Shown here: positions 1 to 40,616 of the stretch, piece by piece
Layout: each line of letters opens with the position of its first letter
Position numbering within the stretch: the first letter of the stretch is position 1
NCBI GenBank assembly: GCA_024689085.1
Contig: JAILDT010000068.1
Span: 1 to 40,616, forward strand
From: Clostridia bacterium
Lineage (GTDB): Bacteria > Bacillota > Clostridia > Peptostreptococcales > Anaerovoracaceae
Direction: 5' to 3'
Length of the DNA: 40,616 nt
The notes under the pieces: model-generated
The model's database searches: none
The model's input: only the letters and a program-made list of their open reading frames with translations
What the model was told of the DNA's origin: nothing
Position numbers and translations under genes: made by a program

Positions 1-173
1 GACGGTTCTTCCACCGGCTCCGTCGCTTCTGTCTGTTCTGTCGCAGCCACCGGCTCCTGCGCTGCCTTGTCTCCTGCGCTGAGGAACATGAAGGCACCCA
101 AGGCGATCACCGCCACTGCAAAAACAGCAGTCAGGATTGGGAGTATTCTGTTTTTCGAAGTGTCTTTTGCCAT
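1..173 (-). CDS. Partial N-terminus of an anchored exported protein
   Basis: Only the first 57 or so codons are inside the window; the gene continues past the left edge. The start ATG (171-173) has a GGGGTGAG ribosome site a few bases upstream. The peptide begins MAKDTSKNRILPIL, followed by a hydrophobic segment at about residues 9-32 and then a low-complexity stretch rich in Ala, Thr, Glu and Pro. This looks like a signal anchor followed by a flexible extracytoplasmic linker. There is no lipobox cysteine. No function can be given. It follows the terminator of the cobalamin/heme operon, so it is probably transcribed separately. Confidence 0.6.
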   Translation of the reverse strand, partial: MAKDTSKNRILPILTAVFAVAVIALGAFMFLSAGDKAAQEPVAATEQTEATEPVEEP

Positions 174-280
174 ATGCTCTCACCCCGGTTCCATCGTTGT
201 CAGGAGTAGTTTTCTACGTCTATATTTTCTCACAAGCGTCGATTGTACCGCAACAAGAACACTCTTAAATTATGTTTAAC

Positions 281-308
281 AAAAAAGGCACCGCCATAGG
301 GCGATGCC
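281..308 (-). terminator. Intrinsic terminator of the cbiL-DUF819 operon
   Basis: On the minus strand a 9-bp stem (arms 300-308 and 287-295, one G-U pair) with a 4-base loop is followed by six U residues (281-286). It lies 20 bases after the stop codon of the DUF819 gene. Confidence 0.85.
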
Positions 309-328
309 TGAGATGATTGTTTTTGCAC

Positions 329-1537
329 TTACAGTCCGATGAGTGTTCCGGCGAAGATACCGTAGTAGTTGCCGAGGACGTATCCCAGCGTTCCCACAAG
401 GATGGCCGGCACAATGAGGGCGTTCCATCCTTTCGCGATGGCCATGGCTGCCGCAGTGGTCGGTCCGCCGATATTGGCGTTGGAGGAGATGATGATCTCT
501 TCCAGGCCGAACTTCAGCAGCTTGCCGAAGACGAATGAGAACAGCATGTTCACGAATACGATGATCGCGCAGAACAAAAGCAGCAGCGGCGCTTTTGTCA
601 CGATCATGTAGATGGACGCCGGAACGCCGATGACTGCGAAGAAGATGTGGATCAGGTATGTACCGATTTCCTGCGCGCCAGGCATATCTCCAAGCTGCCT
701 CGGGAACAGCGTTGCCACCAGCATGGTCAGCGATGTGATGATCAGGTACTTGTTTCCCAGCAGACCGTTCAAAAGCGACAAACCGAAGTTCGATGTCGGA
801 ATCAGTCCCGCAAAGACTTCTGCAATCTTGACGGATACCGCTACGATCACAAGAGAAAGCGCGATGCAGAGCGCAATATCCTTCAGTGAAATCTGCTTCG
901 GCTGCCAGAACGTGGCGGCGCCTTTGTGTTCGCCGTCTCCGCTCTGTGCTTCCAGCTCATCGATGATCGGATGACGGTAGGCTTTCAGGAAGAACTTCGA
1001 TCCCGCCGCCGCGATCAGAGCGAAGAAATACAACGCCATCAGCAGGTTGTCTGCAACGACCGACGAAGAAACCAGTTCTCCGCCGACGCTGTACGCGTCT
1101 GCCATAGCGACCAGATTCACGCTGCCGCCTGTATAGGTACCAATCATCATCGGCAGCACCAGCCCGAGATCCGCCAGGGATCCTTTCAGCAGGTTGTATG
1201 CCACGATACCGCCGGCAACGGTGCCGATCCCGCTGATCAGATAGATGATCAGCAGCCGGCCGCTCTCCCGTCCGATCTTCTTGATATCCGCGTTGAACAG
1301 AAGCATCGGTATCGCCAGCGGAATGATGTAATCCCATACGAAATCGTAAGCCGCCGCATCCAGCGGAATAATGCCCGTATTGGAAAGAGCCATGGCGAAG
1401 ATGAGCGCCATGACGCAGCCCGTCACCTTCGAACCGATCTTTGTCTTCTGCTCAAGATATACCGCCATCGTAGCGATCGCCGCCAGTATCGCGAACAGAG
1501 CCCATGTATTTTCTGCACTTATCAGTGTATGTTCCAT
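329..1537 (-). CDS. DUF819 family integral membrane protein
   Basis: A 402-residue, very hydrophobic protein with about ten predicted membrane segments. The N-terminal region (residues 10-120) contains repeated glycine-rich helices and a conserved-looking IPLAIPMLLF stretch; the C-terminal half has SNANIGGPTTAAAMA followed by further helices. This pattern fits the DUF819 (YjcL-like) family, which resembles secondary transporters but has no settled substrate. The start ATG has GGAG seven bases upstream. It begins 25 bases after hemB and is the last gene before the terminator, so it is probably co-transcribed with the tetrapyrrole genes. A role in moving a precursor or metal is inference from position only. 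Confidence 0.8.
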   Translation of the reverse strand: MEHTLISAENTWALFAILAAIATMAVYLEQKTKIGSKVTGCVMALIFAMALSNTGIIPLDAAAYDFVWDYIIPLAIPMLLFNADIKKIGRESGRLLIIYLISGIGTVAGGIVAYNLLKGSLADLGLVLPMMIGTYTGGSVNLVAMADAYSVGGELVSSSVVADNLLMALYFFALIAAAGSKFFLKAYRHPIIDELEAQSGDGEHKGAATFWQPKQISLKDIALCIALSLVIVAVSVKIAEVFAGLIPTSNFGLSLLNGLLGNKYLIITSLTMLVATLFPRQLGDMPGAQEIGTYLIHIFFAVIGVPASIYMIVTKAPLLLLFCAIIVFVNMLFSFVFGKLLKFGLEEIIISSNANIGGPTTAAAMAIAKGWNALIVPAILVGTLGYVLGNYYGIFAGTLIGL

Positions 1538-1562
1538 ATTGTTTCTCCGGCCAGTTCCTTTG

Positions 1563-2546
1563 TTAGCCTATTTTCCCTTCGTCAATCAGTTTCGCCAGTT
1601 CTTTCGCAAAGTATGTAATGTACATGCCTGCTCCTGCACGGAACGCACCGATGGCCATCTCGCTGATGATTCTTTCTTCATCGATCCAGCCATTCTGTGC
1701 CGCTGCCTTGACCATGGAGTATTCCCCGCTGACGCTGTAAGTCGCCACCGGAATGTTGGTCGCGCTGACGACGCGCTCCAGCAGATCGTAGAAGGCCATT
1801 GCCGGCTTCACGATGAGGAAATCCGTTCCTTCCTCCACGTCCAGCAGCGCTTCCTTCATGGCTTCTCTGCCATTGTGGTAATCCATCTGGTAGCTCTTTC
1901 TGTCGCCGAAGTGCGGTGCGGAATCCGCCGCGTCACGGAACGGTCCGTAGAATGCCGACGCGAATTTGACTGCATAGGACATAATCGGTGTATTGATGAA
2001 TCCGTCCTCATCCAGTTTCTCACGAATCGCGGCAACGTGTCCGTCCATCATGTCGGACGGCGCAACGATGTCCGCGCCTGCTTCCGCCTGAGAACTTGCG
2101 ATCTGTGCCAGCATCTTCAGTGTCTTATCATTATCTACGTACTCTCCGTCGAGAATACCGCAGTGCCCATGGGACGTGTATTCGCACATGCAGACGTCCG
2201 CGATGTAGAGCATGTCCGGAAATTCCTTTTTGCCTTCTCTGAGCGCCCTCTGTACGATGCCGTCGTGAGCGTAGGCCTGGCTGCCGCATTCATCCTTATG
2301 CTCCGGAATACCGAACATCAGAATGTTGTTGACGCCTAGGTTTGCCGCCTCTTCCAATGCGTACGGCAACTGATCCACGCTGTAGCGGTACTGACCCGGC
2401 ATGGACGGGATCTCCTCCTTGATGCCTGTACCGTCAATGGCGAAAATCGGATAGATGAGCGAGGATTTGTCCACCCTCGTTTCTCTGACCATCTTTCGCA
2501 TGGCTTCCGTTGTACGTAATCTTCTCGGTCTTACTTTCAGTTCCAT
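1563..2546 (-). CDS. hemB: Porphobilinogen synthase (5-aminolevulinate dehydratase)
   Basis: HemB condenses two 5-aminolevulinate molecules to porphobilinogen in the cytosol, the first common tetrapyrrole step. The 327-residue length is normal. Visible motifs are the cysteine-rich metal site DVCMCEYTSHGHCG, the segment ADIVAPSDMMDG, and the two Schiff-base lysine regions around SYAVKFASAFYGPF and FLIVKPAMAFYD. The three cysteines suggest the zinc-dependent type. The ATG at 2544-2546 is chosen because GGAGG lies eight bases upstream; an in-frame GTG five codons earlier overlaps that ribosome site and is unlikely to start. It lies 18 bases after cobA/hemD in the same operon. hemA and hemL, which make its substrate, are not in this window. 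Confidence 0.97.
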   Translation of the reverse strand: MELKVRPRRLRTTEAMRKMVRETRVDKSSLIYPIFAIDGTGIKEEIPSMPGQYRYSVDQLPYALEEAANLGVNNILMFGIPEHKDECGSQAYAHDGIVQRALREGKKEFPDMLYIADVCMCEYTSHGHCGILDGEYVDNDKTLKMLAQIASSQAEAGADIVAPSDMMDGHVAAIREKLDEDGFINTPIMSYAVKFASAFYGPFRDAADSAPHFGDRKSYQMDYHNGREAMKEALLDVEEGTDFLIVKPAMAFYDLLERVVSATNIPVATYSVSGEYSMVKAAAQNGWIDEERIISEMAIGAFRAGAGMYITYFAKELAKLIDEGKIG

Positions 2547-2564
2547 TCTATCTTCCTCCACTTT

Positions 2565-4067
2565 CTAGTGCTTTCGCATATCTATCACAAGCTGTGTGAG
2601 GCTGTCCATGGTTGCCTCCTCAGCCATAAAGGTCTTCATTCCGTAGCTGTCCGCCGCAGCTCTCGTCTGCTTGCCGATGCAGGCCGCTCTGACAAGACGG
2701 AAGTCCAGTTCCGGATTTCTGGTGACGAATCCCCGCACCGTCGACGCGCTGGTGAATACTGCGCAGTCGATTTTGTCTGCCTCGAAGAGAGCCGCTTCAT
2801 CCACGAGATCCTGCGCCGCATCGATGGTGTCATAGGTTGCGATATCTGTAACGCCCGCGCCGGACTTCGTCAGCGCCGCCACGAGTTCTTCGTTTCCCAG
2901 TGCCGCCCGCGGAATCAGAATCTGATTGCCTTCCCCGACGAGTTCCGCCAGCTCTCTGCCCAATGTTTTCCCATCGTAGATGGATGGTACAAAATCAACA
3001 AGCAGGTGCCGGTTCGACAGTTCCTTCTTCGTTCCTGTACCGATTGCCGCGATCTTCACGCCTGCCAGAGAGCGTACGTCCCTGCCGGCCTTCCGAAGCA
3101 CATCGAAGAACACCCGCACGCCCGTCGGACTGGTGAACACAATCCACGTATACGTGCTGATCTTGTCCAGAGCCGCTTCCAGTTCGCTCTGATCTTCCCG
3201 GGCTTTCGTTTCGATGGACGGCAGTTCCAGCACTTCCGCGCCCAGCTTCCGCAGGCGCGCCGCCATGCCGGAAATCATACCGCGCGGACGTGTCACGATG
3301 ACTTTGCTTCCCGCCAGCGGCAGTTTCTCATACCAGGCGAACGCATCTGCCAGACTGCAGACCTTGCCCACGATGATGATTGCCGGCGTTTCGATGCCCT
3401 GGCGTTTTACCTCTTCCTCCAGGGTACCAACCGTAGCGACAACGCGCTTCTGCCCTGCTGTGGTTCCCTGCTGCAGCACGGCAGCCGGCATATCCGGATC
3501 CATACCTGCCTGCAGGAGTCCGCCGCAGATGTACGGCAGCCTCGCAATGCCCATGAGGAACACCAGGGTTCCTTCTGTGCGAACCAGCGCCTCGTAATCG
3601 ATGTCATCATCGGAACCTTTTCTCTTATGCCCGGTGATGATGTGCAGGGACGATGTGTAATCCCTGTGGGTGACCGGAATGCCGTTATAAGCCGGCACCG
3701 CGATCGGCGACGTCACGCCCGGCACTACCTCATAAGGCACGCCCTGTTCTGCCAGCAGTTCCAGCTCCTCGCCGCCTCTTCCGAAGAGGAACGGATCGCC
3801 GCCCTTGAGACGGACCACCTTCTTGCCTTTCAGCGCTTCTTCTAAAAGCACCTTGTCGATCTGCTCCTGCGGCATGGTGTGGTTGCCCGACCGCTTGCCG
3901 ACGCTGATGGTCTCCGCCCCTTCCGGGAACAGGGAAAACAGCGCGTCTCCAATGAGCGCGTCGTAGACGATGATGTCTGCTTCTCTGATTGTCTCGATTG
4001 CCTTGACAGTGAGCAGTCCCAGATCACCTGGACCTGCGCCGACCAGCCAGACTTTTCCTGTAGTCAT
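2565..4067 (-). CDS. cobA-hemD: Fused uroporphyrinogen-III methyltransferase / uroporphyrinogen-III synthase
   Basis: A 500-residue two-domain enzyme. Residues 1-240 are the SUMT domain, which methylates uroporphyrinogen III at C2 and C7 to give precorrin-2; visible motifs are VGAGPGD, VRLKGGDPFLFGRGGEE and the GVTSPIAVPAYNGIPVTHR region. Residues about 250-500 are the HemD domain (VIVTRPRG, IVFTSPTGV, AVFTSASTV), which closes hydroxymethylbilane to uroporphyrinogen III. The fusion is common in Bacillota and couples ring closure to the branch toward siroheme and cobalamin. Its ATG overlaps the hemC stop as TAATG, so translation is probably coupled. It is downstream of the cbiL riboswitch. Confidence 0.97.
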   Translation of the reverse strand: MTTGKVWLVGAGPGDLGLLTVKAIETIREADIIVYDALIGDALFSLFPEGAETISVGKRSGNHTMPQEQIDKVLLEEALKGKKVVRLKGGDPFLFGRGGEELELLAEQGVPYEVVPGVTSPIAVPAYNGIPVTHRDYTSSLHIITGHKRKGSDDDIDYEALVRTEGTLVFLMGIARLPYICGGLLQAGMDPDMPAAVLQQGTTAGQKRVVATVGTLEEEVKRQGIETPAIIIVGKVCSLADAFAWYEKLPLAGSKVIVTRPRGMISGMAARLRKLGAEVLELPSIETKAREDQSELEAALDKISTYTWIVFTSPTGVRVFFDVLRKAGRDVRSLAGVKIAAIGTGTKKELSNRHLLVDFVPSIYDGKTLGRELAELVGEGNQILIPRAALGNEELVAALTKSGAGVTDIATYDTIDAAQDLVDEAALFEADKIDCAVFTSASTVRGFVTRNPELDFRLVRAACIGKQTRAAADSYGMKTFMAEEATMDSLTQLVIDMRKH

Positions 4068-4942
4068 TATTCGTAGCGCCCTTTCATTGTCTTTGCCAGT
4101 TCAATACCGAGTTCTTCCGCCATGTACGGGCTGCCGGTCATGGACTCTCTGTGCCATTTGCCGGTCGCCTCGTCATAGTACAGGCCCTCGATGGTCATCT
4201 TATCTTCGCCGCAAACTGCAAAAGCAGCAATCGGCGACGAACAGCCGCCGTCGAGCCATTTGACAAAGGCCCGCTCCGCCCGCACTTCTCGCTCTGTATT
4301 CACATCGTTGTACCCGAAGGCCCAACCGTAATCTCCGTCCTTTCTTCCCTGTACAGCCAGGACGCCCTGTCCCGCCGCCGGGAGGATCTCGGACGGTTCA
4401 AAATATTTGTAGATTCTGTCTTCCAGACCGAGCCGGATCAGTCCCGCCGCAGCCAGCACCAGCGCGCCGTACTGCCCTTCATCGAGCTTTTTCAGACGCG
4501 TCTGCACATTGCCCCTGACACTCTCCACCTTCGCCTGGGGATACAGTTTCTCGATTTGAATCCGTCTGCGGAAGCTGGAACTTCCAATCGGTTTGCTGAA
4601 ATCAATCTCTGTTGCGCCTTCCGGCAGTACCAGGACGTCCCGCGGATCCTCGCGTTCCGAAAATGCGATGATCGGCAGTTCCTCCGGCAGCTCCATCGGC
4701 ATGTCTTTCAGGGAATGCACGGAAATGTCGCTGCGCCCTTCCAGAAGCGCATGATCCAGTTCTTTGACGAAGAGGCCTTTGCCGCCGATCTTGTCCAGGG
4801 TTTTATCAAGAATCTTATCTCCTGTGGTCTTCATTTTGACCAGTTCATACTTGATGCCCAGACTGGTCAGATAGTCCCCGACGATTTTACTCTGGATGAC
4901 GGCGAGTTTACTCTCTCTTGTGCCGATTCTTATGGTCTTCAT
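4067..4942 (-). CDS. hemC: Porphobilinogen deaminase (hydroxymethylbilane synthase)
   Basis: HemC polymerises four porphobilinogens to hydroxymethylbilane. The 291-residue protein starts MKTIRIGTRESKLAV, a typical substrate-binding start. The catalytic aspartate is in HSLKDMP (Asp80), the arginines of SSFRRRIQI and RGNVQTRL are present, and Cys234 in DGGCSSPIAA is the attachment site of the dipyrromethane cofactor. Length is slightly short but all domains are present. The start overlaps the sirC stop as ATGA, and the stop overlaps the cobA-hemD start, so the three genes form one translation-coupled unit. Confidence 0.97.
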   Translation of the reverse strand: MKTIRIGTRESKLAVIQSKIVGDYLTSLGIKYELVKMKTTGDKILDKTLDKIGGKGLFVKELDHALLEGRSDISVHSLKDMPMELPEELPIIAFSEREDPRDVLVLPEGATEIDFSKPIGSSSFRRRIQIEKLYPQAKVESVRGNVQTRLKKLDEGQYGALVLAAAGLIRLGLEDRIYKYFEPSEILPAAGQGVLAVQGRKDGDYGWAFGYNDVNTEREVRAERAFVKWLDGGCSSPIAAFAVCGEDKMTIEGLYYDEATGKWHRESMTGSPYMAEELGIELAKTMKGRYE

Positions 4943-5409
4943 AGTATTCCTTCCTCCGTCAGTATCTGCTGGATGCGCTCGCGCACCCTGCGTGCTTTCC
5001 TATGATCATCGCCAGATGCGCTGACGCCGATGACTGTCTCCCCCTGGCGCACGATGCCCGGGAAGTAGAAGTCGCAGAGTTCCCTGTCGCTGGCGTTGTT
5101 GACCGGAATTCCTTTCTTCCGGCATGCCGCCGCGATCTGCGCGTTCAGTTCTTTGTCGTCAGTAGCCGCGAAAACAATATCACGGCCTTCGAGGTCTTCC
5201 ATTTCGAATTCCCGCATGATCCAGCTGGCGTTCCCATCTTCCACGAGAGCGAGAATGCTGCCATCTCCCTCCGGCGCCACGACGGTGATGCACTCCGTAA
5301 ACGGCTGCAGGACCGCGATCCTTCTGGTTGCAATCGTTCCTCCTCCTACAAAAAGGATGTCTTTGCCGCTCAGATCCATGTAAAGCGGAAAAAATGGTTT
5401 CTTACTCAC
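4939..5409 (-). CDS. sirC: Precorrin-2 dehydrogenase (siroheme synthase N-terminal type)
   Basis: A 156-residue single-domain protein that oxidises precorrin-2 to sirohydrochlorin with NAD, supplying the substrate of CbiK. The dinucleotide-binding motif FVGGGTIATRR lies near residues 20-30, followed by the Rossmann strands (ITVVAPEG, DIVFAATDD) and the dimerisation segment NNASDRELCDFYFPGIV. It lacks a ferrochelatase or methyltransferase domain, so it is not a full CysG. It starts at GTG with AGGAGG eight bases upstream; this ribosome site lies inside the Lys/Arg-rich last codons of the upstream gene, and the GTGA overlap indicates coupling. Confidence 0.93.
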   Translation of the reverse strand: MSKKPFFPLYMDLSGKDILFVGGGTIATRRIAVLQPFTECITVVAPEGDGSILALVEDGNASWIMREFEMEDLEGRDIVFAATDDKELNAQIAAACRKKGIPVNNASDRELCDFYFPGIVRQGETVIGVSASGDDHRKARRVRERIQQILTEEGIL

Positions 5410-6530
5410 TGCTTTTTCCTCCTCTTCAGGACCAGATTCAGGATTCCGCCCACGATGATGATGAGGAGCGCGATATAGATGACGCGCTTGGCCGCTTCCT
5501 GCGGCACCTTCGTCACGGAACCAATAGTGTCCTTGTAAAAAGTCAGTTCGTATTCGATCTCCACTGGGTCTCCCATAGCCGTCGTATCGGCAATGACGGG
5601 AATCGGCTGATCGAATACCGCGACCGGTATGGTGAACGTGGAGTTTCCCCCATCCGTTGATTCATTTTCGTATTTCACACCGGCAATCTTCATGTAATCG
5701 TAGTGGGAACTGCTCCACAGGAGCCTGGCATACGCCTTTCCCCCTTTGACGATGAACCAGGTCGGCGAACTGACCGACGCTCTCCCGGAACCGCCCGTCA
5801 TATTGACTTCGACGGAGTACGTATCGTCCTCCATGTCCACGTCGGCAGGAATCAGATAGTTCACGGCGTTCCCTGTCTGTTCCGCCGTCTGGTTGCTGCT
5901 CTGATTCTGACTCTCTTCCTTGCCCTGATTCTCATCGTACTGTTCCACGGCTTTATCGATGAGGTCGTAGTCCGGCAGTTTGATCTTCAGTGCGCCTTCC
6001 GGCAGGCTGGAGGCATCGATAAGAACGTCACGGTCGTACCATTGCTTCTCCTTCTTGCTGAAGGCCGCGCAGGCAATCGGCGCATTCAGAGCCTCGACTG
6101 GAATGGTAAAACTGCCTCTGTAATCTTTCTCCTCCGCGAAGATATAATCCTCTTTCGGTGCTTTTGCGGCGTCCGTCGCCTTGCCCATGTACACGCATTC
6201 GTAGCTGGTGCTGTCGATGGTCATGACGGCTTCCATCTTCTTGCCCTTGACGGTCAGATGGCAGGAATAGATGCTGAAGAAACTGGAGCTGCTCTCCATG
6301 TCCGCTTCGTACTCGCCGTTTTTGACGCTGTTGCCGTAGATCGGCGTCATACCGTACTTGCCGACGTCCTTGGTCTCTGCTGTCTCAGCACTTGAGGCCA
6401 CGTCTTCGTAACCCTCGGCAGCGTAAGTATCTGCCGGGCAGAAAACAGTCAGCGACACAGCAAGAACCGCGGCGAAAAAGATTCCCGCGATGCTTCTCTG
6501 GATTGACTTGTGTACTCTGCATTCTGCCAT
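5406..6530 (-). CDS. Membrane-anchored two-domain NEAT-like exported protein
   Basis: A 374-residue surface protein. Residues 1-38 look like a signal peptide. Domain 1 (about 60-175) contains LTVKGKKMEAVMTI, FTIPVEALNAPI and a WYDRDVLID segment. A Gln/Asn/Ser-rich linker spans 195-220. Domain 2 (about 222-345) contains GGSGRASVSSPTWFIVKGGKAY (two parts), LLWSSSHYDYMKIAGVKY, FTIPVAVFDQPIPV and ADTTAMGDPVEIEYELTF. A membrane helix (350-367) and KRRKKQ tail anchor it. The domain style resembles iron-transport-associated (NEAT) beta-sandwiches, but heme or corrinoid binding is inference. The same two domains occur in the lipoprotein at 11620-12426. It starts 13 bases after cytosolic cbiK with AAGGA seven bases before ATG, so metal or tetrapyrrole capture is the likeliest role. 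Confidence 0.72.
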   Translation of the reverse strand: MAECRVHKSIQRSIAGIFFAAVLAVSLTVFCPADTYAAEGYEDVASSAETAETKDVGKYGMTPIYGNSVKNGEYEADMESSSSFFSIYSCHLTVKGKKMEAVMTIDSTSYECVYMGKATDAAKAPKEDYIFAEEKDYRGSFTIPVEALNAPIACAAFSKKEKQWYDRDVLIDASSLPEGALKIKLPDYDLIDKAVEQYDENQGKEESQNQSSNQTAEQTGNAVNYLIPADVDMEDDTYSVEVNMTGGSGRASVSSPTWFIVKGGKAYARLLWSSSHYDYMKIAGVKYENESTDGGNSTFTIPVAVFDQPIPVIADTTAMGDPVEIEYELTFYKDTIGSVTKVPQEAAKRVIYIALLIIIVGGILNLVLKRRKKQ

Positions 6531-6543
6531 TGCTGTTTCCTTG

Positions 6544-7320
6544 TTATATGTTTTCCGCGTCTGCGGCGTGTTTCGCGAACAGTTCCCGGATTTCTTCGTG
6601 TTCTCCCAGTCCCTTCAGGATGACCTCTGTCTGATATCCATCCGCCTCCAGACGGTTCTTCCAGGAGTCCGGGCTGCCGCCTGCAAGATCGTTAATTGCG
6701 TGGTCTCCCGCCACGATCATGAGAGGCGCCAGAACAACGTCTCTGTATCCTGACGCTGCAAGTTTCGCCCTGGCCTCTTCGAAGGTCGGCGTGCCTTCCA
6801 CTGTACCGACAAAAACGCAGTCTGATGCTTTTGCGAAAGCATCCTGCAGCTGTCCGTAAACCGGCACCGGGTGCTTGTCCGATCCATGTCCCATGAGCAT
6901 CAGGGCTTTGCTGTCTGCATCGCCCAGACACAGCTGCGGCATGAGCCGCGCCACGGTTTCCCTGTCCACTTCCGTAAAGAGCAGCGGCCGCCCGACAGCG
7001 ATGCGTTCGAACTGTCCCGCGCTGTCTCTGACAATCTCCATCAGCCGCTGGTTCTCGTATCCATCTGACAAATGGGTCGGCTGCACAATGACATCCTTGA
7101 TCCCCTCCGCCGCCAGCTTTCCGAGCGCCTCCTCCGGTGTATCCACAATCAGGCCTTCATTCTTTGCAACTTTCTTGATGATGAAGTTGCTCGTCCAGGC
7201 GCGGCGCACCACTCTGTCCGGGAAACGCTCCGCCAGTTTCTGTTCGATGGCGCCGATGGTGCGTTCCCGCGTTTCCGGGTATGAAGTTCCGAAGCTCACG
7301 ACGAGCAGTGCCTTATCCAT
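6544..7320 (-). CDS. cbiK: Cytosolic sirohydrochlorin cobaltochelatase
   Basis: CbiK inserts cobalt into sirohydrochlorin, the committing step of anaerobic cobalamin synthesis. The 258-residue protein has no signal sequence, starts MDKALLVVSFGTSYPETRE, and carries the metal-binding histidines in MLMGHGSDKHP (His145) and VAGDHAINDLAG (His207), the positions known to bind cobalt in the Salmonella enzyme. The VQPTHLSDGYE and VGTVEGTPTFEEA segments are also typical. It is two bases from the ABC-2 permease and 13 bases before the NEAT-like gene. A second, exported member of the family is encoded at 10312-11523. Confidence 0.96.
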   Translation of the reverse strand: MDKALLVVSFGTSYPETRERTIGAIEQKLAERFPDRVVRRAWTSNFIIKKVAKNEGLIVDTPEEALGKLAAEGIKDVIVQPTHLSDGYENQRLMEIVRDSAGQFERIAVGRPLLFTEVDRETVARLMPQLCLGDADSKALMLMGHGSDKHPVPVYGQLQDAFAKASDCVFVGTVEGTPTFEEARAKLAASGYRDVVLAPLMIVAGDHAINDLAGGSPDSWKNRLEADGYQTEVILKGLGEHEEIRELFAKHAADAENI

Positions 7321-7322
7321 AT

Positions 7323-8054
7323 CTACAAATTCTTTTTCTTATATACAAAAGCAACGGAAATCGCCGAGAAGATCGCCAGATAAACCAGCAGCACAATCCA
7401 TCCGAAGACTCCCGTCGAGCCTCCCGCCGATACACTTCTGATCATCTCGCAGGCCTGAGACAGAGGCAGCAGTTCCACCACCTGACGGATGCCCATCGGC
7501 ATCTGGTCTGTTGAGAAGAAGGTATTGCACAGGAAGGACATCGGCATAATGATGTACGACGTGAAACGCGGCGCATCCGTGTAACTCTTTGCCAGGAACG
7601 ACAGCACGAGGGCGATGGTCGAAAAGACCAGGCCGTTCAGAAACATCACCAGGAAGGACCATCCATTGAAGGTCAGATCCGCCGCGATTGGCAGCGTGAT
7701 CAGCATGATGATGCCTGCCGCATACATCCCGCGCAGGCTGCCGCCGATGACCTGTCCCAGGATGAACTGCCAGAGCGGTGTCGGCGATACCATGACCTGA
7801 TCCAACGCCTTTTCATAGAGTCGCTGGACGCTCATGTTCTGCGCCACCGCGCTGAAGCTGCCGGTCATCGTCGACATAGCCACAATGCCCGGCACCAGAA
7901 AGTTCAGATACGGCTCGCCGTGGGACGTGGTCTGGATTCCGAGTCCGAACACGATAAGATACATCAGCGGCGTGATTGTGGCCGCTAATGTGATCTTGTA
8001 GAAGTCCCTCCGGAACTCTCTCCACTTTTCCCACAAAACTGCGATGATTCCCAT
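7323..8054 (-). CDS. ABC-2 type transporter permease
   Basis: A 243-residue membrane protein with about six helices, of the ABC-2 (NodJ/DrrB-like) exporter type. The first cytoplasmic segment WREFRRDFYKITLAATITPLMYL, the LVPGIVAMS turn and the conserved late segment around PMSFLCNTFFSTDQMP, in which the FFS-x-x-MP core is characteristic, are visible. Together with the ATPase upstream it would form an exporter. Its placement between cbiL and cbiK under a cobalamin riboswitch is not standard for a cobalamin operon. The substrate is unknown; a metal chelator, tetrapyrrole or modified lipid are all possible. The ribosome site is weak, AAAGG eleven bases before ATG. Confidence 0.85.
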   Translation of the reverse strand: MGIIAVLWEKWREFRRDFYKITLAATITPLMYLIVFGLGIQTTSHGEPYLNFLVPGIVAMSTMTGSFSAVAQNMSVQRLYEKALDQVMVSPTPLWQFILGQVIGGSLRGMYAAGIIMLITLPIAADLTFNGWSFLVMFLNGLVFSTIALVLSFLAKSYTDAPRFTSYIIMPMSFLCNTFFSTDQMPMGIRQVVELLPLSQACEMIRSVSAGGSTGVFGWIVLLVYLAIFSAISVAFVYKKKNL

Positions 8055-8070
8055 ACGTACTGATGCCTTT

Positions 8071-8093
8071 GCTTCTATTTGCTTCTATTTGCT
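8071..8093. repeat. 10-bp tandem duplication at ATPase stop codon
   Basis: The decamer GCTTCTATTT occurs twice in a row (8071-8080, 8081-8090), followed by GCT. On the minus strand this spans the TAG stop of the ATPase and part of the gap before the permease. Confidence 0.8.
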
Positions 8094-8927
8094 CCCAAGT
8101 CCTCTGCCGATCCGGTAGATGAAGACATCTTCCAGAGTCGTGTTCCGCAGCGATGCATCCTTGTCGGAGCTGCTGAGGTATTCAATGGCTTCCTCCCTGC
8201 TGCGGAAGTGGGAGGAATGCAGCGTTTCGTCCGCTGTCTCATCCACGGTATACGGACCAAGCTCATTGATGAGATTGTCCGGCGTATCTACGGTGTTCAG
8301 TTTCCCCTTGTCGATGAGCGCCACGCGCTCGCAGAGGGACTGCGCCTCCTCAATGTAGTGTGTCGTCAGAAGGATGGTAATGCCCTCCCCGTGGAGCTGC
8401 CGCAGCAGGTTCCACATCTGACGTCTGGAGATGGCATCCATGCCCGCCGTCGGTTCGTCCAGCAGCAGAATCTGCGGCTCCGTCATGAGCGCACGGCAGA
8501 TCATGAGCTTCCGCTTCATGCCGCCCGACAGATGTCTGACCACCCGGTGTCTGTATTCCAGAAGTCCTGCGAACTCCAGCAGTTCGTCACTCTTCTGGCG
8601 GATGACCTTCTTCGGCAGATAGTAGAGTCTTCCCTGATACTCCATGACCTCGTCGATGGTCATATCCTGACGCATGGAAAACTCCTGTGTGATGACGCTC
8701 AGCTTGCTCTTCGCAGCGGATGCTTTCCTGTCCAGTTTCTGTCCGTCGATGAAAATCTGGCCTTCCGTGGGCAGCAGAACAGTGGAGAGCATGCTTATGG
8801 TCGTAGTCTTGCCCGCACCGTTTGGCCCGAGCAGACCGAAGAACTCTCCCGTCTCTATGGTCATGTTCAGATGATCCACTGCCGTGAAGTCACCGAATTT
8901 TTTTGTGATATCCTTTAACTCGATCAT
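8085..8927 (-). CDS. ABC transporter ATP-binding protein (exporter type)
   Basis: A 280-residue ATPase. Walker A GPNGAGKT is at residues 34-41, the Q-loop at QEF (81-83), the signature LSGGMKRK at 133-140 and Walker B ILLLDEPTAG at 153-162, followed by LTTHYIEEAQ. The LSGGMKRK signature and the C-terminal extension (about residues 225-280) are typical of drug- or lipid-export ATPases paired with ABC-2 permeases. It begins 12 bases after the cbiL stop with no clear ribosome site, suggesting dependence on upstream translation. A 10-bp direct repeat covers its stop codon. The partner is the permease just downstream. Confidence 0.92.
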   Translation of the reverse strand: MIELKDITKKFGDFTAVDHLNMTIETGEFFGLLGPNGAGKTTTISMLSTVLLPTEGQIFIDGQKLDRKASAAKSKLSVITQEFSMRQDMTIDEVMEYQGRLYYLPKKVIRQKSDELLEFAGLLEYRHRVVRHLSGGMKRKLMICRALMTEPQILLLDEPTAGMDAISRRQMWNLLRQLHGEGITILLTTHYIEEAQSLCERVALIDKGKLNTVDTPDNLINELGPYTVDETADETLHSSHFRSREEAIEYLSSSDKDASLRNTTLEDVFIYRIGRGLGSK

Positions 8928-8939
8928 TGGTTTCGGCTG

Positions 8940-9638
8940 TTACAGATCCCTTTCATCTTCCTTCGCGATAATCAGTGAGAAATACCCTGCTTCATCCGGA
9001 ATCTCATCTACGCCCCTGTATACTTTCTCATTTGGCATGCCGCAGTTCTCCACAACATTGACATCCCGTCCGCTTTTTCTCAGTATTTCCTTGACCTCCG
9101 CCATGTGGCTTCCGGACTTCATCAGCACGTAGTTGCCCGGCAGGCTCAGATCGTCTCCCAGTTTATGGAGCGCCGGCATGATATGCAGAGGCTCATTCCA
9201 TTCGCAGAGCGGAATGCCCACTCTGGCTGCCGCAGCACAGAAGGACGTGATGCCCGGCACCAGTTCTGTTTCATAACCGTCCTCTTCCATGATCGCCTGC
9301 AAATAGGTGAAGGTGCAGTAGACCGTGGAGTCCCCCAGTGTCAGATAGACGACATTCTTTCCCTCGTCCAGATACTTCTCGATGATCTCCGCGCCCGCTT
9401 TGTGCTGCCTGCGGATCTCATCCTTGTCCATCTTCATCGGCATGTACACCGGAACCAGTTCCTTGTCCGCCAGCTCCGGCACAGCCGCGTACGCGATCTG
9501 ATATGCGACCGTCTCCTTCGGTTCTTTGCCCGGGAAACAGAATACATCGTTTTCTTTGATGAGTTCTACTGCTCGCAGCGTCATCAGTTTCGGATCTCCC
9601 GGACCTACGCCGACGCCGTATGCCTTACCCTTTGCCAT
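8940..9638 (-). CDS. cbiL: Cobalt-factor II / precorrin-2 C20-methyltransferase
   Basis: CbiL adds a methyl group at C20 of cobalt-factor II using S-adenosylmethionine. The 232-residue protein shows the SAM-dependent tetrapyrrole methylase motifs GVGVGPGDPKLMTLRA, a LTLGDSTVY(C) loop and ELVPGITSFCAAAARVGIPL. The ATG at 9636-9638 is preferred because GAGG is seven bases upstream; an ATG two codons earlier sits only one base from that site. It is the first gene after the minus-strand cobalamin riboswitch and head of the ten-gene operon ending with the DUF819 gene. Confidence 0.95.
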   Translation of the reverse strand: MAKGKAYGVGVGPGDPKLMTLRAVELIKENDVFCFPGKEPKETVAYQIAYAAVPELADKELVPVYMPMKMDKDEIRRQHKAGAEIIEKYLDEGKNVVYLTLGDSTVYCTFTYLQAIMEEDGYETELVPGITSFCAAAARVGIPLCEWNEPLHIMPALHKLGDDLSLPGNYVLMKSGSHMAEVKEILRKSGRDVNVVENCGMPNEKVYRGVDEIPDEAGYFSLIIAKEDERDL

Positions 9639-9668
9639 TTCCATTCCTCACTTCTTCTTAAACACGAC

Positions 9669-9699
9669 AAAAAACATCGTCCTACCTCAGAAGACGACT
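9669..9699 (-). terminator. Riboswitch terminator before cbiL
   Basis: On the minus strand a short stem (arms around 9693-9698 and 9676-9681) is followed by six U residues (9669-9674). It lies between the cobalamin aptamer and the cbiL ribosome site, so corrinoid binding is expected to favour premature termination. The stem is only about 6 bp, so it may be helped by aptamer contacts. Confidence 0.6.
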
Positions 9700-9860
9700 A
9701 TTGCTACTGACAGTTTCCCGACTTGATCCTTATAACCTCAGCGGACGCCTTCCCAGTTTGCCCAGTGGCTGTAATGCTTTGTTACCTGCCCGCCTCGTAG
9801 ATGTCACGGTTGCTGAGACACAGTGCCGGGTTCTCACCGGCTTCCAGTATGCCAGAACAG
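9700..9860 (-). ncRNA. Cobalamin riboswitch upstream of cbiL
   Basis: Read on the minus strand, the leader contains GGAAGCCGGTGAGAACCCGGC, split by the usual P3 elements, then CACTGTG, the B12-box type core GCCACTG (9763-9769) and GGGAAGGCG. This is the conserved order of cobalamin aptamers. A consensus promoter lies just upstream and a terminator just downstream, giving OFF regulation by adenosylcobalamin or a related corrinoid for the cbiL-to-DUF819 operon. Confidence 0.93.
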
Positions 9861-9873
9861 CTTTCTGCGTACT

Positions 9874-9902
9874 ATCATATAGTGCGGTAAGGGTTCTGTC
9901 AA
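9874..9902 (-). promoter_or_regulatory. Promoter of the cbiL operon
   Basis: Minus-strand -35 TTGACA (9897-9902), 17-base spacer, -10 TATGAT (9874-9879). Transcription would begin near 9867, just before the aptamer. Confidence 0.85.
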
Positions 9903-9907
9903 CCTGA

Positions 9908-9920
9908 CCCCCTAGGGGGG
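9908..9920. promoter_or_regulatory. CCCCCTAGGGGGG palindrome between divergent promoters
   Basis: A perfect CCCCC-TA-GGGGG inverted repeat lies between the minus-strand -35 (ending 9902) and the plus-strand -35 (starting 9938), followed by ATACGTCCCC. G/C tracts flanked by A/T are the known recognition pattern of CsoR/RcnR-family metal sensors. Operator function is inferred; no such regulator gene is in the window. Confidence 0.4.
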
Positions 9921-9937
9921 ATACGTCCCCTTCCCAG

Positions 9938-9966
9938 TTGATATGCTCCTGTTTTCATGTTATAAT
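9938..9966 (+). promoter_or_regulatory. Promoter of the extracellular chelatase operon
   Basis: Plus-strand -35 TTGATA (9938-9943), 17-base spacer, perfect -10 TATAAT (9961-9966). Transcription would start near 9973, before the plus-strand aptamer. Confidence 0.85.
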
Positions 9967-9984
9967 ACTGCCGAATACAAATAC

Positions 9985-10150
9985 TGACAGGTGCTGAAGC
10001 TTCGGCTTCAGATAATAGGGAAACAGGTGTAAATCCTGCGCGAACTCGTCACTGTAATCGGATGGCTTTTCGCCACTGTGCCACTGGGGAAACCTGGGAA
10101 GGCGGCGGCAGAGCAATGATCCGTAAGTCAGGAAACCTGCCTGTCTTTGA
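9985..10150 (+). ncRNA. Cobalamin riboswitch upstream of the lipoprotein chelatase
   Basis: The leader contains GGGAAACAGGTGTAAATCCTG, separated into the usual conserved blocks, then TCACTGTAATC, the core GCCACTG (around 10079), GGGAAGGCGG and the 3' consensus AGTCAGGAAACCTGCCTG (10126-10143). This is the clearest of the three aptamers in the window. It controls the two lipoprotein genes and is transcribed divergently from the cbiL riboswitch. Confidence 0.95.
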
Positions 10151-10152
10151 AT

Positions 10153-10266
10153 CGAAGCGTTGTAAGCGCTTCGGGCCACGAGTAACTGGCGGAACATAAC
10201 AACCTACTTGATTATAGCTTGAACACGAAATGTCAGAAGGTCTTTGCTCCGTTTAGCGAAGGCCTT
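10153..10266 (+). promoter_or_regulatory. Expression platform of the plus-strand riboswitch
   Basis: Two hairpins follow the aptamer: CGAAGCG/CGCTTCG (10153-10159 with 10167-10173) and a 12-bp stem with two G-U pairs (10237-10248 with 10255-10266, loop CCGTTT). The second is followed by TTTGTATT, a weak U-tract, so it may be an inefficient terminator. The ribosome site AAGGAGGT lies about 30 bases further on and is not sequestered by either stem. The mechanism is not certain. Confidence 0.5.
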
Positions 10267-10311
10267 TGTATTCGAATCAAGTTATTTTTATTATCTAAGG
10301 AGGTTTTTGTT

Positions 10312-11523
10312 ATGAAAAATCTTAGAAAATTCATTGCTTTGGCGCTGTCACTGGTCATGGCGCTGGGAATGATGCTGATGGTCACAGGCTGCGGTGAATC
10401 AGGAGAATCAGAAGAACCTGCAGCATCAGGTGATCCAGTAGCAGAATGTGCAGCATTGATCGAGGCCATTCAGGTTCAGGAGAGAACCGATGAGACCGAT
10501 GCGCAGTGCGAAGCTGCCAAGGCTGCATACGATGCGCTGACTGATGAGCAGAAGGAAGAGAACGAGGACGTATTCGATTACTTCGGACGCGACACTGGCG
10601 ACGCTTCCGCTGACGATCCGCTCAACGGCGATGAAATCGGCGAAAACGAACTGCTCGTAGTAAGCTTCGGTACGTCATTCAACGACAGCAGAGCGACCGA
10701 CATCGGCGGAATCGAAAAGGCTCTGCAGGAAGCTTATCCTGACTGGTCAGTCAGAAGAGCATTCACTGCTCAGATCATCATCAACCACATCCAGGCTCGT
10801 GATGGCGAGAAAATCGACAACATGCAGCAGGCTCTGGATCGTGCAGTTGCCAACGAAGTCAAGAACTTGGTTGTACAGCCGACACACCTGATGCACGGCG
10901 CTGAGTATGACGAACTGGTTGGTGTTCTCGACCAGTACAAAGACAAATTTGAATCCGTAGAAATCGCTGAGCCACTCCTCGGTGAAGTCGGTGCAGACGC
11001 ATCCGTCATCAACGAAGATAAGGCAAAGGCTGCAGAAGCGATGGTTGCAGAAGCTGTTTCCGTTTCCGATTATGACTCACTCGACGCCATGAAGGAAGAC
11101 GGCACTGCTCTCGTATTCATGGGACACGGCACTTCACACGAAGCGAACGTAACTTATGATCAGATGCAGACTCAGATGGGCGAGCTCGGATATGATAACG
11201 TATTCGTAGGAACCGTTGAAGGCAACCCTCCTGACACTGCACTCCCTGCAGTAAAGGAAGCTGTTGAAAAAGCGGGCTACACCAAGGTCATTCTCCGTCC
11301 GATGATGGTAGTCGCCGGCGACCATGCTAACAACGACATGGCAGGCGACTGGGGCGATGCTCTGATCAACGGCGGTGAGTTTGAAGTCGAAGGTGCTGAT
11401 GCTCCTGTAGACCTCGGTGAAGGCTTTGGTGAGGAAAACGTAACCAGCCAGATTGAAGGTCTGGGAAGAATCGCTGACATTCAGAAGATGTACGTAGAGC
11501 ACACTGGTGCAGTGATCAAATAA
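10312..11523 (+). CDS. cbiK: Extracellular lipoprotein CbiK-like cobaltochelatase
   Basis: A 403-residue lipoprotein with an N-terminal signal and lipobox VTGC (Cys27). Residues 42-92 form a small helical, FIVAR-like segment (ETDAQCEAAKAAYDALTDEQ). Residues 110-403 are a complete CbiK-type chelatase: LLVVSFGTSFNDSRATD, VVQPTHLMHGAEY, FMGHGTSHEANV (His272) and VVAGDHANNDMAG (His338). Both metal-ligand histidines are kept, so it is not a dead copy. The start is set by AAGGAGGT seven bases before ATG 10312; upstream in-frame codons belong to the leader. It is controlled by a cobalamin riboswitch and paired with a NEAT-like lipoprotein. Periplasmic CbiK with bound heme is known in Desulfovibrio; cobalt loading, metal removal or tetrapyrrole binding outside the cell are all possible here. 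Confidence 0.9.
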   Translation: MKNLRKFIALALSLVMALGMMLMVTGCGESGESEEPAASGDPVAECAALIEAIQVQERTDETDAQCEAAKAAYDALTDEQKEENEDVFDYFGRDTGDASADDPLNGDEIGENELLVVSFGTSFNDSRATDIGGIEKALQEAYPDWSVRRAFTAQIIINHIQARDGEKIDNMQQALDRAVANEVKNLVVQPTHLMHGAEYDELVGVLDQYKDKFESVEIAEPLLGEVGADASVINEDKAKAAEAMVAEAVSVSDYDSLDAMKEDGTALVFMGHGTSHEANVTYDQMQTQMGELGYDNVFVGTVEGNPPDTALPAVKEAVEKAGYTKVILRPMMVVAGDHANNDMAGDWGDALINGGEFEVEGADAPVDLGEGFGEENVTSQIEGLGRIADIQKMYVEHTGAVIK

Positions 11524-11565
11524 TAGCGAACCTCTTGCAGAGGACAATTGCAGTAATTAATGTGT

Positions 11566-11598
11566 GGAGCGGGCGCGAAGTTCTTTCGCTCTCGCTCC
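11566..11598 (+). promoter_or_regulatory. Intercistronic hairpin between the two lipoprotein genes
   Basis: Arms 11566-11579 and 11585-11598 pair over 14 positions with one G-U and one mismatch, loop GTTCT. There is no following U-tract, so it is more likely an RNA-stability or expression-ratio element than a terminator. Confidence 0.5.
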
Positions 11599-11619
11599 TG
11601 CTATATTAAGGAAGAGAAG

Positions 11620-12426
11620 ATGAAAAAAACATTATTGGCAATGCTGGCTGTACTTCTTATGGCAGCCTTCACACTCACAGGATGCGGCGGGTCATCAGAA
11701 GAAGCAACCGCAGATCCTGGAATTCCTGATGGAACATACGTGGCCACCTTCACGACGGACAGCCCGATGTTCCATGTAAGCGAAGCAAACAACGACAAAG
11801 GCATTCTTACCGTTAAAGACGGAAAGATGATGATTCACGTCAGCCTGCAGTCGAAAAAAATAGTAAACCTCTATTACGGTCTGGCAGAGGACGCTCAGAA
11901 GGACGGCGCCGAGCTGATCGAACCGACGACGGATGAGGTTACCTACAGCGACGGCTATGTGGATGAGGTGTATGGATTCGATATTCCTGTACCTGCCCTC
12001 GATGAAGAGTTCGATGTTGCTCTGATTGGAACGCACGGCAACTGGTACGACCACAAGGTCAAAGTTTCCGATCCCGTCGAAGGTGATGACATCCACGCCG
12101 GCACTGCCATCGATCTGGAAGACGGTGAGTATCAGGTTGATGTTACCAAAGAAGGCGGTACGGGCAAGGCATCCATCGACAGCCCTGCCAAGCTAGTCGT
12201 GGCAGATGGTCAGGCTACGCTGACAGTCGGCTGGTCCAGCGAACACTACGACTACATGATCGTAGACGGCGAGAAGTACGAGCCGGTCAACACAGAAGGT
12301 AATTCTGTATTTGAGATTCCGGTCAAGGTGATGGGCGAGCCGTTCAAGGTCATTGCAGACACGACGGCCATGAGCGAACCGCACGAGATCGAGTATACGC
12401 TGACACTGACACTGGTGGAGAATTAA
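11620..12426 (+). CDS. Lipoprotein with two NEAT-like domains
   Basis: A 268-residue lipoprotein: signal peptide with lipobox LTGC (Cys22). Domain 1 (about 35-152) has LTVKDGKMMIHVSL, VYGFDIPVPALDEEF and NWYDHKVKV. Domain 2 (about 165-266) has GGTGKASIDSPAKLVV, VGWSSEHYDYMIVDGEKY, FEIPVKVMGEPFKV and ADTTAMSEPHEIEYTLTL. Both domains match those of the membrane-anchored protein at 5406-6530. The domains resemble iron-transport-associated (NEAT) folds, but ligand binding is inferred. The ATG at 11620 follows AAGGAAGAG; the open frame upstream is intergenic. It is the second gene of the riboswitch-controlled lipoprotein operon and probably hands a ligand to, or takes one from, the chelatase. Confidence 0.75.
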   Translation: MKKTLLAMLAVLLMAAFTLTGCGGSSEEATADPGIPDGTYVATFTTDSPMFHVSEANNDKGILTVKDGKMMIHVSLQSKKIVNLYYGLAEDAQKDGAELIEPTTDEVTYSDGYVDEVYGFDIPVPALDEEFDVALIGTHGNWYDHKVKVSDPVEGDDIHAGTAIDLEDGEYQVDVTKEGGTGKASIDSPAKLVVADGQATLTVGWSSEHYDYMIVDGEKYEPVNTEGNSVFEIPVKVMGEPFKVIADTTAMSEPHEIEYTLTLTLVEN

Positions 12427-12438
12427 GCAAAAAACAAG

Positions 12439-12475
12439 AAACGGGGGCGACATTTTCGTCACACCCGTTTTTTTA
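12439..12475. terminator. Bidirectional terminator between convergent operons
   Basis: AAACGGG/CCCGTTT arms (12439-12445, 12464-12470) with an inner GCGA...TCGT pairing are followed by a run of seven T on the plus strand. The A-rich left flank gives U residues on the minus strand too. It sits between the stop of the lipoprotein operon and the stop of the btu operon. Confidence 0.8.
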
Positions 12476-12491
12476 TTTCTCTCTTTTGAAT

Positions 12492-13046
12492 CTATGACAG
12501 GCCATTTGAACCAACCGGTATTGTCTTGCTGACCGATTCTACCGCAGCAATGATTTTCTCCGTCTTTTCCAGATCGAACCATCCGCATAGTTCGATGCCG
12601 TCCGCGCCCTCTTCCGCGAGCTGTTTGGCTGCCGCGGCCGCCTGTTCCAAATCCTTCACATAGACGATGTGGGTATTCATCTCTGGTGCAGTCAGTTCCC
12701 TTCTGACCGGTTCTTCCACATTACCCAGAATGATCATTCCGTATTCAACATACTGCTCCAGCGCTTCCAGTTTAGCCTGTTCCTCCGGCAGATAAGACGC
12801 ATATTTCACCTTTGTGCCTTCCGGCGCGTCCCTCAGTAGCTCAGCAACTTGTTCGCTGCCGAAATCACCGCACAGATTGATCACTGTGTAGCCGTCCCGG
12901 ATCAGTTGTTTCACATAGTCCATGCAAACCTCGATCCCGTCGAGGCCAGCAACATGATTGAGATATTCCCCATCATCGAAGCTGTCCATGTAATGATTGG
13001 AAGAAAGATCAGGCACGTTTTCAACATAAGCGTATTTGATCAGCAT
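12492..13046 (-). CDS. Tandem DUF6506-like protein of unknown function
   Basis: A 184-residue soluble protein with two similar halves. The repeat core is V-I-N-L-C-G-D-F-G-S-E-Q-V-A-E-L-L (residues 55-71) and G-I-E-L-C-G-W-F-D-L-E-K-T-E-K-I-I (150-166), each preceded by an acidic alpha-helix and with a cysteine at 59 and 154. The LCGxF style resembles DUF6506 proteins, for which no activity is established. AAGGAG lies seven bases before ATG. It starts three bases after the btuD-like gene and closes the 15-gene cobalamin operon, so a role in corrinoid uptake or handling is likely from position, not from sequence. Confidence 0.65.
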   Translation of the reverse strand: MLIKYAYVENVPDLSSNHYMDSFDDGEYLNHVAGLDGIEVCMDYVKQLIRDGYTVINLCGDFGSEQVAELLRDAPEGTKVKYASYLPEEQAKLEALEQYVEYGMIILGNVEEPVRRELTAPEMNTHIVYVKDLEQAAAAAKQLAEEGADGIELCGWFDLEKTEKIIAAVESVSKTIPVGSNGLS

Positions 13047-13049
13047 GTT

Positions 13050-14159
13050 CTATCTCCTTTCAAGTTTCCCGGCCGCCTCCGCTGCCGCAATCAACTCGCG
13101 AATCCGGGCGTTCGTATCGCCGATCGGAAACTCCGTCACGATGACCCGGTCGCATTTTTCAATCGCTTCGGTTGCTTTTGCAAAAGCTTCCTCGCCGATG
13201 TTCTCAAAAGCCGGTGTCGTGATCACCTCTGCCGCCAGGAGGCGCGCCAGCTGATAGTCGATATCATTCTCTGCGAGCACGCCCGCGATGAACGGGGTGT
13301 CCTCCTTCTGCAGCTTCCGGAAGATCGGAACGCCGCTGCCGCCCGATGAGAGGACCAGCACCTTCGGTGCATTCCCCGCCGGCGCCGGCAGTTCGATGCT
13401 GCCCAGCAGCGGATCGAAATAACCGTTATCGATGGAGTACAGTTCCCGGATCATTTCCTCTTCGAAGATTTCCTCAGGCCGCCCATACCGATAGATGCGG
13501 TCGCCTTTCACGCAGATGATCTTATCAGAGACCTTCTCTGCCAGATCGATTTCATGAAGGGACATGATGACTGTAATGTCCTTCTTCTTCGCCATATTTC
13601 GCAATATGGACAGGAGCTCCAGTTTGTACCGGACGTCCAGGAAGGACGTCGGTTCATCCAGAACGATGATTTCCGGATCCTGACAAATGGCGCGGGCCAA
13701 CAGCACACGCTGCTTTTGCCCATCGCTGATGGCATTAAAATCCTTCGGACCGAATTCCGTTGCGTTGACCGCCGCCATGGCCTCATCGACCATCTTCTCA
13801 TCTTCTTCCGTCAGCAGTCCCAACTTGCCTGTGTACGGATATCTGCCGCTGGCGACAATGTCGTAACAGGTCATGAGCTCGGCTTTCAAGCGCTCCGTCA
13901 AAACGACTGCCATCTTCTGCGAGACATCCTTAGATGTCATCTTATGGAGATCCTTTTCCTCGAATATGACTTTACCGCCGATCAGCGCCAGCTGCCGGGT
14001 GATACTCTTAAGTATGGTGGATTTGCCGGCTCCGTTCGGACCGATCAGTGTGACGATCTCGCCCTTGCCGATGTCGATACATATGTCCTTTATGATGGCC
14101 TTGCCGTTATAACCGACGGCCAGATTGTCCATGCTGATGTAGGCATCTTGCTTGTTCAT
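13050..14159 (-). CDS. btuD: Corrinoid/iron-siderophore ABC ATPase with C-terminal extension
   Basis: A 369-residue ATPase. Walker A GPNGAGKS is at 40-47, Walker B IIVLDEPTS at 164-172, and the signature reads ISDGQKQR (144-151), a variant of LSGGQ. Residues about 262-369 are an extra domain not found in plain BtuD/FecE proteins: VLVLSSGGSGVPIFRKL, then GVLAENDIDYQLARLLAAE and a TEFPIGDTNARIREL end. It probably powers the BtuCF importer encoded upstream. The ATG at 14159 overlaps the permease stop as TAATG and has GGAGG eight bases upstream; a longer open frame into the permease gene is rejected. Confidence 0.92.
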   Translation of the reverse strand: MNKQDAYISMDNLAVGYNGKAIIKDICIDIGKGEIVTLIGPNGAGKSTILKSITRQLALIGGKVIFEEKDLHKMTSKDVSQKMAVVLTERLKAELMTCYDIVASGRYPYTGKLGLLTEEDEKMVDEAMAAVNATEFGPKDFNAISDGQKQRVLLARAICQDPEIIVLDEPTSFLDVRYKLELLSILRNMAKKKDITVIMSLHEIDLAEKVSDKIICVKGDRIYRYGRPEEIFEEEMIRELYSIDNGYFDPLLGSIELPAPAGNAPKVLVLSSGGSGVPIFRKLQKEDTPFIAGVLAENDIDYQLARLLAAEVITTPAFENIGEEAFAKATEAIEKCDRVIVTEFPIGDTNARIRELIAAAEAAGKLERR

Positions 14160-15238
14160 TACAATTGCCTCCTTCTGCTGACCATCATGTAGATTACGAC
14201 CGGCGCGCCGAAGACTGCCGTGACGGTGCTGATATTCAGTTCCTGCGGCGCGAAGGCGAGCCTTGCGATAACATCGCAGATCATACAGAACACGCCGCCG
14301 CCCAGCATACATCCCGGAATGACAACCAGCGGCTTCGCGGTTCCCATAGCTCCCTTGATCAGGAACGGAACGGCAATGCCGACGAATGAGATCGGACCTG
14401 CATACGCAGTCACACAGGCTGTGAGCAGGCTCGATAAAGTAATCAGGGCGATCTTGAACCACTTGATATTGACACCCATGCTCGCCGCATAGTTCTGCCC
14501 CATCTGGAAGGCTCCGATCGGCTTACTCATGAGCATGGTAAGCACGAATCCGAGGCCTACAACGATCAGGCACACGCCCACGTTGCTCCAGCTCATGCCG
14601 GAGAAGCTGCCCATAGACCAGACGTGCAGGTTCGCGATATCCGAGTCCTCCGCGAAGGTGATGATGAATTCCGTCACCGCATTGCAGATGTAACCCACCA
14701 TGATACCGGCGACCAGGAGCGCCGCCATGTTGCGGATCCGATAGGAGACCGCCACGATGAACATCGTCGCAATTAGAGATCCGATGAAGGCTGCGATGAT
14801 CAGCGTGGCTGATGACACGTGCAGCCCGTTCTGCATGAACACAATCATGGCGATAGCGACCACCATCTTGGCGCCTGATGAAATACCCAGAACGTACGGT
14901 CCTGCGATCGGATTCTCGAAGAATGTCTGCAGCAGGAATCCCGCCAGTGCCAATGCTCCTCCCAGGAGCATCGAGGCGATGATTCTCGGCAGGCGAATCG
15001 TCCATATGATATCCAGGACCTTATCCGGCCCTTCCCGCAGGAAGATTGCCCTGGCGATGTCACCGATGCCGATGTGCACGTTGCCTGAGTTGATGTTGAC
15101 CACGATCGTTACCGCAAACGCAGCAATCATGACAGCAAAAACAATCACGCACCGCGTACGGCGCCGGAAATTCGCTTCATGGTAACCGCCCAGCGTAGGC
15201 CCATTGTAATTTGTTGTTTTTGCTTCTGTCTTACTCAT
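14159..15238 (-). CDS. btuC: FecCD/BtuC-type ABC transporter permease
   Basis: A 359-residue membrane protein with about ten helices. It has the typical RLPRIIASMLLGGALALAG (first half) and GPISFVGIAVPFLIKG regions, and the QTFFENPIAGPYVLGISSGA loop of the FecCD/BtuC family. These form the channel for vitamin B12 or ferric siderophores; the operon context favours corrinoids. Its start overlaps the btuF stop as ATGA and its stop overlaps the btuD start. Confidence 0.93.
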   Translation of the reverse strand: MSKTEAKTTNYNGPTLGGYHEANFRRRTRCVIVFAVMIAAFAVTIVVNINSGNVHIGIGDIARAIFLREGPDKVLDIIWTIRLPRIIASMLLGGALALAGFLLQTFFENPIAGPYVLGISSGAKMVVAIAMIVFMQNGLHVSSATLIIAAFIGSLIATMFIVAVSYRIRNMAALLVAGIMVGYICNAVTEFIITFAEDSDIANLHVWSMGSFSGMSWSNVGVCLIVVGLGFVLTMLMSKPIGAFQMGQNYAASMGVNIKWFKIALITLSSLLTACVTAYAGPISFVGIAVPFLIKGAMGTAKPLVVIPGCMLGGGVFCMICDVIARLAFAPQELNISTVTAVFGAPVVIYMMVSRRRQL

Positions 15239-16392
15239 TGCAGTTTCTGTAAATATTGCAGATCAGACGGATCGTCCTCTGTGAATGCTTTGTGGAAATC
15301 CAGGATCAGATCCGCGATGATATCCGTTCTCTGATACATGGAGTCGCCGGTCACCCAACATTTATTATCTTTGACCGCTTTCAGTTCTTTCATGACCGGA
15401 TCTTTCGCAAGGAGGTCCTCCATGGTTTTGACGGAACCGTCGATGCTGCCGTTGTAGATGATGTAATCTGCGTCAACGGCTGTAGCGTAAAAAGTCTCGA
15501 CGGACATATCCACGGAGGTTCTGTCGCTGTCATCCTCCAGATCGCTGAACGCGTACCGTGCGCCCGCAATCTCGATCATCTTCGGCACATAGTCAGTGCT
15601 CTTGCGGACCACGACTTTACCGTCCGCTGTCAGATAGAAGAACGCAACGGTCTTCTCCGTGTTTTCAAAGTCATCCAGATCCTTCAGTTTCTGCATCTGC
15701 TCATCAAAGAACGCGTTAGCCTCTTCCTGATGGTCTGTCAGCACTCCGTAAAGTTTGATCCACTCAGCCCTGCCCATCGGATCCTCTTCGTAACTGGACC
15801 GGTCGACCAGGACCGGCACATCCAGTTTCTCGATCATCTCCTTGACTTCCGGCGTATGGTAGATCATGGTCGATTCGATGGCCAGATCACACTCTTCATC
15901 AAAGAGAGTTTCATAATCCGGCGTGCTGTACCTGCCGGCGTAGATGATCTTGCCATTTGCCATGGCTTCCCTCGGCTCGTCGAAGGACCAGTCGTTCTCC
16001 TTGATGGACGACATCCGGATGTGATCCAGCGCGTCGCAGGAGCAGAACATAGCCATGGTGGCCGTTGCCGCCAGATAGATTTTGTCTACTGGTTTTTGGA
16101 GCACAGTGATGCCTTCCGGAACGCTTTCCGGTACCTTGCCGCCTTCTGGCACGAGCAGGAACTTGTCTCCTTCATGAATATCGATCAGATCGTAGCCGCC
16201 TTCATAGTGGTACACGCTGAATTCCGTCGCACGCTCCAGCTGCAGTTCTGACTCATAAGCCAGCCCGCTGATCTCCGGCGCGCCCCCTTCCTCCATTTCA
16301 TTGCCGGTGTTGCCGCCGCATCCCGCCAGCGTCAGCATCAGCATACAAATGGCCGTGAACAGCGCCACGATTATCTTGTAACTAGTCTTCAC
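15235..16392 (-). CDS. btuF: Corrinoid/siderophore-binding lipoprotein
   Basis: A substrate-binding lipoprotein of the BtuF/FecB class: signal peptide ending in lipobox LAGC, then a bilobal binding fold with an ATATMAMFCSCDALDHIR segment and a C-terminal PVMKELKAVKDNKCWVTGDS stretch. A GTG start at 16392 makes a TAGTG overlap with the cbiC stop and a normal-length signal peptide (385 residues). An ATG four codons earlier (16404) is possible, but GAGG would touch that ATG directly. It should deliver corrinoids or cobinamide to BtuCD; ligand identity is inferred from the operon. Confidence 0.88.
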   Translation of the reverse strand: MKTSYKIIVALFTAICMLMLTLAGCGGNTGNEMEEGGAPEISGLAYESELQLERATEFSVYHYEGGYDLIDIHEGDKFLLVPEGGKVPESVPEGITVLQKPVDKIYLAATATMAMFCSCDALDHIRMSSIKENDWSFDEPREAMANGKIIYAGRYSTPDYETLFDEECDLAIESTMIYHTPEVKEMIEKLDVPVLVDRSSYEEDPMGRAEWIKLYGVLTDHQEEANAFFDEQMQKLKDLDDFENTEKTVAFFYLTADGKVVVRKSTDYVPKMIEIAGARYAFSDLEDDSDRTSVDMSVETFYATAVDADYIIYNGSIDGSVKTMEDLLAKDPVMKELKAVKDNKCWVTGDSMYQRTDIIADLILDFHKAFTEDDPSDLQYLQKLQ

Positions 16393-17072
16393 TATTTCTG
16401 CCATCCTCTCTTCATCGGGTCCACCATATCAACTGCCGTATACAGCAGCGCGTTGCAGACCGATGCCGCAACATTGCTGCCGCCTTTTCTTCCAAATGCA
16501 ACAATCGCCGGGATATCATACTCTTCGCAGACTTCGAAGAGTTCTTCCTTGCTCTCCACAACATTGACAAAACCGACCGGCATTCCGACGACCAGCGTCG
16601 GTTTCAGTCCCTCGCGAATCATCTCTGACAGAGCAATGAGGGCTGTCGGCGCATTGCCCGAAACGAAAATCCCGTTTGGATATTCCTCCGCACCGCGATA
16701 CATGGACGCGTAAGCTCTGGTCGTCCCCTGTTCTTTCGCCTGTTTCATGATTGCTTCATCGGCCATGTAACAGACCGCCTGAGAAGACAGTTTCTTCAGA
16801 GACGGCTTACTGATTCCTGACAGCGCCATGTTCGTATCGGTGATGAACGTACAGCCGCCCTTCCGGAGTGCTTCCACTGTGCGGGCAACCGCGCCTTCCG
16901 TAAACTTTAGATTCGTGCCGTAATCAAAATCCGCGGAGGTGTGGATGACGCGCTTGACAACGGTCATGTTCTCCGTTGGGACCTCAATGCTCCGTTCTTT
17001 CAGCTCCGCTTCAATGATGCGCATGCTCTCTTTTTCGATGTCCGCCGGACGGACGTATTCATAGTTGCTCAT
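16392..17072 (-). CDS. cbiC: Cobalt-precorrin-8 methylmutase
   Basis: CbiC moves the C11 methyl group to C12 to form cobyrinate. The 226-residue protein has the catalytic histidine in RVIHTSADFDY and the substrate-binding segments FITDTNMALSGI, YPNGIFVSGNAPTAL and VVGMPVGFVNVVESK. GAGG lies seven bases before ATG, and the start overlaps the cbiP stop as ATGA. Confidence 0.97.
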   Translation of the reverse strand: MSNYEYVRPADIEKESMRIIEAELKERSIEVPTENMTVVKRVIHTSADFDYGTNLKFTEGAVARTVEALRKGGCTFITDTNMALSGISKPSLKKLSSQAVCYMADEAIMKQAKEQGTTRAYASMYRGAEEYPNGIFVSGNAPTALIALSEMIREGLKPTLVVGMPVGFVNVVESKEELFEVCEEYDIPAIVAFGRKGGSNVAASVCNALLYTAVDMVDPMKRGWQK

Positions 17073-18556
17073 ATCTTTACCTCATAGCGGTCCATTATTT
17101 CGTAAATTTTATCCATGTCCAGAGCTCTCCTGACAGCGTCTGCCAGAATGTCGTACTGCTGCTGGACGTAAGTCTCGTGCGGAATGATTGTCATCTCGCC
17201 CGGATCGATGCCTTTGCGCGTGGCAAGCCACCGGATCAGGGTCTCTGTCAGTTCACCTGTATCGAACAGTCCGTGCAGGTACGTACCGAAGACGTTGCCT
17301 TTGCAGCAGCCATCATCCTTGCCGTTGCTGAGGTGACAGAATGGTTCGCCTTTGACGGTGCTGACACCCATGTGGATCTCATAACCATCCAGCTGCACGC
17401 CGGCGAAAGCCTCCGCCTTGACCTCACCCTGGACTCTCGTCCGGGACTTATCCGCGGTAAATACCGTATCCACCGGCAAAAGCCCCATGCCCTTCAGGTA
17501 CTCTGTTTTGCCTTCATAGTGATCCGGATTGAAGAGCTGCTCGCCCAGCATCTGATAGCCGCCGCATACGCCCAGTACTGGCTTGCCTGCAGCTGCATGT
17601 TTCAGGATCGACGCTTCCAGTCCGTTCTGCCGCATCCACAGAAGGTCATCGATGGTACTTTTCGTACCCGGAATGATGATCAGGTCCGGATCGCCCAGAT
17701 CCCTGACCTCCCGCACGTATCGAACGCTTGAGAGATCTTCCATCTCCAGTGCGTTGAAGTCCGTGAAATTGGACAGTCTCGGCAGACGGATCACCGCAAT
17801 GTCAATCGGGCTGACACCGCCGTTTTTCGTCAGACGCGAGGACAGAGAATCCTCGTCATCCAGGTCCACATGTAGCATCGGGATGACGCCCAGCATCGGA
17901 ATGCCCGTCTTCTCCTCCAGCATGTCGAGACCCGGTTCCAAAATTTCGAGATCTCCCCGGAACTTGTTGATGATCATACCCTCGATGCGCGATCTGTCAT
18001 CGTGATTCATGAGCGCCGCCGTGCCGTAAAGCTGAGCGAAGACGCCGCCTCTGTCGATGTCGCCGACCAGGATGACTGGTGCATTGAGATAGGATGCGAG
18101 TCCCATATTGACGATGTCGTTGTCCGTCAGATTGATCTCTGCAGGGCTGCCTGCACCTTCGATGACGATGACATCATTCTCCGCTGCCAGGTCCTGAAAC
18201 GCCTTCAGAACCTCCGGGAGCAATTCTCTCTTGTAATTGTGATATTCCATGGCGGACATTTCGCCGCGGACCTCGCCGAGGACGATGATCTGGCTGCCCG
18301 TGTCGCTGGACGGCTTGAGCAGGACCGGATTCATGCGCACGTCAGGTTCTATCCCTGCTGCTTCCGCCTGCATGACCTGGGCTCTTCCCATCTCAAAACC
18401 ATCCCGTGTGATATAACTGTTCAGGGCCATGTTCTGGCTCTTGAACGGCGCCGCACGGAGGCCGTCCTGTTTGAATATTCTGCACAGCGCCGCGCAGACA
18501 ACGCTCTTGCCCGCGTCCGACATCGTGCCTTGTATCATGATGCATCTCGTCTTCAT
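17069..18556 (-). CDS. cbiP: Cobyric acid synthase
   Basis: A 495-residue glutamine-dependent amidase that amidates the b, d, e and g side chains of the corrin ring. The N-terminal ATPase domain shows IQGTMSDAGKSVV and FKSQNMALNSYIT; the glutaminase domain has the nucleophile cysteine in VLGVCGGYQMLGE and a C-terminal GTYLHGLFD histidine motif. GGAG lies nine bases before ATG, directly after the cobD stop. Confidence 0.97.
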   Translation of the reverse strand: MKTRCIMIQGTMSDAGKSVVCAALCRIFKQDGLRAAPFKSQNMALNSYITRDGFEMGRAQVMQAEAAGIEPDVRMNPVLLKPSSDTGSQIIVLGEVRGEMSAMEYHNYKRELLPEVLKAFQDLAAENDVIVIEGAGSPAEINLTDNDIVNMGLASYLNAPVILVGDIDRGGVFAQLYGTAALMNHDDRSRIEGMIINKFRGDLEILEPGLDMLEEKTGIPMLGVIPMLHVDLDDEDSLSSRLTKNGGVSPIDIAVIRLPRLSNFTDFNALEMEDLSSVRYVREVRDLGDPDLIIIPGTKSTIDDLLWMRQNGLEASILKHAAAGKPVLGVCGGYQMLGEQLFNPDHYEGKTEYLKGMGLLPVDTVFTADKSRTRVQGEVKAEAFAGVQLDGYEIHMGVSTVKGEPFCHLSNGKDDGCCKGNVFGTYLHGLFDTGELTETLIRWLATRKGIDPGEMTIIPHETYVQQQYDILADAVRRALDMDKIYEIMDRYEVKI

Positions 18557-19651
18557 TTATTCTGTCTCCATAGCGAGTTTCAGCTTCTCGATCAGTTTCT
18601 GGTTTTCTTTATGCTGTTTCACCGCAATGCGGTACCAGCCTTTGCCGAGGCCGTGATAATTGTCGCAGTTCCGGATCAGGATGCCGCGTTCTCTCATGGT
18701 TTCGTCGAGCCCGTCCGGCCCGTTAAACAGCAGGTAGTTCGCCTCTCCGTAGACTCTGGGATAGCCTGCCTCCTGCAGCGCATCCTTCAGCCACTGCCGC
18801 TCCGCTGCCACGATTTTCGTGCCTTCTGCCGTGTGCTGCGCATCCTCCAGCGCCGCGATCCCTGCCTCCTGCGCCAGGCTCGAGACATTCCACGGCGGTC
18901 CCGCTTTACGCAGGGCGTCCGCCATCTCACCATTCGGGCAAAGGCAGTAGCCCAGTCTGACCCCTGCCATGCCGTACAGTTTCGTGAACGCCTTGAGGAT
19001 AATCAGGTTGTCGTAATCCGCCAGGTATTCCTTCATGGTATGCGCTTCCGGGTTGTCCAGAAATCCGTTGAAGCACTCGTCGATGACGAGCAGCGTTCCC
19101 GCCTGTCTGCAGGCATCCAGAATTTCCGCCAGCAGCGCTCTGTCTGTGGCGATGCCTGTCGGATTGTTCGGCTCACAGAGAAACAGCACATCTGCGCCGC
19201 CATCTTCTTCCCGGTTGACTGCGCAGATCGCTGCCGCCAGATCTTCACCGATCATGAAGTTTTCATCTTCTCTCAGCAGCCAACGCTCCACGCGCCATCC
19301 TTCTGACGCGAAGGCTTCCTCATATTCAGAGAACGTCGGCGCTGTGATCAGAAGCCGCGGTTCCTCGCCCTTCTTTGTTGCTTTTGCAAGGCGGAAGATG
19401 ATGTCCGCCGCGCCCGCACCGCAGAAGATGGTTTCCGCAGCCACGTTTTCCGCGTTTGCGAGAGCGTCGCGAAGCTGCCGGCACATCGGATCCGGATACC
19501 GGTCCGCAGTGGCCGCTGCGTCGGCGATTGCCTGTTTCACTTTTTCCGACATGCCAAGAGGATTGACGTTCATAGAAAAGTCAAGCGGCGCATGTCCGTA
19601 TTCGATTTCGTAGGAGGCCCAGTCACCTCCGTGCGGTAATTTCTGTTCCAT
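18557..19651 (-). CDS. cobD: Threonine-phosphate decarboxylase
   Basis: A 364-residue fold-type I PLP enzyme that makes (R)-1-amino-2-propanol phosphate, the linker used by CbiB. Motifs: LDFSMNVNPLG near the start, CEPNNPTG (residues 159-166), VIDECF with Asp191 and the PLP lysine in KAFTKLYGMAGVRLG (Lys224). The N-terminal sequence and operon position separate it from histidinol-phosphate aminotransferase. The ATG at 19651 lies four bases after the cbiB stop; an in-frame TTG at 19666 is an alternative. Neither has a strong ribosome site, so coupling to cbiB is likely. Confidence 0.9.
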   Translation of the reverse strand: MEQKLPHGGDWASYEIEYGHAPLDFSMNVNPLGMSEKVKQAIADAAATADRYPDPMCRQLRDALANAENVAAETIFCGAGAADIIFRLAKATKKGEEPRLLITAPTFSEYEEAFASEGWRVERWLLREDENFMIGEDLAAAICAVNREEDGGADVLFLCEPNNPTGIATDRALLAEILDACRQAGTLLVIDECFNGFLDNPEAHTMKEYLADYDNLIILKAFTKLYGMAGVRLGYCLCPNGEMADALRKAGPPWNVSSLAQEAGIAALEDAQHTAEGTKIVAAERQWLKDALQEAGYPRVYGEANYLLFNGPDGLDETMRERGILIRNCDNYHGLGKGWYRIAVKQHKENQKLIEKLKLAMETE

Positions 19652-19655
19652 ACTT

Positions 19656-20642
19656 TTATATTGCAATCAGAATGAGTACTGTACTGACCGCTATGGTCAG
19701 AAGCAAGGCAATGATCGATGCTGCGTACATCATCCGGTTCGTTTTCAGGATATCCTCCGGCCCGATTGGTCTGGTCCTGTCGCCGATGGTCGGCTTGTTG
19801 TACAGTTCGCCGAAGTAGTACGCCGGTCCCGCCAGCTGCACGCCCAACGCGCCCGCGCAGGCGGATTCTGTCTGCGCCGAGTTCGGGCTCGGATGGTTGC
19901 GGTTGTCCCGCCGCCAGATTTTCCAGGCGTTCTTCGCGGTGTGTTCCATCATGCCCGCCGCAGCGATCCACATGATGGCCGCCAGCCGTGATGGAATGAG
20001 TCCTGCCAGATCGTCCAGATGAGCCGGTCCCCGTCCGAAGTTGAGATACGTTTCGTTTTTATATCCCACCATACTATCCATGGTGTTGATGGCTTTGTAA
20101 GTGAGCGCCAACGGCGCGCCGCCGATCATCATGTAGAAGAACGGTACCGCCACACCGTCGGAAAAGCTTTCTGCCACGGTCTCCACCGCGGCCTTGGTCA
20201 CGCCCTCCGCCGTCAGTTCCTGCGTGTCCCGTCCGACGATTCTCGAAACGGCCTTTCTGGCCCCCTCGATATCGCATTCCGGGCTCAGGTATCCGTAGAC
20301 ATTCTTCGCCTCATTGGCCAGACCCCGCACTGCGATCGCCTGCCAGCACCACAGCGTGTGCAAAAGCAGGAAGACCACGGGATGAATGAGCCACGCGAGA
20401 ATGCACAATCCCTGCGTCACTGCGTACGTGACCACGACGATGATCCCTGCCATCAACCTGCCCGCGGCACGTTCGCCGCCGACTGTCTGCGGGAAAATCT
20501 TCCGCAGCGCGTTCTCCAGCACAGTGATGCCTTTGCCGATGATCACCACCGGATGAGGCAGTTTCGCCGGATCCGCGAAGAGCAGATCCAGCAGAAAGCC
20601 GAATATGATCGATAATTCAAACAACAGCAAAAACAGCATCAT
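19656..20642 (-). CDS. cbiB: Adenosylcobinamide-phosphate synthase
   Basis: A 328-residue membrane protein that joins aminopropanol phosphate to adenosylcobyric acid. It begins with a hydrophobic helix and FLLDLLFADPAKLPHPVVIIGK, then has the conserved GRDTQELTAEGVTKAAVETVAES (split by a turn), SDGVAVPFFYMMIGG, AINTMDSMVGYKNE and FGRGPAHLDDL segments. The start overlaps the cbiA stop (ATGATG at 20642/20639). Residues further upstream in this frame are cbiA sequence. Confidence 0.95.
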   Translation of the reverse strand: MMLFLLLFELSIIFGFLLDLLFADPAKLPHPVVIIGKGITVLENALRKIFPQTVGGERAAGRLMAGIIVVVTYAVTQGLCILAWLIHPVVFLLLHTLWCWQAIAVRGLANEAKNVYGYLSPECDIEGARKAVSRIVGRDTQELTAEGVTKAAVETVAESFSDGVAVPFFYMMIGGAPLALTYKAINTMDSMVGYKNETYLNFGRGPAHLDDLAGLIPSRLAAIMWIAAAGMMEHTAKNAWKIWRRDNRNHPSPNSAQTESACAGALGVQLAGPAYYFGELYNKPTIGDRTRPIGPEDILKTNRMMYAASIIALLLTIAVSTVLILIAI

Positions 20643-22006
20643 TTCCTGCACGCGCTGACGAAGCGTTCCGCCAGTCCGCCTCCTCCGAGATAGAGATGTG
20701 GGAATCCAGCGTAGAGCGTATCGCTCGCGTAGCCGAACGTCCACTGCTTGCCGTTGGAGACCTTGGTCAGCGTCATGTCAGACCCGTCCGCCGTCGTATC
20801 CCAGTAATGGAACTCATGGACCGGCACCTGTTCGCCGGCCCGCAGAAGCAGACTGTCGTGCTTCCCGCTGATGTATCCGTATCCGAAGCGGACCAGTTTG
20901 CCCGCATTGCTCCCTTCTCCCGGGAGCACGCCGACCATCGTCCAGTCCTTCCCCTCGGAATCTTCCAGGCTCGCGGACAGATAGAGAAATCCGCCGCACT
21001 CCGCCACGGTCGGAAGTCCGCCGCGTACCGCTTCACGGACTGATGCGAGCATGGACTTGTTCTCCGACAGCTGCCTGCCGTAAAGCTCCGGGTATCCGCC
21101 CGGCAGATACAGTCCGTCTATATCATCCGGCAGCGCTGTGTCGTGGACCGGGCTGAAGAACGCGATCTCCGCTCCCGCTTCTTCCAGCGCTGTCAGTGTT
21201 TCTGCATAGATAAAATTGAAGGCTTCGTCCTTCGCCACCGCGATGCGCACGCCGGAGCCCTTCGCTGCCGCTTCATCGCACGGTCTTTCATCCGGAATGT
21301 CTGCTTTTGCATCCGCGCCCGCGGCTTCAAACAATCTCTCCAGGTCGATGGTCTCTTCCATCTTCTGCCCGATCCGGTCGATGCGCTCCGCCAGATCTTC
21401 AATTTCGCCCGCAGTCATGAGACCCAGATGCCGGCTGTCGAAATCGGCTTCCTCCATGTGCGGGACATAGCCCAGCACCGGCACGCCGCTCTCCTGCTTG
21501 ATCAACTGTCCGTACATGTTGTAATAGGCTTCGCTGCAGTCGTTGAAGATGACACCGCAGATGCGTTTCGGCGCCCGGAACTCCGCCGCGCCTTTGATGA
21601 CTGCCGCCATGGTCAGTGCCGCACCCTTCGGACGCAGGACAAGGACCGCCGGCACATCCAGCAGATCCGCCACGTGATGGGCGCTGGCAAACTCGCTGGC
21701 TTCTTCGATGCCGAATCGCCGCACGCCGTCATAGAAACCCATGACACCTTCCATAACCGCCGCGCCGTGCCCTTTGCTGTGGCGTGTGAAAACCTCCCGT
21801 ACGCCGTCCTCCCCGGCCAGGAACACGTCCAGATTGTTGCTGGAGATGCCCAGAACCGAGCGGTGGAACATCGGGTCGATGTAGTCCGGGCCGCACTTGA
21901 ACGCGCAAGGGTCCCAGCCTTTGCGTTTCAGGAGCGACAGCAGTCCGCAGGTGACGGCCGTTTTGCCGCTGTTGGATGAAATTGCAGTGAGCATCAGTTT
22001 AAGCAT
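20639..22006 (-). CDS. cbiA: Cobyrinate a,c-diamide synthase
   Basis: A 455-residue glutamine-dependent enzyme that amidates the a and c carboxylates of cobyrinate. The ATP site is TAISSNSGKTAVT (residues 8-19 region), followed by KCGPDYIDPMFH. The glutaminase half has YLPGGYPEL, the nucleophile cysteine in VAECGGFLYL, and the VHEFHYW histidine segment. The ATG at 22006 has GGAG nine bases upstream; a GTG six codons earlier contains that ribosome site. It overlaps the end of cbiET by eight bases. Confidence 0.95.
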   Translation of the reverse strand: MLKLMLTAISSNSGKTAVTCGLLSLLKRKGWDPCAFKCGPDYIDPMFHRSVLGISSNNLDVFLAGEDGVREVFTRHSKGHGAAVMEGVMGFYDGVRRFGIEEASEFASAHHVADLLDVPAVLVLRPKGAALTMAAVIKGAAEFRAPKRICGVIFNDCSEAYYNMYGQLIKQESGVPVLGYVPHMEEADFDSRHLGLMTAGEIEDLAERIDRIGQKMEETIDLERLFEAAGADAKADIPDERPCDEAAAKGSGVRIAVAKDEAFNFIYAETLTALEEAGAEIAFFSPVHDTALPDDIDGLYLPGGYPELYGRQLSENKSMLASVREAVRGGLPTVAECGGFLYLSASLEDSEGKDWTMVGVLPGEGSNAGKLVRFGYGYISGKHDSLLLRAGEQVPVHEFHYWDTTADGSDMTLTKVSNGKQWTFGYASDTLYAGFPHLYLGGGGLAERFVSACRK

Positions 22007-23249
22007 CCGCTGCTTCTCCTTCACCGGCTTTCTGACCGGTTATGATGAATACCGGATTGCCCGCCATCATCATGTGGCGGTCTCCTATCTTGCGCGATGT
22101 GTTGACGCAGACCTGAATGATGTCCGCATCCATACCGCGCGCGGTCATTAATTCCACAGTTTCCGACATGGTCTCCATCACGATGGCAGAAACACAAATC
22201 AGAGCCTTGTTGTTCTTTTCGAGGACGGTATCGATGATCGCCTCGAGATTGCCGTCGGATCCGCCGATGAAGACTCTGTCAGGCACAGGCAAATCAGCCA
22301 ACACTTCCGGCGCGCTTCCCGGAACCACGTTCAGATTCCAGACACCGAACTTCTTCTTGTTTTCTTCAATCAGCGCGCAGCCTTCCGGCTCCCGTTCAAT
22401 GGCCCACACCCTGCCCTTGGCGGCCTTCATGGCCAGTTCGACAGAAACGCTTCCTGTGCCGGCGCCGACGTCCCAGATGGTGTCCGTCTCTTCTGCGTTC
22501 ATCTTCGCAATGATCGCGGCCCGCACGATCTGCTTGGTCATCGGAATCTCGCCGCGGATGAACTCTCCGTCGTCAATGCCCGGCGCCAGATTGCCTTTAT
22601 GTTCGGCCGGTTCCGCCAGCATAACAGACAGTGTATCGAAGCTGCGGCCCGCGAACTCCGCCGCCGTACCAGATGTGATTATCTCGTCTTCGTAGGAGAG
22701 TCGTTCCCCGACCGTCACCTTCAGCTCACCGAGCCCTGCGTCCGTCAGTTTCTGACACAGTTCTGCCGGCCCCAGCTGTCCGCCGGTCAGGAAGAAAACT
22801 TCTTTGCCTCCCATAACTTCAACGACCGGATCGCAGTCAGTTCCGTGCGCTGATACCAGTTTCCAGTCCTGCCATGGTTTCATCAACCGCGACGCCATGA
22901 CCTGAATGCTGGAGATGCCCGGCAGCACGTCCGCTTCGATGCCCGCCTCTTCCAGTAAAGGCAACAGACTCCGCGTACCCGAATAGAATCCGGAATCGCC
23001 GCTGTAGACCACGCAGACGTTGATTTCTTCCATATCATCGTTCTTCTTCGCCATGTTTTTGATGGCGTCAAGGATAGCGGCCGGTCTGATTTCCGGCACC
23101 TTGAGAACGCCCGGATTAGTGTAATCATCCACGGCTTCCATGAGCCGCAGCGCTCCGATCAGGATATCCGCTACGCCAATGGCATTCTTCACTTCCGTCG
23201 TCATGGTGCCCGGATCTCCGCATCCGGTTCCCACAAGTGTTACTTTCAT
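21999..23249 (-). CDS. cbiET: Fused cobalt-precorrin-7 C5-methyltransferase / C15-methyltransferase (decarboxylating)
   Basis: A 416-residue fusion. Residues 1-195 are CbiE (VTLVGTGCGDPGTMT, VVYSGDSGFYSGTRSL, LPGISSIQVMASRL). Residues about 205-416 are CbiT, a class I SAM methyltransferase (GEIPMTKQIVRA, IWDVGAGTGSVSVELA, FIGGSDGNLEAIID) that methylates C15 and decarboxylates the acetate side chain. The same order occurs in CobL. GGGAG lies eight bases before ATG 23249, and it overlaps the cbiJ stop as ATGA. Confidence 0.95.
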   Translation of the reverse strand: MKVTLVGTGCGDPGTMTTEVKNAIGVADILIGALRLMEAVDDYTNPGVLKVPEIRPAAILDAIKNMAKKNDDMEEINVCVVYSGDSGFYSGTRSLLPLLEEAGIEADVLPGISSIQVMASRLMKPWQDWKLVSAHGTDCDPVVEVMGGKEVFFLTGGQLGPAELCQKLTDAGLGELKVTVGERLSYEDEIITSGTAAEFAGRSFDTLSVMLAEPAEHKGNLAPGIDDGEFIRGEIPMTKQIVRAAIIAKMNAEETDTIWDVGAGTGSVSVELAMKAAKGRVWAIEREPEGCALIEENKKKFGVWNLNVVPGSAPEVLADLPVPDRVFIGGSDGNLEAIIDTVLEKNNKALICVSAIVMETMSETVELMTARGMDADIIQVCVNTSRKIGDRHMMMAGNPVFIITGQKAGEGEAADA

Positions 23250-23992
23250 TTCATCTTCTCCCTGCATACCGCAAGTATTTCATCAAAGCTGAGTCCTTCT
23301 TCTTCCGGTCTCATGATGACGATGACCGGAATCCGGCACTCCTGCGCCGCGCGGATCTTCTCCGGAAAGCCACCGGCTGCGCCGCTGTCCTTTGTCACCA
23401 TCACTTCTGTTTCGTAATCCCTGATGACCGCCTTGTTCAGTTCTTCCGAGAACGGTCCCTGCACGGCGATGATATTCCGGTGCGGGATACCCGCCTCCTC
23501 GCAGGCCTCGATGCTCGCCACGAGAGGCAGCACGCGCGGGTACAGCAGTTCCGGATCGATGGCTGCCGCATAAATGCCCAGATCCTTCGATCCTGTGGTC
23601 AGCAGCACTCTGCCGCCATTTGCAGCGGCCATGCGCGCCGCATCCTGCGGATCCTTCGCGTACCGGATGTCCGCTTCCTCTCCCGCCGGGGTTTCCTCGC
23701 GCAACAGCCGCAGCCGTTCGACGCCTTCCGCTTCTGCCGCATGCCGGATGTTGTCCGTTACAAGCACCGCAAAGGGATGGGTCGCGTCGATAACCAGATC
23801 TGCCCCGCGGATCATGCCGCGGATTCCGTCTTCATCCTTGACGCCCCATTCGACTGCTACGCCTTCCGCTGCGCCCTGCTCTTCGACGCCGACCTCCGAC
23901 GCCACGCTGACCAGGACCTCTGCGCCTGCTTTCGCAAGTTCATTGGAAAGCTCCCGTCCTTCAGATGTTCCCCCGAAAATAACTATCTTCAT
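23246..23992 (-). CDS. cbiJ: Cobalt-precorrin-6A reductase
   Basis: A 248-residue NAD(P)H-dependent reductase of the macrocycle. It begins MKIVIFGGTSEGRELSNELA, the standard nucleotide-binding start, and shows DLVIDATHPFA, VLLTTGSKDLG and VMVTKDSGAAGGFPEKI. It starts inside the last 32 bases of cbiH, the largest overlap in the operon. Confidence 0.94.
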   Translation of the reverse strand: MKIVIFGGTSEGRELSNELAKAGAEVLVSVASEVGVEEQGAAEGVAVEWGVKDEDGIRGMIRGADLVIDATHPFAVLVTDNIRHAAEAEGVERLRLLREETPAGEEADIRYAKDPQDAARMAAANGGRVLLTTGSKDLGIYAAAIDPELLYPRVLPLVASIEACEEAGIPHRNIIAVQGPFSEELNKAVIRDYETEVMVTKDSGAAGGFPEKIRAAQECRIPVIVIMRPEEEGLSFDEILAVCREKMK

Positions 23993-24719
23993 GCTTTTCG
24001 TATCCTCGCGGCGTTACCATTCTGCCGTCTATGATCTTCGTTGATGCGGAGCCGATAAACACAGTCGTGAACATGTCCACAGGTTCGTGTTCCATCTCCG
24101 CCAGTTTCACGATGTTGTATTCCTGGCCCTCTCTGCCGATGTTCTTCACCCATCCGCAGATCGTGTCCGGGCTCTTGTGTTCCATGATGATCTCGCAGGC
24201 CTTCTGCAGATAGTCCGCCCGCTTCTTAGAACGAGGGTTGTAAATGCAGATGGCGAAATCCGCTTCTGCTGCGCAGTGGAGTCTCTTCTCAATGAGCTCC
24301 CACGGTGTGAGCAGATCGGATAAGGAAATCAGGCAGAAGTCATGTCCCAGCGGCGCGCCGAGAACCGCCGCGCCGGAATTGGCTGCCGTCACGCCGGCGA
24401 CGACTTCGATTTCCACATCATCATACTGATCAGCCAGTTCAATCATCAGTCCCGCCATGCCGTAGACGCCCGCGTCCCCGCTACACACGACAGCAACGGT
24501 CCTGCCCGTGCCGGCCTTTTCGATGGCCCATCTGCACCGTTCGATTTCCTGCTTCATCGGCGTGGTGAAAAACTCCTTGCCCGAATACAGATCCTTTACC
24601 AGATCCACGTAGACGGTGTAGCCTGCAATGACGTCTGCTCTGTCCAGCGCCGCCTTCGCTTCCTGGGTGAAGAATTCTTCTCCGCCCGGTCCGATTCCTA
24701 CTGCATATACTTTACTCAT
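23961..24719 (-). CDS. cbiH: Cobalt-factor III / precorrin-3B C17-methyltransferase
   Basis: CbiH methylates C17 and drives ring contraction with CbiG. The 252-residue protein shows VYAVGIGPGGEEFFT, DVIAGYTVYVDLV, VAVVCSGDAGVYGMAG, GVTAANSGAAVLGAPLGHD and the late CIYNPRSKKR, each typical of this methylase. There is no fused domain. It overlaps cbiG by eight bases at its start and cbiJ by 32 bases at its end. Confidence 0.95.
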   Translation of the reverse strand: MSKVYAVGIGPGGEEFFTQEAKAALDRADVIAGYTVYVDLVKDLYSGKEFFTTPMKQEIERCRWAIEKAGTGRTVAVVCSGDAGVYGMAGLMIELADQYDDVEIEVVAGVTAANSGAAVLGAPLGHDFCLISLSDLLTPWELIEKRLHCAAEADFAICIYNPRSKKRADYLQKACEIIMEHKSPDTICGWVKNIGREGQEYNIVKLAEMEHEPVDMFTTVFIGSASTKIIDGRMVTPRGYEKHEDSYFRGNI

Positions 24720-25722
24720 TTTTCCACTCCCATGTTGGTCTGAATTCCCGGATTGCCACGGCCATGGTCACACCGCCTTCGGACATCTTCCGCACGACCA
24801 CTTCGCCGCCGGCTTTCCGCGCCGCGCTGCGTTCGCAGACGTTGTCAACGCCCGTAACGTTTCTGACCATTTCAGAAGCGCTGAAACTGCCCGGTACCGC
24901 CGCCAGTTCTTCACTGCTGTAGAAATCAATGTCCCAGCCGTGACCGGCGCAGAATTCCAGAAGTCCCGCCTCCTCTTTCTTCAAATCTATCGATGCCGCG
25001 CCGCAGACCGATTCGGTCAGCAGCCCGGTCTCTTTTTTCAGTTTCTCAAGCAAAAGCTCAATGGCTTCTTTCGGGGTGCCTTTGCGGCATCCGATGCCCA
25101 GCACACACACTGGCGGTACGATGTGCAGGGTTTCCGCCTCTTTGCTGAAGGCGTCCATGGTGATATCTGTCCTGCCGCAGGCTGTCTCACTTCCGTCGAG
25201 CACAACGATTCCCTCCGGAATCTCCCCTGCGATGTCCCAGCGGCTCTTGGCTGTAACCGTGCCGCCGCCCAGCAGCGCGCCGGAGATGTTCACAATGCGC
25301 TTCGGTTCCAACAGTCTGCATCCCTGGCGTTTTGACCACTCATCCACCGCGAATACGCCGTTGATATCCGTTGCCGTGGTAATGACGCAGCCTGCGCCGG
25401 TTGCCTTTGCGATCGAACGAGCCAGATCATTGGCGCCGCCCAGATGTCCCGAGAGGATCGGAATGACATTGAGGGCTTTCTCGTCGATGACCACGACTGC
25501 CGGATCCGTCGTCTTATCTGACACGAACGGGGAGATGGCGCGCACCGCGATACCGGCTGCGCCCACAAAAACCAGCCCCTCTTCCCTGCCGAAGTGTTCC
25601 TCTGTCCACTCCGAAAGGCTCAGCGGCTGTCCGCTGCGATACGCTGTGCCGCCCAGTTCGGCAGCCAGCTTCTGCGCCAGTGTATATCCTTGTTCTGAAA
25701 ATGCCAGATACGCCAGTTCCAT
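24712..25722 (-). CDS. cbiG: Cobalt-precorrin-5A hydrolase
   Basis: CbiG opens the delta-lactone of cobalt-precorrin-5A and releases the C20 carbon as acetaldehyde. The 336-residue protein shows the N-terminal part (LVFVGAAGIAVRAI, DPAVVVIDEKALNVIP, LSGHLGGANDLA) and the C-terminal part (VCVLGIGCRKGTPKEAI, then AVPGSFSASEMVRNVTGVDNV with VCERSAARKAGG). It lies four bases after cbiF. Its presence with cbiD and cbiK marks the anaerobic pathway. Confidence 0.95.
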   Translation of the reverse strand: MELAYLAFSEQGYTLAQKLAAELGGTAYRSGQPLSLSEWTEEHFGREEGLVFVGAAGIAVRAISPFVSDKTTDPAVVVIDEKALNVIPILSGHLGGANDLARSIAKATGAGCVITTATDINGVFAVDEWSKRQGCRLLEPKRIVNISGALLGGGTVTAKSRWDIAGEIPEGIVVLDGSETACGRTDITMDAFSKEAETLHIVPPVCVLGIGCRKGTPKEAIELLLEKLKKETGLLTESVCGAASIDLKKEEAGLLEFCAGHGWDIDFYSSEELAAVPGSFSASEMVRNVTGVDNVCERSAARKAGGEVVVRKMSEGGVTMAVAIREFRPTWEWKNE

Positions 25723-25726
25723 TGTT

Positions 25727-26482
25727 TTATTTGCTCGCCTGTCTGAATTCTGTCGTGAACCCCGGGTCGTAGAGCTTACTTCTCTCGTACTTGTCCCCCA
25801 GAAAACCTCCCACCAGAATCAGGGCTGTCTTCGTGATGTTGTTTTCTTTTGCTGCCTTTGCGAGGGTGCTCACGGTGCAGTGAACGACCTTCTCCTCCGG
25901 CCAGGTCGCCTTGTAGACGATTGCCGCCGGTGCGTCCGCATCGTAGCCGCCTTCCATCAGCTCTGCGCTGACCTCTTCCAGAAGGCCCGTGGACAGGAAG
26001 ATGACCATGGTACAGTCGTGCTTCGCAAACTCCTTGATGCTCTCCTTCTCCGGAACCGGCGTCCGGCCTGCCATCCTCGTGATGACCACGCTCTGGCTCA
26101 CGCCAGGCAGCGTGTATTCCGCGTTCAGAGCCGCCGCCGCGCCGCTGAAGGATGATACGCCCGGAATGTCCTCATATTCGATGCCCATCTCGTCCAGCAG
26201 ATCCATCTGCTCGCGAATGGCGCCGTACAGGCTAGCGTCGCCCGTGTGGAGTCTGACTGTATCGAGCCCCTTGGCTTCCGCATCCTTCATGACTTCGATG
26301 ACTTCTTCGAGCGTCATCTCGGCGCTGTTGTAGATTCGGCAGCCCACTTTCGCATACTCCAATAGCGCCGGATTGACCAGGCTTCCCGCGTAGATGATGA
26401 TGTCTGTTTCCTGCAGAAGCCTCGCGCCCCGCATGGTGATGAGATCGGCCGCTCCCGGGCCTGCGCCTACGAAATGAATCAT
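25727..26482 (-). CDS. cbiF: Cobalt-precorrin-4 C11-methyltransferase
   Basis: A 251-residue SAM-dependent methylase acting at C11. Motifs: HFVGAGPGAADLITMRGARLL (in two parts), IIYAGSLVNPALLEY, LHTGDASLYGAIREQ, IPGVSSFSGAAAALNAEYTLP and TRMAGRTPVPE, the last being characteristic of CbiF/CobM. The start overlaps the cbiD stop as ATGA. Confidence 0.96.
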   Translation of the reverse strand: MIHFVGAGPGAADLITMRGARLLQETDIIIYAGSLVNPALLEYAKVGCRIYNSAEMTLEEVIEVMKDAEAKGLDTVRLHTGDASLYGAIREQMDLLDEMGIEYEDIPGVSSFSGAAAALNAEYTLPGVSQSVVITRMAGRTPVPEKESIKEFAKHDCTMVIFLSTGLLEEVSAELMEGGYDADAPAAIVYKATWPEEKVVHCTVSTLAKAAKENNITKTALILVGGFLGDKYERSKLYDPGFTTEFRQASK

Positions 26483-27615
26483 TTGTTGTCCTCCCAGTTC
26501 TTAAGAATGTCTTTCCCTTCTTCCGTGATCCCGAGCTGTCCGTACACATTGGAGAACATGATGGCTCCAATGCGGTAGTTTCCTTTCACTCTGTGCTCCA
26601 GCTTCTCCTGTATGGCGTGCATGATGCTGTTCAGAACCTGTTCCCGGATTCCCGCTTCCTCCAGAAGCTCAATGCAGGCGTCCGTCGTGGCCGCGTCCAT
26701 CAGTTTCAGGCAGGTTTCGGTATCAGCACCGTTCACCGCCGCGTGGGCGCAGAAGACCTCGTTTCTTCCGTCCGCATACTTGGAGTGGGTGTTCATGATG
26801 CCTGCCGCCACCTTGGAGATCTTGCCCACATGGGCAACCAGCAGCACTTCCCTGAACCCCAGACCGGAGATGATGTCCAGTGTTTCTCCGAGAAAGTTCG
26901 AAAACTTCTGGATCGGCACGCCCAGCTGGTCCAGTCCGTTGTCTTCTATAAAATCCTCGCCGTAGTTGCCCGGCGTCAGAATGAGCCGGTCCATTTCATG
27001 CGAAGTCTGTTTCAGTTCTATCTCTATGGTATCCACCAGAGCCTGTTCGCTCATAGGCTCCACGATGCCAGACGTTCCCAGAATCGAGATGCCGCCTTCG
27101 ATGCCCAGCTTCGGATTGAAGGTCTTCGCCGCAGCGTCTTCCCCCTCCGGCACGGATATGATTACGTTGATACCGCCTGTGTAGTCCATGGCGCTGCACA
27201 CCGCCTCGACCGCTGCGCGGATCTGCGCCCGCGGTCCCGAGTTGATGGCAGCGTTGCCCACCGGCTGGTCCAGCCCCGGCTTGGTGACCCGCCCGACGCC
27301 TTTGCCGCCATCAATGGTGATGCCTTCTCCACCTGCTGCCGCATGGGCCCGAATCTCCATGCCGTCCGTGATATCCGAGTCGTCGCCGGCGTCTTTGAAG
27401 ACCGACGCCCAGGCGCCTGTTTCATCGAAGCCCCAGACCTCGATCGGTACGCTGACCGGAAGGCCTTTGGACGTCATCAAGGTCTGCTCGCCAGGATCGG
27501 CATGCGAAAGCAGAGCCCTGGTCGCCGCGGCTGCCGCCAATGCGGCGCAGGTCCCTGTCGTATACCCGTATCTGAGCATCTTTGTTCCGTTGCGGTGATA
27601 GTATTCAAACGCCAC
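26479..27615 (-). CDS. cbiD: Cobalt-precorrin-5B C1-methyltransferase
   Basis: CbiD methylates C1 of the corrin macrocycle. The 378-residue protein shows LRYGYTTGTCAALAAAAA, the SAM/substrate segment VGRVTKPGLDQPVGNAAIN, LGIEGGISILGTSGIVEPMS and LVAHVGKISKVAAGIMNTHS. It starts at GTG (27613-27615), with AGGAG eight bases upstream. It is the first gene of the 15-gene operon, preceded by an unusually long structured leader and a cobalamin riboswitch. Confidence 0.95.
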   Translation of the reverse strand: MAFEYYHRNGTKMLRYGYTTGTCAALAAAAATRALLSHADPGEQTLMTSKGLPVSVPIEVWGFDETGAWASVFKDAGDDSDITDGMEIRAHAAAGGEGITIDGGKGVGRVTKPGLDQPVGNAAINSGPRAQIRAAVEAVCSAMDYTGGINVIISVPEGEDAAAKTFNPKLGIEGGISILGTSGIVEPMSEQALVDTIEIELKQTSHEMDRLILTPGNYGEDFIEDNGLDQLGVPIQKFSNFLGETLDIISGLGFREVLLVAHVGKISKVAAGIMNTHSKYADGRNEVFCAHAAVNGADTETCLKLMDAATTDACIELLEEAGIREQVLNSIMHAIQEKLEHRVKGNYRIGAIMFSNVYGQLGITEEGKDILKNWEDNK

Positions 27616-27662
27616 AGCTGCTGCTCCTTTTAGCCCCTGTTACCCCAGGATAATTTACCATA

Positions 27663-27701
27663 ATCGGCCCAAACCGTCAATTTGACGAGGCCCCGGCCGA
27701 T
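27663..27701 (-). ncRNA. Nested hairpin in the cbiD leader
   Basis: ATCGGCC (27663-27669) and GGCCGAT (27695-27701) pair over seven bases and enclose a CGTCAA/TTGACG hairpin (27675-27687). It lies between the pseudoknot-type element and the cbiD ribosome site. No known RNA family is recognised. Confidence 0.5.
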
Positions 27702-27712
27702 GTGCCCAAAAG

Positions 27713-27782
27713 GCCACCAGAATAAGGAAAAGCAGGTACAGATACACAGGTAAATGGTGGCTCCCTGAGTATCTGTGCCTGC
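27713..27782 (-). ncRNA. Candidate pseudoknotted leader RNA upstream of cbiD
   Basis: Read on the minus strand, arms 27769-27782 and 27732-27745 pair over 14 positions with one mismatch. They continue as CAGG/CCTG (27764-27767 with 27747-27750). The apical loop contains seven bases (27755-27761) perfectly complementary to 27713-27719 downstream, which would give an H-type pseudoknot. The element lies after the cobalamin riboswitch terminator and before the cbiD start. I do not recognise the family. Confidence 0.55.
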
Positions 27783-27804
27783 GGATGAAAAGGCATCTTC
27801 ATGT

Positions 27805-27818
27805 CCGGCTGCAGCCGG
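27805..27818. repeat. 14-bp perfect palindrome after the riboswitch terminator
   Basis: CCGGCTGCAGCCGG is a perfect inverted repeat. In the transcript it would form a short stem just after the U-tract of the terminator. It could be part of the leader structure or a protein site; function is unknown. Confidence 0.5.
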
Positions 27819-27821
27819 TAT

Positions 27822-27848
27822 AAAAAAACGCACTCCTTCTGAGTGCGT
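27822..27848 (-). terminator. Riboswitch terminator before cbiD
   Basis: On the minus strand ACGCACTC/GAGTGCGT arms (27841-27848 and 27828-27835) with a five-base loop are followed by seven U residues (27822-27828). It is a strong intrinsic terminator immediately after the cobalamin aptamer, so corrinoid would stop transcription of the long operon. Confidence 0.88.
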
Positions 27849-27879
27849 ACATAATAAAAAACGCCGCCGTCCTACCTCA

Positions 27880-28060
27880 GAAGACTAACTCAACCAATCT
27901 GACAGGTCTACCGACTTAACCTTTATAACCTACTGAGGCGCCTTCCCAGAGCTCTGGCTCCAGTGACTGCATAATGCGTGCCCGTTCGTCGATATCACGG
28001 TTGCTGAGACACAGTGCCGGATTTTCACCGGCTTCCGAATATTGTCCAGATTTATGTTAT
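27880..28060 (-). ncRNA. Cobalamin riboswitch upstream of cbiD
   Basis: On the minus strand the leader has GGAAGCCGGTGAAAATCCGGC, split into conserved blocks, then CACTGTG, a slightly divergent core AGTCACTGG (around 27959-27967) and GGGAAGGCG. It matches the cobalamin aptamer order and the cbiL riboswitch closely in its 5' half. It shares an 18-base identical segment with the cbiL leader (27868-27885 and 9678-9695). Confidence 0.93.
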
Positions 28061-28095
28061 TGATTTGTGTTCGGGTCCTCTCCGAACCCACTGAT

Positions 28096-28124
28096 ATTGT
28101 ACTTTCCTGAAGGTGTAATGTCAA
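28096..28124 (-). promoter_or_regulatory. Promoter of the 15-gene cobalamin operon
   Basis: Minus-strand -35 TTGACA (28119-28124), 17-base spacer, -10 TACAAT (28096-28101). Transcription would start near 28089, followed by a GTTCGG/CCGAAC hairpin and the aptamer. Confidence 0.85.
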
Positions 28125-28134
28125 TACTTCAGGA
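28105..28134. promoter_or_regulatory. Inverted repeat over the cbiD promoter -35
   Basis: TCCTGAAG (28105-28112) and CTTCAGGA (28127-28134) form a perfect 8-bp inverted repeat with 14 bases between, covering the -35 hexamer. It could be a repressor operator. It is also placed just after the stop of the upstream gene but lacks a U-tract, so a simple terminator is less likely. Confidence 0.45.
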
Positions 28135-28143
28135 CGTCAGTTC

Positions 28144-28719
28144 CTACAATTTCTGAATGGCTTCCACGGCTTTCAGGAACAGCACGCCGTGGTCGAGGAC
28201 CGCGTCGGTCACCATGTCCTGATAGCTGTTTTCCGCCTCCACGAACTCCTCGCCGTAGATCTTGAGCATCACGTCAGCTTTCGGGCTTCTGTTGAATCCG
28301 GCACCCAGGTTTTTGCTGCCGTCGTCCTCGTCCTCCATGATGAGTACCGGGAAGGAATACAAAAGCACCGAACCGTTTTCGTTCTTATCCTCATTGGCCA
28401 GCGCCGCTCTCTCCGCCTCGGTCAGTTCCACGTCGAGCTCCGGCAGATCTGCCACAGCCATCATCAGACCTTCGGTGTACATGCCCACGTGCTCGGTAAT
28501 GAGCTCCGCAAAGGTATGCGCCAGCATGCTGTATTCCTCGCCGAACTCCGGAAATCCTTCAACTTCCAGTTCTGCGATATTGACGCCGATTTCAATGTCC
28601 TGCTCCGGTGTGAGCAGAACATCAAAACGGAATATCTCTTCCACGTCTCCGCCGAATTCCTCGGCCGTCTCGTCTTCCAGTCCGTCGACCATGACGCCCA
28701 GATCTTCAAAAACTCCCAA
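28144..28719 (-). CDS. Acidic protein of unknown function
   Basis: A 191-residue, strongly acidic soluble protein without signal or membrane segment. It contains FDVLLTPEQDIEIGVNIAELEVEG, a segment naming several Asp/Glu-rich beta strands, then VLLYSFPVLIMEDEDDG and a C-terminal helix. No family is recognised. It starts at TTG with AAGGAG seven bases upstream, 23 bases after asnS, and is the last gene before the cobalamin operon promoter, so it is probably co-transcribed with asnS. Confidence 0.65.
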   Translation of the reverse strand: MGVFEDLGVMVDGLEDETAEEFGGDVEEIFRFDVLLTPEQDIEIGVNIAELEVEGFPEFGEEYSMLAHTFAELITEHVGMYTEGLMMAVADLPELDVELTEAERAALANEDKNENGSVLLYSFPVLIMEDEDDGSKNLGAGFNRSPKADVMLKIYGEEFVEAENSYQDMVTDAVLDHGVLFLKAVEAIQKL

Positions 28720-28742
28720 CTCAATTCTCCTTATTGTTTTGC

Positions 28743-30137
28743 TTAGAACTCTGCTGTCTTCGGTGTTCTTGGGAACGGCAGCACGTCGCGGATGTTGCTC
28801 ATGCCGGTCATGTACATGATGATCCGCTCGAATCCGAGTCCATAGCCGGAGTGCACCACGCCGCCGTATTTACGCAGCTCCATGTACCACCAGTAATCTT
28901 CCTCTGTCATGCCCATCTCTTCGATGCGGGCCTTGAGCACGTCGTAACGTTCCTCTCTCTGGGAACCGCCGATGATTTCGCCGACGCCCGGCACCAGCAG
29001 GTCGCAGGCCGCGACGGTCTTACCGTCGTCGTTCAGGCGCATGTAGAAGGCCTTGATGTCTCTTGGATAGTCTGTAACGAAGACCGGCTTCTTGAACACC
29101 TTCTCCGTGATGTATCTCTCGTGCTCTGTCTGCAGGTCGATACCCCACTCTACCGGGTACTCGAATTTCTCACCGCTCTTCTGCAGGATATCAACGGCTT
29201 CCGTGTAGGTAATGCGCGCAAAGTCGGAACTGACGATGTTGTGCAATCTCTCCAGAAGTCCCTTGTCGACGAACTTGTTGAAGAATTCCATCTCCTCCGG
29301 GCACTCGTCCAGCACATACTGGATGATGTACTTGATCATATCCTCGGCGACTTTCATATTGCCTTCCAGATCGCAGAAAGCCATCTCCGGCTCGATCATC
29401 CAGAACTCCGACGCATGGCGCGCGGTAAAGGAATTCTCCGCCCTGAACGTCGGTCCGAAGGTGTAGATATCTCTGAAAGCAAGGGCGAAGGTCTCGCCGT
29501 TCAGCTGTCCGCTGACCGTCAGGTTCGCTTTCTTTCCGAAAAAGTCCTTGCTGTAGTCGATGCTGCCGTCTTCGTTTCTCGGCGGGTTGTTCAGATCCAG
29601 TGTCGTAACCTGGAACATTTCGCCGGCGCCCTCCGCGTCACTTGCTGTGATGATCGGCGTATGGGCGTACACGAAGTTCCTCTCCTGGAAGAACTTGTGG
29701 ATCGCATAGGCTGTGACGGATCTGACTCTGAACACAGCTGAGAATGTATTGGAACGCGGTCTCAGGTGGGCAATCTCACGCAGGAACTCCATGGAATGCC
29801 GCTTCTTCTGGAGCGGGTAATCCGGGTCGGACCCGGCTTCGATCTCGATGGATTTCGCTTTGATCTCAAACGGCTGCTTGGCCTCCGGCGTCAGCACGAA
29901 AGTGCCCGTTACGTTGAGGGCTGCCGCGATCGGCGCTTTTGCGATTTCAGCGTAATTGTCGAGGAAGTCCGCTTCGTAGACCACCTGAACGGACTTGAAG
30001 AAGGAACCGTCGTTAAGTTCAACGAACCCGAACTTGTTAGATCCTCTGTTGGTCCTGATCCAGCCTCTGACTGTCACCTCGCTGTCCGCGTATTTTTCCG
30101 TTTCTCTGAATAACTGTCTTACTAAAACTTCTGCCAT
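28743..30137 (-). CDS. asnS: Asparaginyl-tRNA synthetase
   Basis: A 464-residue class IIb synthetase charging tRNA-Asn. Residues 1-115 are the OB-fold anticodon-binding domain ([21 protein letters not shown]). The catalytic core has [17 protein letters not shown], motif 2 [23 protein letters not shown] (in two pieces) and motif 3 [25 protein letters not shown] is upstream with a longer-than-usual spacer of about 11 bases. It lies 58 bases after a small membrane-protein gene. Confidence 0.96.
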
Positions 30138-30195
30138 TTTCTAAGCTTCTCCTTTATGAATTCCATGCCATTCTAACACAGCCCCTGCAATAATA

Positions 30196-30612
30196 TCAAC
30201 TGTAGTAGCGTCCATGTTTTGACCTGTTCCTCAGTTTGATGATGCCATGCACAATCAGCCGTATCACTGCGAAAATTGCGAAGAAGAACAGGAACCCGAT
30301 GATGCCGTAGGTAATGTCGCCCTGTTCCATGCTGCCTGTCCCCAGCACGCCCTGCCCGATCTCGATGGCAAAGGTGATCACGATGATGACCGTGAACACG
30401 TAAAAGAACGTGATGAACATGGTATGACCGGTACGCGCCAACCACAGGAACAGCGGGTGCAGGACACAGATCAGTGCCAGTCCGAATATGCCGATCACCA
30501 GAAAGTGCAGTTCCTTGTCCGTGAAGCTTGTCTCAATCGAGTCGTTCCACGACAAGATGAAATAGTGGATGCGGGCAACCAGCCCGGCAATTGCGTATAA
30601 TAGCTGTTCCAT
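30196..30612 (-). CDS. Small integral membrane protein, unknown
   Basis: A 138-residue protein with four predicted membrane helices (about 2-20, 36-58, 62-84 and 98-125) and a basic RNRSKHGRYY tail. No catalytic motif is seen and no family is recognised. The ATG at 30612 is chosen because GAGG lies eight bases upstream; a TTG two codons earlier is too close to that site. It lies between the flavodiiron gene and asnS on the same strand. Confidence 0.7.
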   Translation of the reverse strand: MEQLLYAIAGLVARIHYFILSWNDSIETSFTDKELHFLVIGIFGLALICVLHPLFLWLARTGHTMFITFFYVFTVIIVITFAIEIGQGVLGTGSMEQGDITYGIIGFLFFFAIFAVIRLIVHGIIKLRNRSKHGRYYS

Positions 30613-30651
30613 AATCAATCACCTCTCTGTCTCAATACCGTATCGTGCAAA

Positions 30652-30692
30652 GGCAGACTGCGCTGCCCGGATCTCAGGCTGCACAATCTGCC
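30652..30692 (-). terminator. Possible weak terminator after the flavodiiron gene
   Basis: GGCAGA/TCTGCC arms with further inner pairing (30652-30692) lie 40 bases after the flavodiiron stop, followed by only three U on the minus strand. It could reduce rather than stop read-through. Confidence 0.35.
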
Positions 30693-30735
30693 GTTCGTTT
30701 TCGTATGCTCCCTGAACCCCTTCTGCTGCTTTTGC

Positions 30736-32535
30736 TTAGCCCATTTTTGAGAAGTCTGACGCGCCGTGCTTGCAGAGCGGACAAATGAAGTCCTCCGGAA
30801 GGTCTTCGCCTTCGAATACATATCCGCAGACATCGCATACCCAGCCCTTGACCTCTTCCTGCGGACGAGGCTTGACGTTCTTCTGATAGAAGGTGTACGT
30901 CATGGTGTCCACATCGTTGAGCACCGCGCTCTCGGTGATGTCGCAGAAGAACATCAGGTGGCTTCCCGTATCGACCGTATCGAATACCTTCAGTGACATG
31001 TAGCCGTTGGCGTACTTGTTCAGGTAAGGCAGCCCGTTTCCTGACTTGTCGTAGTGTTCGAAGTCAGCGAACTTGTCCACGTCTCCTCCGGACTGGAATC
31101 CGAAGTGCTGGAAGATCTGGAACGGTGCCTGCTCATTGAGGGTGCAGACATTGAGCACGCCGGTCTTGTTGATGATCTCGCAGGAGTAGTTGGCCTTGTT
31201 GACGCCGACGATGATCCTGCTTGGATCGTTGCTGACCTGGGCAACCGTATTGCCGATGAAGCCGTTGTCCTTCTTGCCGTCATTGGAAGTGATGACGTAG
31301 AGTCCGTAGCCGATCTTGAACAGCGCGGTCGGATCGATCTTCTTCTCTTCCTCTTCAACATCAGGCTTGATGTAGTCAGCTGCCAGCTCTTCGGCCAGCG
31401 CTTTGATCTGCTCCTTGTTCTCTTCGTTCATGGCGGAGAGGATCGAAACCGTGTTCTTGGCGAATGTGATGTCCTTGCTCTTTTCGAACATGCCCTTCAT
31501 TACTCTGGCTGCTGTCGGAGCCCATGAACCGTTCTCGATGAAAGCAACGGTCTTCTTCTGGAAGTTTCTCTCGGTCAGATGATCGATGAACTGCTTCATG
31601 AACGGGAAGATTTCCGAATTGTATGTGGTGGTCGCCAGAACCAGTTTGTCGTATCTGAACGCGTCCTCGACAGCCTCCGCCCAGTCATCTCTGGCCAGGT
31701 CAGTGATCTCAACAGTCGGAACGCCCAGTTCTACCAGCTCGTCGCGGAGCAGCTCTGCCGCCGCCTTGGTATGTCCGTAGACTGATGTGTAGGCGATGAA
31801 GATGCCGTCGCTTTCCGCCAGATAACTGGACCATGTATCGTAGAGTCCGATGTAATATCCCAGATCCTCTTCGAGCATCGGCCCGTGGAGCGGCAGAATC
31901 TTCTCAATGTCCAGCGCAGCCGCTTTCTTGAGAACGGTCTGCACCTGTGGACCGTACTTGCCGACGATGCCGAAGTAGTAACGTCTTGCTTCGCAAGCCC
32001 AGTCTTCGTCAACGTCCAGTGCGCCGAATTTACCGAACCCGTCCGCTGAGAAGAGTACTTTCGCATCGGAATCGTAAGTCATCATGACTTCAGGCCAATG
32101 AACCATCGGTGCGAAAACGAAATTCAGTTTATGTCCGCCCAGATCGAGGAAATCGCCGTTTTCGACTTCCATCACATTCTTGAACTCAAACTCCGGGAAG
32201 AACTGTCCCATCATCTTGAAGGTCTTCTTATTCCCGACGATGACTGCGTTCGGAAATTTCTCCGCAAAAGCCTGAATCGACGCAGAGTGGTCCGGTTCCA
32301 TATGCTGAACGACCAGGAAGTCCGGGGCGTCGCACTTGATGGCAGCATCGATATTCTGCAGCCATTCGTCTGTCTTCGACTGATCGATGGTATCCATGAT
32401 CGCAATTTTTTCACCGATGACTGCGTAGGAATTGTACGCCATGCCGTTCGGTACGATATATTGGCCTTCAAACAGGTCGATATCGTGGTCGTTGGCGCCA
32501 ATGTAAATAATCGAATCTGTGATATTTCTGTTCAT
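30736..32535 (-). CDS. Four-domain flavodiiron protein (flavorubredoxin-type)
   Basis: A 599-residue cytosolic enzyme that reduces oxygen or nitric oxide. Domains: metallo-beta-lactamase-like diiron domain (1-245) with His78, Glu80, Asp82, His83, His146, Asp165 and His217; flavodoxin domain (about 245-395) with FMN loop TSVYGHT (250-256); flavin-reductase-like domain (about 405-550); and C-terminal rubredoxin (about 563-599) with CDVCG (567-570) and CPLC (585-588). The built-in reductase and rubredoxin could pass electrons from NAD(P)H to the diiron site. AAGGAG lies eight bases before ATG. A separate rubredoxin is encoded at 37757-37918. Confidence 0.95.
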   Translation of the reverse strand: MNRNITDSIIYIGANDHDIDLFEGQYIVPNGMAYNSYAVIGEKIAIMDTIDQSKTDEWLQNIDAAIKCDAPDFLVVQHMEPDHSASIQAFAEKFPNAVIVGNKKTFKMMGQFFPEFEFKNVMEVENGDFLDLGGHKLNFVFAPMVHWPEVMMTYDSDAKVLFSADGFGKFGALDVDEDWACEARRYYFGIVGKYGPQVQTVLKKAAALDIEKILPLHGPMLEEDLGYYIGLYDTWSSYLAESDGIFIAYTSVYGHTKAAAELLRDELVELGVPTVEITDLARDDWAEAVEDAFRYDKLVLATTTYNSEIFPFMKQFIDHLTERNFQKKTVAFIENGSWAPTAARVMKGMFEKSKDITFAKNTVSILSAMNEENKEQIKALAEELAADYIKPDVEEEEKKIDPTALFKIGYGLYVITSNDGKKDNGFIGNTVAQVSNDPSRIIVGVNKANYSCEIINKTGVLNVCTLNEQAPFQIFQHFGFQSGGDVDKFADFEHYDKSGNGLPYLNKYANGYMSLKVFDTVDTGSHLMFFCDITESAVLNDVDTMTYTFYQKNVKPRPQEEVKGWVCDVCGYVFEGEDLPEDFICPLCKHGASDFSKMG

Positions 32536-32595
32536 GCAGGATTCTCCTTTTTCTATTACATATGATTTGACATTAACTGCTGATTCACTTCGCTC

Positions 32596-32624
32596 ATTAT
32601 ACTACAAATCTCAGACCGCATAAA
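32596..32624 (-). promoter_or_regulatory. Probable promoter of the flavodiiron gene
   Basis: Minus-strand -10 TATAAT (32596-32601). The best -35 is a weak TTTATG about 18 bases upstream. A regulator or an extended -10 may compensate. Confidence 0.45.
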
Positions 32625-32724
32625 GAACGTAATGTGTAGATTCCGCGGTTTTTTCCATATCAAAGAGCCTTACACGGCAAGGCAGAGATCCATTCTGAAA
32701 TGTTTAAATAATGTATTTTCGCTC

Positions 32725-32753
32725 TTGACTTTTATATTTTAAAGGGTTAGTAT
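32725..32753 (+). promoter_or_regulatory. Promoter of the leucine operon
   Basis: Plus-strand -35 TTGACT (32725-32730), 17-base spacer, -10 TAGTAT (32748-32753), about 30 bases before the T-box RNA. Confidence 0.75.
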
Positions 32754-32779
32754 TGTCAACGTATTCAAATAATCTTTTT

Positions 32780-33011
32780 CTGCCATGACGGGAACAAATC
32801 GAAATACGACGTCTCAACAGAGAGCGGCCATCTGGTGAAAGACCGCAGACGCGTTTCGGTGTCTCACCCCCGAGCGGAAGCTTTAATGAGCGGCCTGTCC
32901 CTCTGGTTGATGGACCTGATACAGGCAAGAAGAGTGGTACCGCGGAATATTACTGCTATATGCAGAATTTCGTCTCTTTACAATCAATGATTGCTGAAGA
33001 GACGTTTTTTT
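32780..33011 (+). ncRNA. Leucine-type T-box leader
   Basis: A T-box riboswitch that senses uncharged tRNA. The stem I distal region has AGAGCGGCCATCTGGTGAAAGACC, split by the bulge, and the T-box core reads AGAGTGGTACCGCGG (32931-32945). The UGGU bulge would pair with the acceptor end of a tRNA carrying A73, as in tRNA-Leu. A CTC at 32863-32865 is the likely leucine specifier codon, consistent with leuA downstream. Low charged tRNA-Leu would prevent termination and turn on leuACDB. Confidence 0.93.
32971..33011 (+). terminator. T-box terminator before leuA
   Basis: CGTCTCTT (32971-32978) pairs with AAGAGACG (32997-33004), followed by seven T. A second arm CGTCTTCAGC (33021-33030) can pair with 32993-33004 and may compete. 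Confidence 0.9.
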
Positions 33012-33060
33012 ATACCAAAACGTCTTCAGCAGTCGCTCATGCAACAGAAAGGAAGAAGAA

Positions 33061-34806
33061 ATGGCGACGATGAAGAATCACACAAAGTACAAACCGGGCT
33101 ATTACCCGCCGCCGCAGGACAGTTTCGAGTGGGTAAAGAAAGATCATGTGACGGCACCTCCAAGATGGTGCAGCGTAGACCTGAGGGATGGCAATCAGGC
33201 TCTCATTGAGCCTATGACCCTGCAGGAAAAACTGGACATGTTCAAATATCTGTGTCGCATCGGTTTCAAGGAGATCGAGGTTGGCTTCCCTGCTGCTTCC
33301 GATACGGAATATGAATTCATGCGCAGACTGGTCCAGGACAACCTGATTCCTGACGACGTGGTGATCCAGGTGCTTACACAGTCCAGACGGCACATCATCG
33401 AGAAAACCTTCGAAGCACTGCAGGGCGTGAAGCATGCGGTTGTTCATCTGTACAACTCCGTCTCCTTCGCCCAGCGCCAGCAGGTGTTCCGGGCGTCACA
33501 GGATGAAGTCAAGAAGATTGCGACGGACGGCGCCAAACTGATCAGGGAAATTGCGGCGCACCATCCGGATACCCATTACCAGTACGAGTATTCTCCAGAA
33601 AGCTTCACCGGCACTGAGATGGAATACGCACTCGACGTATGCAACGCAGTCATCGATATCTGGGATCCGACGCCTGATAACAAAGTCATCATCAATCTGC
33701 CGGCGACGGTGGAAATGTCCATGCCGCACATCTTCGCCAACCAGGTGGAATATATCAGCAATAACCTCCATAACCGGGACAGTGTCTGCATCTCACTGCA
33801 TCCGCACAATGACAGAGGAACAGCTGTTGCGGCTGCTGAACTGGGCCTCCTCGCCGGGGGTGACAGAATCGAAGGCACCCTCTTTGGCAACGGGGAGCGC
33901 ACAGGTAACGTGGACATCGTCACACTGGCCATGAATATGTACAGTCACGGCGTGGATCCCGAACTGGACTTCTCCCATATGCCGGACGTGGTGGGTGCAT
34001 ACGAACATTTCACCGGCCTGGAAGTCAGCCCGCGTCATCCTTACAGCGGCTCCCTTGTCTTTGCGGCGTTCTCGGGATCCCATCAGGACGCCATCGCCAA
34101 GGGCATGAACTGGCGCGAGGAAACAGACCCTTCCAGGTGGACCGTCCCATATCTGCCAATCGATCCGCATGACGTAGGACGTAAGTATGACGGCAATGTG
34201 ATCAGAATCAACAGCCAGTCCGGCAAAGGCGGCGTAGCATACCTCATCAAGCGCGACCACGGCTTCGACATTCCGCAGATGATGCGGCCTGAAGTCGGCT
34301 ACCTCATGAAGGGTATTTCAGACAGGCGTGCCGAAGAACTGTCAGCGGACGAAATCTTCCGGATCTTCAAGGAAGAGTATATCAACTACTTCGATCCGCT
34401 CGACATCACCCATGCAACGTTCAGCCATCTGTCCTCGACGAAGAGCGAAGGCGACGAGGCCTATGGCGTGAAGATGCGCGTGGTGATCAACGATGCGGTC
34501 TATCATCTGGAGGCTGCAGGAAACGGACGTCTGGACGCAGTCAGCAACGCCCTCAGAAAAACAGAATACAACTTCAGTAACTATGAATTCATCACCTATT
34601 CGGAACACGCCATCAGCGCTGATTCGAACTCCATGGCCGCCGCCTATATCTGCATTGCGGACAAGGAAGGCAATCAGTACTGGGGAGTTGGTACGCAGGC
34701 AGACATCATACTGGCATCCGTTAACGCACTGGTCAGCGCCCTGAACAGAATGAACAGGCACACCCACTTCCTCGATGAAGATGAGGCAAGGAGCGAGGCC
34801 GTCTAG
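33061..34806 (+). CDS. leuA: 2-isopropylmalate synthase, type 2
   Basis: LeuA condenses 2-ketoisovalerate with acetyl-CoA, the first committed leucine step. The 581-residue protein is of the longer type 2 form: N-terminal YYPPPQDSFEWVKKDHV, metal/catalytic motif DLRDGNQAL (Asp40), metal ligands in SLHPHNDRGTAVAA, GTLFGNGERTGN, and a C-terminal leucine-binding regulatory domain (about residues 440-570). A purine-rich AAAGGAAG ribosome site precedes ATG 33061. Confidence 0.96.
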   Translation: MATMKNHTKYKPGYYPPPQDSFEWVKKDHVTAPPRWCSVDLRDGNQALIEPMTLQEKLDMFKYLCRIGFKEIEVGFPAASDTEYEFMRRLVQDNLIPDDVVIQVLTQSRRHIIEKTFEALQGVKHAVVHLYNSVSFAQRQQVFRASQDEVKKIATDGAKLIREIAAHHPDTHYQYEYSPESFTGTEMEYALDVCNAVIDIWDPTPDNKVIINLPATVEMSMPHIFANQVEYISNNLHNRDSVCISLHPHNDRGTAVAAAELGLLAGGDRIEGTLFGNGERTGNVDIVTLAMNMYSHGVDPELDFSHMPDVVGAYEHFTGLEVSPRHPYSGSLVFAAFSGSHQDAIAKGMNWREETDPSRWTVPYLPIDPHDVGRKYDGNVIRINSQSGKGGVAYLIKRDHGFDIPQMMRPEVGYLMKGISDRRAEELSADEIFRIFKEEYINYFDPLDITHATFSHLSSTKSEGDEAYGVKMRVVINDAVYHLEAAGNGRLDAVSNALRKTEYNFSNYEFITYSEHAISADSNSMAAAYICIADKEGNQYWGVGTQADIILASVNALVSALNRMNRHTHFLDEDEARSEAV

Positions 34807-34830
34807 ATTGGCAGAAAGGATAATCATAAT

Positions 34831-36108
34831 ATGGGAATGACAATGACACAAAAGATACTGGCAGCCCACGCGGGGCTTGCATCAGTCAGCGCCGGGCAGC
34901 TCATTAATGCCCGCCTGGACATGACGCTGGCCAACGATATCACGGGTCCGGTATCCATCAATGAATTCGACGGAGCCGGTTTTGACAGTGTATTCGACAA
35001 AAGCCGCATTTCTCTCGTCATGGACCACTTCACACCGAATAAAGATATCAAAAGCGCTGAGCAGTGCAAAAAATGCCGCGCCTTCGCGAAGAGATTCGAC
35101 ATAGACAACTTCTACGATGTGGGCGACATGGGCATCGAACATGCCCTGCTGCCGGAGAAAGGACTGGTCGCTCCGGGAGACGTCATCATCGGTGCAGACT
35201 CACACACCTGCACGTACGGAGCAGTCGGGGCTTTTTCGACCGGTGTTGGTTCCACGGATCTGGCGGCAGGAATGGCCACAGGGCAGGCCTGGTTCAAGGT
35301 GCCGGAAGCCCTCAGGTTCAACCTTACCGGATCTCTGCAGGAATGCGTCAGCGGCAAGGACGTCATCCTCCACATCATCGGCATGATCGGTGTCGACGGT
35401 GCCCTGTACCGCTCAATGGAATTCACCGGTCCAGGCGTTGCGGCACTGTCGATGGACGACAGGCTCTGCATCTGCAACATGGCTATCGAAGCCGGTGGCA
35501 AAAACGGAATATTCCCTGTCGACGAAGTGACGGAGCAGTTCATCAAGGAAAGGACAGACAGACCGTATGATGTTTTTGCGGCAGATGATGACGCGGAGTA
35601 CGCGGCCGTCTACGACATCGACTTGTCATCGATTCGTCCGACAGTCTCTTTCCCTCACCTGCCTGAGAATACGAAGACCGTCGATGAAGTCGGCGATATT
35701 CCGATCGACCAGGTGGTGATCGGCTCATGCACTAACGGCAGATTCTCCGATATGAAGGCTGCCGCAGAAATACTCGCCGGCAGGCACATCGCGCCGGGTG
35801 TCAGAGGGATCATCATTCCGGCCACTCAGAAAGTTTACAAAGACTGCATCAAGGCGGGATTCATCGATATATTCATCGATGCAGGGTGCGTAGTTTCCAC
35901 GCCGACGTGCGGACCATGCCTCGGCGGGCACATGGGCATTCTGGCAAGCGGTGAACGCTGCGTCGCGACGACGAACAGAAACTTCGTCGGCCGCATGGGC
36001 GCTGTCGATTCGGAAATATATCTTGCCAGCCCTCAGGTGGCAGCGGCATCGGCACTGGCCGGGCGCATCGCGGGCCCGGACGACTTCAGACCGGAAAGGA
36101 GCAGATAA
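34831..36108 (+). CDS. leuC: 3-isopropylmalate dehydratase large subunit
   Basis: A 425-residue aconitase-type enzyme that isomerises 2- to 3-isopropylmalate with LeuD. The [4Fe-4S] cysteines are in VIGSCTNGR and [31 protein letters not shown] (two adjacent parts) and the RNFVGRMG end are family hallmarks. AAAGGA lies about ten bases before ATG. The short type fits the bacterial/archaeal two-subunit form. Confidence 0.96.
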
Positions 36109-36600
36109 ATGAACGCAAAAGGAAGAGTACATAAATACGGAAACAACATCGACACAGATGTCATCATTCCGGCGCGCTATCTCAACACGCAGGACCACAA
36201 GGAACTGGCCAGTCACTGCATGGAGGATATCGACACTGATTTCACGAAGAAAGTCTGTGAAGGCGACATCATGGTCGGCGGTGAAAATTTCGGCTGCGGC
36301 TCATCCAGAGAGCACGCGCCGATCGCGATCAAAGCGTCCGGCATCAGTTGCGTGATTGCTTCCACTTTCGCCCGCATCTTCTACCGCAACGCCATCAATA
36401 TCGGCCTGCCGATTCTGGAGTGCCCTGAGGCAAGCAAAGGCATCGAAGCTGGAGATGAGGTCGCCGTGGATTTTGATTCCGGCGTGATTACAAACCTTAC
36501 CAAGGGAGAAACATATAAAGCCCAGCCGTTCCCGGAGTTCATTCAGAACATCATCCGCAGCGGCGGACTCATGAATTCAATCAGACATAGCAACGAATAA
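36109..36600 (+). CDS. leuD: 3-isopropylmalate dehydratase small subunit
   Basis: A 163-residue swivel-domain subunit that completes the LeuCD active site. It has [35 protein letters not shown] and a [16 protein letters not shown] segment. It starts directly after the leuC stop (TAAATG) with AAAGGAG seven bases upstream. Confidence 0.96.
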
Positions 36601-36612
36601 GGAGTAATAGAA

Positions 36613-37683
36613 TTGGAATACAATATTGCAGTCGTTCGGGGCGATGGAATCGGCCCTGAAGTCATACAGGAAACCATCAAAGTGCTCGATGCAGTCGGCA
36701 ACAGATTCGGACACAAGTTCAACTACAACTATGTGCTTGCAGGCGGCGAAGCTATCGACGTGACAGGAAGATGTCTGCCGGACGAAACGGTTGCCGCCGC
36801 AAAAGCAGCAGACGCTGTTCTCCTCGGCGCTGTAGGCGGTCCGAAGTGGGACACGCTGCCGGGGGATGAACGTCCTGAACGTGCCCTCCTCGGCCTGCGC
36901 AAAAGCCTGGGGCTCTTCGCGAATCTCCGGCCTGCCATGGTATTCGATGAGTTGGCGGATGCATCTCCTCTGAAACCGGAAATCATAGATGGCGGTCTGG
37001 ATATCGTCGTAGTACGTGAGCTGACCGGCGGCATTTACTTCGGTGAAAAGGGATTCAAAGACACAAATATGGGACTTGCCGCCTACGATGTCGAACAGTA
37101 TTCAGAAGAAGAAGTGCGTCGTATCGCCCGGGTCGCCTTTGACATGGCGATGAAACGGAACAGGCACGTGACCAGTATCGATAAGGCGAACGTTCTGGAA
37201 AGTTCCCGTCTCTGGCGTCGTATCGTCGCAGAAATCGCTGCGGACTATCCTGACGTAACACTCGATAATATGTATGTAGACAACGGCGCCATGCAACTGG
37301 TCAGAAACCCGAAACAGTTCGATGTCATCGTGACCAGCAACATCTTCGGGGATATCCTCTCCGACGAAGCCAGCCAGATCACAGGCTCTATCGGCATGCT
37401 GCCGTCAGCCAGTTTGGCAGACGGTAACTTCGGCATGTACGAGCCGGTACACGGCTCCGCACCGGACATCGCAGGAACCGGCAAGGCCAACCCGATGGCA
37501 GCCATCCTTTCTGCGGGCATGATGCTCCGGTACACCTTCGGCCTGGGCGAGGAAGCCGATGCCATCGAAAACGCAGTCCGCGCATTTCTCGAAGCCGGCT
37601 GCCGCACCTTTGACATCGCCGTCGACGGTACAGTGCCATTGACAACATCAGAAACAGGCGACAAAGTATCGTCACTGATATAG
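36613..37683 (+). CDS. leuB: 3-isopropylmalate dehydrogenase
   Basis: LeuB oxidatively decarboxylates 3-isopropylmalate with NAD to give 2-ketoisocaproate. The 356-residue protein shows [75 protein letters not shown] and [18 protein letters not shown]. It starts at TTG (36613) with AAGGAG eight bases upstream. It is the last gene of the leucine operon. Confidence 0.96.
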
Positions 37684-37705
37684 ATCGACCACGACAAGCC
37701 CTCCT

Positions 37706-37748
37706 CAAAAAAACAACTCCGGAGTCCACCACTCCGGAGCTGTTTTTT
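37706..37748. terminator. Bidirectional terminator after leuB and rubredoxin
   Basis: CAACTCCGGAGT (37714-37725) pairs with ACTCCGGAGCTG (37731-37742), followed by six T on the plus strand and preceded by seven A (U-tract on the minus strand). It serves both convergent genes. Confidence 0.9.
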
Positions 37749-37756
37749 CTTATCTG

Positions 37757-37918
37757 TTATTCGACTTTCTGGAACATGTCCTTTCCTACGCCGCAGACCG
37801 GGCACTCCCAGTCATCAGGCAGCTCTTCAAAAGGTGTTCCCGGAGCGATGCCGTGATCCGGATCGCCCTCTGCAGGGTCATATACATGTCCGCAAGGTCC
37901 GCATTCATACTTATCCAT
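37757..37918 (-). CDS. Rubredoxin
   Basis: A 53-residue one-iron electron carrier. It begins [15 protein letters not shown], contains [15 protein letters not shown] and ends with [15 protein letters not shown]. The four iron cysteines are arranged as CxxCG and CPxCG, and the aromatic residues of the fold are present. The first loop reads CGHVYDP rather than the usual CGYVYDP. AAGGAG lies seven bases before ATG. It ends at the shared terminator and probably supports oxygen or peroxide reduction; the flavodiiron protein already has its own rubredoxin domain. Confidence 0.95.
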
Positions 37919-37984
37919 AGTGTTGCTCCTTTCAAATCTGATAGCTGTTTCTCAGCAATGTGTCGATAGTAAAATTATAATTGT

Positions 37985-40342
37985 CTACAGGGCCGGTGTC
38001 CAGTAGTACTCGCCGTAGATATCCGTAAACCGGTAAGTGATGACAGACTTCGTCTGCTCCAGATCGACGTTGGAAATCACGATTTTGTCCGGATCCTCTA
38101 CCTTCATCGTGCCGATGTCATAGGTCTCTTTGTCGCCGCCGTTGATTGGATAATAGTCGCATGTGAATGTGAGCTCATCTCCCTCGGCAAGCTCCGCGTC
38201 GATCTTCGCTTCGGCCTCTGTCACTTCCTCATCGTAGTCGTACTGCACGCCGACCACATATCCCTGTTCTCTTTCATTGTCAAAGGCGAGATACAGTTTC
38301 GCCATTTCGCCGTTGAGCTCACACGGCACGTACCCTTTGATGCAGTAAGCATCGCCGTCCTCCAGCGTTTCTGTATGGTAGTACGCTACGGTCTTGCCGT
38401 TCAGCGCGAGCCATGAGTTCTCTTCATTCGGAATCAGATTTCCTTCGCTGTCGAAATCGAACACGTTATCGAGTCCCAGATCCAGGTAACCGTCCCCGAC
38501 CTGATAGAGCATGGACTTGTCCGCAGTCTGTACCAGCGACCACTGCCCTTCCGGCATGGAAATGCACTTCTGTCCCTGGGTGTTTTCCGTCCACTGCAGA
38601 TTGTTTTTGTCCAGGCAGTTCTTGGCGATGTAGCCTGCTGCTTCGATCGGCTCAAGTCCTCCATCCTGCAGGAAGCTTGAATTGCTGGAATCCAGTCCTT
38701 CGATGTTCGCCCGGTCAACGCCTCTTCCGGAGAACAGCGACTGGATGAGCTGGTTCATCGCTTCGCCAGACATATCACTGCCAGTGTTCGTATTGCCGCC
38801 AAAGATGGACTGGAACGGTGACGTGGTGCCGCCGCCGACAGCCTGTCCGCTCGCCTGCATCTGGGCAAACATTCTGATTGCGCTGGTGTAGCTTTCATCC
38901 ATACCGATCTCGTTGTAAGTCTGGGACATGTAGTCCACGGTACCGATTCTCTTGTATGGGAAGTAAATCGAAAGTCCGTATGCATTTGTGACATTCGGTG
39001 ATGTTCTGTTGTATTTCACTGCGCTCAGCAGAGTCTGCGCCAGTTCCTTGGACTCCTTGGTGCCCAGCCTCTCGCTGAAGTGAACCAGATCGATCTGGTC
39101 GATGGCTGTACTCGCAGCAAACTCCTTGGTTCCGCCTCTTGCCGTCGCAATGGTCTTGTAATCGCCGTCCTTGATGATGCTCTGCGCCTTTGTCGCAAAA
39201 GCATTCAGATCTTCAGGAACGGTCTGGCTGAGTTCCGCCAGGTCTACAATCGACAATGTCGTCTGCTGGTTTCCTCTGATCTTCGCGCTTTCCGTGGTAA
39301 AGTCATCGACGATCGTCTTGCCGATATCCAGCGTCGGCGTGGACGTGTTCTTCGACAAATCCGTCAGCCAGTTCGTGTAGTACCAGCCTTTGCCCGGTTC
39401 CATCTCCTCGCTGCTGATAAGATAGTCCGCGCGGTCGCTGAGCATAAGCGCCGTTTCTGTCGTCGCCATGAGGCACGCGTCGAATCCGATAAAGTCAAAC
39501 TTGACTTTGGAATTCTTCAGCGCCTGATCGATTCTTTCCAGAGACATAGACTTCGGATAAGAGTTTTTCTGGTCGTATCCGAACCCGCTGGCTGATCCGC
39601 CGCCGTGGTCCCACAGAATCAGCATATTCCGGTTCGCCGGGAAGTTCTGCGCGGTCCACTGAATGAAACTGCGGAGTGTCGCCGGGTCTGTCATGGCGCC
39701 GTTACCGGCGTTCTGTACGAGGCATTTGAAGTTGCCGTTCGTGACCTGATAGACCTGGTTGACGCTGCTGCTGATGACATTGTTTCGCCACTGTTTACAG
39801 CCTCCAGTGAATACGATAAGATTCACTTTGTCTGACACATCAGCATTCAGCATCTCCTGCAGATCGTAGGTTCCCATTCCACCGTTGGACTCCAGGTCCG
39901 TACCGCACATGTAGACCATGATGGTTACGGTGTCCTTGCCGTCGCCCAGGATCTTCGTGAACTTATCTCTGGCCGCAGGATCAACTTCTCTGTTGAGCTG
40001 CCCCGTGTTTGCCTCGGAATACCATCCGTTGGTCGTCTGCGGCGTATTGTTGTAGTACTGCTGCGCAGGCTGACTGTCTCCGCTGAAGAGATTGCCGAGC
40101 CCGCCCAGAGTCGCGCCGCCTCCGCCAAAGAGGAGTATCGCAGCGATGATGATAATCTTGATCAGTCCACCGCCTCCGCCGCTGCGGGTGCCGCCGCTTC
40201 CGCTGTAGCCCCCATGACCGCCGGAGCTGACGTGACCGCTGCTGAATCCGCCGGAGCTGTGGCTGCCGTGCGGTCTGCTTCCGCTGAGAGAATTCGTTCC
40301 GCCTGTTTTGAACGTCTTTCTCGATTTAGGTCTGTTATCCAT
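37985..40342 (-). CDS. Clostripain-family (C11) cysteine peptidase, membrane anchored
   Basis: A 785-residue protein. Residues 1-57 are Gly/Ser/His-rich and basic; a membrane helix lies at about 60-76. The C11 peptidase domain starts near 137 (VTIMVYMCGTDLES) and contains the catalytic histidine in LWDHGGG (His246) and cysteine in GFDACLMATTE (Cys290). A long C-terminal part (about 500-785) has beta-rich repeats. The N-terminal glycine-rich cytoplasmic tail is unusual for an exported peptidase. The ATG at 40342 follows GAGGAAGG; an ATG five codons upstream (40357) is possible. Confidence 0.85.
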   Translation of the reverse strand: MDNRPKSRKTFKTGGTNSLSGSRPHGSHSSGGFSSGHVSSGGHGGYSGSGGTRSGGGGGLIKIIIIAAILLFGGGGATLGGLGNLFSGDSQPAQQYYNNTPQTTNGWYSEANTGQLNREVDPAARDKFTKILGDGKDTVTIMVYMCGTDLESNGGMGTYDLQEMLNADVSDKVNLIVFTGGCKQWRNNVISSSVNQVYQVTNGNFKCLVQNAGNGAMTDPATLRSFIQWTAQNFPANRNMLILWDHGGGSASGFGYDQKNSYPKSMSLERIDQALKNSKVKFDFIGFDACLMATTETALMLSDRADYLISSEEMEPGKGWYYTNWLTDLSKNTSTPTLDIGKTIVDDFTTESAKIRGNQQTTLSIVDLAELSQTVPEDLNAFATKAQSIIKDGDYKTIATARGGTKEFAASTAIDQIDLVHFSERLGTKESKELAQTLLSAVKYNRTSPNVTNAYGLSIYFPYKRIGTVDYMSQTYNEIGMDESYTSAIRMFAQMQASGQAVGGGTTSPFQSIFGGNTNTGSDMSGEAMNQLIQSLFSGRGVDRANIEGLDSSNSSFLQDGGLEPIEAAGYIAKNCLDKNNLQWTENTQGQKCISMPEGQWSLVQTADKSMLYQVGDGYLDLGLDNVFDFDSEGNLIPNEENSWLALNGKTVAYYHTETLEDGDAYCIKGYVPCELNGEMAKLYLAFDNEREQGYVVGVQYDYDEEVTEAEAKIDAELAEGDELTFTCDYYPINGGDKETYDIGTMKVEDPDKIVISNVDLEQTKSVITYRFTDIYGEYYWTPAL

Positions 40343-40496
40343 TTTAACCTTCCTCATAGTGTTTCCATACTATAGGTTTCCGATTCATTAAACCACATTT
40401 GCGGCCTTTATTCAAGCAAAGCAGCAGAGTTGTTTCTCCATTCTGAGCCCGCCAAACATTAATAAAAGTAAATGGAACGGCAGCGCTCTCAGGTTG

Positions 40497-40502
40497 TATA
40501 AT
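40497..40502 (+). promoter_or_regulatory. Possible -10 box before the right-edge gene
   Basis: TATAAT at 40497-40502, with only a weak TGGAAC at the -35 position. The 235-base gap between the peptidase start and the next gene shows nothing else recognisable. Confidence 0.3.
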
Positions 40503-40577
40503 ATAGCCGTAGAGGTGCGCATTACCGTACCACAATCAACACTGAAACAAATGCGCGCACCGCGCAGGGAGGGAAAT

Positions 40578-40616
40578 ATGAGAGAATATATGAGGAAACT
40601 GTTGATGGCAGGACTT
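40578..40616 (+). CDS. Start of a gene running off the right edge
   Basis: An ATG at 40578 has GGGAGGG four bases upstream and opens MREYMRKLLMAGL. A second ATG four codons later is an alternative. The basic then hydrophobic start may be a signal peptide, but the fragment is too short to name. Confidence 0.5.
   Translation, partial: MREYMRKLLMAGL

Follow-up and report, generated by a model that had tools for sequence, protein, structure and literature searches.

Among the described systems closest to the one analysed here is Salmonella CbiK, a cytosolic sirohydrochlorin cobaltochelatase (PDB 1qgo and 2xwp) that has the metal-site residues H, H and E in common with our family and also its fold (a fused relative scores TM 0.93 to target), whose members are, in contrast, secreted, carry a helical N-domain in the main clade and are fused to a NEAT domain, N1, in 24 of 80 loci. 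Desulfovibrio vulgaris likewise exports a CbiK fold, the periplasmic CbiK-P (2xvx); we know of no NEAT partner or riboswitch relay for it, and D. vulgaris makes its own tetrapyrroles. In the Isd heme relay, the NEAT proteins IsdA, IsdB, IsdC and IsdH likewise hand a tetrapyrrole, heme, to a Peripla_BP_2/FecCD importer, IsdE-F, but the relay is iron-regulated and has no chelatase, whereas the module described here is associated with B12 riboswitches and with corrin synthesis. According to the accessible parts of the published reports, Porphyromonas gingivalis IhtB/FetB (9b86) is also a surface lipoprotein resembling CbiK and is accompanied by an ABC importer (PMC10913741), and IhtA, a homologue of BtuB, is preceded by a B12 riboswitch (PMC3764172); this Gram-negative Iht system, interpreted in print as a heme/iron or Mn-porphyrin chelatase, has a TonB receptor and those parts mention no NEAT domain, which our module has. 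Lastly, the tetrapyrrole precursor salvagers of Shelton et al. (PMC6461909) have lost the front end of the pathway and kept the corrin-ring genes, and are mostly Firmicutes and often host-associated, as here; the accessible text of that study mentions neither a precursor importer nor a surface chelatase, which we propose here.

On the plus strand of the window, a stretch of 40,616 nucleotides from a Clostridia bacterium, an operon encodes a CbiK lipoprotein and a second lipoprotein that has two NEAT domains; a cbiL...cbiK...hem operon diverges from it (Table 1). Every feature named in the first-pass annotation is confirmed; it had described two divergent pairs, one of lipoproteins and one of a cytosolic CbiK with an anchored NEAT protein, each under its own cobalamin riboswitch; the 118-bit riboswitch is directly 5' of the lipoprotein CbiK gene and the 47.6-bit one, on the minus strand, is 5' of cbiL. 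The ribosome site AAGGAGG precedes the start at 10312, and AAGGAAGAGAAG is that of the lipoprotein NEAT gene at 11620; none was found by eye at the upstream starts of the ORF list, TTG 10219 and ATG 11560. In the opposite operon, the cytosolic CbiK and the anchored NEAT protein are encoded by the fourth and fifth genes of a tight run with gaps of 2–30 bp, and the latter protein shows, by eye, a signal-like N-terminus and, near its C-terminus, a hydrophobic stretch with RRKKQ directly after it.

Table 1. Position and supporting matches of the features discussed in the window.
Feature	Coordinates	Strand	Evidence
HemB	1563..2561	-	Pfam ALAD 480.7 bits
CobA-HemD fusion	2565..4067	-	Pfam TP_methylase + HEM4
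HemC, hydroxymethylbilane synthase	4067..4942	-	PF01379 match at 4337-4933
Precorrin-2 dehydrogenase (CysG N-terminal type)	4939..5409	-	TIGR01470 114 bits, above cut-off
Membrane-anchored two-domain NEAT protein (N1, N2)	5406..6530	-	33% identity to lipoprotein NEAT; Pfam NEAT 23.1 bits
Cytosolic CbiK cobaltochelatase	6544..7320	-	Pfam CbiK 257 bits; phmmer 1qgo E 1.2e-48; H145, H207, E89
ABC-2 type permease	7323..8054	-	Pfam ABC2_membrane
ABC-2 type transporter ATPase (DrrA-like)	8085..8927	-	Pfam ABC_tran; TIGR01188 261.6 bits, below cut-off
CbiL, cobalt-factor II C20-methyltransferase	8940..9644	-	TIGR01467 194.6 bits, above cut-off
Cobalamin riboswitch, cbiL...cbiK...hem operon	9692..9895	-	Rfam RF00174, 47.6 bits
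Cobalamin riboswitch, lipoprotein chelatase/NEAT operon	9972..10158	+	Rfam RF00174, 118.1 bits
Extracellular (lipoprotein) CbiK-type chelatase	10312..11523	+	Pfam CbiK 211 bits
Lipoprotein with two NEAT domains	11620..12426	+	AlphaFold pLDDT 89; Foldseek NEAT matches
Importer ATPase, nearest corrinoid type (PRK09536)	13050..14162	-	NF007082 214.9 bits, below cut-off 537
FecCD-type importer permease	14159..15238	-	Pfam FecCD 252.5 bits
BtuF-type substrate-binding lipoprotein	15235..16404	-	Pfam Peripla_BP_2

The lipoprotein CbiK comprises a signal with a lipobox ending at C27, a helical N-domain (residues ~29–108) and a class II chelatase core (113–402) that matches the Pfam CbiK profile over its whole length, well above the cut-off of 26.2 bits. 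As had been claimed, both window chelatases keep their metal-ligand histidines, and the metal site is formed by H272, H338 and E198 in the lipoprotein and by the residues listed in Table 1 in the cytosolic enzyme; the corresponding GHG and AGDHA motifs are kept in all 80 related lipoprotein loci. The two proteins are 33% identical over 284 residues, and their scores against the sirohydrochlorin cobaltochelatase equivalog NF047852 (150 bits for the lipoprotein and 234 for the cytosolic protein, cut-off 400) are too low to give either of them an equivalog-level name; cobalt insertion into sirohydrochlorin is a predicted activity of the lipoprotein. In a structure search, the chelatase fold of a relative matched 1qgo, 2xvx and 9b86. 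Among the 80 relatives, a lipobox was recognized by pattern in 58 and by eye in one (L064, which has N1 first), a Sec-like signal was seen by eye in 20, and the remaining sequence (L055) is incomplete.

The lipoprotein NEAT protein, with its lipobox cysteine at C22, contains N1 (about 11716–12078) and N2 (about 12085–12423), and is 33% identical to the anchored protein over 276 residues. Pfam NEAT matches the second domain alone of both proteins, with sub-cut-off scores (23.1 and 26.1 bits vs 32.8). Nevertheless, the AlphaFold model of the lipoprotein (pLDDT 89) finds NEAT domains as its top structure matches, IsdH N2N3 (E 2.6e-7) and IsdX2-NEAT5, and its 15 best PDB matches are all NEAT (E from 2.6e-7; single-domain TM to target up to 0.69), which predicts a NEAT beta-sandwich fold. 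Likewise, an N1-only profile matches IsdX2-NEAT5 at 1.9e-5, and NEAT matches at E≤0.01 were obtained with 9 of 20 N1 rows and with 37 of the 50 rows of an N1/N2 alignment. These domains would be candidates for binding heme or another tetrapyrrole.

Comparison of the 80 related loci indicates that N1 adjoins the extracellular CbiK or is fused to it in 78, both exceptions being at contig ends, and a cobalamin riboswitch is found upstream in 25 of the 26 extracellular-CbiK loci scanned. This supports the view of the first-pass annotation that chelatase and NEAT protein form one B12-controlled surface module. N2 shares a reading frame with a homologue of the BtuF-type protein of the window in 20 loci, 16 of which also have FecCD (present in 50 overall), and the importer ATPase is in frame with CbiD in eight loci or with CobQ in six. 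The conserved unit is the extracellular CbiK and N1, often with N2 and a BtuF-type protein, FecCD and an ATPase, and is often found beside corrin-ring genes; it combines the NEAT proteins and the Peripla_BP_2/FecCD importer of an Isd-type relay. The arrangement in two matched pairs did not prove general: the cytosolic CbiK and the anchored NEAT protein are adjacent in seven of the 80 loci (L002-L005, L007, L008 and L055), most of the others being possibly too short to judge. Nor is the anchored protein the usual downstream partner, a role taken by N2 with the BtuF-type protein, FecCD and the ATPase.

We surveyed two sets, 40 genomes with a lipoprotein CbiK and a second, overlapping draw of 393 Clostridia. 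HemC is absent from 15 of the 40, and 14 of these 15 have CbiC, the combination of front-end loss and retained corrin-ring genes that characterizes precursor salvagers; the window organism, having HemC, does not qualify as one, and we propose that the module is a supplementary route in this organism, which has HemB, HemC, CobA-HemD, CysG and the cytosolic CbiK. CobA above cut-off is absent from all 15 HemC-less genomes and CysG-N from 13, and CbiX matches fall solely on CbiK genes (searched in 30 of the 40 genomes). A cytosolic CbiK is found in none of the 15, versus 20 of the 25 genomes with HemC (11 read as cytosolic and nine assigned by frame length). Among the 393 Clostridia, 28 carry the extracellular CbiK, all of them with CbiC: 16 of 27 CbiC+HemC- genomes versus 12 of 94 CbiC+HemC+ genomes (p 3e-6), counts that are phylogenetically non-independent, with four of the 16 from one genus (g71); if the close clade only is counted, the link with missing HemC is not significant (4/27 vs 7/94, p 0.26). 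A second CbiK occurs in none of the 16 HemC-less carriers and in eight of the 12 with HemC, all eight read as cytosolic, although the query was the lipoprotein and a divergent cytosolic CbiK could escape it. The extracellular CbiK is thus tied to the absence of both HemC and a cytosolic CbiK; the other 11 of the 27 CbiC+HemC- genomes (seven with a cytosolic CbiK, four with none) indicate that other routes exist. The first-pass annotation would have been refuted had chelatase and NEAT genes seldom occurred together, but N1 is in 22 of the 28 extracellular-CbiK genomes and in 2 of the 365 others. What the module replaces is indicated by the missing HemC and CobA, on which that annotation had no evidence.

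We lean towards a reading in which a B12-riboswitch-controlled relay takes up a tetrapyrrole precursor of the corrin ring, with the plus-strand pair at its surface end. The extracellular CbiK would bind an isobacteriochlorin released by neighbours (sirohydrochlorin, i.e. factor II, or factor III) and probably insert Co2+ outside the cell; N1, adjoining or fused to it, would take the product, and N2, often fused to or beside the BtuF-type protein, would hand it to FecCD and the ATPase. The imported cobalt isobacteriochlorin would join the pathway at CbiL or later, and in bacteria without HemC and CobA the relay would replace the entire front end. Computation shows the secretion signals (recognised by pattern or by eye), the intact metal site, the NEAT folds, the riboswitches, the linkage and fusions, and the tie to missing HemC and missing cytosolic CbiK; which ligand is bound, that catalysis takes place extracellularly and in what order the parts hand over are inferences. 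Of the readings considered, the earlier idea that cobalt is loaded into a tetrapyrrole outside the cell agrees best with the genomes, with the catalysis as its predicted part. The weak joint of the relay is CbiL, present in six of the 15 HemC-less genomes and missing in nine: an importer of cobalt-sirohydrochlorin would need it, so the ligand there would have to be a later one (factor III type), or an unrecognised enzyme acts. The extracellular CbiK of the 12 corrin makers with HemC also counts against the relay, as does the fact that BtuF/FecCD-type importers usually carry cobamides or siderophores, and that FetB/IhtB, a structural match, is described in the accessible literature as heme-binding and also as a Mn-protoporphyrin chelatase.

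The riboswitches and the BtuF/BtuD-like importer, with an ATPase nearest the corrinoid type, would also suit a surface capture of cobamides, in which secreted CbiK and NEAT proteins, without catalysis, pass complete corrinoids to BtuFCD as a Gram-positive analogue of BtuG/BtuH. We regard this as unlikely, if worth serious attention, because it leaves unexplained the corrin-ring genes kept in genomes without HemC and CobA (CbiC and cbi operons), the absence of a cytosolic CbiK from HemC-less carriers in both sets and the intact metal-site motifs of the chelatase.

The fold match to NEAT domains, which are known heme carriers, and the structural neighbours CbiK-P and FetB, the latter annotated as heme-binding, could instead point to iron acquisition, with the secreted chelatase stripping heme of its iron, the role suggested for IhtB/FetB. 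The first Tyr of the NEAT YxxxY motif is axial. In one alignment of 79 N1 rows, 65 have K at this position and 14 have H, the second Tyr being kept (Y143), and by eye N2 has neither Tyr; this, the B12 riboswitch control (from a scan for riboswitches only) and the constant presence of CbiC among the 28 carriers make the heme reading improbable. We give slightly less credit still to the capture of cobalt ions, in which chelatase and N1 would bind Co2+ destined for import and no tetrapyrrole would take part: the CbiK metal site is intact and M50, H73 and H145 of N1 are identical in 79 of 79 main-clade rows, but H73 is absent from eight of nine short-clade rows and one main-clade row (L113), H145 is R in six of the nine, the cargo of FecCD importers is chelated rather than free metal, and the tie to HemC absence is left without a reason. 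That HemC-less genomes are simply losing B12 synthesis, with the module an ordinary transporter beside relic genes, is very improbable, for although 11 of the 40 genomes also lack CbiL above cut-off and F. prausnitzii A2-165 is described in the accessible text of two reports as making no measurable B12 and growing poorly without it (PMC10881866, PMC7360928), open, ordered cbi operons occur in two complete genomes and several families and CbiC is free of internal stops in 38 of the 40.

Many gut bacteria appear to display on their exterior the CbiK that inserts cobalt in the B12 pathway, linked to an importer and to proteins resembling heme carriers. In the examined genomes that lack the first B12 steps this CbiK is the only one, suggesting that such bacteria obtain a partly assembled B12 ring from neighbouring cells. 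The relay, if true, would equip the predicted salvagers with a concrete uptake machine, define a currency of cross-feeding among gut microbes, locate a step of cofactor biosynthesis extracellularly and alter what is predicted about B12 for common gut bacteria. The P. gingivalis Iht system may be its Gram-negative counterpart, which would give a new reading of Porphyromonas Iht/FetB; P. gingivalis is said in the accessible text of PMC6461909 to be without precorrin-2 synthesis. More tentatively, and with rather less than even confidence, we suggest that gut Firmicutes without HemC, Faecalibacterium among them, have relocated the cobalt insertion of B12 synthesis to the exterior, where an extracellular cobaltochelatase would metallate isobacteriochlorins leaked by other microbes and a NEAT relay would bring in the cobalt complex as an obligatory starting intermediate, that chelatase secretion evolved more than once, and that Iht is the Gram-negative form, which would resolve how P. 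gingivalis makes corrins. In the CbiK tree, the secretion label requires at least four changes, and three copies that are secreted but fall outside the main clade (G059, G124 and G390) are in HemC-less corrin makers. Published predictions for F. prausnitzii disagree: as far as the accessible text indicates, the species is apparently among the B12 producers in the appendix of PMC8123684, by gene sets counting CbiK, and strain A2-165 is a predicted non-producer in PMC10881866. Five Faecalibacterium-labelled genomes (G009, G010, G011, G015 and G016) lack HemC and have a secreted CbiK as their only one, and in the complete genome G016 the gene order is lipCbiK-N1N2-BtuF-FecCD-ATPase/CbiD-CbiL-CbiF-CbiG-CbiH-CbiJ-CbiET-CobB...

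Gene calls, profile matches and a riboswitch scan identify the window as a cobalamin biosynthesis locus, in which a divergent pair of cobalamin riboswitches forms the start of both gene runs. The minus-strand run comprises, in this order, cbiL, an ABC-2 ATPase, an ABC-2 permease, a cytosolic CbiK, an anchored two-domain NEAT protein, precorrin-2 dehydrogenase, HemC, CobA-HemD and HemB, and the plus-strand pair consists of a lipoprotein CbiK (lipCbiK) followed by a lipoprotein with two NEAT domains, N1 and N2. To the right of this pair, the minus strand encodes an ATPase, a FecCD permease and a BtuF-type lipoprotein, with more corrin genes beyond. The lipoprotein CbiK retains the metal residues of Salmonella CbiK as H272, H338 and E198; in the cytosolic CbiK these are H145, H207 and E89, numbers identical to those of the Salmonella enzyme. 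A recent duplication as the origin of the two CbiKs was rejected, because they fall in separate clades on the tree.

Main features with coordinates in the window
Feature	Position	Strand	Remark
Anchored two-domain NEAT protein	5406-6530	-	
ABC-2 type exporter-like pair (DrrAB-like)	7323-8927	-	within cbiL-cbiK run
Lipoprotein CbiK	10312-11523	+	
Lipoprotein two-domain NEAT protein	11620-12426	+	
DUF6506 protein	12492-13046	-	Pfam 90.8 bits; adjoins importer genes
Third cobalamin riboswitch	27884-28065	-	upstream of cbiD gene run

A genome scan retrieved 110 relatives, and the best 80 of these 110 were retained and all examined. N1 is present in 78 of the 80 loci, a count from domain labels that derive from initial N1 and N2 profiles that merged on iteration, and with which separately rebuilt profiles concur (N1 in 78 loci); the exceptions, L004 and L009, are contigs ending just past the chelatase. 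In 24 loci N1 is fused to the chelatase, C-terminally in 20, N-terminally in three and between two chelatase cores in one. The predicted fold of one such fused relative, from Hespellia (L013; pLDDT 85), has 1qgo, 2xvx and FetB (9b86) as its best structure matches, and L045:5881-8673 is a single 931-codon frame containing a chelatase, N1 and a second chelatase, with an unread assembly stretch near its end. Inspection of the chelatase N-termini revealed a lipobox by pattern in 58 loci and by eye in L064, and a Sec-like signal by eye in 20; the chelatase of L055 is truncated.

The unit extends to uptake and to corrin synthesis. FecCD is present in 50/80 loci, and no importer was found in the remaining ones within the stretch examined; N2 and a BtuF-type binding protein share one frame in 20 loci, 16 of them with FecCD. 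A single uninterrupted frame joins the ATPase to CbiD in eight loci (L028, L036, L040, L043, L050, L057, L058 and L067) and to CobQ in six (L027, L049, L062, L069, L078 and L080). Of the 26 extracellular-CbiK loci scanned, 25 have a cobalamin riboswitch ahead of the chelatase or of its operon (11/11, 10/10 and 4/5), the sole miss being L106, whose operon start may lie outside its stretch. There is also a variant without NEAT domains, in which a secreted CbiK adjoins a BtuF-type binding protein of 470–530 residues (L106, L107, L108, L195 and L197), with FecCD and the ATPase alongside in L106-L108 and L195. Ten of the 80 loci (L001-L005, L007, L008, L020, L054 and L055), and also L108, have both genes of a DrrAB-like pair close to cbiL, cbiK or the secreted chelatase.

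The first-pass annotation of the window was correct in its coordinates, histidines, riboswitches and domain counts, as judged by the riboswitch scan, Pfam, sequence comparison and residue check. Its interpretation, a surface module capturing tetrapyrroles or cobalt and passing the product to the anchored NEAT protein, is supported only in part: the pair of cytosolic CbiK and anchored NEAT protein, proposed as the counterpart of the lipoprotein pair, is found adjacent in 7 of the 80 loci, which weakens it as a general counterpart.

In both the lipoprotein and the anchored NEAT proteins, Pfam detects NEAT below cut-off and in the second domain alone, and a PDB sequence search with a single NEAT protein as query led nowhere. 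Nevertheless, both N1 and N2 are of NEAT fold, because an AlphaFold model of the lipoprotein, built from 50 aligned rows (pLDDT 89.2, pTM 0.60), has NEAT structures as its 15 best PDB matches and a profile built only from first domains matches IsdX2-NEAT5 (E 1.9e-5). In heme NEAT domains, the first Tyr of the YxxxY motif is the heme ligand. Profile alignment places the first-domain motif SSMF on the NEAT SMM; in the same alignment Y143 of N1 falls on the second Tyr of YxxxY, which led us to drop a by-eye reading of Y143 as the axial Tyr. Since the first YxxxY position is K in 65 and H in 14 of 79 rows, N1 shows no evident canonical heme site, to judge from this one alignment. N1-type domains also appear within proteins of at least 1000 residues (L016:10218-13220, L044:1190 and L198:9454), repeated in L016 and L044, and the domain therefore has other surface uses.

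We searched 40 of the genomes behind the 80 loci, choosing isolates first and then for spread. CbiC was found in 38, CbiL above cut-off in 29 and HemC in 25. CobA, CysG-N and CbiX were sought in 30 genomes, namely all 15 without HemC and 15 of the 25 with it. CobA was above cut-off in exactly the 15 HemC-bearing genomes; eight HemC-less genomes have one sub-cut-off match each (141–165 bits), at least four of these matches lying on CbiF genes. CysG-N was above cut-off in the 15 HemC-bearing and in two HemC-less genomes, and CbiX matches all fall on CbiK genes. A second, cytosolic CbiK exists in 20/25 HemC-bearing versus 0/15 HemC-less genomes (p 7.7e-7), 11 of the 20 being read as cytosolic at the N-terminus and nine judged by frame length; the HemC-less G036 has two CbiKs, both in long extracellular-type frames. 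Two HemC-less genomes are complete Faecalibacterium chromosomes (G016 and G011): G016 carries the run lipCbiK-NEAT-BtuF-FecCD-ATPase/CbiD-CbiL-CbiF-CbiG-CbiH-CbiJ-CbiET-CobB, on to CbiC, and G011 the same run minus CbiL.

Selection on the answer had to be avoided, and we thus sought CbiK, CbiC and HemC in a second, even draw of 393 Clostridia genomes of 90% completeness or more (the two sets overlap at least in G411, apparently G014, with the same coordinates). CbiK matched in 97 genomes, and all 97 N-termini were read. This reading added G059, G124 and G390 as secreted; among the last nine, G310, G385, G294, G398 and G411 were confirmed as secreted, G067, G200 and G091 appear cytosolic, and G226, from outside the CbiC set, matches over half the profile and gives no clear reading. 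Extracellular CbiK occurs in 28 genomes, all 28 with CbiC, against a CbiC background of 121/393. Among corrin makers, it is found in 16/27 without HemC versus 12/94 with HemC (p 3e-6), counts that are not phylogenetically independent, as four of the 16 HemC-less carriers belong to one genus, although the 16 span seven families. The close lipCbiK clade alone shows no significant tie to HemC absence (4/27 vs 7/94, p 0.26); with the clade of shorter secreted CbiKs added, the figures are 13/27 vs 13/94 (p 3.7e-4), including G174, later read as cytosolic. A second CbiK is present in none of the 16 HemC-less versus 8 of the 12 HemC-bearing carriers (p 1.6e-4). With a profile built largely from chelatase-linked domains, N1 was detected in 22/28 extracellular-CbiK genomes, always no more than ca. 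0.5 kb from the chelatase or sharing its frame (22/22), versus 2/365 others, there in proteins of more than 1000 residues; five of the six carriers without N1 have a BtuF-type protein of 470–530 residues adjoining the secreted CbiK.

Together, these results describe a B12-regulated surface module that is widespread and whose distribution suggests that a ring precursor enters B12 synthesis from outside the cell, a function we infer from that distribution. A genome without HemC and CobA that keeps the corrin-ring enzymes has to take up its ring as sirohydrochlorin or a later intermediate, and a tetrapyrrole made outside removes the need for a cobalt chelatase inside. The HemC-less carriers were found to have no CbiK-type chelatase but the outside one, which often leads a corrin operon and works with a NEAT relay plus importer in the proposed scheme. 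The simplest explanation of these carriers is the extracellular metallation, then import, of an isobacteriochlorin. Factors II and III are released by corrinoid makers in metal-free form, which would give a cobaltochelatase at the surface a plausible role. The weakest joint of this model is the absence of CbiL, without an above-cut-off match in 9/15 HemC-less versus 2/25 HemC-bearing lipCbiK genomes (G005, G006, G009-G011, G013, G018, G022, G032, G036 and G039; 10 of these 11 with CbiC, nine without HemC), which in the HemC-less ones argues for a ligand nearer factor III or for an unrecognised C20-methyltransferase. Neither is the module the sole solution, since 11 of the 27 HemC-less corrin makers lack extracellular CbiK, seven having a cytosolic CbiK and four none.

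Exported CbiK proteins are already known from D. vulgaris and P. gingivalis (IhtB/FetB). We found no description of a chelatase-NEAT-importer system in the open-access papers searched. The published ideas are iron removal from heme for IhtB (PMC10913741) and manganese insertion into protoporphyrin for FetB (PMC13402209). IhtA is reported to be homologous to BtuB and to lie behind a B12 riboswitch (PMC3764172), and P. gingivalis to be without precorrin-2 synthesis (PMC6461909), making Iht a possible counterpart of the surface module. PMC6461909 also places precursor salvagers mainly among Firmicutes. F. prausnitzii A2-165 was alone among 15 strains in not growing well when cobalamin was left out (PMC7360928), and it made no measurable B12 (PMC10881866).

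A tree of 97 CbiK rows contains a main secreted clade of 48 rows (support 99/95). A single origin of secretion was rejected, as the tree needs five changes, at least four of them forced by well-supported branches, with a bootstrap that is not settled and label changes that may be losses of secretion. Secreted copies outside the main clade include those of G059, G124 and G390, all HemC-less corrin makers, and of G331, with HemC; a weak grouping joins those of G059 and G124, which may have a common origin.
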